Shown here piece after piece: positions 1 through 64,000 of a stretch of DNA of 64,000 bases (its first letter is position 1; each line of letters starts with the position of its first letter). Made by a program: the position numbers and the translations under genes. The stretch is from Sipunculus nudus (lineage: Eukaryota > Annelida > Sipuncula > Golfingiida > Sipunculidae), in the NCBI GenBank assembly GCA_026874595.1, contig CM049322.1, positions 9,410,400-9,474,399 on the forward strand, in the 5' to 3' direction. The notes beneath the pieces are model-generated. The model was not told where the DNA came from, did no database searches, and worked only from the letters and a program-made list of their open reading frames with translations.

Positions 1-460
1 GGATCGGGTAACGTCTGAGGTAATCGATTCGGCTTATTTTGTTGAAAAGCTTGTGGTGATAGATATATGTATTGACAAGGACAGAATAAGCTTTGTTTAA
101 TATAGAGCGGTGACAGAAGTAATATCTACATATGACAAGCCGTGTCTGGTATAAAATGTATAGCCGGTGTGTTGAGAGAGATATTATGAGAAAGGATGCC
201 TCTGATTTGTTATAAAATGTGTAACTAAAGGTCTGTCGATTAAAGGTGTGACCCTAAGAAGACGTATATAAATATATCATCATCAGAGGCGTCGGATTTT
301 ACCGATATCTTTGATGGTAATCAAAGGCGCGTGTTTAAAAGTTTGTTTGATAAAAGGCGCGGCTATTCGGTCAATAATTAATTTAATTCAAGCCTGTGAA
401 GAGTACCTGGAAATAATGATGTTATATACTAAAAGACAGTTTCAGTCTCGGAAAAGAGTT
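1..460 (+). repeat. Diverged fragment of the 3.6-kb array unit
   Basis: This stretch aligns by eye with the part of the array unit at about 6950-7440. Shared landmarks, in the same order, are a start resembling ggatcaagtgacgt, an agagcggt...atatct.catatg segment, a ctttgatggtaat segment, and a cgataattaattta-like end. Identity is far lower than between array units, so the copy predates the array. The poorly alignable intervals are AT-rich. No open frame of note is present. Bases 461-671 hold nothing I recognise. Confidence 0.6.
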
Positions 461-683
461 TAATCGCTTCTCCAAGGCTTCAATAAGAAGAAAAATTCGA
501 ACGTCCTTGACGCTCAGCCAAAAATTTTGGAGAAACACACGCTAATATGGAAGGGGATAGTGTCAATTTCTGAAGTGTTATTCATTAGGATACATGTAAA
601 CCAAGGTCCATGCCATTGCACTTTCTACCAAGTAAGTACCTTGGATACAGTGTTAGGAGTAGGTGTGTGGTCAGAGTTGGGTC

Positions 684-830
684 CGAGTACTTTTAAAGTA
701 CTCGAGTATGAGTACTGAGTACTTTAAAAGTACTCGAGTACAAGTATGAGTACTTTTGAACCTTTTCGAAAGTATTCGAGTACGAGTACCGATTTCTAAA
801 AATGTACTCATGAGTACTTTAATGATTACT
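684..830. repeat. Left subterminal GAGTACT motif array
   Basis: GTACTCGAGTAC-type palindromic motifs recur about every 10-25 bp. They match the array at the opposite end of the element (2965-3132). Subterminal clusters of short motifs are typical transposase-binding regions in hAT elements, which is inferred here from position. Confidence 0.7.
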
Positions 831-2964
831 TTTTGTAACCAAACTTATTTAATGATGTTATTAAGTTTATATAAACTCACAAAGTTACAATTTTTTTATT
901 AATGAAAATCCAGGACAAAATATAAAATATATACAATGTTGTGTTATGCTTACTCAAAATACTGAAGGGAATCGCACATTCTAGGGCATATTAACAGGCC
1001 ATATACACTTGAAATTGTATCAAAGCATTAACTTATTATAGTAGGCGGTTGCATTTAATAAACATCTGAGTCTCAAAATTCTCAAAAATAGCTATTACTA
1101 CAATGTTAACCATATGTTATCATATAATAATAACAATGCTATGATTATAATAACAATAAAAATAACTATATGTTATTATTTATATAATATGAATAATATG
1201 TGGCCGTAGCCTATTGAAGGTTTTTATTGACAACCGGAATATGAGAAAATAGTATAAAACAACATATCTGACAGACTGACCATGTCATTCATCATGTGTA
1301 ATAAATTATGAGTATTAACAACAGAAACATCAGCAGCATATTACAACTAGGAATGAGGTGATAGTAATACACATTATGTATTATTTATATATTAATAGTG
1401 TGAGGCAAATTTTGTATTTTTCTGTATCTCCTCTGATACCGCCGTACTTATTGCCATGATTTTCGACATACATATGCTCCGGGTTTGTCAGAAGAGGGTC
1501 CACTTTTGTTCGCAATTTTTGGGTATAAGGTGCATAATTGATAATTTTAAAATTTGCTCCTCTGGGGGCGCCTTTTTTTCATGTCTTCGGGCCCGGTAAC
1601 ACAATGGCCATAGAATGTGTATTGGCGGGACAGAGTTTTACTCCGGAGGCCCTATGTCGGGTTTTCGTACAATTTGCGGTTACCGGCTAGGAATAATCCC
1701 AATCGGCCATCCCTTCTCAAAAGCAGGATCTTCGAAAGAATTGTTTTGCTGGCTTTCCTACGACCGGGGGGTAGCACGAGGAGGGCTCCAACCTGCGACG
1801 CCCCCACGCCCCCTTTCATAACCTGATATGCTTGAGTGCCATATCTTCACAAATAAAACTGGTATTTTTTGCATTTTCTTCGAAGGTCTATTCCATGGAT
1901 GGTTTCTTTTGTATGTATGTGTGAGTGACTATTTGTCTGAGTCCCCGACAACATGCTAGAGACTGGCTTTGGGAGACCGTGTGCGACTATACGCTGTTCC
2001 GAAACATGTTCCTAATGCTGTTCCGAAATATTTTTATCCACGACACCATACATATAATGGATCTATAAATTAATAGGGTAACTGGATTTGTGTGATGGAT
2101 TTCCGATACCACCGCACGGATTGTCGTGTTCGTCCAAAACGGTGCGGAGCACGGGTAATTGCTTGTAATATAATAATACAGGTTTTCAAAGTTAGTAGGA
2201 GTTATATAACTATTGATAGAAAAGATATTTGAACTAGTAATAGAAATAGTACCCCAGGTAATAGAATAATAGTTATTACTTTGCTAATACAACCCTAGAC
2301 TAACACATCTGATGGCGTGTTTGTTTGATTAGGTTGATAGAGCAATGTAAAGGGCTCCGTGTAGTGTGATTATTAAATGCTGGGTGCTTTCATGGTCCAG
2401 TGAGCACTGGACAGAACGCGTACGCTTGAGGTTAACCCATGGATCTCTTTGTTGATTCAATAATTAGGCTTGGTCATTAAACATTGGAGAAGTCCTATGT
2501 TTGCTGACACCATATGTTGACAAGTTATTGTCAGCTGATAGTAGAATGTGATGCTGCAGCCTATTTTGTAGTAGCTACGGGGTGTATATATGGTCTGAAA
2601 GTCAGAGCCTTTCATTGGTAAATCATGGGTAAATCAGTGTGCCACAGACTGTGCATAGAGCTCATCACAGACTGCGAATTCCAACTGAAAATTTGCTAAA
2701 CCTACGATCACATTTAGTTATATATATATATATATATATATGTTGAACAGGTTGTGATTATATTTTGTTGTATTGTAATGTGGCAAATTTGATCAATGCA
2801 GCTTATCTTTATATAAAACCTACCACTATAAGTACTATTATATATGATATCATATATGTTATATATTACATACAATATCATACTATTATAAAATATAATA
2901 ATCTATTACTTATATTGTAAATTGAGATTAAAGTTTACTTGGAATTATTAATGAAATATGAAAT

Positions 2965-3132
2965 ACCCAAAAGTACTCCTAAATTACTCATGTGAATACC
3001 GAGTACTTTCAAAGTACTCCAGTACAAGTATGAGTACTTTTGTAATTTTGAAAAAGTACTCGAGAACGAGTACTGAGTACTAAAAATAGTACTCATGAGT
3101 ACGAGTATTATGAGTACGAGTACTTTTTGACC
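2965..3132. repeat. Right subterminal GAGTACT motif array
   Basis: This is the counterpart of the left array in inverse orientation, ending eight bases before the outer terminus. Motif order is similar but not identical, so the two ends have drifted. Confidence 0.7.
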
Positions 3133-3148
3133 TAACCCTGGTGTGGGT

Positions 3149-4078
3149 ATGTGTAATGTGAGAATTATCTCATTTTCCATTAAAAGTCAATCAGCTAAAA
3201 TGGAGAAAGAAAGAGAATATATAACTGATATATAAGTGAACATAATTCTGCACCTTTTAATGTTAAATTCTGTCACCCTAAAAAGATACGGGGGGGGGGG
3301 GGGGAGAGGGGTTAGTCGTTATACTTCAGTCTCAATGAGATACACCATACGGTAAATGTAAATAGTATAAGTGTCAATCCTATTTTAAGTGTCAATATGA
3401 TATTTTAACTTTTATCGTTAATGTTTTTCTCAATATTAGTCATTAATTAATTCCAATAAGAAGAAATATATATACATTGGTGTATTTATATTATCTTATA
3501 TTTTATTTAATGCAACAAAATGTGGAAGAAAATATGACACTTGATATTGACCTGGAATACACAAAACAAAACAAAATGATGCACATTGTTTTAAGAAGAT
3601 AAGAGCCAGCTTTCCAGGTTTCCTACTTGAAGGATTTATTGGATCAATAACATATGCTGGGTACTTATTAACATATTCTAGGTAATTTCTTGCCGGGAGA
3701 AGTTTATATTCCTTTCAAGATAATGGTGCTGACATCACTGACAATCAGAGGTGGATAATTTCAGATTGATTTATTCGAAAATGAGTATATTTCCACAAGC
3801 CCTCATTTTGCAAATGCAAAATGTCATTTTTTCCTTCCATTTTAAAATTCCTAAATCTTTTTTTTTTTATTATATTTTTCTTCATTGTCATGCTAAGCGT
3901 ATAATCAAAGAATCCAATTTATGTGTCTGTCATCTTTGCAGATGTTAGTGCCACCGAATATTTTCTTTATGGTTTATATTTCAGGTATTTACATCATATA
4001 TAGTTTTTACATATTTAACAATTTCAAATATTGTTTGTTTCACATATTATATATATGGATTCTCCTCTTGAATTACAG
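3149..4078. other. AT-rich non-coding interval
   Basis: A poly-G run lies at about 3292-3304. Short open frames at 3751-4133 have no coding-like codon use apart from the mini-exon candidate at their end. No repeat family is recognised. Confidence 0.5.
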
Positions 4079-4129
4079 CGCCAAAATATCTGAAAGAGCT
4101 GGTCCTTTTCACAATGAAAAAGGAGGAAG
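4079..4129 (+). CDS. Candidate 51-nt mini-exon, unknown gene
   Basis: The segment follows a plausible 3' splice site (cctcttgaattacag) and ends at a near-consensus donor (GGAAG|GTGAGT). It is open in one frame that begins with the last base of a split codon and ends with two bases, so it is phase-symmetric (2,2) and could be included or skipped without changing frame. The peptide is short and charged (AKISERAGPFHNEKGG). Phase 2 also matches the candidate first exons at 36.8 and 43.5 kb and the array exon, but nothing else links it to them. It may be a chance pairing of splice-like sites. Confidence 0.3.
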
Positions 4130-4680
4130 GTGAGTCGTATTAACATGGCGACGAGGACCACCTGTAAAGATCATTAAACGTTGACGTAACTTGTGGCCCT
4201 AATGCTTGCACCTGGCGTGTTTTCTTGTGTAGGTAAGTATTTACGGATAAACTGACACTTCTTATTGGTAAACATACATCATCCCTTCTTGATATTTCAC
4301 TGGATTAATTAAAAATGATGTAATTCGTATTCAACTAGGAACCTATTTAGATAAATAAAAAAAGTAGTAATGCTTTTAGATCTTCCATTTATGACGTCAG
4401 CAACAAGAGGATAATAACAGTTGTTAAACAAATTACAGTGCCTTATTCCACATAGTATGACGTGAACTTGATATATAGCCGCTGCATCAATAAATGAAAA
4501 GAGTTATCCTTTAATAGAAAGTACCAACAGGGAGACAATCCATGAAACCAAAATACTAACGACACTTGCCAAGCTGTAGGTATAATGAATAAACAATATA
4601 TAACAAAAAATGTAAAAATTAAAAAATTTCAATCAATCTCTAATTATTGTTTCAATACACTTTCATCTGCAGGTATTGTG
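4130..4680. other. Non-coding interval
   Basis: AT-rich single-copy-looking sequence with no gene or repeat that I can support. Confidence 0.45.
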
Positions 4681-4925
4681 GTGCCTGATGGTGTAATGGC
4701 TAAGGTGCCGGACTTGTGATTAAGCGGTCATGGGCTTGAGTATCGCAGCCTCCCATTTCTTTGCTAAATCCCCTTAAACAAGGTCACAGACACAACTATA
4801 ATTATGTCTACCCAACATAACGGAAGGGTACGGATTAAGTGCTAATTGCGTATGGCGCGCCCTGGCGACCTTAAAGGTGTGTGTGGGATTTGTTTTGCCC
4901 TAGGAACTACCACAAGGAAGTAAAT
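4681..4925 (+). mobile_element. tRNA-derived SINE, old copy
   Basis: The head has a polymerase III A-box-like TGGTGTAATGG at 4689-4699 and a degenerate B box near 4731-4746. The body (about 4760-4885) runs ccttaaacaaggtc, then tatgtctacccaacataacg, then a ggcgcgccctggcgacct end. It is collinear with the SINE on the minus strand of every array unit (ccctcaaggtct, then tatgtccacacagcataac, then ggtcctatcgacct). Head plus conserved body makes this a SINE family rather than a tRNA gene. I cannot name the family. Confidence 0.65.
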
Positions 4926-5174
4926 TTATGATTACTTAGCTTAACATTTCTTTTATCTCGAGACTTGCAATTTTACAAAGATTTTGTAACATATATGTAA
5001 ATATATATGTATTAATTATTTAAATATATATTAATATATATATATATATATATATAAACATAGAAGGGTAGGTAATGATAAAGAGTGTCGCCTTTTAGGT
5101 AGACTAACTTGTTTAATGTGCGTTAATAAACAAGTTACGTAAGCCTCTACTACAGACTGACACGGCTATACCAC

Positions 5175-5223
<49 letters not shown>

Positions 5224-5829
5224 GCTCAAACCAGCAGTTATGACAACCCCTCCCCCTCCACCTCCACCCCATTCTTCTGTATACCCTAGCTGCAAACCTG
5301 ACATGTATTCTATACATACATTGTCTATTATCAATAGATTCATGAAAGGAAGTACTGATCATCATATTTTATATTCAGCAATAAAATAGAGCCATATTAA
5401 AAAACAGTAAACATTGAAGTAAATAGGTTATGCGGGTAAAAGTCGATACTTCTGAGAACAATAAAGTTTTTGTTTCACGAAGGATGCAAATTGCAAGGTC
5501 CAACATTCGTATTTTTAGCTCCAAAAGCTCGCCAAACATGCGCGGGATTTTGGATGAGTCGTCAGTTGTCCTCATTAGTCGTTCCTGGTTCAGTAGGAAT
5601 ATAAAAAAGTTTAAATTTCGTTGCGAGCGTTTGTACCATCTCATAGTGTAATTTGCTCGTGATTTATCTAAAAATTCGCCTCAGATGCACACGACCTACT
5701 CACGACGTAAGGGCAGTTCACAAAACCTTTGCAAAAGAAGCATTACCGAGATTTGCACGACGGTTTCTATATTTAGAAACGCAAATCGTGCATCGCGAAA
5801 TACGCGCGAAAATGTTTGGATGGGTTGCT
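4926..5829. other. Left flank of the array
   Basis: (TA)n tracts lie at 5036-5056 and 5180-5221, followed by a polypyrimidine/polypurine patch near 5240-5270. A short hairpin GTTTCTA/TAGAAAC lies at about 5764-5782. The last 400 bases are GC-richer and not homologous to the unit. The junction with the array is a short identity beginning at 5830. Confidence 0.5.
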
Positions 5830-6014
5830 GATTAAACATATACTGTCCAGAATTATCAACGCTACACGCAACATTCGCACACTCTTCTGACGCGGTCAAA
5901 CCCTCGCTATTAAAACCAAACTTTTTATCAACACGGAGTTACTTGTCTCACTGGAATTTAAACCTTAAGGCTGTAATGATAGTAACAGCGACATATATTT
6001 CGACAACGGTTATA

Positions 6015-6242
6015 ATGAGTAGGGCACTGGCGTCATTGCTGTCCATGTGTCTTTCATTTTGTCTGATTGATGGACAGTCAACATATAACAAAGACAGTGC
6101 CCTATTTCAGCCTGTTCCTGACAATATATCAATCATTGAATATATATTTAAAATTAATATTTGCAATACAGGAAGACTATTCCTTATTCCTTTGGACAAG
6201 CGTTTACACAAAATTATTGACCTTTTAAAGAAAGATATATAA
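6015..6242 (+). pseudogene. Candidate secreted-peptide gene, unit 1, rearranged
   Basis: The same signal-peptide-like start as in unit 2 (MSRALASLLSMCLSFC) is present. A deletion between two tgac repeats has removed the putative splice donor and the 5' part of the intron. The frame by chance remains open through the residual intron into the second exon, giving 75 codons ending LHKIIDLLKKDI. A Cys in the second exon is replaced by Phe. I treat it as a broken paralogue. Confidence 0.35.
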
Positions 6243-6300
6243 GCGGTAAGTTAAAAAAAATGCAGGTTTAACTGACTTCAGAAACCTTACAATTTAATTC

Positions 6301-6540
6301 GTGGCGGTAGGTCCCCGGGAACGCTTCAGCGCCCTCACACTGCTTTTAGGTCGATAGGACCGGCCATACGTAGATTGCACGTTATCCGGTACCCATTTGT
6401 TATGCTGTGTGGACATAAGCACACTTGTGGCTGAGACCTTGAGGGTGTTAGCGAAGAAGTGAGAGGCTACAGGATTCGAACCCGTGACAGCTTGATCACA
6501 TGTGTGGTACCTTCGCCATTGCACCACTTAGCTTCACGGT
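6301..6540 (-). mobile_element. tRNA-derived SINE, unit 1
   Basis: Read on the minus strand, the head has an A box TGGTGCAATGG (plus-strand 6516-6526) and a perfect B box GGTTCGAATCC (6472-6482) about 33 nt apart, which is tRNA-like spacing. The following body matches the older SINE at 4.7 kb, so the head is not a free tRNA gene. The 240-bp element sits at the same place in all eight units, so it was inserted before the array amplified. The apparent 77-aa frame across it is a by-product. Confidence 0.75.
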
Positions 6541-7266
6541 ATTGACCTTCGGATGAGATTGACATCTCAACCATTCAAGTATCTTTACCACGTCTGGCTT
6601 AACAACCTGACTTTAAATCATTCAAGCAATCATTTTAGATTAAAATAAATTTGCACACGTGGAGTTTTTAACGTGGAAATTTTAAAGATAGAATGGTATA
6701 TGTGTCAGTAAATTTTTCAGTAAAGGACACCGCCCAATAAAAGCATGCAACATTTTAATAAGCTCTTATAAAATCAACAACAAAACTTTAAAGCTGGGCT
6801 TATTCAGGGAACAGAGTAAGGTGAACTAGATGTTCTTTTTACATTAGTTTGCTTGAATTATCCATTGTGACGGATATGATAGCAAGGGGGGGGGGGGGTA
6901 ACTTGCCACTCAACAATGACCTTTTAATTTTCTGTTCGGAAATAAACTGGCGGATCAAGTGACGTGTTAGCTAATCGTATCAGGTCTGAAGAACTTTGTA
7001 GGCTAAGAAGTTTGTAGTGACTGATACATGTACGAAAAAGAAGGAAGAGTTTTGCTTAGTAAAGAGCGGTAAAGGAAATTATATCTGCATATGGTACAGG
7101 TAAATGTATTAAGCTCATAATAACCTGAGGGCAATGTGACTCATATATATATATAAAATCGATTGCCATTACGTCTTTAGGTGTTATAATTAGGGGCGCC
7201 TTTGATGGTAATGAAGAGTGTAATGATACAAGGTCTGCCAAGTACAAGTGAGAGCAACAGTCAGTG

Positions 7267-7332
<66 letters not shown>

Positions 7333-8015
7333 GATGATCAAAAGTGTAATCCGAAACGTCTGTGTAAACGGTGCTTTAATTAAAGTTGTGGCACCTCGAT
7401 CGATAATTAATTTAAGATCACACGGATATATGATTTCAATCGAAATTTGCACTTGTCATTGTCAGAAATGTAACGTTTTTTTTTTTCTAAAAATTCCACG
7501 ATCCAGATAGTGATCGTGATCTCCTAAAAATTTAGTTAGTTGTCCCTTGTTTCATTGCCGAGCTGTCCTGCAAATTTGATCAAAATCCGTTCTGAGTAAT
7601 ATTGCTAACAGTCAGACAAAAAAGAAACAAACAAAAAAACAATTGTCACCAAAACATTTACCCGCTTGGCGTGGGTTATGAAGCACAAAGCAAGCAAGAG
7701 TTTGATATATATTGTTGATACATATTATATATATATATACATATATATTGTTGATATATATTACTGTATATTTGGATATTTTGTTCCTGAAAAAGTGTAA
7801 GTGTTCAATAGTCCCCGGGGCTTTAAATATGAAGAAAAAATTCTGATTGCCTGCTGTGAAGGCAATTATTTGGAGAATCACATGAGATTTTGGAAGGGGG
7901 TCTGTGCCAGCATTTGAGGGGTTATTGAAAATATGACCATATTGCAGAGTTGTTTTTGTATAATTATATTAACTAGACACTCTTTATGTGATTAATGAAT
8001 TAAAATGAAATGCAG

Positions 8016-8176
8016 AATTGACAAGGTGACTGCTTTGGATGAGGTAGTAGGAATATTTAGTGACGGACACTTTGACCCTCGAGACATTCTGAGCATCACA
8101 GACGCTAAGCCCTGCCCTTCTAAAGGCCCTCGCCAATTAAATATGAGTTTGAGTCTCTGTAATACTTCCATAGCAG
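8016..8176 (+). CDS. Candidate extracellular-domain exon, unit 1 copy
   Basis: 161 nt between an acceptor-like atgcag| and a donor CAG|GTAATG, open throughout. It begins with one base completing a codon and ends with one base, i.e. phases 2 and 1. The peptide starts IDKVTALDEVVGIFSDGHFD. It continues with a Cys-containing segment (KPCPSKGPRQ) and ends with two N-glycosylation sequons (NMS, NTS) around a second Cys, which looks extracellular. An in-frame ATG eleven bases upstream could instead start a first exon. Phases fit the receptor exon at 51.9 kb. The polypyrimidine tract is poor. Changes among copies are mostly replacements or breaks, so most copies are not under visible constraint. Confidence 0.4.
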
Positions 8177-9514
8177 GTAATGTTACGTAATAAACTAATT
8201 ATGGCGCCATGTTTTTGGATGTAAAACATGAGGTTATGTTCTCCTGGAGATATTATTTATAGGTTTTTGTTACTACCGAGTAAAATAATATGGTAATTAA
8301 TACAACATAGTCAAATGAAATACGAAACATACCACAATACTGGAACTGAAATTTATTTAAATGAGAGAATTAACCCACATTCTTAGATCTCAGTAGACGG
8401 GACCTCTTATGAGTAGTACTAAAGGTACGTTTTTAAATTTTATTCTAGAAGTAACACAAATTTTATTCGAGTGGACAAAAACATCACGACTGTGATTTCT
8501 TGTACATATATTGAACTATTGATGGCGTTATAATACACATGAATATTATTATAGACATTGGTTGGCAGTCTCTATATTGATTACGACAGCCAGCCAATGG
8601 GAAATGCCAAAGGATTCTGATTCATGGCATAGGGTCATACTTATCCCTGTACAATCTAAGATAAACGGAGTGACATTTGCACACCAACCTCAATCCTGAG
8701 AACATCCCATTAACCGCGTCATTCATTATGTCCAAAATATTTTGCCGGTGATAAGTTTTCTGCCTTTTTCTGTCATTCCGCAGGGAAAGCGTTTTGTATC
8801 GCCCGAAAAGCCCCAGACTGTTTTTTGCCACAAAGGAAGACTTTTGTTTTGTCAGGCAAATGTTTCGATGCTATAATATATCTTGGACAGACCCGAAGTG
8901 GTGACATATTAGAGTCACAGGCTGCGTATAGTGGTTATTCTAAATACGACTGACGTTAGTCCAAACTAAGCAAAGTCATGCATATTGGATTTTCCTCAGA
9001 ATACCTACCAGGACCTTTCAGCATGTGAACTTGCTGGGTTTTTTCTTACTTTAATTGCTGGATATATATATAAGCATGTCCCTAAGGGCATCAAAACCAC
9101 TTCCTGTTCCAATTGTCCAGGAATCCGCTAAAAGTAAGGGCAAATTGACCTGACGTCTCTCCATACTCTGGCACATTCCACCTAAATAATCCGCGGCATC
9201 CATCATCTGTCATCCCATATCCCTTCAATAAGGTCACACGACGCATCAGCTGCAGACAGCAACGAAAACATACTAAGAGCTCTGCACTTTCATCAGGTAC
9301 TGAGGTGGATTGGCTACCTATCAGTATATGATTAAACATATACTGTCCAGAATTATCAACGCTACACGCAACATTCGCACACTCTTTTGACGCGGTCAAA
9401 CCCTCGCTATTAAAACCAAACTTTTTATCAACACGGAGTTACTTGTCTCACTGGGATTTAAACCTTAAGGCTGTAATGATAGTAACAGCGACATATTTTT
9501 CGACAAAGGTTATA

Positions 9515-9808
9515 ATGAGTAGGGCACTGGCGTCATTGCTGTCCATGTGTCTTTCATTTTGTCTGGTGGATGGACAGTCAACATATAACAAAGACAGTGC
9601 CCTATTTCAGCCTGTTCCTGACGTAGTTATTTCCAGTTATGGTAAAAATTCAATTGATTTTACTATTTTTAAAATACGTAGAATTGACAATATATCAATC
9701 ATTTAATATATATTTAAAATTAATATTTGCAATACAGGAAGACTATGCCTTATTCCTTTGGACAAGCGTTTACACAAAATTATTGACCTTTTAAAGAAAG
9801 ATATATAA
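9515..9808 (+). CDS. Candidate 65-aa secreted peptide, two exons, unit 2
   Basis: Exon 1 (9515-9641) encodes a good-looking signal peptide: Arg at position 3, then a hydrophobic core ALASLLSMCLSFCLV, then DGQ. A short region rich in Ser, Asp and Pro follows. The exon ends at a usable donor (TATG|GTAAAA). A 96-bp AT-rich intron ends tttgcaatacag. Exon 2 (9738-9808) continues in frame (phase 1 to 1) and ends in a basic amphipathic stretch DKRLHKIIDLLKKDI before TAA. A dibasic KR and a GR at the exon junction resemble prohormone processing sites, but that is inference. A strong donor-like GGTAAG follows the stop. An in-frame upstream ATG exists at 9476. I recognise no family. The alternative is chance open frames in a repeat. 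Confidence 0.3.
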
Positions 9809-9866
9809 GCGGTAAGTTAAAAAAAATGCAGGTTTAACTGACTTCAGAAACCTTACAATTTAATTC

Positions 9867-10106
9867 GTGGCGGTAGGTCCCCGGGGACGCTTCAGCGCCC
9901 TCACACTGCTTTTAGGTCGATAGGACCGGCTATACGTAGATGCCACGTTATCCGGTACCCATTTGTTATGCTGTGTGGACATAAGCACACTTGTGGCTGA
10001 GACCTTGAGGGTGTTAGCAAAGAAGTGAGAGGCTACAGGATTCGAACCCGTGACAGCTTGATCACATGTGTGGTACCTTCGCCATTGCACCACTTAGCTT
10101 CACGGT
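9867..10106 (-). mobile_element. tRNA-derived SINE, unit 2
   Basis: Same insertion, A and B boxes intact. The body has a local change (gatgccacgtt instead of gattgcacgtt) shared with unit 7. Confidence 0.75.
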
Positions 10107-10707
10107 ATTGACCTTCGGATGAGATTGACAACTCAACCATTCAAGTATCTTTAGCACGTCTGGCTTAACAACCTGACTTTAAATTATTCAAGCAATCATT
10201 TTAGATTAAAATAAATTTGCACACGTGGAGTTTTTAACGTGGAAATTTTAAAGATAGAATGGTATATGTGTCAGTAAATTTTTCAGTAAAGGACACCGCC
10301 CAATAAAAGCATGCAACATTTTAATAAGCTCTTATAAGATCAACAAGAAAACTTTGAAGCTGGGCTTATTCAGGGAACAGAGTAAGGTGAACTAGATGTT
10401 CTTTTTACATTAGTTTGCTTGAATTATCCATTGTGACGGATATGATAGCAAGGGGGGGGGGGGGGGTTAACTTGCCACTCAACAGTGACCTTTTAATTTT
10501 CTGTTCGGAAATAAACTGGCGGATCAAGTGACGTGTTAGCTAATCGTATCAGGTCTGAAGAACTTTGTAGGCTAAGAAGTTTGTAGTGACTGATACATGT
10601 ACGAAAAAGAAGGAAGAGTTTTGCTTAGTAAAGAGCGGTAAAGGAAATTATATCTGCATATGGTACAGTAAATGTATTAAGCTCATAATAACCTGAGGGC
10701 AATGTTC

Positions 10708-10732
10708 ATATATATATATATATATATATATA
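10708..10732. repeat. (TA)n microsatellites inside the units
   Basis: Each unit has three (TA)n tracts at fixed places, shown here for unit 2: about 10708-10732, 10846-10934 and 11352-11376. Their lengths differ between units and account for much of the unit length variation. The middle tract in units 2, 3 and 7 is interrupted by a tatt step. Open frames of repeated Ile-Tyr across them are artefacts. Confidence 0.9.
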
Positions 10733-10843
10733 AAATCGATTGCCATTACGTCTTTAGGTGTTATAATTAGGGGCGCCTTTGATGGTAATGAAGAGTGTAA
10801 TGATACAAGGTCTGCCAAGTACAAGTGAGAGCAACAGTCGGTG

Positions 10844-10936
<93 letters not shown>

Positions 10937-11656
10937 GATGATCAAAAGTGTAATCCGAAACGTCTGTGTAAACGGTGCTTTAATTAAAGTTGTGGCACCT
11001 CGATCGATAATTAATTTAAGATCACACGGATATATGATTTAAATCGAAATTTGCACTTGGATGGCGCAGATCTCCGCCTTATGTCATTGTCAGAAATGTA
11101 GCGTTTTCTCTTTCTAAAAATTCCACGATCCAGATAGTGATCGTGATCTCCCAAAAATTTAGTTAGTTGTCCCTTGTTTCATTGCCGAGCTGTCCTGCAA
11201 ATTTGATCAAAATCCGTTCTGAGTAATATTGCTCACAGTCAGACAAAAAAGAAACAAACAAAAAAACAATTGTTACCAAAACATTTACCCGCTTGGCGTG
11301 GGTTATGAAGCACAAAGCAAGCAAGAGTTTGATATATATTGTTGATACATATTATATATATATATATATATATATACATACATATGTATTGATGATATAT
11401 ATTACTGGATATTTGGATATTTTGTTCCTAAAAAAGTGAAAGTGTTCAATAGTCCCCGGGGCTTTTAATATGAAGAAAAAATTCTGATTGCTTGATGTGA
11501 AGGCAATTATTTGGAGAATCACATGAGATTTTGGAAGGGGGTCTGTGTCAGCATTTTAGGGGTTATTAAAAATATGATCATATTGCAGAGTTGTTTTTGT
11601 ATAATTATATTAACTAGACAACTTTTATGTGATTAATTAATTAAAATGAAATGCAG

Positions 11657-11817
11657 AATTGACAAGGTGACTTCTTTAGATGAGGTAGTAGGAATATTTA
11701 GTGACGGACACTTTGACCCTCGAGACATTCTGAGCATCACAGACGCTAAGCCCTGCCCTTCTAAAGGCCCTCGCAAATTAAATATGAGTTTGAGTCTCTG
11801 TAATACTTCCATAGCAG
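11657..11817 (+). CDS. Exon-like segment, unit 2 copy
   Basis: Open. Differs from unit 1 by Ala to Ser, a silent TTG to TTA change in Leu, and Gln to Lys. Donor GTAATG retained. Confidence 0.35.
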
Positions 11818-13154
11818 GTAATGTTACGTAATAAACTAATTATGGCGCCATGTTTTTGGATGTAAAACATGAGGTTATGTTCTCCTGGAGATATTATTTA
11901 TAGGTTTTTGTTAATACCGAGTAAAATAATATGGTAATTAATACATCTAAGTCAAATGAAATACGAAACATACCACAATACTGGAACCGAAATTTATTTA
12001 AATGAGAGAATTAACCCACATTCTTAGATCTCAGTAGACGGGACCACTTATGAGTAGTACTAAAGGTACGTTTTTAAATGTTATTCTAGAAGTAACACAA
12101 ATTTTATTCGAGTGGACAAAAACATCACGACTGTGATTTCTTGTACATATATTGAACTATTGATGGCGTTATAATACACATGAATATTATTACAGACATT
12201 GGTTTGCAGTCTCTATATTGATTACGACAGCCAGCCAATGGGAAATGCCAAAGGATTCTGATTCATGGCATAGGGTCATACTTATCCCTGTACAATCTAA
12301 GATAAACGAAGTGACATTTGCACGCCAACCTCAATCCTGAGAACATCCCATTAACCGCGTCATTCATTATGTCCAAAATATATTGCCGGTAATACGTTTC
12401 TGCCTTTTTCTGTCATTCCGCAGGGAAAGCGTTTTTTATCGCCCGAAAAGCCCCAGACTGTTTTTTGCCACAAAGGAAGACTTTTGTTTTGTCAGGCAAA
12501 TGTTTCGATGCTATGATATATCTTGGACAGACTCGAAGTGGTGACATATTAGAGTCACAGGCTGCGTATAGTGGTTATTCTAAATACGACTGACGTTAGT
12601 CCAAACTAAGCAAAGTCATGCATATTGGATTTTCCTCAGAATACCTACCAGGACCTTTCAGCATGTGAACTTGCTGGGTTTTTTCTTACTTTAATTGCTG
12701 GATATATATATAAGCATGTCCCTAAGGGCATCAAAACCACTTCCTGTTCCAATTGTCCAGGAATCCGCTAAAAGTAAGGGCAAATTGACCTGACGTCTCT
12801 CCATACTCTGGCACATTCCACCTAAATAATCCGCGGCATCCATCATCTGTCATCCCATATCCCTTCAATAAGGTCACACGACGCATCAGCTGCAGACAGC
12901 AACGAAAACATACTAAGAGCTCTGCACTTTCATCAGGTACTGAGGTGGAATGGCTACCTATCAGTATATGATTAAACATATACTGTCTAGAATTATCAAC
13001 GCTACACGCAACATTCGCACACTCTTTTGACGCGGTCAAACCCTCGCTATTAAAACCACACTTTTTATCAACACGGAGTTACTTGTCTCACTGGGATTTA
13101 AACCTTAAGGCTGTAATGATAGTAACAGCGACATATTTTTCGACAAAGGTTATA

Positions 13155-13449
13155 ATGAGTAGGGCACTGGCGTCATTGCTGTCCATGTGTCTTTCATTTT
13201 GTCTGGTGGATGGACAGTCAACATATAACAAAGACAGTGCCCTATTTCAGCCTTGTTCCTGACGTAGTTATTTCCAGTTATGGTAAAAATTCAATTGATT
13301 TTACTATTTTTTAAATACTTAGAATCGACAATATATCAATCATTTAATATATATTTAAAATTAATATTTGCAATACAGGAAGACTATGCCTTATTCCTTT
13401 GGACAAGCGTTTACACAAAATTATTGACCTTTCAAAGAAAGATATATAA
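13155..13449 (+). pseudogene. Peptide gene copy, unit 3, frameshifted
   Basis: An extra T in the ccTTgttcctgac stretch shifts the frame and creates an immediate stop after the signal peptide and spacer. A second-exon Leu codon (TTA) is changed to TCA (Ser), a change shared with units 4 and 8. Confidence 0.35.
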
Positions 13450-13507
13450 GCGGTAAGTTAAAAAAAATGCAGGTTTAACTGACTTCAGAGACCTTACAAT
13501 TTAATTC

Positions 13508-13747
13508 GTGGCGGTAGGTCCCCGGGGACGCTTCAGCGCCCTCACACTGCTTTTAGGTCGATAGGACCGGCCATACGTAGATTGCACTTTATCCGGTATC
13601 CATTTGTTATGCTGTGTGGACATAAGCACACTTGTGGCTGAGACCTTGAGGGTGTTAGCAAAGAAGTGAGAGGCTACAGGATTCGAACCCGTGACAGCTT
13701 GATCACATGTGTGGTACCTTCGCCATTGCACCACTTAGCTTCACGGT
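13508..13747 (-). mobile_element. tRNA-derived SINE, unit 3
   Basis: Same insertion, boxes intact. Carries the ctttatccggtatcc variant shared with units 4 and 8. Confidence 0.75.
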
Positions 13748-14343
13748 ATTGACCTTCGGATGAGATTGACATCTCAACCATTCAAGTATCTTTAGCACGT
13801 CTGGCTTAACAACCTGACTTTAAATCATTCAAGCAATCATTTTAGATTAAAACAAATTTGCACACGTGGAGTTTTTAACGTGGAAATTTTAAAGATAGAA
13901 TGGTATATGTGTCAGTAAATTTTTCAGTAAAGGACACCGCCCAATAAAAGCATGCAACATTTTAATAAGCTCTTATAAAATCAACAACAAAACTTTGAAG
14001 CTGGGCTTATTCAGGGAATAGAGTAAGGTGAACTAGATGTTCTTTTTACATTAGTTTGCTTGAATTATCCATTGTGACGGATATGATAGCAAGGGGGGGG
14101 GGTAACTTGCCACTCAACAGTGACCTTTTAATTTTCTGTTCGGAAATAAACTGGCGGATCAAGTGACGTGTTAGCTAATCGTATCAGGTCTGAAGAACTT
14201 TGTAGGCTAAGAAGTTTGTAGTGACTGATACATGTACGAAAAAGAAGGAAGAGTTTTGCTTAGTAAAGAGCGGTAAAGGAAATTATATCTGCATATGGTA
14301 CAGTAAATGTATTAAGCTCATAATAACCTGAGGGCAATGTTCG

Positions 14344-14375
<32 letters not shown>

Positions 14376-14482
14376 CGATTGCCATTACGTCTTTAGGTGT
14401 TATAATTAGGGGCGCCTTTGATGGTAATGAAGAGTGTAATGATACAAGGTCTGCCAAGTACAAGTGAGAGCAACAGTCGGTG

Positions 14483-14581
<99 letters not shown>

Positions 14582-15301
14582 GATGATCAAAAGTGTAATC
14601 CGAAACGTCTGTGTAAACGGTGCTTTAATTAAAGTTGTGGCACCTCGATCGATAATTAATTTAAGATCACACGGATATATGATTTAAATCGAAATTTGCA
14701 CTTGGATGGCGCAGATCTCCGCCTTATGTCATTGTCAGAAATGTAGCGTTTTCTCTTTCTAAAAATTCCACGATCCAGATAGTGATCGTGATCTCCCAAA
14801 AATTTAGTTAGTTGTCCCTTGTTTCATTGCCGAGCTGTCCTGCAAATTTGATCAAAATCCGTTCTGAGTAATATTGCTCACAGTCAGACAAAAAAGAAAC
14901 AAACAAAAAAACAATTGTTACCAAAACATTTACCCGCTTGGCGTGGGTTATGAAGCACAAAGCAAGCAAGAGTTTGATATATATTGTTGATACATATTAT
15001 ATATATATATATATATATATACATACATATGTATTGTTGATATATATTACTGGATATTTGGATATTTTGTTCCTAAAAAAGTGAAAGTGTTCAATAGTCC
15101 CCGGGGCTTTAAATATGAAGAAAAAATTCTGATTGCTTGATGTGAAGGCAATTATTTGGAGAATCACATGAGATTTTGGAAGGGGGTCTGTGTCAGCATT
15201 TTAGGGGTTATTAAAAATATGATCATATTGCAGAGTTGTTTTTGTATAATTATATTAACTAGACAACTTTTATGTGATTAATTAATTAAAATGAAATGCA
15301 G

Positions 15302-15462
15302 AATTGACAAGGTGACTTCTTTAGATGAGGTAGTAGGAATATTTAGTGACGGACACTTTGACCCTCGAGACATTCTGAGCATCACAGACGCTAAGCCCTG
15401 CCCTTCTAAAGGCCCTCGCAAATTAAATATGAGTTTGAGTCTCTGTAATACTTCCATAGCAG
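15302..15462 (+). CDS. Exon-like segment, unit 3 copy
   Basis: Open and identical in sequence to the unit 2 copy. Confidence 0.35.
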
Positions 15463-16799
15463 GTAATGTTACGTAATAAACTAATTATGGCGCCATGTTT
15501 TTGGATGTAAAACATGAGGTTATGTTCTCCTGGAGATATTATTTATAGGTTTTTGTTAATACCGAGTAAAATAATATGGTAATTAATACATCTAAGTCAA
15601 ATGAAATACGAAACATACCACAATACTGGAACCGAAATTTATTTAAATGAGAGAATTAACCCACATTCTTAGATCTCAGTAGACGGGACCACTTATGAGT
15701 AGTACTAAAGGTACGTTTTTAAATGTTATTCTAGAAGTAACACAAATTTTATTCGAGTGGACAAAAACATCACGACTGTGATTTCTTGTACATATATTGA
15801 ACTATTGATGGCGTTATAATACACATGAATATTATTACAGACATTGGTTTGCAGTCTCTATATTGATTACGACAGCCAGCCAATGGGAAATGCCAAAGGA
15901 TTCTGATTCATGGCATAGGGTCATACTTATCCCTGTACAATCTAAGATAAACGAAGTGACATTTGCACGCCAACCTCAATCCTGAGAACATCCCATTAAC
16001 CGCGTCATTCATTATGTCCAAAATATATTGCCGGTAATACGTTTCTGCCTTTTTCTGTCATTCCGCAGGGAAAGCGTTTTTTATCGCCCGAAAAGCCCCA
16101 GACTGTTTTTTGCCACAAAGGAAGACTTTTGTTTTGTCAGGCAAATGTTTCGATGCTATGATATATCTTGGACAGACTCGAAGTGGTGACATATTAGAGT
16201 CACAGGCTGCGTATAGTGGTTATTCTAAATACGACTGACGTTAGTCCAAACTAAGCAAAGTCATGCATATTGGATTTTCCTCAGAATACCTACCAGGACC
16301 TTTCAGCATGTGAACTTGCTGGGTTTTTTCTTACTTTAATTGCTGGATATATATATAAGCATGTCCCTAAGGGCATCAAAACCACTTCCTGTTCCAATTG
16401 TCCAGGAATCCGCTAAAAGTAAGGGCAAATTGACCTGACGTCTCTCCATACTCTGGCACATTCCACCTAAATAATCCGCGGCATCCATCATCTGTCATCC
16501 CATATCCCTTCAATAAGGTCACACGACGCATCAGCTGCAGACAGCAACGAAAACATACTAAGAGCTCTGCACTTTCATCAGGTACTGAGGTGGAATGGCT
16601 ACCTATCAGTATATGATTAAACATATACTGTCTAGAATTATCAACGCTACACGCAACATTCGCACACTCTTTTGACGCGGTCAAACCCTCGCTATTAAAA
16701 CCACACTTTTTATCAACACGGAGTTACTTGTCTCACTGGGATTTAAACCTTAAGGCTGTAATGATAGTAACAGCGACATATTTTTCGACAAAGGTTATA

Positions 16800-17094
16800 A
16801 TGAGTAGGGCACTGGCGTCATTGCTGTCCATGTGTCTTTCATTTTGTCTGGTGGATGGACAGTCAACATATAACAAAGACAGTGCCCTATTTCAGCCTTG
16901 TTCCTGACGTAGTTATTTCCAGTTATGGTAAAAATTCAATTGATTTTACTATTTTTTAAATACTTAGAATCGACAATATATCAATCATTTAATATATATT
17001 TAAAATTAATATTTGCAATACAGGAAGACCATGCCTTATTCCTTTGGACAAGCGTTTACACAAAATTATTGACCTTTCAAAGAAAGATATATAA
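16800..17094 (+). pseudogene. Peptide gene copy, unit 4, frameshifted
   Basis: Same extra T as unit 3, plus a private Leu-to-Pro change early in the second exon (gaccatgcc). Confidence 0.35.
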
Positions 17095-17152
17095 GCGGTA
17101 AGTTAAAAAAAATGCAGGTTTAACTGACTTCAGAGACCTTACAATTTAATTC

Positions 17153-17392
17153 GTGGCGGTAGGTCCCCGGGGACGCTTCAGCGCCCTCACACTGCTTTTA
17201 GGTCGATAGGACCGGCCATACGTAGATTGCACTTTATCCGGTATCCATTTGTTATGCTGTGTGGACATAAGCACACTTGTGGCTGAGACCTTGAGGGTGT
17301 TAGCAAAGAAGTGAGAGGCTACAGGATTCGAACCCGTGACAGCTTGATCACATGTGTGGTACCTTCGCCATTGCACCACTTAGCTTCACGGT
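17153..17392 (-). mobile_element. tRNA-derived SINE, unit 4
   Basis: Same insertion and the same variant as unit 3. Confidence 0.75.
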
Positions 17393-17986
17393 ATTGACCT
17401 TCGGATGAGATTGACATCTCAACCATTCAAGTATCTTTAGCACGTCTGGCTTAACAACCTGACTTTAAATCATTCAAGCAATCATTTTAGATTAAAACAA
17501 ATTTGCACACGTGGAGTTTTTAACGTGGAAATTTTAAAGATAGAATGGTATATGTGTCAGTAAATTTTTCAGTAAAGGACACCGCCCAATAAAAGCATGC
17601 AACATTTTAATAAGCTCTTATAAAATCAACAACAAAACTTTGAAGCTGGGCTTATTCAGGGAATAGAGTAAGGTGAACTAGATGTTCTTTTTACATTAGT
17701 TTGCTTGAATTATCCATTGTGACGGATATGATAGCAAGGGGGGGGGGGGTAACTTGCCACTCAACAGTGACCTTTTATTTTTCTGTTCGGAAATAAACTG
17801 GCGGATCAAGTGACGTGTTAGCTAATCGTATCAGGTCTGAAGAACTTTGTAGGCTAAGAAGTTTGTAGTGACTGATACATGTACGAAAAAGAAGGAAGAG
17901 TTTTGCTTAGTAAAGAGCGGTAAAGGAAATTATATCTGCATATGGTACAGTAAATGTATTAAGCTCATAATAACCTGAGGGCAATG

Positions 17987-18042
<56 letters not shown>

Positions 18043-18149
18043 CGATTGCCATTACGTCTTTAGGTGTTATAATTAGGGGCGCCTTTGATGGTAATGAAGA
18101 GTGTAATGATACAAGGTCTGCCAAGTACAAGTGAGAGCAACAGTCAGTG

Positions 18150-18195
<46 letters not shown>

Positions 18196-18583
18196 GATGA
18201 TCAAAAGTGTAATCCGAAACGTCTGTGTAAACGGTGCTTTAATTAAAGTTGTGGCACCTCGATCGATAATTAATTTAAGATCACACGGATATATGATTTA
18301 AATCGAAATTTGCACTTGTCATTGTCAGAAATGTAGCGTTTTTTTTTTCTAAAAATTCCACGATCCAGATAGTGATCGTGATCTCCTAAAAATTTAGTTA
18401 GTTGTCCCTTGTTTCATTGCCGAGCTGTCCTGCAAATTTGATCAAAATCCGTTCTGAGTAATATTGCTAACAGTCAGACAAAAAAGAAACAAACAAAAAA
18501 ACAATTGTCACCAAAACATTTACCCGCATGGCGTGGGTTATGAAGCACAAAGCAAGCAAGAGTTTGATATATATTGTTGATAC

Positions 18584-18635
<52 letters not shown>

Positions 18636-18905
18636 TATTGTTGATATATATTACTGTATATTTGGATATTTTGTTCCTGAAAAAGTGTAAGTGTTCAATA
18701 GTCCCCGGGGCTTTAAATATGAAGAAAAAATTCTGATTGCCTGATGTGAAGGCAATTATTTGGAGAATCACATGAGATTTTGGAAGGGGATCTGTGTCAG
18801 CATTTGAGGGGTTATTGAAAATATGATCATATTGCAGAGTTGTTTTTGTATAATTATATTAACTAGACACTCTTTGTGTGATTAATTAATTAAAATGAAA
18901 TGCAG

Positions 18906-19066
18906 AATTGACAAGGTGACTGCTTTGGATGAGGTAGTAGGAATATTTAGTGACGGACACTTTGACCCTCGAGACATTCTGAGCATCACAGACGCTAAGC
19001 CCTGCCCTTCTAAAGGCCCTCGCCAATTAAATATGAGTTTGAGTCTCTGTAATACTTCCATAGCAG
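18906..19066 (+). CDS. Exon-like segment, unit 4 copy
   Basis: Open. Same coding sequence as unit 1. Just past the donor the intronic taa that would end a read-through is changed to gaa. Confidence 0.35.
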
Positions 19067-20404
19067 GTAATGTTACGGAATAAACTAATTATGGCGCCAT
19101 GTTTTTGGATGTAAAACATGAGGTTATGTTCTCCTGGAGATATTATTTATAGGTTTTTGTTACTACCGAGTAAAATAATATGGTAATTAATACAACTTAG
19201 TCAAATGAAATACGAAACATACCACAATACTGGAACTGAAATTTATTTAAATGAGAGAATTAACCCATACTATTAGATCTCAGTAGACGGGACCTCTTAT
19301 GAGTAGTACTAAAGGTACGTTTTTAAATGTTATTCTAGAAGTAACACAAATTTTATTCGAGTGGACAAAAACATCACGACTGTGATTTCTTGTACATATA
19401 TTGAACTATTGATGGCGTTATAATACACATGAATATTATTATAGACATTGGTTTGCAGTCTCTATATTGATTACGACAGCCAGCCAATGGGAAATGCCAA
19501 AGGATTCTGATCCATGGCATAGGGTCATACTTATCCCTGTACAATCTAAGATAAACGGAGTGACATTTGCACACCAACCTCAATCCTGAGAACATCCCAT
19601 TAACCGCGTCATTCATTATGTCCAAAATATATTGCCGGTGATAAGTTTTCTGCCTTTTTCTGTCATTCCGCAGGGAAAGCGTTTTTTATCGCCCGAAAAG
19701 CCCCAGACTGTTTTTTGCCACAAAGGAAGACTTTTGTTTTGTCAGGCAAATGTTTCGATGCTATAATATATCTTGGACAGACCCGAAGTGGTGACATATT
19801 AGAGTCACAGGCTGCGTATAGTGGTTATTCTAAATACGACTGACGTTAGTCCAAACTAAGCAAAGTCATGCATATTGGATTTTCCTCAGAATACCTACCA
19901 GGACCTTTCAGCATGTGAACTTGCTGGGTTTTTTCTTACTTTAATTGCTGGATATATATATAAGCATGTCCCTAAGGGCATCAAAACCACTTCCTGTTCC
20001 AACTGTCCAGGAATCCGCTAAAAGTAAGGGCAAATTGACCTGACGTCTCTCCATACTCTGGCACATTCCACCTAAATACTCCGCGGCATCCATCATCTGT
20101 CATCCCATATCCCTTCAATAAGGTCACTCGACGCATCAGCTGCAGACAGCAACGAAAACATACTAAGAGCTCTGCACTTTCATCAGGTACTGAGGTGGAA
20201 TGGCTACCTATCAGTATATGATTAAACATATACTGTCCAGAATTATCAACGCTACACGCAACATTCGCACACTCTTTTGACGCGGTCAAACCCTCGCTAT
20301 TAAAGCCACACTTTTTATCAACACGGAGTTACTTGTCTCTCTGGGATTTAAACCTTAAGGCTGTAATGATAGTAACAGCGACATATTTTTCGACAAAGGT
20401 TTTA

Positions 20405-20692
20405 ATGAGTAGGGCACTGGCGTCATTGCTGTCCATGTGTCTTTCATTTTGTCTGGTGGATGGACAGTCAACATATAACAAAGACAGTGCCCTATTTCAG
20501 CCTTGTTCCTGACGTAGTTATTTCCAGTTATGGTAAAAATTCAATTGATTTTTTAAATACATAGAATCGACAATATATCAATCATTGAAAATATATTTAA
20601 AATTAATATTTGCAATACAGGAAGACTATGCCTTATTCCTTTGGACAAGCGTTTACACAAAATTATTGACCTTTTAAAGAAAGATATATAAG
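20405..20692 (+). pseudogene. Peptide gene copy, unit 5, frameshifted
   Basis: Extra T as in units 3, 4 and 8, plus a private deletion inside the putative intron. Second-exon Leu is retained. Confidence 0.35.
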
Positions 20693-20749
20693 CGGTAAGT
20701 TAAAAAAAATGCAGGTTTAACTGACTTCAGAAACCTTACAATTTTATTC

Positions 20750-20989
20750 GTGGCGGTAGGTCCCCGGGGACGCTTCAGCGCCCTCACACTGCTTTTAGGT
20801 CGATAGGACCGGCCATACGTAGATTGCACGTTATCCGGTACCCATTTGTTATGCTGTGTGGACATAAGCACACTTGTGGCTGAGACCTTGAGGGTGTTAG
20901 CGAAGAAGTGAGAGGCTACAGGATTCGAACCCGTGACAGCTTGATCACATGTGTGGTACCTTCGCCATTGCACCACTTAGCTTCACGGT
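20750..20989 (-). mobile_element. tRNA-derived SINE, unit 5
   Basis: Same insertion, boxes intact. Variant matches units 1 and 6. Confidence 0.75.
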
Positions 20990-21716
20990 ATTGACCTTCG
21001 GATGAGATTGACATCTCAACCATTCAAGTATCTTTAGCACGTCTGGCTTAACAACCTGACTTTAAATCATTCAAGCAATCATTTTAGATTAAAATAAATT
21101 TGCACACGTGGAGTTTTTAACGTGGAAATTTTAAAGATAGAATGGTATATGTGTCAGTAAATTTTTCAGTAAAGGACACCGCCCAATAAAAGCATGCAAC
21201 ATTTTAATAAGCTCTTATAAAATCAACAACAAAACTTTGAAGCTGGGCTTATTCAGGGAACAGAGTAAGGTGAACTAGATGTTCTTTTTACATTAGTTTG
21301 CTTGAATTATCCATTGTGACGGATATGATAGCAAGGGGGGGGGGGGGGTAACTTGCCACTCAACAATGACCTTTTAATTTTCTGTTCGGAAATAAACTGG
21401 CGGATCAAGTGACGTGTTAGCTAATCGTATCAGGTCTGAAGAACTTTGTAGGCTAAGAAGTTTGTAGTGACTGATACATGTACGAAAAAGAAGGAAGAGT
21501 TTTGCTTAGTAAAGAGCGGTAAAGGAAATTATATCTGCATATGGTACAGGTAAATGTATTAAGCTCATAATAACCTGAGGGCAATGTGACTCATATATAT
21601 ATATAAAATCGATTGCCATTACGTCTTTAGGTGTTATAATTAGGGGCGCCTTTGATGGTAATGAAGAGTGTAATGATACAAGGTCTGCCAAGTACAAGTG
21701 AGAGCAACAGTCAGTG

Positions 21717-21776
<60 letters not shown>

Positions 21777-22463
21777 GATGATCAAAAGTGTAATCCGAAA
21801 TGTCTGTGTAAACGGTGCTTTAATTAAAGTTGTGGCACCTCGATCGATAATTAATTTAAGATCACACGGATATATGATTTAAATCGAAATTTGCACTTGT
21901 CATTGTCAGAAATGTAACGTTTTTTTTTTTCTAAAAATTCCACGATCCAGATAGTGATCGTGATCTCCTAAAAATTTAGTTAGTTGTCCCTTGTTTCATT
22001 GCCGAGCTGTCCTGCAAATTTGATCAAAATCCGTTCTAAGTAATATTGCTAACAGTCAGACAAAAAAGAAACAAACAAAAAAACAATTGTCACCAAAACA
22101 TTTACCCGCTTGGCGTGGGTTATGAAGCACAAAGCAAGCAAGAGTTTGATATATATTGTTGATACATATTATATATATATATATATACATATATATTGTT
22201 GATATATATTACTGTATATTTGGATATTTTGTTCCTGAAAAAGTGTAAGTGTTCAATAGTCCCCGGGGCTTTAAATATGAAGAAAAAATTCTGATTGCCT
22301 GATGTGAAGGCAATTATTTGGAGAATCACATGAGATTTTGGAAGGGGGTCTGTGTCAGCATTTGAGGGGTTATTGAAAATATGACCATATTGCAGAGTTG
22401 TTTTTGTATAATTATATTAACTAGACACTCTTTATGTGATTAATTAATTAAAATGAAATGCAG

Positions 22464-22624
22464 AATTGACAAGGTGACTGCTTTGGATGAGGTAGTAGGA
22501 ATATTTAGTGACGGACACTTTGACCCTCGAGACATTCTGAGCATCACAGACGCTAAGCCCTGCCCTTCTTAAGGCCCTCGCCAATTAAATATGAGTTTGA
22601 GTCTCTGTAATACTTCCATAGCAG
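22464..22624 (+). pseudogene. Exon-like segment, unit 5 copy, nonsense
   Basis: The codon AAA in the SKGP stretch is TAA here (near 22570), truncating the frame before the glycosylation sequons. Confidence 0.4.
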
Positions 22625-23962
22625 GTAATGTTACGTAATAAACTAATTATGGCGCCATGTTTTTGGATGTAAAACATGAGGTTATGTTCTCCTGGAGATA
22701 TTATTTATAGGTTTTTGTTACTACCGAGTAAAATAATATGGTAATTAATACAACATAGTCAAATGAAATACGAAACATACCACAATACTGGAACTGAAAT
22801 TTATTTAAATGAGAGAATTAACCCACATTCTTAGATCTCAGTAGACGGGACCTCTTATGAGTAGTACTAAAGGTACGTTTTTAAATGTTATTCTAGAAGT
22901 AACACAAATTTTATTCGAGTGGACAAAAACATCACGACTGTGATTTCTTGTACATATATTGAACTATTGATTTCGTTATAATACACATGAATATTATTAT
23001 AGACATTGGTTTGCAGTCTCTATATTGATTACGACAGCCAGCCATATGGAAATGCCAAAGGATTCTGATTCATGGCATAGGGTCAAACTTATCCCTGTAC
23101 AATCTAAGATAAACGGAGTGACATTTGCACACCAACCTCAATCCTGAGAACATCCCATTAACCGCGTCATTCATTATGTCCAAAATATTTTGCCGGTGAT
23201 AAGTTTTCTGCCTTTTTCTGTCATTCCGCAGGGAAAGCGTTTTTTATCGCCCGAAAAGCCCCAGACTGTTTTTTGCCACAAAGGAAGACTTTTGTTTTGT
23301 CAGGCAAATGTTTCGATGCTATAATATATCTTGGACAGACCCGAAGTGGTGACATATTAGAGTCACAGGCTGCGTATAGTGGTTATTCTAAATACGACTG
23401 ACGTTAGTCCAAACTAAGCAAAGTCATGCATATTGGATTTTCCTCAGAATACCTACCAGGACCTTTCAGCATGTGAACTTGCAGGGTTTTTTCTTACTTT
23501 AATTGCTGGATATATATATAAGCATGTCCCTAAGGGCATCAAAACCACTTCCTGTTCCAATTGTCCAGGAATCCGCTAAAAGTAAGGGCAAATTGACCTG
23601 ACGTCTCTCCATACTCTGGCACATTCCACCTAAATAATCCGCGGCATCCATCATCTGTCATCCCATATCCCTTCAATAAGGTCACACGACGCATCAGCTG
23701 CAGACAGCAACGAAAACATACTAAGAGCTCTGCACTTTCATCAGGTACTGAGGTGGATTGGCTACCTATCAGTATATGATTAAACATATACTGTCCAGAA
23801 TTATCAACGCTACACGCAACATTCGCACACTCTTTTGACGCGGTCAAACCCTCGCTATTAAAACCAAACTTTTTATCAACACGGAGTTACTTGTCTCACT
23901 GGGATTTAAACCTTAAGGCTGTAATGATAGTAACAGCGACATATTTTTCGACAAAGGTTATA

Positions 23963-24256
23963 ATGAGTAGGGCACTGGCGTCATTGCTGTCCATGTGTCT
24001 TTCATTTTGTCTGGTGGATGGACAGTCAACATATAACAAAGACAGTGCCCTATTTCAGCCTGTTCCTGACGTAGTTATTTCCAGTTATGGTAAAAATTCA
24101 ATTGATTTTACTATTTTTAAAATACATAGAATTGACAATATATCAATCATTTAATATATATTTAAAATTAATATTTGCAATACAGGAAGACTATGCCTTA
24201 TTCCTTTGGACAAGCGTTTACACAAAATTATTGACCTTTTAAAGAAAGATATATAA
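23963..24256 (+). CDS. Candidate 65-aa secreted peptide, unit 6
   Basis: Exons 23963-24089 and 24186-24256. All sites and the reading frame are intact as in unit 2. The one difference I noticed lies in the intron (tacata instead of tacgta). Confidence 0.3.
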
Positions 24257-24314
24257 GCGGTAAGTTAAAAAAAATGCAGGTTTAACTGACTTCAGAAACC
24301 TTACAATTTTATTC

Positions 24315-24554
24315 GTGGCGGTAGGTCCCCGGGGACGCTTCAGCGCCCTCACACTGCTTTTAGGTCGATAGGACCGGCCATACGTAGATTGCACGTTATC
24401 CGGTACCCATTTGTTATGCTGTGTGGACATAAGCACACTTGTGGCTGAGACCTTGAGGGTGTTAGCGAAGAAGTGAGAGGCTACAGGATTCGAACCCGTG
24501 ACAGCTTGATCACATGTGTGGTACCTTCGCCATTGCACCACTTAGCTTCACGGT
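24315..24554 (-). mobile_element. tRNA-derived SINE, unit 6
   Basis: Same insertion, boxes intact. The upstream flank shares a T (attttattcg) only with unit 5. Confidence 0.75.
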
Positions 24555-25281
24555 ATTGACCTTCGGATGAGATTGACATCTCAACCATTCAAGTATCTTT
24601 AGCACGTCTGGCTTAACAACCTGACTTTAAATCATTCAAGCAATCATTTTAGATTAAAATAAATTTGCACACGTGGAGTTTTTAACGTGGAAATTTTAAA
24701 GATAGAATGGTATATGTGTCAGTAAATTTTTCAGTAAAGGACACCGCCCAATAAAAGCATGCAACATTTTAATAAGCTCTTATAAAATCAACAACAAAAC
24801 TTTGAAGCTGGGCTTATTCAGGGAACAGAGTAAGGTGAACTAGATGTTCTTTTTACATTAGTTTGCTTGAATTATCCATTGTGACGGATATGATAGCAAG
24901 GGGGGGGGGGGGGTAAATTGCCACTCAACAATGACCTTTTAATTTTCTGTTCGGAAATAAACTGGCGGATCAAGTGACGTGTTAGCTAATCGTATCAGGT
25001 CTGAAGAACTTGGTAGGCTAAGAAGTTTGTAGTGACTGATACATGTACGAAAAAGAAGAAGGAGTTTTGCTTAGTAAAGAGCGGTAAAGGAAATTATATC
25101 TGCATATGGTACAGGTAAATGTATTAAGCTCATAATAACCTGAGGGCAATGTGACTCATATATATATATAAAATCGATTGCCATTACGTCTTTAGGTGTT
25201 ATAATTAGGGGCGCCTTTGATGGTAATGAAGAGTGTAATGATACAAGGTCTGCCAAGTACAAGTGAGAGCAACAGTCAGTG

Positions 25282-25337
<56 letters not shown>

Positions 25338-26022
25338 GATGATCAAAAGTGTAATCCGAAACGTCTGTGTAAACGGTGCTTTAATTAAAGTTGTGGCACC
25401 TCGATCGATAATTAATTTAAGATCACACGGATATATGATTTAAATCGAAATTTGCACTTGTCATTGTCAGAAATGTAACGTTTTTTTTTCTAAAAATTCC
25501 ACGATCCAGATAGTGATCGTGATCTCCTAAAAATTTAGTTAGTTGTCCCTTGTTTCATTGCCGAGCTGTCCTGCAAATTTGATCAAAATCCGTTCTGAGT
25601 AATATTGCTAACAGTCAGACAAAAAAGAAACAAACAAAAAAACAATTGTCACCAAAACATTTACCCGCTTGGCGTGGGTTATGAAGCACAAAGCAAGCAA
25701 GAGTTTGATATATATTGTTGATACATATTATATATATATATATACATATATATTGTTGATATATATATTACTGTATATTTGGATATTTTGTTCCTGAAAA
25801 AGTGTAAGTGTTCAATAGTCCCCGGGGCTTTAAATATGAAGAAAAAATTCTGATTGCCTGATGTGAAGGCAATTATTTGGAGAATCACATGAGATTTTGG
25901 AAGGGGGTCTGTGTCAGCATTTGAGGGGTTATTGAAAATATGACCATATTGCAGAGTTGTTTTTGTATAATTATATTAACTAGACACTCTTTATGTGATT
26001 AATTAATTAAAATGAAATGCAG

Positions 26023-26183
26023 AATTGACAAGGTGACTGCTTTGGATGAGGTAGTAGGAATATTAAGTGACGGACACTTTGACCCTCGAGACATTCTGAG
26101 CATCACAGACGCTAAGCCCTGCCCTTCTAAAGGCCCTCGCCAATTAAATATGAGTTTGAGTCTCTGTAATACTTCCATAGCAG
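26023..26183 (+). CDS. Exon-like segment, unit 6 copy
   Basis: Open. One private Phe to Leu change (ATTAAGTGAC) in the otherwise constant GIFSDG stretch. Confidence 0.35.
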
Positions 26184-27520
26184 GTAATGTTACGTAATAA
26201 ACTAATTATGGCGCCATGTTTTTGGATGTAAAACATGAGGTTATGTTCTCCTGGATATATTATTTATAGGTTTTTGTTACTACCGAGTAAAATAATATGG
26301 TAATTAATACAACATAGTCAAATGAAATACGAAACATACCACAATACTGGAACTGAAATTTATTTAAATGAGAGAATTAACCCACATTCTTAGATCTCAG
26401 TAGACGGGACCTCTTATGAGTAGTACTAAAGGTACGTTTTTAAATGTTATTCTAGAAGTAACACAAATTTTATTCGAGTGGACAAAAACATCACGACTGT
26501 GATTTCTTGTACATATATTGAACTATTGATGGCGTTATAATACACATGAATATTATTATAGACATTGGTTTGCAGTCTCTATATTGATTACGACAGCCAG
26601 CCAATGGGAAATGCCAAAGGATTCTGATTCATGGCATAGGGTCATACTTATCCCTGTACAATCTAAGATAAACGGAGTGACATTTGCACACCAACCTCAA
26701 TCCTGAGAACATCCCATTAACCGCGTCATTCATTATGTCCAAAATATATTGCCGGTGATAAGTTTTCTGCCTTTTTCTGTCATTCCGCAGGGAAAGCGTT
26801 TTTTATCGCCCGAAAAGCCCCAGACTGTTTTTGCCACAAAGGAAAACTTTTGTTTTGTCAGGCAAATGTTTCGATGCTATAATATATCTTGGACAGACCC
26901 GAAGTGGTGACATATTAGAGTCACAGGCTGCGTATAGTGGTTATTCTAAATACGACTAACGTTAGTCCAAACTAAGCAAAGTCATGCATATTGGATTTTC
27001 CTCAGAATACCTACCAGGACCTTTCAGCATGTGAACTTGCTGGGTTTTTTCTTACTTTAATTGCTGGATATATATATAAGCATGTCCCTAAGGGCATCAA
27101 AACCACTTCCTGTTCCAATTGTCCAGGAATCCGCTAAAAGTAAGGGCAAATTGACCTGACGTCTCTCCATACTCTGGCACATTCCACCTAAATAATCCGC
27201 GGCATCCATCATCTGTCATCCCATATCCCTTCAATAAGGTCACACGACGCATCAGCAGCAGACAGCAACGAAAACATACTAAGAGCTCTGCACTTTCATC
27301 AGGTACTGAGGTGGATTGGCTACCTATCAGTATATGATTAAACATATACTGTCCAGAATTATCAACGCTACACGCAACATTCGCACACTCTTTTGACGCG
27401 GTCAAACCCTCGCTATTAAAACCAAACTTTTTATCAACACGGAGTTACTTGTCTCACTGGGATTTAAACCTTAAGGCTGTAATGATAGTAACAGCGACAT
27501 ATTTTTCGACAAAGGTTATA

Positions 27521-27814
27521 ATGAGTAGGGCACTGGCGTCATTGCTGTCCATGTGTCTTTCATTTTGTCTGGTGGATGGACAGTCAACATATAACAAAGA
27601 CAGTGCCCTATTTCAGCCTGTTCCTGACGTAGTTATTTCCAGTTATGGTAAAAATTCAATTGATTTTACTATTTTTAAAATACGTAGAATTGACAATATA
27701 TCAATCATTTAATATATATTTAAAATTAATATTTGCAATACAGGAAGACTATGCCTTATTCCTTTGGACAAGCGTTTACACAAAATTATTGACCTTTTAA
27801 AGAAAGATATATAA
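27521..27814 (+). CDS. Candidate 65-aa secreted peptide, unit 7
   Basis: Exons 27521-27647 and 27744-27814, intact. Start codon, donor, acceptor and stop lie at the same offsets from the unit start as in unit 2. Confidence 0.3.
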
Positions 27815-27872
27815 GCGGTAAGTTAAAAAAAATGCAGGTTTAACTGACTTCAGAAACCTTACAATTTAATTC

Positions 27873-28100
27873 GTGGCGGTAGGTCCCCGGGGACGCTTCA
27901 GCGCCCTCACACTGCTTTTAGGTCGATAAGACCGGTCATACGTAGATGCCACGTTATCCGGTACCCATTTGTTATGCTGTGTGGACATAAGCACACTTGT
28001 GGCTGAGACCTTGAGGGTGTTAGCGAAGAAGTGAGAGGCTACAGGATTCGAACCCGTGACAGCTTGGTACCTTCGCCATTACACCACTTAGCTTCACGGT
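27873..28100 (-). mobile_element. tRNA-derived SINE, unit 7, 12-bp deletion
   Basis: 228 bp instead of 240. Twelve bases (gatcacatgtgt) between the A and B boxes are gone, shortening the promoter spacing. One A-box base is also changed (gcc att aca cc). Confidence 0.75.
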
Positions 28101-28826
28101 ATTGACCTTCGGATGAGATTGACATCTCAACCATTCAAGTATCTTTAGCACGTCTGGCTTAACAACCTGACTTTAAATCATTCAAGCAATCATTTTAGAT
28201 TAAAATAAATTTGCACACGTGGAGTTTTTAACGTGGAAATTTTAAAGATAGAATGGTATATGTGTCAGTAAATTTTTCAGTAAAGGACACCGCCCAATAA
28301 AAGCATGCAACATTTTAATAAGCTCTTATAAGATCAACAAGAAAACTTTGAAGCTGGGCTTATTCAGGGAATAGAGTAAGGTGAACTAGATGTTCTTTTT
28401 ACATTAGTTTGCTTGAATTATCCATTGTGACGGATATGATAGCAAGGGGGGGGGGGGGTAACTTGCCACTCAACAGTGACCTTTTAATTTTCTGTTCGGA
28501 AATAAACTGGCGGATCAAGTGACGTGTTAGCTAATCGTATCAGGTCTGAAGAACTTTGTAGGCTAAGAAGTTTGTAGTGACTGATACATGTACGAAAAAG
28601 AAGGAAGAGTTTTGCTTAGTAAAGAGCGGTAAAGTTAATTATATCTGCATATGGTACAGGTAAATGTATTAAGCTCATAATAACCTGAGGGCAATGTGAC
28701 TCATATATATATATAAAATCGATTGCCATTACGTCTTTAGGTGTTATAATTAGGGGCGCCTTTGATGGTAATGAAGAGTGTAATGATACAAGGTCTGCCA
28801 AGTACAAGTGAGAGCAACAGTCGGTG

Positions 28827-28927
<101 letters not shown>

Positions 28928-29643
28928 GATGATCAAAAGTGTAATCCGAAACGTCTGTGTAAACGGTGCTTTAATTAAAGTTGTGGCACCTCGATCGATA
29001 ATTAATTTAAGATCACACGGATATATGATTTAAATCGAAATTTGCACTTGGATGGCGCAGATCTCCGCCTTATGTCATTGTCAGAAATGTAGCGTTTTCT
29101 CTTTCTAAAAATTCCACGATCCAGATAGTGATCGTGATCTCCCAAAAATTTAGTTAGTTGTCCCTTGTTTCATTGCCGAGCTGTCCTGCAAATTTGATCA
29201 AAATCCGTTCTGAGTAATATTGCTCACAGTCAGACAAAAAAGAAACAAACAAAAAAACAATTGTTACCAAAACATTTACCCGCTTGGCGTGGGTTATGAA
29301 GCACAAAGCAAGCAAGAGTTTGATATATATTGTTGATACATATTATATATATATATATATATACATACATATGTATTGTTGATATATATTACTGGATATT
29401 TGGATATTTTGTTCCTGAAAAAGTGAAAGTGTTCAATAGTCCCCGGGGCTTTAAATATGAAGAAAAAATTCTGATTGCTTGATGTGAAGGCAATTATTTG
29501 GAGAATCACATGAGATTTTGGAAGGTGGTCTGTGTCAGCATTTTAGGGGTTATTAAAAATATGATCATATTGCAGAGTTGTTTTTGTATAATTATATTAA
29601 CTAGACAACTTTTATGTGATTAATTAATTAAAATGAAATGCAG

Positions 29644-29804
29644 AATTGACAAGGTGACTTCTTTAGATGAGGTAGTAGGAATATTTAGTGACGGACACTT
29701 TGACCCTCGAGACATTCTGAGCATCACAGACGCTAAGTCCTGCCCTTCTAAAGGCCCTCGCCAATTAAATATGAGTTTGAGTCTCTGTAATACTTCCATA
29801 GCAG
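29644..29804 (+). CDS. Exon-like segment, unit 7 copy
   Basis: Open. Ser variant with Pro to Ser next to the first Cys. Gln retained. Confidence 0.35.
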
Positions 29805-31141
29805 GTAATGTTACGTAATAAACAAATTATGGCGCCATGTTTTTGGATGTAAAACATGAGGTTATGTTCTCCTGGAGATATTATTTATAGGTTTTTGTTA
29901 ATACCGAGTAAAATAATATGGTAATTAATACATCTAAGTCAAATGAAATACGAAACATACCACAATACTGGAACCGAAATTTATTTAAATGAGAGAATTA
30001 ACCCACATTCTTAGATCTCAGTAGACGGGACCACTTATGAGTAGTACTAAAGGTACGTTTTTAAATGTTATTCTAGAAGTAACACAAATTTTATTCGAGT
30101 GGACAAAAACATCACGACTGTGATTTCTTGTACATATATTGAACTATTGATGGCGTTATAATACACATGAATATTATTACAGACATTGGTTTGCAGTCTC
30201 TATATTGATTACGACAGCCAGCCAATGGGAAATGCCAAAGGATTCTGATTCATGGCATAGGGTCATACTTATCCCTGTACAATCTAAGATAAACGAAGTG
30301 ACATTTGCACGCCAACCTCAATCCTGAGAACATCCCATTAACCGCGTCATTCATTATGTCCAAAATATATTGCCGGTAATACGTTTCTGCCTTTTTCTGT
30401 CATTCCGCAGGGAAAGCGTTTTTTATCGCCCGAAAGGCCCCAGACTGTTTTTTGCCACAAAGGAAGACTTTTGTTTTGTCAGGCAAATGTTTCGATGCTA
30501 TGATATATCTTGGACTGACTCGAAGTGGTGACATATTAGAGTCACAGGCTGCGTATAGTGGTTATTCTAAATACGACTGACGTTAGTCCAAACTAAGCAA
30601 AGTCATGCATATTGGATTTTCCTCAGAATACCTACCAGGACCTTTCAGCATGTGAACTTGCTGGGTTTTTTCTTACTTTAATTGCTGGATATATATATAA
30701 GCATGTCCCTAAGGGCATCAAAACCACTTCCTGTTCCAATTGTCCAGGAATCCGCTAAAAGTAAGGGCAAATTGACCTGACGTCTCTCCATACTCTGGCA
30801 CATTCCACCTAAATACTCCTCGGCATCCATCATCTGTCATCCCATATCCCTTCAATAAGGTCACACGACGCATCAGCTGCAGACAGCAACGAAAACATAC
30901 TAAGAGCTCTGCACTTTCATCAGGTACTGAGGTGGAATGGCTACCTATCAGTATATGATTAAACATATACTGTCTAGAATTATCAACGCTACATGCAACA
31001 TTCGCACACTCTTTTGACGCGGTCAAACCCTCGCTATTAAAACCACACTTTTTATCAACACGGAGTTACTTGTCTCACTGGGATTTAAACCTTAAGGCTG
31101 TAATGATAGTAACAGCGACATATTTTTCGACAAAGGTTATA

Positions 31142-31436
31142 ATGAGTAGGGCACTGGCGTCATTGCTGTCCATGTGTCTTTCATTTTGTCTGGTGGATGG
31201 ACAGTCAACATATAACAAAGACAGTGCCCTATTTCAGCCTTGTTCCTGACGTAGTTATTTCCAGTTATGGTAAAAATTCAATTGATTTTACTATTTTTTA
31301 AATACTTAGAATCGACAATATATCAATCATTGAATATATATTTAAAATTAATATTTGCAATACAGGAAGACTATGCCTTATTCCTTTGGACAAGCGTTTA
31401 CACAAAATTATTGACCTTTCAAAGAAAGATATATAA
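31142..31436 (+). pseudogene. Peptide gene copy, unit 8, frameshifted
   Basis: Carries the extra T and the shared Leu-to-Ser change in the second exon. Confidence 0.35.
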
Positions 31437-31494
31437 GCGGTAAGTTAAAAAAAATGCAGGTTTAACTGACTTCAGAGACCTTACAATTTAATTC

Positions 31495-31734
31495 GTGGCG
31501 GTAGGTCCCCGGGGACGCTTCAGCGCCCTCACACTGCTTTTAGGTCGATAGGACCGGCCATACGTAGATTGCACTTTATCCGGTATCCATTTGTTATGCT
31601 GTGTGGACATAAGCACACTTGTGGCTGAGACCTTGAGGGTGTTAGCAAAGAAGTGAGAGGCTACAGGATTCGAACCCGTGACAGCTTGATCACATGTGTG
31701 GTACCTTCGCCATTGCACCACTTAGCTTCACGGT
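31495..31734 (-). mobile_element. tRNA-derived SINE, unit 8
   Basis: Same insertion, boxes intact. Variant as in units 3 and 4. Confidence 0.75.
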
Positions 31735-32463
31735 ATTGACCTTCGGATGAGATTGACATCTCAACCATTCAAGTATCTTTAGCACGTCTGGCTTAACAAC
31801 CTGACTTTAAATCATTCAAGCAATCATTTTAGATTAAAACAAATTTGCACACGTGGAGTTTTTAACGTGGAAATTTTAAAGATAGAATGGTATATGTGTC
31901 AGTAAATTTTTCAGTAAAGGACACCGCCCAATAAAAGCATGCAACATTTTAATAAGCTCTTATAAAATCAACAAGAAAACTTTGAAGCTGGGCTTATTCA
32001 GGGAATAGAGTAAGGTGAACTAGATGTTCTTTTTGCATTAGTTTGCTTGAATTATCCTTTGGTGACGGATATGATAGCAAAGGGGGGGGGGGGGGTAACT
32101 TGCCACTCAACAGTGACCTTTTAATTTCCTGTTCGTAAATAAACTGGCGGATCAAGTGACGTGTTAGCTGATCGTATCAGGTCTGAAGAACTTTGTAGGC
32201 TAAGAAGTTTGTAGTGACTGATACATGTACGAAAAAGAAGGAAGAGTTTTGCTTAGTAAAGAGCGGTAAAGGAAATTATATCTGCATATGGTACAGGTAA
32301 ATGTATTAAGCTCATAATAACCTGAGGGCAATGTGACTCATATATATATATAAAATCGATTGCCATTACGTCTTTAGGTGTTATAATTAGGGGCGCCTTT
32401 GATGGTAATGAAGAGTGTAATGATACAAGGTCTGCCAAGTACAAGTGAGAGCAACAGTCAGTG

Positions 32464-32507
<44 letters not shown>

Positions 32508-33191
32508 GATGATCAAAAGTGTAATCCGAAACGTCTGTGTAAACGGTGCTTTAATTAAAGTTGTGGCACCTCGATCGATAATTAATTTAAGATCACACGG
32601 ATATATGATTTAAATCGAAATTTGCACTTGTCATTGTCAGAAATGTAACGTTTTTTTTCTAAAAATTCCACGATCCAGATAGTGATCGTGATCTCCTAAA
32701 AATTTAGTTAGTTGTCCCTTGTTTCATTGCCGAGCTGTCCTGCAAATTTGATCAAAATCCGTTCTGAGTAATATTGCTAACAGTCAGACAAAAAAGAAAC
32801 AAACAAAAAAACAATTGTCACCAAAACATTTACCCGCTTGGCGTGGGTTATGAAGCACAAAGCAAGCAAGAGTTTGATATATATTATTGATACATATTAT
32901 ATATATATATATATACATATATATTGTTGATATATATTACTGGATATTTAGATATTTTGTTCCTGAAAAAGTGTAAGTGTTCAATAGTCCCCGGGGCTTT
33001 AAATATGAAGAAAAAATTCTGATTGCTTGATGAGAAGGCAATTATTTGGAGAATCACATGAGATTTTGGAAGGGGGTCTGTGTCAGCATTTGAGGGGTTA
33101 TTGAAAATATGATCATATTGCAAAGTTGTTTTTGTATAATTATATTAACTAGACACTCTTTATGTGATTATTTAATTAACATGAAATACAG

Positions 33192-33324
33192 AATTGACAA
33201 GGTGACTTCTTTGGATGAGGTAGTAGGAATATTTAGTGACGGACACTTTGACCCTCGAGACATTCTGAGCATCACAGACGCCAATTAAATATGAGTTTGA
33301 GTCTCTGTAATACTTCCATAGCAG
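33192..33324 (+). pseudogene. Exon-like segment, unit 8 copy, deleted
   Basis: A 28-nt deletion removes the KPCPSKGPR region and shifts the frame to a stop. The donor is also weakened to GTTATG and the acceptor context is changed (atacag). Confidence 0.4.
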
Positions 33325-34469
33325 GTTATGTTACATAATTAACTAATTATGGCGCCATGTTTTTGGATGTAAAACATGAGGTTATATTCTCCTGGAGATA
33401 TTATTTATAGGTTTTTGTTACTACCGAGTAAAATAATATGGTAATTAATACAACTTAGTCAAATGAAATACGAAACATACCACAATACTGGAACCGAAAT
33501 TTATTTAAATGAGAGAATTAACCCACATTCTTAGATCTCAGTAGACGGGACCACTTATGGGTAGTACTAAAGGTACGTTTTTAAATGTTATTCTAGAAGT
33601 AACACAAATTTTATTCGAGTGGACAAAAACATCACGACTGTGATTTCTTGTACATATATTGAACTATTGATGGCGTTATAATACACATGAATATTATTAT
33701 AGACATTGGTTGGCAGTCTCTATTTTGATTACGACAGCCAGCAAATAGGAAATGCCAAAGGATTCTGATTCATGGCATAGGGTCATACTTATCCCTGTAC
33801 AATCTAAGATAAACGGAGTGACATTTGCCCACCAACCTCAATCCTGAGAACATCCCATTAACCGCGTCATTCATTATGTCCAAAATATATTGCCGGTAAT
33901 AAGTTTTCTGCCCTTTTCTGTCATTCCGCAGGGAAAGCGTTTTTTATCGCCCAAAAAGCCCCAGACTGTTTTTTGCCACAAAGGAAGAATTTTGTTTTGT
34001 CAGGCAAATGTTTTGATGCTATGATATATCTTGGACGGACTCGAAGTGGTGACATATTAGAATCACAGGCTGCGTATAGTGGTTATTCTAAATACGACTG
34101 ACGTTAGTCCAAACTAAGCAAAGTCATGCATATTGGATTTCCTCAGAATACCTACCAGGACCTTTCAGCATGTGAACATGCTGTTTTTTTTCTTACTTAC
34201 TTCAATTGCTGGATGGCTCGCCGGAACGGACGGTCGACAGAAAAGGGACCATCCCTACAGTTCAGTTGATTTAAAGTCAGTCCTGATTAAATAAGCGGCT
34301 TTATTTTTATCTTGGGTTTACCTTTATCTTTTTATTTGTCATTGTATTTTGAAAATAAAGCGATCGTCAATAAGGGTCACCAGGTGTTCCATTTCAAGTT
34401 ATGCCCCGGTAGTAGAGAATTGTTTTCAGCTAATTTAGTATTCATCGTGCTAAAGAATAAAGGTGAGGC

Positions 34470-35285
34470 TCAGTGAAAAAAAGGGTTACAAGTTATATAT
34501 ATAGGGCTTATGAGTATTAATGAGCCTTCATGGTAGAAGGGTATATATACGGGTCGCATAGACAGAGTTGTCATTGAGATTTCGATGTCCAGAAGCCAGC
34601 CCAACCAGATGGGGACCAGTACCGCCGGTTGGGGTTTTGTGCCGCCAGTCGGGGTCTTCTGCCGCCAGTTGAGTCCAGGGTCGCTAGTCGGTTCCAGGGC
34701 CGCCAATCGCGGTTTAGTGCCGCTAGTATATATATATTCATTCCAATTGTCCAGGAATCCGCTAAAAGTAAGGGCAAATTGACCTGACGTATCTCCATAC
34801 TCTGGCACATTCCACCAAAATAATCCGCGGCATCCATCATCTGTCATCCCATATCCCTTCAATAAGGTCACACGACGCATCAGCTGCAGACAGCAACGAA
34901 AACATACTAAGAGTTCTGCACTTTCATCAGGTACTGATGTGGAATGGCTACCTATCTCGCGGACACTCTTGTTTCCCGGCCCTAGCACGTTCCACTCGTT
35001 CCGACGCGGTCTGTTCTGTAGCCTGAGCAACCTGGCTCTGGAGAAACTTTTGTGAATCCTCCAATGTATAACCCATTCACTTGCCGAAGTATGTGTTCTC
35101 TTTTAACAGGCCCATAGTGATAAGACGTTGCTTTTATGAGTACAAACACGTGAGCAAAAGTTCCCAGGAAAAATACCTATTTTTACCCTTAAGTTTCCGG
35201 TTCTGGGCACCAATCTATGCCACCCGATAAAGTTGTAAAATTGAAATGGTATTTTTTTTAATGGCACACTTATCGTATTTGCCAC
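34470..35285 (-). pseudogene. 186-aa-frame region, D1 copy, broken
   Basis: Minus-strand counterpart of the intact frame at 41581-42141. A stop between 35030 and 35103 splits it. The right part (about 34740-34960) is the sequence shared with the 102-aa frame of the array units, joined here to a different upstream half at the gatag|GTAGCC point. Confidence 0.45.
34611..34728 (-). repeat. ~20-bp GC-rich minisatellite (D1, first)
   Basis: Reverse-strand copies of a ~20-bp unit of the form actggcggcactggaccccа-like (tggcggc core), about six in a row. It contrasts strongly with the AT-rich surroundings. Related arrays lie at 35512-35585, 37755-37881, 41365-41491 and 42365-42415. Confidence 0.8.
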
Positions 35286-35511
35286 TCAGATACACAACAA
35301 AACTGAAGGCAGTGACTAAGCAAAAATGAAATATGTTAATAACATATTACATGATTCAACACTACATACAAAATAGGCTTCCCAGCCTGTTACGCCAACA
35401 TGAAAGTCCACATTGATTACAGCGATTGCACACAAAAAAACAACTCCATATACACAGTCCGGTGAAACAGTATCTAGATGTGCTTATATGGGAATTCTGG
35501 TTACTGTCTGG

Positions 35512-35585
35512 CGGCACTGGACCCCAACTGGCGGCACTGGATTCCGACTTGCAGCACTGAATCCGTTCTGGCGGCATTGTTCCCT
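35512..35585 (+). repeat. ~20-bp minisatellite (D1, second)
   Basis: Four plus-strand copies with a tggcggcactgg core. Opposite orientation to the first D1 array. Confidence 0.75.
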
Positions 35586-35819
35586 TACCGGCGCCTTGCT
35601 GGCTTTTGGACACCGAAGACTGAATGTCCACTCTGTCTATACGACACTTAAAATATACCCTACTACTCTGAAGATCAATCGACACTCCTAAGTCTCATAC
35701 AATGCCTGGGGCCCAGTTTGCTACAGAGGCTTATATATTTTCATGGGCACGATGAACACTAGCTAGTCCTGGAACGATACCCCGCTATCCTCATACCCCG
35801 CTCGACATATATAATACAT

Positions 35820-35945
35820 ATATATAAATGTGTGTGTGTGTGTGTGTGTATCCCGAGTACTGTGAGCTGACCGGTAAGAGCGCTTTTGACATTGTACCTA
35901 TTCGGACAGCATTGCGTGTCATGGCTGGAGCGAAAGGGATTTCAC
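35820..35945 (+). mobile_element. TG tract plus tRNA-like head (D1)
   Basis: A (TG)n tract is followed by gagctgaccggtaagagcgc, which matches a tRNA D-arm/A-box region closely. The B-box candidate about 60 nt on (ggctggagcgaaagg) is poor. Possibly an old SINE head. The 111-aa frame across it is frameshifted in D2, so it is not a conserved protein. Confidence 0.35.
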
Positions 35946-36167
35946 GGCTCCGATCCTCATATAAACAGCTAAATACCTGGGAACTTGCGATTGTGTCAGA
36001 TCATTTTGTGCTTATCATAAACGCTGAAGTCAAACCTGCGTGCCTATCCAGCTTAATTCGGGCCATTTCAATCTCGGAAGGTCCTTCCAGCTCCGTTTCT
36101 CAATCTTACTTTATTTATAGGAAACGTATGACCCTGTTTTTAAATTACCGGTTCTTTTGGTAATTTC

Positions 36168-36168
<1 letters not shown>

Positions 36169-36214
<46 letters not shown>
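36169..36214. repeat. (TA)n microsatellite (D1) and others of the kind
   Basis: Perfect alternating TA. Comparable tracts outside the array lie at 37687-37754, 41491-41560, 42846-42898 and 44275-44312. The two tracts in the palindrome arms are inverted partners of different length. Confidence 0.9.
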
Positions 36215-36216
<2 letters not shown>

Positions 36217-36558
36217 AAATTTAGTTTGAGGTCAGAAGACGGATTGAGATCAGCCGTAGATAAAAAAAAATCGCGCATGCAGAGCAATAAATATTCAAGA
36301 AACTACGAAAAGTTCAGATGGTGTCTCTTTTTTTCAAAATGGAATCTTTAAAATATATTCTTAAAATTCATTCAAAAAGAAATACCCAACATTAAATAAT
36401 TTTAACTTGCAGAATAAAGATGATATTCGGTTTCATTGAATGACATGAAACATCTAGACTACTCAAAGAAGTTAAACACTAATATCCTATTTAGTAATAT
36501 TAATAAACTTATATTATTCGTATAACGAATGGCAAACACATCACAAATAAAATTTACG

Positions 36559-36700
36559 TCCAATGAAATACTGATGACGTCAGGATATCCAAGCTAAAGT
36601 TCCCGCCTTCTATTTACAGTTGAGATATCGATGAAAAACTTAGCCAACAGGAAGCGCGAACCAGTTATGTTGCACACGCTTTGATTATATTTATCCAGCG
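36559..36700 (+). promoter_or_regulatory. Candidate promoter with CCAAT and CRE (D1)
   Basis: In order: CCAAT near 36560, a perfect cAMP-response palindrome TGACGTCA at 36575-36582, and a TATA-like TATATTTA at 36686-36693. The candidate first exon with its ATG lies about 100 bp further on. The arrangement recurs in D2. Binding is inferred from motif identity only. Confidence 0.45.
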
Positions 36701-36791
36701 CAACCCAAGAAGTGACAGCGTATCGTCAACGCCATTCCCGTGTCTAACTAGTCAGCAGAGCACCTGTTCAACTACTGTAACAGAGGTATAT

Positions 36792-36838
36792 ATGGAGACA
36801 AGTAACAACATGGTCCAAGCAAGTACATTTGGTCCCAA
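36792..36838 (+). CDS. Candidate first coding exon (D1)
   Basis: The ATG opens METSNNMVQASTFGP and the exon ends at a perfect donor, CCCAA|GTAAGT, leaving two bases (phase 2). Phase 2 is what the array exon needs upstream. Intact in both duplicates. Product unknown. If it belongs to the receptor family it would be the extreme extracellular N-terminus. A minus-strand 65-aa frame over the same bases is also conserved between copies and cannot be excluded. Confidence 0.35.
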
Positions 36839-37107
36839 GTAAGTACTCTGGATATTGAATTAATATTTAGTGTGTCGGTTATTGTGTATTTAGTTGGTAA
36901 ATAGGTCCCATTCTGCTGCTCCTCGTTATGTCCAATGTCTTCGTAAACGTAGAAAAATGTCATTTTCATATTTGCAGTTGCTTTTTTGTGTGCAATCGCG
37001 TAACAGGCTGGGAAGCCTATTTTGTATGTGGTGCTGAATTATGTAATATGTTATTAACATATTTCATTATTGCTTAGTCACTGCCTTCAGTTTTGTTGTG
37101 TATCTGA

Positions 37108-37668
37108 GTGGCAAATATGATAAGTGTGCCATTAAAAAAAATACCATCTCAATTTTACAACTTTATCGGGTGGCATAGATTGGTGCCCAGAACCGGAAAC
37201 TTAAGGGTAAAAATAGGTATTTTTCCTGGGAACTTTTGCTCACGTGTTTGTACTCATAAAAGCAACGTCTTATCACTATGGGCCTGTTACAAGAGAACAC
37301 ATACTTCGGCAAGTGAACGGGTTATACATTGGAGGATTCACAAAAGTTTCTGCAGAGCCAGGTTGCTCAGGCTACAGAACAGACCGCGTCGGAACGAGTG
37401 GAACGTGCTAGGGCCGGGAAACAAGAGTGTCCGCGAGATAGGTAGCCATTCCACCTCAGTACCTGATGAAAATGCAGAGCTCTTAGTATGTTTTCGTTGC
37501 TGTCTGCAGCTGATGCGTCGTGTGACCTTATTGAAGGGATATGGGATGACAGATGATGGATGCCGCGGATTATTTAGGTGGAATGTGCCAGAGTACGGAG
37601 AGACGTCAGGTCAATTTGCCCTTACTTTTAGCGGATTCCTGGACAATTGGAACAGGAAATGGTTTTGA
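37108..37668 (+). CDS. 186-aa open frame, unknown, inverted copy
   Basis: An uninterrupted frame starting at a non-ATG codon, with the first ATG at 37117. Its half from GSHSTSVPDENAELLV to FLDNWNRKWF also occurs in the array. I recognise no domain. Two features suggest it may not be the true frame. First, an alternative frame over about 37331-37440 has very coding-like composition (EDSQKFLQSQVAQATEQTAS) and ends at AG|GTAGCC. Second, ttggtgcccagaaccgg near 37180 resembles an LTR-retrotransposon primer-binding site. It may be a retroelement leader plus gag fossil. Conservation between arms may simply reflect recent duplication or gene conversion. Confidence 0.3.
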   Translation: MANMISVPLKKIPSQFYNFIGWHRLVPRTGNLRVKIGIFPGNFCSRVCTHKSNVLSLWACYKRTHTSASERVIHWRIHKSFCRARLLRLQNRPRRNEWNVLGPGNKSVREIGSHSTSVPDENAELLVCFRCCLQLMRRVTLLKGYGMTDDGCRGLFRWNVPEYGETSGQFALTFSGFLDNWNRKWF

Positions 37669-37684
37669 TGCCCTTAGGGGCATG

Positions 37685-37754
<70 letters not shown>

Positions 37755-37755
<1 letters not shown>

Positions 37756-37881
37756 TGGCGGCACTAGACCGCGATTGGCGGCCCTGGAACCGACTAGCGA
37801 CCCTGGACCAAACTGGCGGCAGAAGACCCCGACTGGCGGCACAAAACCCCAACTGGCGGTACTGGTCCCCAACTGGTTGGG
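37755..37881 (+). repeat. ~20-bp minisatellite (left palindrome arm)
   Basis: Six to seven copies directly abutting a 70-bp (TA)n tract (37687-37754). Inverted partner of 41365-41491. Confidence 0.8.
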
Positions 37882-38834
37882 ATGGCTTCTGGACATCCAA
37901 ATCTCAATGACAACTCTGTCTATGCGACCCGTATATATACCCTTCTACCATGAAGGCTCATTAATACTCATAAGCCCTATATAATATTCATGTGTATTAT
38001 AACGCCATCAATAGTTCAATATATGTACAAGAAATCACAGTCGTGATGTTTTTGTCCACTCGAATAAAAGTTGTGTTACTTCTAGAATAACATTTAAAAA
38101 CGTACCTTTAGTACTATTCATAAGTGGTCCCGTCTACTGAGATCTAAGAATGTGGGTTAATTCTCTCATTTAAATAAATTTCGGTTCCAGTATTGTAGTA
38201 TGTTTGGTATTTCATTTGACTAAGTTGTATTAATTACCATATTATTTTACTCAGTAGTAACAAAAACCTATAAATAATATCTCCAGGAGGACGACTTTAA
38301 CGACTACTGTCATAGAATATCAGAACTTTCTATCTTCATAATGAATAGCCTACATGTAACTGTATATACTATTTGCAGGAAATATGAGATTAAATGGTAA
38401 TGTAGGCTCTATTTCAATGCCGTCGAAGCAACAAAGTAATGAGTAAAGAAAATTCTTAAAATAAAACACCTTACATAGGTATATAAGATCGTTAATATTG
38501 CTTTCTTCTCCATCTCAGATGCACCATTGCCTTGGAGCCACGCCTTTAATCAATACACCTTCCATCAACTCCCCTTTACGAGGCTTTTAATTATAACACT
38601 CTTGTATATAACCTTTCATTCATACAATCTCTGCTGAAAAGGATAAGACAAAAAAAAAGGTTTCAGAGCTTGAATGCACACCACAAACAGGCTAATACAA
38701 GTACAGGATTCGAAATATGACAAACCAAATTTTCCATCTGGCCCTAGAAAAAAAAAACACGCAAAAAGGGACCTGGGGAGGGGGGCTTCTAAACAAATAA
38801 CAAAATCTTAAATTAGCAGAAAAACAAATAAGAT

Positions 38835-40150
38835 TTTCTCAAAGTTGCCATATAAAAAGATGTAGTTTATATTCACACCTTTCATAAAATGCATATTCCA
38901 ATGGATCCTCGAGCAGTAATATAGGAACACTTTGTTACCTCAAACTTATATAAAAGACGTTGAAGTGGGATTGGTAGGTTTGCCTAAAGCCTCTGGCAAA
39001 GAGCCTCGTAGAGATTGAAACAACAGGGTAATGACAAGACAATCCGTTTGAATGCCTTTGTGTAAACTCGTCTTATTCTTTCTCACGGAATCTTACATAA
39101 CATGTCACAGCAATAATGATAACATAGAGGCAAGATAACATAAACATGAAAAGCAATCAGTTTTGATACTGTACTATACATAAACTCATGTATTTGACTT
39201 TACATCATGGAATTTTAAGTTGTATTAATAGACACTAACGTACATGTTACGTGAGCGCTAAGTTTCCCATAACTTGTCCATCAGGTTTTCTAACATTAGG
39301 TAAATTATTTGGCCTCCATGCTGTAGCTATAAAGCGTGGTCTGCAAAACAGATATGTCTTATCGAAAACTAAGTCATCATGTCTCTATTTGAGCCAGCAC
39401 TGAAGAAACCAAGAGAATTAACCGTATTGACGAATATCGTGGAAACGTTTAGTGTGCATCGTGAACCTGCCAGCTTTTAACAAAATTGTCAGCTAAGGAA
39501 AAAAAATTAATTTTGCAAATCAAACCTCATTAGCTAAATATTCTTCACCTGAAGAATTTATAGTAAATGTGAATACATCATTAGGATTACATCATTTGAA
39601 ATACAACAGAATCTTATTTGCTATTCTGCTAATTTAAGATTTTGTTATTTGTTTAGAAGCCCCCCTCCCCAGGTCCCTTTTTCCGTGTATTTTTTATAGT
39701 GCTAGATGGAAAATTTGGTTTGACATATTTCGAATCCTGTACTTGTATTTGCCTGTTTGTGGTGTGCATTCAAACTGTGAAACCTTATTATCTTGTCTTA
39801 TCCTTTTCAGCAGAGATTGTATGAATGAAAGGTTATAAACAAGAGTGTTATAATTAAGGGCCTCGTAAAGGGGAGTTGATGGAAGGTGTATTGATTAAAG
39901 GCGTGGCTCCAAGGCAATGGTGCATCTGAGATGGAGAAGAAAGCAATATCAACGATCTTATATACCTATGTAAGGTGTTTTATTATAAGAATTTTCTTTA
40001 CTCATTACTTTGTTGCTTCGACGGCATTGAAATAGAGCCTACATTACCATTTAATCTCATATTACCTGCAAATAGTATATACAGTTACATGTAGGCTATT
40101 CATTATGAAGATAGAAAGTTCTGATATTCTATGACAGTAGTCGTTAAAGT
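38835..40150 (+). repeat. Block E, copy 1 (1.3 kb)
   Basis: Near-identical to 44535-45850, beginning ttttctcaaagttgccat and ending gacagtagtcgttaaagt in both. Copy 1 passes into array-type sequence (ttctcctggagat). Copy 2 passes into the LINE region. It contains an exon-like stretch at 39414-39477 and a segment near 39849-39925 that resembles the array unit around 7180-7270 (gttataatta, then ggcctc or ggcgcct, ending atggtgcat). Confidence 0.85.
39414..39480 (+). pseudogene. Diverged relative of the array exon (block E copy 1)
   Basis: After a possible acceptor (aaaccaag|A) the frame reads ELTVLTNIVETFSVHREPA before a stop. This aligns with KVTALDEVVGIFSDGHFDPR in the array exon at L/V, T, L, V, F, S, H and P positions with one gap. 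The surrounding DNA is not clearly alignable to the array, so the similarity is at protein level and short. The C-terminal half is missing. Confidence 0.35.
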
Positions 40151-41364
40151 CGTTCTCCTGGAGATATTATTTATAGGTTTTTGTTAATACCGAGTAAAAT
40201 AATATGATAATTAATACAACTTAGTCAAATGAAATACGAAACATACCACAATACTGGAACCGAAATTTATTTAAATGAGAGAATTAACCCACATTCTTAG
40301 ATCTCAGTAGACGGGACCACTTATGAGTAGTACTAAAGGTACGTTTTTAAATGTTATTCTAGAAGTAACACAAATTTTATTCGAGTGGACAAAAACATCA
40401 CGACTGTGATTTCTTGTACATATATTGAACTATTGATGGCGATATAATACACATGAATATTATTATAGACATTGGTTTGCAGTCTCTATATTGATTACGA
40501 CAGCCAGCCAATGGGAAATGCCAAAGGATTCTGATTCATGGCATAGGGTCATACTTATCCCTGTACAATCTAAGATAAACGGAGTGACATTTGCACACCA
40601 ACCTCAATCCTGAGAACATCCAATTAACCGCGTCATTCATTATGTCCAAAATAAATTGCCGGTAATAAGTTTCCCTGCTTTTTCTGTCATTCCGCCGGGA
40701 AAGTGTTTTTTATCGCCCGAAAAGCCCCAGACTGTTTTTTGCCACAAAGGAAGACTTTTGTTTTGTCAGGCAAATGTTTTGATGCTATAATATATCTTGG
40801 ACAGACTCGAAGTGGTGACATATTAGAGTCACAGGCTGCGTATAGTGGTTATTCTAAATACGACTGACGTTAGTCCAAACTAAGCAAAGTCATGCATATT
40901 GGATTTTCCTCAGAATACCTACCAGGACCTTTCAGCATGTGAACTTGCTGGGTTTTTTCTTACTTTAATTGCTGGATGGTTCGCCGGAACGGACGGTCGA
41001 CAGAAAAGGGACCATCCCTACAGTTCAGTTGATTTAAAGTCAGTCCTGATTAAATAAGCGGCTTTATTTTTATCTTGGGTTTACCTTTATCTTTTTATTA
41101 GTCATTGTATTTTGAAAATATAGCGATAGTCAATAAGGGTCACCAGGTGTTCCATTTCAAGTAATGCCCCGGTAGTAGAGAATTGTTTTCAGCTAATTTA
41201 GTATTCATCGTGCTAATGAATAAAGGTGAGCCTCAGCAAAAAAAGGGTTACAAGTTATATATATATAGAGCTTATGAGTATTAATGAGCCTTAATGGTAG
41301 AAGGGTATATATACGGGTCGCATAGACAGAGTTGTCAATGAGATTTCGATGTCCAGAAGCCAGC

Positions 41365-41489
41365 CCAACCAGTTGGGGACCAGTACCGCCAGTTGGGGTT
41401 TTGTGCCGCCAGTCGGGGTCTTCTGCCGCCAGTTTGGTCCAGGGTCGCTAGTCGGTTCCAGGGCCGCCAATCGCGGTCTAGTGCCGCCA

Positions 41490-41491
<2 letters not shown>
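41365..41491 (-). repeat. ~20-bp minisatellite (D2, first)
   Basis: Inverted partner of the left-arm array, likewise abutting a (TA)n tract (41491-41560). Confidence 0.8.
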
Positions 41492-41561
<70 letters not shown>

Positions 41562-41580
41562 GAGCATGTCCCTGAGGGCA

Positions 41581-42141
41581 TCAAAACCATTTCCTGTTCC
41601 AATTGTCCAGGAATCCGCTAAAAGTAAGGGCAAATTGACCTGACGTCTCTCCATACTCTGGCACATTCCACCTAAATAATCCGCGGCATCCATCATCTGT
41701 CATCCCATATCCCTTCAATAAGGTCACACGACGCATCAGCTGCAGACAGCAACGAAAACATACTAAGAGCTCTGCATTTTCATTAGGTACTGAGGTGGAA
41801 TGGCTACCTATCTCGCGGACACTCTTGTTTCCCGGCCCTAGCACGTTCCACTCGTTCCGACCCGGTCTGTTCTGTAGCCTGAGCAACCTGGCTCTGCAGA
41901 AACTTTTGTGAATCCTCCAATGTATAACCCGTTCACTTGCCGAAGTATGTGTTCTCTTGTAACAGGCCCATAGTGATAAGATGTTGCTTTTATGAGTACA
42001 AACACGTGAGCAAAAGTTCCCAGGAAAAATATCTAATTTTACCCTTAAGTTTCCGGTTCTGGGCACCAATCTATGCCACCCGATAAAGTTGTTAAATTGA
42101 GATGGTATTTTTTTTAATGGCACACTTATCGTATTTGCCAC
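41581..42141 (-). CDS. 186-aa open frame, unknown, D2 copy
   Basis: Intact minus-strand partner of the inverted copy at 37.1 kb, with a few replacements (for example NFIGWH context and RPG/RPR). The same caveats about frame choice apply. Confidence 0.3.
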   Translation of the reverse strand: MANTISVPLKKIPSQFNNFIGWHRLVPRTGNLRVKLDIFPGNFCSRVCTHKSNILSLWACYKRTHTSASERVIHWRIHKSFCRARLLRLQNRPGRNEWNVLGPGNKSVREIGSHSTSVPNENAELLVCFRCCLQLMRRVTLLKGYGMTDDGCRGLFRWNVPEYGETSGQFALTFSGFLDNWNRKWF

Positions 42142-42364
42142 TCAGATACACAACAAAACTGAAGGCAGTGACTAAGCAATAATGAAATATGTTAATAACA
42201 TATTACATAATTCAGCACCACATACAAAATAGGCTTCCCAGCCTGTTACGCCCCCATGAAAGTCCACATGGATTACAGCAATTGCACACAAAAAAAGCAA
42301 CTCCATGTAGACAGTCCGGTGAAACAGTATCTAGATGTGCTAATATGGGAATACTGGTTACTGT

Positions 42365-42415
42365 CTGGCGACACTGGGCCCCAACTGGCGGCACTGGATT
42401 CCGACTTGCAGCACT
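42365..42415 (+). repeat. ~20-bp minisatellite (D2, second, short)
   Basis: About two and a half copies. Contracted relative to the D1 partner at 35.5 kb. Confidence 0.65.
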
Positions 42416-42484
42416 AAACACTAATTAGTCTTGGAACGATACCCCGCTTTCCTCATACCCCGCTCGACATATATAATACATATA

Positions 42485-42620
42485 TATGTGTGTGTGTGTG
42501 TGTGTTTGTGTGTGTATGTGTATATCCCGAGTACTGTGAGCTGACCGGTAAGAGCGCTTTTGACATTGTACCTATTCGGACAGCATCGCGTGTCATGGGT
42601 GGAGCGACAGGGATTTCAGG
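42485..42620 (+). mobile_element. TG tract plus tRNA-like head (D2)
   Basis: D2 partner with a longer interrupted TG tract and the same A-box-like sequence. Confidence 0.35.
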
Positions 42621-42843
42621 GCTCCGTTCCTCACATTCACAGCTAAATATTCCCGGGAACTAGCGATTGTGCCAGATCATTTTATGCTTATCATAAACGC
42701 TGAAGTCAAACATGCGTACCTATCCAGCTTAATTCGGGCCATTTCAATCTCGGAAGGTCCTTCCAGCTCCGTTTCTCAATCTTACTTTATCTATAGAAAA
42801 CGTATGACCCTGTTTTTAACTTACCGGTTCTCTTGGTAATTTC

Positions 42844-42899
<56 letters not shown>

Positions 42900-43254
42900 C
42901 AAATTTAATTTGAGGTCAGAAGATGGATTGAGATCATGCGTAGATAAAAAAAAACACCTATTAAATCGCGCATGCAGAGCAATAAATATTCAATAAACTA
43001 CGAAAAGTTCAGATGGTGTCTGTTTTTTTTAAAAATGGAATCTTTAAAATATATTCTTAAAATTCATTCAAAAAGAAATACCCAACATAAAATAATTTTA
43101 ACTTGCAGAATAAAGATGATATTCGGTTTCATTGAATGACATGAAACATCTAGACTGCTTAAAGAAGTTAAACACTAATATCCCATTTAGTAAAATTAAT
43201 AAACTTATATGATTCGTATAACGAGTGGCAAACACATCACAAATAAAATTTACG

Positions 43255-43400
43255 TCCAATGAAGTACTGATGACGTCAGGATATCCATGCGAATGTTCCC
43301 GCCTTTATTTACAGTTGAAATATCGATTAAGAAAACTAGCCAACAGGAAGCGCGAACCAGTTATGTTGCACACGCTTTGATTATATTTATTCCAGCGCAA
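43255..43400 (+). promoter_or_regulatory. Candidate promoter with CCAAT and CRE (D2)
   Basis: D2 partner: CCAAT near 43257, TGACGTCA at 43271-43278, and a TATA-like tatatttat about 105 bp downstream. Confidence 0.45.
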
Positions 43401-43488
43401 CCTGAAAAATGACAGCCTATCGTCAACGCCATTCCCGTGTCTAACTAGGCAGCAGAGCACCTGTTCAACTACTGTAACAGAGGTATAT

Positions 43489-43535
43489 ATGGAGACAAGT
43501 AACAACATGGTCCAAGCAAGTACATTTGGTCCCAA
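43489..43535 (+). CDS. Candidate first coding exon (D2)
   Basis: Same 47 bases and donor GTAAGT as the D1 copy. It lies 8.4 kb upstream of, and on the same strand as, the receptor exon. If the gene model holds, this copy rather than the D1 copy would be the working first exon. Confidence 0.35.
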
Positions 43536-43676
43536 GTAAGTACTCTGGATATTGAATTAATATTTAGTGTGTCGGTTATTGTGTATTTAATTGGGAAATA
43601 AGTCCTACTCTGCTGCTCCTCGTTATGTCCAATGTCTTCGTAAACGTAGAAAAATGTCATTCTCATATTTGCAGTT

Positions 43677-44270
43677 CATTTGTTTTGCATCTGTAACAAT
43701 TTTCAATATCATTCAAGTTAATAGTTACAATCAGAATTGTGAATTTTCATGAAACTACAGCAACAAAACGATCGTTTTCATTTTATTACCTCAGTGCCGT
43801 TTCCCTTATTATTTGCCTTTGTACAATATATGTATATTTGCGTGTGCCCGGAAGTAATTTATTTCTAAGGTTAAATGTAGGGAAGTTTATTTTCTGAAGT
43901 GTGATAATGTTCATGTTAAGTATCCAAACTTTGAACAGAGTTAGTATATTTTTGTATATTGTACTTTGCAGGATACATTATTTATTATTTAGATAAATTA
44001 CGAAGGACAGTTGAAGTTGCATGGTCCTTAAACATTATTTTAATGAACTTGACGTACTTAGATGTGATCTTGCAAGTAACATAATTAATAAAAAAAACTG
44101 GTATTTTTAGGCAGGAGAATTTTTTCTTGAGATTTGTTTAGCTTTCTTAAACATTACCTTAAATAGTTGCTCATTGAGTACTTGTCATATACTGATTTTT
44201 TTCTCCACGAAATAGCATTGAAAAATTATTAAATTATTCAGAGCTGGTTGACCTATTAACATTTAACTGG

Positions 44271-44314
<44 letters not shown>

Positions 44315-44534
44315 ATAAATGTTCACATTATTTATAATACTTTCGACTATTTTTGTTTCAAATCAAAAGGCTTCGTTTGTGTTAAAGGAAAGCATGTTAC
44401 AGGCTAAAATTAAAGAAATCATGTAAATCTAAAAGTCAAAGTCTCTGTTTCGGGTATGCTGGACATTTTTTTAAAATCCATCATCTGGCATTCATCAAAA
44501 TATAAAAGAAAATTGATAGGATCAACTAGTTTCT
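43677..44534. other. Single-copy-looking interval
   Basis: AT-rich, with a (TA)n tract at 44275-44312. No gene recognised. Confidence 0.5.
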
Positions 44535-45850
44535 TTTTTCTCAAAGTTGCCATATAAAAAGATGGGGATTATATTCACACCTTTCATAAAATGCATATTT
44601 CAATGGATCCTAGAGCAGTAATATAGGAACACTTTGTTACCTCAAATTTATATAAAAGACGTTGAAGTGGGATTGGTAGGTTTGCCTAAAGCCTCTGGCA
44701 AAGAGCCTCGTAGAGATGGCAATATCAGGGTAATGACAAGACAATCCGTTTGAATGCCTTTGTGTAAACTCGTCTTATTCTTTCTCACGGAATCTTACAT
44801 AACATGTCACAGCAATAATGATAACATAGAGGCAAGATAACATAAACATGAAAAGCAATCAGTTTTGATACTGTACTATACATAAACTCATGTATTTGAG
44901 TTTACATCATGGAATTTCAAGTTGTATTAATAGACACTAACGTACATGTTACGTGAGCGCTAAGTTTCCCATAACTTGTCCATCAGGTTTTCTAACATTA
45001 GGTAAATTATTTGGCCTCCATGCTGTAGCTATAAAGCGTGGTCTGCAAAACAGATATGTCTTATCGAAAACTAAGTCATCATGTCTCTATTTGAGCCAGC
45101 ACTGAAGAAACCAAGAGAATTAACCGTATTGACGAATATCGTGGAAACGTTTAGTGTGCATCGTGAACCTGCCAGCTTTTAACAAAATTGTCAGCTAAGA
45201 AAAAAAAATAATTTTGCAAATCAAACCTCATTAGCTAAATATTCTTCACCTGAAGAATTTATAGTAAATGTGAATACATCATTAGGATTACATCATTTGA
45301 AATACAACAGAATCTTATTTGTTATTCTGCTAATTTAAGATTTTGTTATTTGTTTAGAAGCCCCCCTCCCCAGGTCCCTTTTTCCGTGTATTTTTTCTAG
45401 TGCTAGATGGAAAATTTGGTTTGACATATTTCGAATCCTGAACTTGTATTGGCCTGTTTGTGGTGTGCATTCAAAGTCTGAAACCTTCTTATCTGGTCTT
45501 ATCCTTTTCCGCAGAGATTGTATGAATGAAAGGTTTGTACAAGAGTGTTATAATTAAAGGCCTCGTAAAGGGGAGTTGATGGAAGGTGTATTGATTAAAG
45601 GCGTGGCTCCAAGGCAATGGTGCATCTGAGATGGAGAAGAAAGCAATATTAACGATCTTATATACCTATGTAAGGTGTTTTATTGTAAGAATTTTCTTTA
45701 CTCATTACTTTGATGCTTCGACGGCATTGAAATAGAGCCTACATTTCCATTTAATCTCATATTTCCTGCAAATAGTATATACAGTTACATGTAGGCTATT
45801 CATTATGAAGATAGAAAGTTCTGATATTCTATGACAGTAGTCGTTAAAGT
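44535..45850 (+). repeat. Block E, copy 2
   Basis: Second copy, equal in length to copy 1 to within a few bases, flanked by unrelated sequence on both sides. I found no convincing terminal inverted repeats or target duplication, so the mechanism of duplication is open. Confidence 0.85.
45116..45182 (+). pseudogene. Diverged relative of the array exon (block E copy 2)
   Basis: Same reading as the copy at 39.4 kb, identical over the matched stretch including the stop after PASF. Confidence 0.35.
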
Positions 45851-45974
45851 ATGTACTATGGAGCCGCCAGGGTCAAGACTATAGCCATTCATAGATGGAT
45901 GCCAGATGGACGGGTCTCCTTTGGATAGGTCGGATTATTTCTCACCCCAACTGGAAGGTTACTAGTCAGACGCT

Positions 45975-48770
45975 TTATAGTTTACAGTTTGTTGAATTTA
46001 TAAAGCGCCACAATAAACATGTACAACATGTATACTAATCATTTGCGCTGTACTGACTAAAATTCAAATAATACATTCACCAGGAGATCAATTAAGATGA
46101 TTCTATAACGAATCGTATGAAATTAAAATATAATACAATATCAAGATCTGATAAAATAAAGACTGATAAGACTAAACCTAAATTAAATATAAAATGATGA
46201 CAATAAGATTTTATGCGATGGTGTATATATTGCATATGGTAGGCAGTTGTAAATAAATTAGTTTTTAATATAACTTTAAATGCAATAATACGAGTAATCT
46301 CTTGGCGTTTGATGTATTTCGGAAATATATTCCAAACGTCTGGCGCAGCATTGGTGAGAGACCTTGACGCCAATGTCTCTTTCCTTGTCTTAGGAACCAC
46401 ATACATATTAGGTTGACCGGACCTTTGAGCACGGCTCTGATTATGCTGTTTAATTAAACGAGAAACATATTCGGGTGCCTGGCTATTCAAGCACTTTAAT
46501 ACCAAAAGAGATATTTTGTTTTCCATCCGTGAAAATAACAGAAGACAGTGAAGATCCTTTATCAACGGAGTTACAATATCAAATCTGTGCTCCACATACC
46601 ACTCTGGCTGTACTGTTCTGTATTTTTTGCCAGCTACTAACCATACTTGGGGCAGCCTCAAAGTAAAGAATAAGAATAATCCATATTTGAGATTACAAAA
46701 GACTGAATAGGTTCGTCAACTGTTGATTTGTCTAGAAAATTTTTTGATCCAACAACAAAATGTTTGAATAAAAAATTACGCCCAGGTTCCTTATTTTATT
46801 CACTGGCCTTATTCGTGCATTCCCTACTTTTATTTCATTGACATTTACTTTGGTTAGCTGTTGTTCCAGCTTACAGAAATTCAGTTTTGTTGTCGTTAAT
46901 TTTTAGTCCTTTGGTCAGCATCCATGCCATGCCATCTGAAATACATTTCCGTTTCTTTACAACCTGGTTAGTACGCTAAGCAAAGTTGGTGATCATCAGC
47001 ATAGCCCCATATGGATGACGAGGGTTTCTCCAGAGGGACCTTAGAAAGCTTAGAAATATCACAGGACCGGAACAGCTTCCCTTCGGAACTCAATATTTCA
47101 AATTATACTTATCAGAGATAGCGCTGTTTACTATCAACCTCTCCTCCTGATTACACAGGTATGACTGAACCCAGTTCAATGCAGATTCCCCAATGGTATA
47201 TTGTGTCTAAAAAATCAAAGATGACTCTATTAAAAGCTGTACTTAGATCCTGGAGTACATGAAGGGTAACTTTTCTATCAGCCGTGCTGTTGAACAGTTC
47301 AGAATCAACCTTGACAAGCAGGTTTCAGCGCTATTGTATTTTATATGGTGCGCTTTTATTTGCAAACATATTGCTTCTTCCCTGGTGATCTACGTACTGT
47401 GAAAGTTCAGCATTTTCTATAAATTTTGAGACAAATGATAGATGGCTGACCGTTCTATATTTTTTATAATTAAGTTCAACTCCCTATTTCTGTAACAGTG
47501 GAGACTCAACCGCGCAGTTTAAGCCGTGTGTAACAGATCCTTCCAGTCATGAACTTTTCACATTTATATTATTAACTTGAAAGGCCATCACTGCACTGTT
47601 TCCAGCCGTCAATCAATACTGCGTCTAGAATTCATGATTTTGTTGGTGACTGAGAGACCAATTGTCTTATCTCCGAAGCTGGCAAAGTTTTAAAAGGGGA
47701 AAAATACTCAGCAGCTGTTCTGTTAAGTTCCCTATAATTTATCACATTCTTGATGTTCTCAATCTGAATTTTTATTTCAATGTCACTAATGATATAATTA
47801 ATTTTAACAATAAAAAGTCACTGAATCATTCACATAATATGTAGTCATTTTCACATAGAGGATAGGGTGTTACAGATTTACCTTTCGTCAATTCCCATTC
47901 GTTCTTCCTCAATCCAGATTTAATTCATTTATCCTCTGCTTTACGTTTCGTTTTCTCCAGTTCTTTTAGCTATATGTTGTTCCACGTAATCCCTGTTTTA
48001 TATGTATAGTTTTTCGAACAACTGGAGCATGAGTATATATAATTTCTTTTAGTACCCAATCATAAATTATAGCTTTCTGATGAACATTTTATTTCCAATT
48101 TCAGTCAGATCACTTGACCTCATGTAAATTTTAAATTTGTTTATATATATATATTTCTTTATTTTTTCCTAAATAACATTTCTTCATTTCAGTCTCTGGT
48201 TTGGCTTGTACTATGTATCCTTTACAAATGTGTGATCAGAATTAAAGTACCTTTCGTGAGGGGGTTGTAGCAATACACCATCGCCTTGCATGATAATAAG
48301 TAGATTAAGAGAGTGACCTGATTATTAAGTGGCTGAGGATACATGATTTGTCCCAAGTACAGAGTGAAATCCTTTATAAAATCAATTAGTGTAGCGGGCT
48401 TATAGTAGTAAGGTGGTCTAAAACAACTATAACATGAAGTTTGTCATCTCAAAATCCACTCTCGAAGTCAAATATTTTCATTTGGCCAGCTGATATTCGT
48501 TTTGGATTCATGATCTGTTTACAGACAATACCCTTACCCCCACTTGCTTGTTCGGGTCTTGGACAGTGGTTTCAGTGACCAAGCAAAAATCATAACCATC
48601 AGTGATAATGTTATCTACAGAACTGATCCATTTTTATACCTAATCGATTCACACAGACAACAGTATTGCTTGATTAAGGAAATATTTTCACACGGACAAA
48701 ATCTGTATTCCATATATTCCATTATTTATTTTCTATTGTCTGTACCTGAAATTAACGGGTCTCTTTGACC
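45975..48770 (-). mobile_element. Decayed L2/CR1-like LINE
   Basis: Reading the minus strand 5' to 3', fragments line up with a non-LTR element in the right order. Endonuclease pieces lie at about 48640-48220 (a YDFCLVTET-like stretch, then RPPY...DFIKDF, then a PTH..GHT-like stretch). RT motif pieces are NYKKYRTVSHLSFVSKFIE (about 47460), LHVLQDLSTAFN (about 47230), LNWVQSYL (about 47160), VPKGSCSGP (about 47070), YADDHQL (YADD at 46992-47003) and GLKINDNKTEF (about 46900). The C-terminal tail frame at 46092-46661 contains VPKTRKETLASRSLTNAAPD. A 3' end with ggcgctttataaat follows at about 45990-46010. Frame changes and stops make it inactive. Confidence 0.85.
46092..46661 (-). pseudogene. 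LINE ORF2 C-terminal region
   Basis: The longest surviving frame of the element. Residues about 25-140 show the usual tail of L2/CR1-type reverse transcriptases: a TPLIKDLH stretch, LVLKCLNSQAPEYVSRLI, and a VPKTR...RSLTNAAPDVWN stretch. Residues after about 150 are 3'-flank translation. It lacks the polymerase motifs, which lie in other frames upstream. Confidence 0.85.
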
Positions 48771-50699
48771 CAATAGTTATTTTTTCAAAATCTAGCAAAG
48801 GTAAAGACTTCAGTTTCCGATAAATATGTAACGGTACCTTATCATTATTTTGTCCAATATCCGTCAGCGTGGACGGATTGTGACGTATGTGTGGCATGGT
48901 AATTGTAAACAAAATCGGTCCCAATCCTAGTCCAGGTAAAATGTCTTTAAAAACACAGACCACAACTGTAGAATAACACTGTTCACTAGTTTCCAGACAT
49001 GTGGCAGTGCTGGAAAGGCTACCGTTATCCAGTTATAGATTAAAACTCCTCCGAAGTATCACACCAAAATGAAAACTGCAGCTAAAACTCGGCGCATGCG
49101 CATGCTTCATCAATAACTTAAGGGATACATAGACTACGCAGACTTATCAAAGAATAATATTTTATAAATACCATTTCGAATATAAATATGTAAATATAGG
49201 ACATTCTGAAACGTCCTGAAAAATGCATTGCTGATTGCCATAGACGACTCGGTTGAATTGCAATATGCTAAAGCAATGCACTGTCCAATTGTATATAACT
49301 GGTCACATATTAACCGAAGTTTTGTCAACCTTTGTCTTCACATAATGTTTGTGTGCATTATCCGGCATCGCGGCTCAAGCTCACACTGTTTTATTTTTAT
49401 TGAAATGACAAGTAACGAGGTGTAATCACTGAAACACGGCCTCACTTTCGTATTGAATGCGTATAGTGTTAAACTATTGTTGGGTCAGTATCATTCAGTT
49501 TAATCAACTCCTTGCAATGCAATGACAGAGAAACGTGTGCATGTTGAAGCTCTAAGACTCAGTTGAAGAATATGATACAAAAAGAGACAATACTTGTTTA
49601 ATAAAGGTATTTCATCTTGCATGGTATTCTTCCTTATTTATACCTGACAGCGTGTGGACGAATCACCCCATAAGGCACTGTATTGTATATTGGACTACCC
49701 TAATTGATATGTCAATGATATGTTTCCATAAATAAAAAACTAGGTAATGACAGAAAAATTTCACCTGAAATGTTGAATATGATTTGAAGGTTTATATAAG
49801 GTTTGAAATGATTTTACTGTAAACGCCATTGTTTGAGCCCTATAAGGAGTAATAATATACGATTAACTGAATAAATGAATAAATCACTTACAGAACCAGT
49901 ACTTACAGGAAAAGCAATTCATCACATTTCCAATATGTAGCATATTATACAAAGCAAGTTTATATACCTTTATTTAACACTCAAAAAATATTATAAAAGG
50001 ACAGGTGAATTTGACCACCAGCTGCAGCTTTAATAATTTCTGACCTTGTCATGTTTTTCTCCGAAATCATAAATTAATGGATTACCTCCACCCGAGAAAA
50101 ACACGAAACTAAAACCTCAACTAATATATCTATCTGAATCTACAGTATTAAGGACATTTTAATCAACCTTCATGGCCTAAAACCGACCCTTTACTTTAAA
50201 TATATACTGTACTCACAAACGTACTTATGAACATAAATATATACACACTCATATACTTTACTATAATAATGCATATTTTATGTTTGTAAAATGCAAAGCA
50301 ATACAATATTTATTATTTTTGCATGTTTCTTTCCTGCTTCCCTAATCGATATTTTATTTTATAAGAGTGTTGAGAGGTAAGTTTTTTCTAGTTCCCTATC
50401 ATCTACCATAACCCTTTGTGAATATAACAAAAATTAGCCTCTGGACAGAAATTACCCCAGAGACTTTGGGTGTCTTTTGTCACGGCCGTGCTCATATCTT
50501 CCCTTGGTATACGCATTTTATTAGCACCGTATAATATACATGCCATTATTATACCATATATTTCCACGTATATTTACACTGTAGTTACAAATTGTGTGCA
50601 GGTAGAAACTGGAGTACCTAAGGGGGTGGTCAAGGCAGGCCGCCCCGCAGCCGGTGTTGAGAGGTGGCATTGTTATGATTACGTATAATAGAAAGCATG
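48771..50699. other. AT-rich interval with no clear feature
   Basis: Short frames only. A GC-rich pocket at about 50603-50660 follows an acceptor-like tgtgtgcag and is open to a stop (VETGVPKGVVKAGRP...), but there is nothing to tie it to a gene. Confidence 0.4.
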
Positions 50700-51170
50700 A
50701 GGTTTACATTTATAAGTAACATAATAACTCATCAGTTTTGATAGTGTAGTGTTTATTCTTAAGCTAACATATTGGAGATTACATCAAGGGAATTTCAGGT
50801 TGTATTGATAGGTACTATCACAAAGTTTTCATAGGCTAAATTCTTATAATTAGTTCATTTACTTCTTTTAGAACATTTGGTAAATTCTGAACCTTCCATG
50901 CGGAAGCTTTGGAGCGTAGTCTGCAAATTGTGAAAATATCTGGTCGAAAACTGCTCCACCTATCAAGAAACTAAAGGAATATTCCGTGTTGACAAGCACC
51001 GGGGAAATGTTAAACGTGCATTGTAAACCTATCATAGTCTCCACAAAATCATTTGCTAAGAAACAAGTTAAGTTTGTGAATTCAACCTAAAATATGGCAA
51101 ATTCATTAGTTAATGAATTTCAAAGGAAAAGTGAAAGGTGGATATAATTAAACAAGCCAGTAGAAATAGG
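50700..51170 (+). repeat. Block E, diverged third copy (partial)
   Basis: Collinear with 44860-45330 but much diverged. Shared landmarks are cagttttgata, ggaatttca[ag]gttgtattgata/taga, a ctaacattaggtaaatt/agaacatttggtaaatt segment, gcgt[ag]gtctgcaaa, and tcgaaaact. It lies just upstream of the receptor exon. Confidence 0.7.
50965..51090 (+). CDS. Third diverged exon-like stretch, 0.9 kb before the receptor exon
   Basis: The frame reads ...KEYSVLTSTGEMLNVHCKPI and continues to a stop at 51088, ending QVKFVNST. It aligns with the 39.4-kb relative (VLTs..E...VH..P) and more loosely with the array exon, including a terminal N-glycosylation sequon. It lies upstream of and on the same strand as the receptor exon, where its N-terminal exon would be expected. 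No clear phase-1 donor was identified, so it may itself be a relic. Confidence 0.3.
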   Translation, partial: KKLKEYSVLTSTGEMLNVHCKPIIVSTKSFAKKQVKFVNST

Positions 51171-51537
51171 TGTGTTTCATTTTTTACATGCTCCTTTAAA
51201 TATCTTTACCTACAACTATCTATATAAAAACAATGTATCATTTACGATTTCTTTTGTATATTTAGATATGAGTATACGCTTCTTACAGAGTGAATACATG
51301 TGGTTCAAGCTTGACTGAGTATAAAGTTATATCATGAATATTTATTTGAGTAACAAATGATATTTTGATATAGAAAAACGGCGTATTGGCCGGCAGGTCA
51401 GTGGCGCTTTTCACATATACCAGTACATAATTACATAATACCTATGAATTGGTACAATCCTTTATAAACACTATCAGGGGAGGAACGTGTTGTGGTTCTG
51501 TGTGTCACTTCTACTTCATAGTGCTTCCACTATTTAA

Positions 51538-51586
<49 letters not shown>

Positions 51587-51920
51587 CTAATTATGTGTGT
51601 ATATTTACGAGAATCACCAGGCAACCCCATTCAATGTGACTGTTAATGATTGTTGCAGAGAATCTGAAACGATACATAGTTTTTTCTTGGAATTTATTGC
51701 AATTTCTTTATATTTTAAATGACGTTTTTATTGAAAGTTTGGCAACTTAAATAAACCATATCTTGATACCAAGAGGTTCATGGACTTACCAGAGCATGCA
51801 TATCACATTACATTGCATCTGACAGGGCTTACATCAAGTACCATTCTTACCAAGTATTCCTTTATGTTTTATCTTGAAGATGGGTCAATACATCGATTAT
51901 TGGACATGCTTTCTCATCAG
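51171..51920. other. Presumed intron upstream of the receptor exon
   Basis: Contains a (TA)n tract at 51540-51582. It ends in ctttctcatcag, a reasonable 3' splice site. The receptor frame is closed by a stop at 51875 and has no ATG after it, so the coding sequence must enter by splicing. Confidence 0.55.
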
Positions 51921-52870
51921 TTGGAATAACGTCAGCACCAGACATTGTTGATGAACCAGAGGACTTCACCGAAATTAAGTTCGGTCCATCCCAAACAACG
52001 GAATGGTACACTGTGACAGCGGGCGCTACATCTCTTGACCTGGAACTGTTTGGGACTATTTATAAGCAAGGGAAGGCAGCTCTAATGGCTATAAGCATAC
52101 TGTTTAACCTATTTGGGGCAATTCTAGTTTTTCGGGAAAAAAACCGCTCAAAGGCAATCTGTGGGTATCTGTGTTGTCTGTCCGTGACAAATATCGTTCA
52201 CGAAGCTTTCAATGCAACACGACTAATCATTGACTGGAACAAAAAAGTTCCTAGCCGAGTGTTTTGTTCACTGATTGGTTTCTGTTTGGTTACTTTGTTT
52301 TCCTTTTCTGCTTCATTGATTGTTGGCGTTTCCGTAATGCAGATGGGATCCATTGTTTTTCCGTTTAAGGCCAAGATTTGGTGGTCAAGGAAAAGGGTAT
52401 GGATAGGAATAATTATACAGTTAGTGGTGTTTGTGGCAATACACGGTGCAGTCTTTCTTTACGTAGAATTCAAAATGCCCTTTTGCGCCAGTGAACATGT
52501 AACACCAATCATAAATGTGTCTTATCAATTATCCGCAATCATCATACTGATAATATCAAGTACAATTTCATTACGTGGCTTAATTAAAGCAACAACTAAG
52601 CGACAAAATATGAAAGGTAGCCAAGGTCATGACACTTTAATAAACACGATTGCAAAGTTTAAAAGGACCACATTTGCATTATCTATAATGTATATCGCAG
52701 GTCATGCACCGCTCAGGTGTGTATTAATATGGAAATGGATCACGGGAGGTGGACATTTGTTCACTTATTGGGTATCAACTTTTTTTCCGATTATATTTAG
52801 AATAAGTCTTTTCTTTATATATGTAATTACAAACAAAGATCTGCGATCGCAAATTCACTGCTGCAAATAG
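51921..52870 (+). CDS. Divergent rhodopsin-like GPCR, terminal exon
   Basis: Seven hydrophobic helices lie in one exon. Numbered from the GTG at 52013, they are TM1 22-40, TM2 48-72, TM3 83-116, TM4 128-152, TM5 166-190, TM6 214-240 and TM7 248-272, then a short helix-8-like stretch (NKDLRSQI) and a terminal HCCK that could be palmitoylated. Cys85 at the top of TM3 and Cys158 in loop 2 could form the usual disulfide. N1.50 is kept (Asn32). DRY is replaced by MQM followed by VFPF. TM6 keeps the Pro (HAP) but not CWxP. NPxxY is reduced to LFFIY. The frame is open back to a TGA at 51875 without any ATG. The best entry is the acceptor at 51920, or an alternative at 51935, both phase 1. The ligand is unknown. 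The loss of activation motifs suggests unusual coupling or decay. Confidence 0.75.
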
Positions 52871-53717
52871 AAGTTTTTTTTGCAGTAGAAAATGGCTTGG
52901 ATGATACTCATCTGGTTCTGTTAGAAACCAGAGTAAAACAATTCAGGAAAAACATTAACTTTCACCAGGCTTTACAACTATGATTTATAGGAGAGATAAA
53001 AATGTTATGAGCTTCAGACCAGAGTAAGAAAAACATTCATAAATGTGACACCGGCATATTTTGAAAATGAACTTTCTTAAATGAAACATATATTCTGTAT
53101 AGAAAGACAATGGAAAAGATAGATGAGGCAATATTTATAACTAAAAATAGACTTTTGTCATATAACGTATAGTGCTATGGTGAACACTTGTTAAATGCAA
53201 AGCCCTAAGTTATCTGTCCATCTTTAGTTGGATATAGCAAGTCCGCTTTGCCACAGGTGCATTTACATAATGTATTAACTATATGATGTACATTATATTC
53301 TTGCAGCAAGTAATTATTTTCATTGACTTGATTGTAGATTAATATATTTTCAAGGTTTGTTATGAGTAGCATTGCAAATGCGTTTTATAACGCATCTTTT
53401 ATAAGATATTACATATGGTATACTGGTGAACAATAGAGTGTTGATTTCAGCTTGTACATGTATATTCCCATGTCAACCTGGGGGTTATTTTGTAATTGTT
53501 AATATTCCAATATAGAAATTGTACCACCAATCATCAGATAATTCCGTATATACGTGCAAAATAATTCAAATATAAAAATACATGTTGTTGTGTTATACAA
53601 AATGTTTGGTATCGGTATGTGAAAGATTACTTCCGAACCACATAAACAAATATGTTGGTATTGTTTGGTGATACATATTTTAGAAAACTAATCTAAGTTG
53701 TGTCCCTTATTTCTTGT

Positions 53718-53770
<53 letters not shown>

Positions 53771-53965
53771 CTGCATAAAAGAAAACGTTTTAAGCTTTTT
53801 TTTTGTTTCGTGAGTAATCATGAGGTTACATAGTAACACACTCTTTTAAACAAAGACATATATGTCAGATGTAATGGGCACACTTTTTGAAAAATAAAGT
53901 TATCGCATCGTCACTTGCTTATTTATTTTCTTTTTCCCAGGAGTTATTTTTCGATATTAATGGTG

Positions 53966-54021
<56 letters not shown>

Positions 54022-55725
54022 GAAACTATTAAATAATATGTGGAAAAATGGCTTTTTTAAAGTAACAATCAAATGTGTTCTTTGTCATTAAAATTTGCTT
54101 GTGTGATTGCTTGAAGTTTCTATATAAAACTTTTAAATTATATAACGTAAAGAATAGCATTTTTAAAGTTACTCAAATAAATGCGTTCCTTGACAGAAAA
54201 GTGATTTCTTTAGTGTCGGTGGCTGACGTTTCAAAGTTTACGGTCTTAGAAAATTTATTGGCTTCATCACTGAAGTAGAAAAAAAAACACTTTGTCAACT
54301 TTTAACTTTTTTATGAGAATTGACTACAATGATCTTTTACCAATGAAATATAACAACCTTTCCGTAATTTCCTCTTTCATCTGCAACATTCGCCTCAGCA
54401 CTGATATTTGTTCCATTTCGTTGTTGTTCGTTCCATTGTTCCATTTACCGTATCCCCGAACAAATAAATAAAAAATTCGTCTCGTAACATATTAGTTATT
54501 CCAACAATTAATGTTTACAGGGAATTACCACAATGCAAATTATATGATTGTTGCCATGCTATATCTAATGAGGTTAACAATTTACTGTCAATTTTTACAA
54601 ATATGCATTTATTACGTTTACATTAATGAGGCAAGGATTCACAGAAGTCATTTGGAAAATGGAATTTTATCGTTCACGAAATTGTGAGAAAGTTAAATAG
54701 ATGAAAGATGTAAAACTGGACTAAACAAATATATTTTGTCATTTTTCACATGATAAAATCAATCTCATACATGAAGATAAGGAATTGATGCCGGAAAGCT
54801 TAATACCTTGAAATAAGTGCTATGCATGTTATATGTATGATTAACAGGCATTATTTTGTCCTACCAGTGTATTATAAGAGGCTAATGTGAGTACGTACAA
54901 ATATGTCTTTCGGTACCTAAGGTCAAAATGAACCAAAGCTGTTTAATAGATACATCAAATTCGATCGACTAGATTAGAATACATGCTCCAGGCAAACTGG
55001 AAATATCACATTTAACACTTACAATGATCATATCATCTGAACGGTGCCTCAATGATTAATTATATTTGCGTTGCTATGACTTTAAAGGTGTCAGCAATAC
55101 TGATGGCGTTGCCTGTCCTATTTGTCCATTTCAAATTAGTTCATACTTATTAATGGAGTTCATGATACTATAATCGCGGAATAATAGGCTTTCGCGAAAT
55201 TTGCCTGATTCGTAGTACTGACTGCAGACTGCCATTGTCAGATAGAAAAAGAAGGTAAGCTGGTCTCAGACAAGTCATTACACACAGCTTGAACCAGTCA
55301 GAGTAGATATATGCATCCTTTAGTGTATAATACCCTGGACTAATTAAGTACTAGATGAAACACATGATATGCTCCAAATGTAAAATAATATACCCCTAAC
55401 GTTTCATGTGTTTTGTTATAAAGATATCCGCCGCCCCCTGGATACAAAGGACATTGTGATGTGGTATGCCATATTTAATACCCCTTACCCTTAATAATAT
55501 AATGTAATGTTATCAACGGTGGATCCGGAGCCCATGGATAGGGTTGGGGGGGGGGGGAGGGGGGAGGGAGCAAGAAAACCCAATTATAAAGATTATGCAT
55601 CGGTTAAGGGAGTTCGGCGAGGGAGAGGGTTCAGCTACCATGAGGAAATGTTTTATATCTAAATGGTTTTCATAAACCAGTCTAAGTTCTTTGTAGTCGG
55701 AGATGCGTTCTTTGGTTTTATCTGA

Positions 55726-55774
<49 letters not shown>

Positions 55775-55784
55775 CGTATGTATG

Positions 55785-55829
<45 letters not shown>

Positions 55830-55984
55830 TTATTTGTACAAGAAAGTACAGGACATTATAAACAATGAATGGAAATATGAAATAAATGAAAGATTTACAG
55901 AAATAAGGAAAGAAAAATGGAAGTTCAGTCCATATCTATTGCAAAATAAATTGATAATAAATCAATAAGCGTTTTAACCTCATC
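52871..55984. other. 3' region of the receptor gene and intergenic DNA
   Basis: AATAAA occurs at 53893-53898, about 1 kb after the stop. (TA)n tracts lie at 53723-53768, 53971-54016 and 55735-55826, and a purine/poly-G patch at about 55545-55570. A 45-codon minus-strand stretch (MSDKTKERISDYKELRLVYE) near 55590-55728 looks protein-like but ends in low-complexity sequence. I cannot assign it. Confidence 0.45.
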
Positions 55985-56950
55985 GGAGTTCAAATATGAG
56001 GTACATATTTCATCTTTGCATTTTATATATTCTGATTACATTTATCAGAGCCGGAGAGCCGGACAATCCTTGTACTATATGCTTGTGCGAGTTACTACGA
56101 TATGGTAAGTACCAAAGGTGACGCAGATTCTTATTTTTTGATGTACTGAATCGATCAATGGACTTTTGCTTTAATAATCAGGTTTGACAGCCATAAACGG
56201 AACACCAATAAGAGTAAAATAGTCTGTTCTTAACCTTGCTGGATGGACATAAGAAATTCGCCGTTAAGGTGTTAATGCTTGTAATAAATTTAACTCTTTT
56301 ACAGGAGACGCTATTGTTATCTGACAAGTGCCATGTTACTCTATTCCCAAAGTAGTGTACAGTATCATGCAATTCAAGGGAAACACCATTTAACACGATC
56401 TTATCTGATCTAGCAGGATACACCCTGTTAAAAATAACAAATTTTGTTTTCATTGTGTTTTATATAACATATCTAATTCTTCAGCAAACGTTTCACACTC
56501 TTTTACCATCTGTTGAAGCCCCGTCCGAGTCGGACATAAGAGCGTAAGATCGTCCGCATAGCGAACAGCACCAGCAATACAATTTTCAATATAACTATTC
56601 ATATTCCCTTATTTGTGAGACGAATTAAAAGCTGGTCCATATAAAAATTAAACAGAAGGGGATAATACACCCCTTTTACGTACCTATTATTAGCACAAAC
56701 TGTTCAGATTCTTGAACTTGATGTCACCCTACTTGGTTGCTCACCAAGTATCTTCGTACTATCAACTGTCCATAGCAGGGTTTCGCCGTACATATTAAAT
56801 TTCTCTCGTGTTACCTACGGCACGTAAATTATCCGCTGAAGAACTGTGTATGTAGTATTGCACGATGAGAGCAGACAATTATTGACATAGTCATATAATA
56901 CCCTTGTTTTATCTACATTAGATATGTTTCCTTTGCTTCTCGATTTCCTC
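55985..56950 (-). mobile_element. Second LINE fragment, RT and C-terminal tail
   Basis: Minus-strand fragments in order are YYPLLFNFYMDQLL (about 56660), GAVRYADDLTLLCPTRTGLQ (YADD at 56549-56560), a KTKFVIFNRV start of the longest frame (56178-56453) with LNGVSLELHDTVHYFGNRV, and SYWCSVYGCQ. A LRHLWYLPYRSN stretch follows at about 56110. This is the thumb/C-terminal pattern of a non-LTR reverse transcriptase that differs from the 46-48 kb element. At least one frameshift and several stops are present. The clade is undetermined. Confidence 0.8.
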
Positions 56951-57286
56951 TAGGCGTTTGCTTGTTTCTCAGCAATGTTCTTGTTTACTTATCCACAGTT
57001 TGCTGCGCGGCCTACATATATTTTATATACCCTTGGCCATTTTTCCATGGCAAAGAATGGGCAATACAGGTCATGATCTAGACAAAGGGTCTACACATTT
57101 CTTTTGCTGTTTGTAGTTCGAGCTTAAGCAAGCCATCAGCCTATATATATTTATATATGTATTTTTATTAAGTAATCTCCATTAATATCGAAATCATAAT
57201 ATATCTGTAGTGTATATTACTTCATATTACACAAGCTATTTCAAATAAAGCGAGTTCTCGTCGGGCGATAATACAAGGAATTCACG

Positions 57287-57300
57287 GTCGCTATAGCAAC
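57287..57300 (+). promoter_or_regulatory. X-box-like RFX motif
   Basis: GTCGCTATAGCAAC fits the imperfect inverted repeat bound by RFX factors (GTnRCY, 2-nt spacer, RGYAAC). It lies four bases before the ATG of a candidate first exon. RFX motifs close to start codons are common on ciliary genes. The functional reading is inferred. Confidence 0.45.
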
Positions 57301-57304
57301 CACA

Positions 57305-57448
57305 ATGGGCCCCCATCAAAAGCTCGAGATTTGCCGAAATTTGAACAGTTATCTGAACGACCTTGATCTGTTTGATAGTCCTTTTCACGCACAATCTATT
57401 GTGTCACAATTTCCGTTGAAATTTTCCCCTGTCCCATGTGATTCATTT
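57305..57448 (+). CDS. Candidate first exon, unknown gene
   Basis: The ATG starts MGPHQKLEICRNLNSYLNDL, with codon use more coding-like than the neighbourhood. The frame runs to a stop at 57461, but a donor-like TTT|GTTAAG at 57449 would end it in phase 0 after CDSF. That matches the phase-0 start of the candidate exon at 58785. The product is not recognised. The neighbouring minus-strand frames (57385-57696 and 57728-57919) look like shadows. If the X-box is real, a ciliary or sensory role is possible. Confidence 0.4.
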
Positions 57449-58784
57449 GTTAAGTTTCCATAAATGCAACCAATAGTCATTAACTGAGCAGTTATTAAGT
57501 AGCAGATTATAGAAGGCAATAAATACAATTTCTGGTCATCAGCCTCCATTCCCTTGGTAGTATCCACACTTTGGGCGATTAAGGTCCTTTTACTAACCAA
57601 ATGTATAAACCTTGCACATATCAAAGGAGAAGGAACCTGAAAGAAGCTGTTTAGCTGGAAGCTATTAAAGTTGACGTCGTAGCTGTATGCTAACAAAATG
57701 AACGCTGCTCAGCTTCACGCCATTCACTTAAACTTTATTTGAACACTCTGAGAATCTTACAGAAAATTTCATACAAACAAAACATTCACAATCCATCCCC
57801 TTTGTAAAATTAAGCAGTTTTGTCAGTTTTGGAACCAGTTTAATGCCTATCTCGGCATTCTTAGTACATATCGGCCTATGGCGACCGTTTCTGTGAAATA
57901 TACTATTAAAAGGAGACAATATTTCAACAGAAAAATCTGATTTGCAAAGTGTGAATGAAATCCGTCAAAAAAGGTTTTCTATAAATGTGTGTTGCGTGTA
58001 TGTGTTTTTTTACCACAGAACGCTTTAGCATGCACTGATTATAGCTTTAAAGGGGGCGATTGGTCTGGATGAGACAAACCAGGGCATGCGATTTGATCAC
58101 TTACTCTTATTTTACACCTTGATATTAGACAATAAGCCCCACGCCGTAGGAGGTAGTACTTCTAATTATAAGTAATAATCATTGCTCACACAATAATCAC
58201 TTTTACCCATACCTTAACGCTTGGTATCCAGTGGCATGACGTGATAGACCTTTACCAACAGGAACACATAATATGCCAGGAATAAACATGCCGCTATGCT
58301 AGCATATTGTTATATCATAATTTATATATGTGGCTTTTAATTTCAATGACTCACCAATCTTACGACTGTATACACAAGCGCATACATAATAAAAAATGTT
58401 TAATAATATGAACTACAAACAATCTGAGAAACGGTGCTGTTTTCCAGAGATTTATCAAATTAGCCGGTATGTACAAGGGATCAAAGGCCGTTTGCCGTAT
58501 TAATTTATTTAGTGCTGAAATAACGATAACCTTGACTAGAGGTCGTCAATGAGAAGACCGATACGTAACAATTAAGCTCCACAAGACATGGGCATGCATG
58601 TAGACTGTAGGCTATAAAGCAGCCCCACAATAGTATGAATGGGCAGAATTTATGTTATGTAATTTCTTTTATTTAAGAATTACACCATTGCCTGGTTCAT
58701 CGTACGTGTGCAAAAATCTGAATGACCAGTACACAAACGCTTCGTCAATATTCTTTTAAAAGCAAGAAATGAATTCTACTACAG

Positions 58785-58893
58785 TTCAATGCCATTGGCG
58801 TGGACGCCAACAACTTCTCCTCCAATCGTCACAACACTCTCTCTGCCAAAAGATTCCTGCCTTGTAACTCCCGAGAGTATCTACAGGGTTCAG
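58785..58893 (+). CDS. Candidate internal exon, unknown gene
   Basis: Bounded by ttctactacag| and TTCAG|GTGAGA. Open for 36 codons plus one base, with C-ending codons prominent (GGC GTG GAC GCC AAC AAC TTC). The peptide begins FNAIGVDANNFSSNRHNTLS and ends REYLQGS. A second frame starting at 58789 is also open, but its composition is less protein-like. The upstream partner may be the exon at 57305. No downstream exon was recognised to the end of the window. Confidence 0.45.
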
Positions 58894-59039
58894 GTGAGAT
58901 GTTTGTATTTAACGATAAACGAGTCACCCATTGGTTATGACTCTAAGCTGAATTTTATATGCGATGTATGTTTTAATTATTGATGTTATGATTTGGTAAA
59001 AAGAAAATATTTGTCAAGGAAACTAAAACAATGGGTCGA

Positions 59040-59720
59040 ATGACGTCCAGGGTGCTTAAAATCATGTCCCCCTCGTAATCCTTAGAAAAAACGGTAACTG
59101 CCACCTTATTTAAGGTTTTTAAAGAACATATCATGTCCTCCTCTTAGTCCTCAGGAAATAAAAAACGGTAACTGCAACTTTATTTAAAGTTTTCAAAGAA
59201 TATTTAACTAGGTACTCCCTGGATGCTAAGTAAGAGGTTCATAAGTCAAACTGTTTTGACCTGTGTACATCTAACTTTTAGGGTACTTAAATCATGTTAC
59301 AATATAGGTCACCATGACTTAATTTCAGGTTTCTGAGGAAATGTGCATCATACCTCCCTTGATACACAGTTAGGGGTTAAGTTTCTAGGTCGAACGGATA
59401 GAATATATGCCCTTTCTGACCGTCTGGGTGATCAATATCATGTTTTTGTCAGTCTCTCGCAGTATAAAGGTCATCATGACCTATTTTTAGGTAACAAAAA
59501 TGCCTAGAATGGTGTGTTGGAAGATACTAGGATTAATGAATACAATTTTAGCCCATCTGACTTTCAAATCATTTTTTCCCTATAGCTCACAGAATTTAGT
59601 TCAAGGTGACCTAATTTCATGTTTCGAAGGACATTTATACAGGACCTCCCTCAAAGCCACATTAAAAGATTCTAGGCTAAATGAAAACAATCTGTGCTCC
59701 GACTTAAGATTAATCTAGAA
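59040..59720 (+). repeat. Degenerate tandem repeat, period roughly 130-170 bp
   Basis: Recurring landmarks include aaaaaacggtaactgc twice (about 59085 and 59165), aggtcacc/atcatgact/cc (59306 and 59468), a caaggtgacctaattt variant (59603), and repeated acctccc...a phrases. Copies are strongly diverged. A short frame at 59500-59718 is incidental. Confidence 0.55.
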
Positions 59721-59878
59721 GTCATAACCTGTCGTTTAGGCATCCGACCGGAACTCTGAGGTTCTGGTGAGTTTTTACCATTGGGTTCCGAACCGGAACC
59801 TTCTGCTCCGAATTCCAAGGGCCTTAACTAATTGGCTACCTTTTACTACGTCCATTCAACATCAAGGCTGAAAAATAT

Positions 59879-60215
59879 CCCGGAGCATTTCGCAAAATCA
59901 CAAAGCAAGAATGGTCACGTGATTAGAAAATTTATAATTCTAAAGTTACTCTACTCATACATAAATTAGGTTTGCTTTTGAGAGATCGCCGTAGGGTATT
60001 ATTTAGAACTGTAATGTAGCGTGACCGAGCCGTGGTGAAACAAACCCCGGAGAAGTTCATGAAAGCACAAAGCAAGGATGGTCACCTCATTAGAAATCCT
60101 ACTATCCTAATTTTAATGAACTCATATCTTAATTATCCGTGTTTTCGAGAGATCGCCGTTGGGTATTACTTTGAACTGCAGAATGAAACATGATTAAACT
60201 TTAGTGGAAATCCTA
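59879..60215 (+). repeat. Two-copy tandem duplication, period 167 bp
   Basis: cccggag, then acaaagcaaga/gatggtcac, then attagaaa, then gagatcgccgtagggtatta/ttgggtatta occur in the same order at 59879 and 60046. Identity is about three quarters by eye. Confidence 0.75.
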
Positions 60216-63200
60216 GTATAGATTTATGTTGTTTGTTATCCTATGTGTGACATATTTATAATTACAATATTATTGCACTGAATTGTAAATTGTGCTCCAT
60301 ATATCCTGAATACAGAATATGTTATTCTGTTAACCTGGCACTCAAAACAAAACTTCCGTGAGCATTAAAAATAAATTCGAAGAATGGCCGGAAAGAACTT
60401 TTTTACCCACTATGGTTACAACTTTATGCCATCAGATTTAAAATGAATTGATAGCCCATGGAAATGAATGCGGCTAGAAAATCCTTACGCAGCGGCTAAG
60501 CTTTTGCTTATAAAACATACGACCTTAATTAAACACACATATCTGTCAGACGAATCATACCATGAGTGCTATTTGGGAGTAGCTGATGTTACCTAAGGAT
60601 TTTTCTACTTATTTAATATGACCGGTCATCAAATATTTTGGTTAATTGTGGATTATTCTTTTGCAGAAAAAATATAAATCGTGTATTATGTTTGCTTTTC
60701 ACTATATTGTCACATGAGCTACTTGAGCATGCGAACCAAATCAAATGTACCTAACTCTTTTTTTATAGCACTTTTATTCAACCAGAAAGGGACGCGTAGT
60801 TCGCAAAAGTTCATATCATGTGCATTTAATTTCTATTCTGTGGGTATTATTGTTCTCATATTGATGTTGATCGAATTATTAAGTGTTATGATCACTTCTA
60901 CTAAACCTTGGCAATAATAAGGGGGAATGTGAACTATCAAACGGTTATACAGGCGTATATCTATAAGGGACGCACGATGGCGTCTTTAGTAAGAATGTGT
61001 CCATCTTATCAGCATCCATTTTTATTCGCACAATATACAGAAGGCACATACATACATATTGTGTTTTTGTTTTTGATTAAGTTTCTATAACAATATACAA
61101 TTTAAAAGAAAATATGGCTATTTGACTTTTACAATTGTATAAAGGTGTCATTCTGAAGGGTAAATGGGCCACGTAGCAATATCCTTCAATGCTATATAAT
61201 TATTTAATAAAACTTGTATATAAGGGCAAATGGAATTCAAGTAGAAGTTAAATAGAACTTTCCATAGTCTTTGTGCCGGTCACGGATATCACTTTAACCA
61301 AGATATTCTTGATGAAAATAAATAAAAACCGGCACTATGTGTGGGAAATTTAACCCTCCATTTTTTACTGCTTGCATTAATCTTACTCTTTTAAATTTTC
61401 TCTGTCATTATTCCAAATGAAGCCGAATAGAAATTTATCCAACTCATTTTAAAATCAAGTACACTTTCATTTGTAAAATAATAATTAGATTTTGACAAAA
61501 GAAATATTAAGCAACTTGTATCAAAGACAGGCTTCTCTGTTTTCAGAGAGTTAGAGTGATTTCTATTTATTTCAACTTCAGGAATAAATTCAAGTCAAGT
61601 GCTGGGTTAAAATCATAAAACAAATAAATTTCTAAAACTTTCAATGGCTCTTCCAGCCATTTAATACCTAACGGCTTTTGCAAGTACTCTCTATTCTGAG
61701 CAATCTATAATCCTTCACATTAATCAAATTTATTTTTGACAACTGTAAATTCCTGTATTATATGTAAACATTGTTTTGCTGAATTTAAATGTTGTTCTCT
61801 TCCAACTGTATCATTTGTGCAGTAAAGCAGTGTAAGTTTATGGTTTTCAATTTATATTCCCTTAATCACTTTTGGTCTGAATATACGCTGTCATTATTTT
61901 CACAACAATTACAAATAATTGAGGTGACAGCAGGTCTTCCTGGCGGACCGCTCTTCCCACTGTAAAGTGTCCAGGAGTAACACCATTGTATACATTATGG
62001 CTTTCAATATTTTTGTATAAAATTTTAAACAATGGTATAAAAGACGAACTGTACGCCCCTAACTGTGGAAAGCCTCATTTCCTGTGCTTTGTACAAAATG
62101 ACATAATCACTGACCGGTTGTTAACTGAACTAATATCCAGGGTAAATTACCAATATTTTGATTTGTCGCGGTGTCTTACACCTACGTGGTGGATGTGGTT
62201 ATGATGATTGTCTTAATATTTTGTCAACAACAGCAATGGTTTAATTAAAAGTGTATATGTATAGACTGGCGATATTGCATTTTCTTCTTTTGGCATGATG
62301 AGATGAAATAATAGCCAACAGAAGTGTCCTCTTTGTTTCTTATTTATTGCACTGGTGCCAAAAGCTACAGAGCGCTAGGAAGGGTTAAATTTTATTATAT
62401 TATTTAGCTATTACAACTACTTGTCTCGTAATAACGCATGGGTCGGAAAGTTGCATCGCATGATCTGATAATCTAGATAAGCTTTGAACTTCTGCAAGAT
62501 TTTATTTTTATTATTTTTTTTTAATTTGGCAGTGATGAAGATCAGATTCGTTTCTAACCGATAATAATGTTTAAAACAAAACCAAATATGCAACAGTATC
62601 GTACCCATTGTGTTGTATCTATCGATCCATTTTCTTTATGTTCATACTTAATTGCCAAAGTGGTTGAAACGCTGAACTTCTGAGCAACAGACTCCTGGTA
62701 GATTCTAGTCCATTTCAATGCCTACAAGAATAAACAGAGGTCATCCGGAATGCTGCCTTTCATCCCAGATGTACGATGGTTTGATTAATTCTTACATAAT
62801 CACGACATATAAGTTCATCAATACGTATGCCTCCTTGGCTCCTTGGATAATTGATAAATTAACCTTGCTCTCAAGTCAAAACGCTTTCATGAGAGAGTGT
62901 GTTACGTGTCATAAATGGGGGATTAAATTGACCTATCCATGAACTCTAGGTGACCTTAATCGCATATTCATTCAATGAATAATCGTAAACATTTGATTAA
63001 CGAACAACCAATCAGGTGACCTTACATACAATGTAAAGAGTCAATCATCTGACAGAAACAAAATTTTGCATAATTTGACAGAGCTCTGTCGAACAGAACA
63101 CGTGTAGTCTGTAAATACTACAATACCAATGTCTGCATGTCTTCCGGGATATTTTTTTTATATACAAAAGAGTGAGTATAAAAAGTTCTAGGCTATAGGT

Positions 63201-63495
63201 TGCAGGAGTCATTCCTCTGACTAACGAGTGAATAAAAATATCTTACCTGGCACATAATTCGTATGAGACAAATAATAAAAAATATTGCAAGATCCTTCTT
63301 AATGACTGCGATATAATAAACAATGGTCAGGTGATACGAGTTGATGACTTCAGTCAATACGACGTCATGCGTCATCGACCTTTGTGACGTCATTATTATG
63401 TTGTAAGAAGCTCTCACTACCATAGGCGTGGAAGACCTTCTGTGTAGGAGCGTTTTGGGGGCTCATTATAATAATAAGTTAAAAGAGCGGAGCAT
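60216..63495. other. Interval without recognised features
   Basis: AT-rich. Short frames (for example 60681-60917 and 62718-62942) have no family resemblance or supporting splice signals that I can defend. Confidence 0.4.
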
Positions 63496-63496
63496 T

Positions 63497-63572
63497 TGTG
63501 CTGTGGTGGATAGGTCAAATGTCTCGCATTGAAGATTGCCACAAATACCGTTTCAAATCCGGTCGCCACCTT
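63497..63572 (+). mobile_element. tRNA-like sequence, probable SINE head
   Basis: A-box-like GTGGTGGATAGG at 63503-63514 and B-box-like GTTTCAAATCC at 63550-63560, with roughly tRNA spacing and a final GCCACC. The arms do not fold into a clean cloverleaf by eye, so a SINE or tRNA pseudogene is more likely than a functional tRNA. The body downstream does not match the other SINE. Confidence 0.45.
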
Positions 63573-64000
63573 TCAAACATTCTCCACTGAATGGATTTAC
63601 TTATACTAAAGGTCTATTTACCTGACAACAAAAACTTAACAAATATGTTTGTGATTTAACATTCCAGTTCCAGTCTTTAAAAGAAGTTATAATAAATTTT
63701 ATACATATAAATATACAATTTTAAACACAATACATTTGTTTTATATCATAACAAGTCCAACAAAGAATCAAACTTTTTCATCCAAAATAAATTTTACATT
63801 TTTATAGATTCCTGTTGTATTCCATCAACAACACATGTAGATTGGAGTTTATTACAATATGTATAATAAGGTCACAGCAAACGTATATGTAACTGGCTGA
63901 AGGTCGGTACCTTGTCGACTGAGCATGAAAATGTGATTCAACATAGAAATCTTATACTTACTTTGCGTTTAAGTAAACCCGTTCACTTTAGTTTCAGATC

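Follow-up and report, generated by a model that had tools for sequence, protein, structure and literature searches.

The stretch of Sipunculus nudus DNA analysed here (64,000 nucleotides, C17:9410400-9474399, hereafter the window) carries a receptor-like open frame and, upstream of it, a tandem array with an exon-like stretch, which raises the question of whether the array supplies coding sequence to the receptor. The initial annotation had proposed a split gene in which a first exon under a CRE promoter is spliced to an array exon encoding a Cys-containing, doubly glycosylatable segment, and this in turn to the receptor exon, the N-terminal exon having been amplified into the array. Comparison with paralogues in the same genome (1.43 Gb searched), which distinguishes a conserved exon from a frame open by chance, makes it highly probable that the locus holds a class A-like GPCR gene of two exons and that the array is receptor-flanking DNA duplicated without exons by unequal exchange. 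The array stretch was found to be neither conserved coding sequence nor in the right order or phase. The features are collected in Table 1.

Table 1. Coordinates of the features in the window.
Feature	Position	Strand	Remarks
Remnant of a third first exon, R5-like	598..638	+	AAG in place of the conserved ATG; GTAAGT donor kept
Tandem array	6120..34214	+	units of ~3.6 kb, spacing 3,520-3,645; largely receptor-gene 5'-flanking DNA
"Array exon"	8016..8176	+	8 copies, coordinates of the first; not a conserved coding exon
Unit part best shared with other receptor loci	8181..8675	+	79-80% identity at 7 L046-type loci
Signal-peptide-like ORF in array units	9515..9622	+	broken in relatives
Second first-exon copy (duplicate block)	36792..36838	+	phase-2 donor at 36839; ATG 36810; possible alternative first exon
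Probable promoter region of first exon	43260..43488	+	TGACGTCA (43271-43278) and an ATATCGAT; putative role
First coding exon	43489..43535	+	ATG 43489 or 43507; MVQASTFGP then AA; phase-2 donor GTAAGT at 43536
Single intron	43536..51879	+	8,344 nt; donor and acceptor conservation
Receptor exon, 7TM, class A-like	51880..52870	+	acceptor AG 51878-51879, phase 2; stop 52868-52870

The receptor exon was correctly recognized from the outset. The frame open from 51878 to 52870 encodes 330 aa of 7TM-like sequence, and seven close paralogues were found outside the window at 65-73% identity (broken receptor fragments at 52-60% are left out of this count), five of them with the exon intact. The dN/dS ratio was 0.29-0.64 over 15 pairs from six copies, the broken copies L007 and L008 being left out. 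The AG at 51878-51879, together with a T-rich tract and phase 2, was kept in 7/7 loci, a count that omits the L007 copy because it is without the start of the exon. Between 51881 and 51919 only 11 of 39 columns varied, weighted to the third codon position (2, 3, and 6 by position). In the neighbouring intron sequence 34 of 40 did, a figure inflated by indels because the comparison was ungapped. Considering this conserved acceptor and the coding-type constraint that begins there, the predicted start of the receptor exon is 51880 and not the phase-1 acceptor at 51921 chosen before. The base triplet at this acceptor is AAG in the window, while the other six loci have CAG (five) or TAG (one), and by splice-site consensus it scores in the top 16% of AGs versus the top 2% for 51921; for these reasons splicing of the window copy may be weak.

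The short first exon at 43.5 kb that ends in phase 2 was likewise borne out, with its donor AA|GTAAGT. Copies with a phase-2 donor were present at all seven receptor loci of the group that were read, and the exon was aligned with those at R2 (two), R3 (two), R4, R5, R6, and R78. A profile matched 10 copies with E from 4e-18 to 8e-15, although nine of the ten had built it; among the copies with a start codon, which leaves out that at 598, the phase-2 donor was found in 10/10, one having GC for GT. A DNA search of the genome with the first exon (E 0.001) returned six matches, all at receptor loci of the group. The four outside the window lay 4.6-16.2 kb upstream of a close receptor paralogue on the same strand, one of them belonging to the broken pair L007/L008, and the more diverged copies R3b, R4, R5, and R6 were missed at this threshold. 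The two usable copies in the window are 98% identical over 112 bp, and the relic at 598 matched the profile with E 5e-8 and R5 at 86% over 73 bp. Taking into account its conservation, the ATG at 43507 is more likely to be the start codon than that at 43489.

The CRE was confirmed as a sequence element: an exact TGACGTCA lies 5' of both first exons, at 43271 and 36575, and the 8-mer occurs four times in the window versus 0.65 expected; its function in a promoter is probable at best. The ATATCGAT was seen in 10 of 11 aligned copies of this region, which is 83% identical to the R3 locus and 64-65% to R2 and R78.

Since the first exon ends with a phase-2 donor and the receptor acceptor is also of phase 2, the two can be joined directly in frame; an upstream exon with a phase-1 end could not. 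By this sequence comparison, the receptor gene is predicted to consist of two exons, a tiny one and a single large one, of an ordinary-looking animal seven-helix type. The corrected gene model, with acceptor 51880, phase 2, and two exons, would thus open with the promoter and the tiny coding exon, and one 8.3-kb intron would join it straight to the receptor exon. The product would have about 339-345 residues, with an outer N-terminus of about 65 residues and no glycosylated exon upstream; the 36.8-kb copy, whose peptide is identical, might be used as first exon instead. The intron of R3 aligns with 43832-50061 of the window intron at 73%. The window intron contains repeat debris, including a minus-strand element that, from its protein pattern, we take to be a decayed LINE and for which Pfam gave one weak, unrelated match only (E 0.099). 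Rfam and tRNA scans of the whole window found nothing. Against the two-exon model, the first-exon codons show no synonymous bias over eight copies (pS 0.27, pN 0.27), and searches of the L046/G30 subfamily for a first exon, by profile, by alignment, and by the conserved donor plus ATG, found none.

DRY and NPxxY are motifs of class A GPCRs. In the alignment DRY was absent, with MQM at the presumed site, and so was NPxxY, with RISLFFIY at the presumed site and RISPFFIY in five paralogues. The window protein alone matched nothing in Pfam (E up to 1) or PDB (E up to 10), and Pfam 7tm_1 was reached with E 0.07 in two of eight members, the window copy not among them. A profile of the eight relatives matched PDB sequences of GHSR (7.7e-5) and NMUR2 (1.6e-4), and each of the 31 PDB entries listed with E up to 10 is, going by its name, presumably a class A receptor or a chimera of such receptors. 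The ghrelin and neuromedin-U receptors, with E 8e-5 to 1e-3 the best sequence-profile matches and also matches in 7TM fold, are nevertheless remote from a copy that alone has no Pfam match. The AlphaFold2 model of the window receptor is of low confidence (pLDDT 55, pTM 0.46) and shows long helices in a 7TM-like order; with this model as query, the 50 Foldseek matches listed were GPCRs (best E 2e-5, query TM 0.41-0.59, 10-18% identity). The window receptor is thus at best a divergent class A-like member.

Of 121 candidates scored in a genome search with the receptor, 93 were matches, counting the receptor itself and fragments. They form clusters on C2, C12, C13, C15, and C17, several members having stops, so that the family shows the multigene, clustered, pseudogene-bearing pattern of chemosensory receptor families; the window gene belongs to a local family across C17, C15, and C9. 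Vertebrate olfactory receptor genes have one or more short upstream exons, usually non-coding, and one large coding exon. The window gene is built likewise, with a tiny exon ahead of a long intron and one large 7TM exon, and its family too occurs in clusters with pseudogenes; it differs in that the upstream exon carries the start codon. The Aplysia candidate chemosensory receptors AcCRa-c are described as rhodopsin-like and as multigene families whose members cluster in the genome; one conserved intron is present in subfamily a and none in subfamily b (PMC2700072). The window family is likewise multigene, clustered, and class A-like, and its gene is predicted to have one intron. The intron of subfamily a lies between ISLM and GLAV of the coding region (PMC2700072); that of the window gene follows a first exon of 10 or 16 residues.

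The link between array and receptor genes suspected earlier does exist at the genomic level, since relatives of the array units flank receptor loci. Among 29 genome matches to array-unit DNA, 10 were in the window and 19 outside; 17 of the latter lay at most 13 kb 5' of a receptor match on the same strand, and the other two, at C17:9382112 and 9383836, were without such a receptor. The units are 94-100% alike over 0.9 kb. Neither a first exon nor a receptor exon was found inside them. They are collinear with R4 from 4670 to 7454, and they end before the first exon, which in R4 comes next, at 7467. The segment at 8181-8675 is 71-77% identical to R4, R5, and R6, depending on the alignment. The nearest kin of the unit DNA (77-89%) flank a receptor subfamily only 24-27% identical in protein, and the unit DNA groups with L046, G30, and G31, apart from R4, R5, and R6 (split support 100/100). 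Between the R5 and L046 loci the flanking DNA shows 70% identity over 1.3 kb and a further 0.5 kb, and the proteins show 25%. In each unit, about 2.8 kb would derive from the 5' flank of a sister subfamily and about 0.6 kb from elsewhere, the latter with a dispersed repeat in it. We infer that the array was duplicated in tandem without exons as a by-product of unequal exchange within the receptor-gene cluster and is mostly inert; what was amplified would be 5'-flanking DNA rather than an N-terminal exon.

That the array works in cis, as eight copies of a receptor promoter or enhancer acting on the single receptor gene, is suggested by unit DNA that adjoins the first exon in R4, R5, and R6 and lies 3.4-3.5 kb 5' of the receptor at 7/7 L046-type loci, but we hold this unlikely: no sign of selection was found on the units, they stop short of the first exon, and they most resemble the flanks of another subfamily. 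It is a rather improbable, speculative extension that a cis-regulatory cassette of the GPCR superfamily passes from one receptor subfamily to another separately from the coding exons, and that one cluster amplified it about eightfold as an enhancer or decoy-promoter array helping to choose the expressed receptor. What remains of interest is that upstream DNA is common to receptor subfamilies that have diverged, and that it has been multiplied about eight times. If functional, it would bear on the common regulation of chemoreceptor-like clusters while coding sequences diverge (about 25% identity). No report of such an array or shared upstream cassette was found in the literature searched.

The array stretch itself indeed has the phases proposed, 2 at its start and 1 at its end, with the frame open in six of eight copies, one of the others having a stop and one a deletion. 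All copies lie at 8.0-33.3 kb, upstream of both usable first exons, so none is placed to be cis-spliced between a first exon (at 36.8 or 43.5 kb) and the receptor exon. The exon-like relatives earlier placed between the 43.5-kb exon and the receptor exon were not recovered by blastn (E 1e-3) or tblastn (E 10), and a looser tblastn (E 50) gave no plus-strand match between 43535 and 51880; one extra tblastn match, at 55.6 kb on the minus strand (E 1.3), is at chance level. In the three paralogous loci that carry both, the stretch is upstream of the first exon. The six relatives outside the window all have stops or frame-breaking indels, a C3 match (E 3.76, 34%) being left out as chance. On these comparisons the stretch resembles non-coding DNA in decay, of the type that precedes related receptor genes. 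Against the main reading, it is 82-85% like the window in G30 and G31, versus 76-79% for the right flank, and its acceptor AG is retained in the relatives aligned below.

The stretch might also be a non-coding 5' exon. Transcripts would then begin within or upstream of the array and be spliced from the donor at 8177 to an acceptor in the 5'UTR close to the first exon, and frame would be irrelevant. Its acceptor AG is kept in 5/5 aligned relatives and the window donor is in the top 2.4% of GTs by consensus score, but the donor GT is kept in just two of five (G30 and G31 have GA, and R6 has a deletion there), and the acceptor is poor and purine-rich, with A at -3 and 73% of the window's plus-strand AGs scoring at least as well by the same consensus. 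Moreover, no match was seen at any of the seven L046-type loci, though the DNA just 3' is kept (one locus was read directly), and identity to R4, R5, and R6 (68-71%) does not exceed that of the near flanks (75-80%) or of the DNA further 3' (72-76%). We regard this possibility as very improbable. In the 42-64 kb region, the two strands together hold eight equally good acceptor-donor pairs that are separated by 140-200 nt and enclose an open frame. The amplified N-terminal coding exon, in favour of which stand its phases, the open copies, the relatives near receptor genes, and the good consensus score of 51921, is scarcely credible given the order and the frame breaks above, the conserved coding sequence at 51881-51919, and a first exon that in phase 2 is out of frame with 51921.

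Two further open frames in the array units were rejected. The signal-peptide-like ORF at 9515, considered as an alternative first exon of the array, has lost its start and carries a -1 shift in L046, is frameshifted in R4 and R6, and has a +1 in four of the eight window copies. The minus-strand ORFs of 115 and 186 aa, the longer without a Pfam match, were not accepted as genes, as a part of them, approximately 9073 to 9322, is repetitive DNA dispersed over 30 places outside the window with 66-80% identity.

The 1.43 Gb genome (153 contigs, the window being C17:9410400-9474399) was searched with the window receptor, and 93 matches were obtained, counting itself and fragments. Seven relatives on C17, C15 and C9 showed 65-73% identity, five of them intact. 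The paralogous loci were made up of extracted stretches: R2 (L002, L009, L010), R3 (L003, L011, L012), R4 (L004, L013, L014), R5 (L005, L018, L019), R6 (L006, L015-L017) and R78 (L007, L008, L020, L021); for the sister subfamily, G30 (L030), G31 (L031) and L046. A profile of eight receptor members retrieved class A receptors from the PDB, with the ghrelin receptor on top (E 7.7e-5), and Pfam 7tm_1 matched marginally in two of the eight (best E 0.07). The AlphaFold2 model of the window receptor was of poor quality (pLDDT 55); the 50 best fold matches listed for this low-confidence model were GPCRs. The DRY and NPxxY motifs were absent from their expected alignment positions. Judging from dN/dS values of 0.29-0.64 over 15 pairs, the coding sequence is constrained yet fast-evolving.

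In seven loci a T-rich tract and an AG immediately precede (A/G)TGGGTCA. In 51881-51919, 11 of 39 columns were variable (2 at first, 3 at second and 6 at third codon positions), and among the 40 bases preceding the acceptor 34 were variable by ungapped count. On the basis of the conserved AG and this step in variability, the receptor exon is placed as starting at 51880 in phase 2, the preceding exon supplying two bases of the first codon. The acceptor chosen in the initial annotation, with the exon from 51921, outscores that of 51880 by consensus in the window; it falls within conserved coding sequence. Considering that the window acceptor (51877-51879) is AAG in this copy only, and CAG or TAG at six paralogous loci, the window copy may splice poorly and may be losing normal splicing.

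Counterparts of the first exon were found on the same strand, 5' of the receptor exon, in R2 (two), R3 (two), R78, R4, R5 and R6. The ATG common to the copies is the inner one, 43507, followed by nine codons and two bases and then by GTAAGT or GTGAGT, with GC in one R2 copy. A whole-genome DNA search with 43380-43600 gave six hits: two within the window and four elsewhere, each of these four 4.6-16.2 kb 5' of a close receptor paralogue. The copies R3b, R4, R5 and R6, which are more diverged, were missed by this search. The split gene proposed initially keeps its 43.5-kb first exon with a phase-2 donor, which fits the phase-2 acceptor of the receptor directly, without an array exon. The expected N-terminus after this predicted splicing is M-V-Q-A-S-T-F-G-P-K-W-V-N-T-S. 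The large duplicates, one of which includes the 36.8-kb copy of the first exon, may make this part of the window prone to recombination.

Features of the window
Feature	Position	Strand	Remark
Receptor ORF	51878-52870	+	
First exon	43489-43535	+	
First-exon duplicate	36792-36838		36.8-kb copy
First-exon relic	598		ATG changed to AAG
Large inverted and direct duplicates	34741-43676		carry second first-exon copy; 34741-35395 vs 37652-36998, 36998-37987 vs 42251-41257, 35755-36979 vs 42417-43676
Array stretch, eight copies	8016, 11657, 15302, 18906, 22464, 26023, 29644, 33192		
tRNA-derived SINE-like sequence	about 6363-6530 and array units	-	
207-aa ORF	46092-46715	-	within receptor gene intron
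Decayed reverse-transcriptase-like sequence	about 46.7-47.3 kb	-	adjoins 207-aa ORF

Among the eight copies of the array stretch, the supposed middle exon, one has a stop and one a 28 bp deletion; searches of the window found none of the relatives said to lie in the interval from the 43.5-kb first exon to the receptor exon. Six relatives were found outside: C17:9340827 (G30), 9357562 (G31), 9383993, C9:63518726 (R5), R4 and R6. All six contain stops, and the five aligned (R4, R5, R6, G30, G31) also carry frame-breaking indels of 1, 5, 8 or at least 29 bases, which rules against a coding exon. Substitutions, counted in four relatives, were most frequent at codon position 1, which is not how they are distributed in coding exons. 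The acceptor AG was kept in 5/5 aligned relatives and the donor GT in 2/5. Identity to R4, R5 and R6 was 68-71% (75-80% in the two near flanks, 72-76% further 3'), and to G30 and G31 82-85% (right flank 76-79%). In R4, R5 and R6 the stretch terminates 0.46-0.56 kb 5' of the first-exon match.

The array unit (6146-8729 plus 9380-9835) is collinear with R4 4670-7454, and the R4 first-exon match (7467-7530) starts just past the end of this stretch. Within the units, profile search detected no first exon, and two sister-subfamily receptor proteins as queries detected no receptor sequence at E 1. The ~0.6 kb between the two parts includes a dispersed repeat (about 9073-9322), present at 30 places outside the window (66-80% identity) on C1, C2, C6, C7, C9, C10, C12-C15 and C17; in the units it holds an ORF of 115 aa on the minus strand, of which a 186-aa version occurs at 37.1 kb (+) and 41.6 kb (-). 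The SINE-like sequence contains GGTTCGAATCC, which we take to be B-box-like, and gave no match with ARAGORN or Rfam.

Seven similar loci were found at C17 38.9-39.0 Mb, the array-unit match starting at 8181 in all of them and their receptors lying 3.4-3.5 kb further 3' of the array-like DNA. L046, the only one read directly, matched the unit at 9333-9982 (88%), 6581-7839 (77%) and 8181-8675 (79%) and lacked the array stretch; its receptor is 24% identical to that of the window by alignment, and 27% in the genome search. In a tree of 8181-8675, rooted at the midpoint only and with G30 and G31 filling 48% of columns, the units grouped with L046, G30 and G31, apart from R4-R6 (support 100/100). 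Taking together the collinearity, the L046 matches and this tree, the array most likely derives from the 5' flank of the sister subfamily, whose G30 and G31 genes lie 96-115 kb upstream of the window receptor. Upstream of the G30 receptor, a run of ~64-bp repeats (L030 about 4823-5785) matches one ~67-bp L046 stretch. Array-like flanking DNA at C17:9382112 and 9383836 had no receptor match within 20 kb 3', and is a candidate relic or undetected gene.

R5 and L046 share flanks at 70% identity over 1,285 and 507 alignment columns, beside receptor proteins at 25%; the sequences would fit either exchange after the subfamily split or constraint. We think that the array is mostly inert. The residual interest is this flank likeness beside diverged proteins, and any role that the array may have. 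By its pattern, the 207-aa ORF resembles the C-terminal end of the polyprotein of a LINE (non-LTR retrotransposon). Exact TGACGTCA sites, four in the window against 0.65 expected, occur also at 4392 and 63385.
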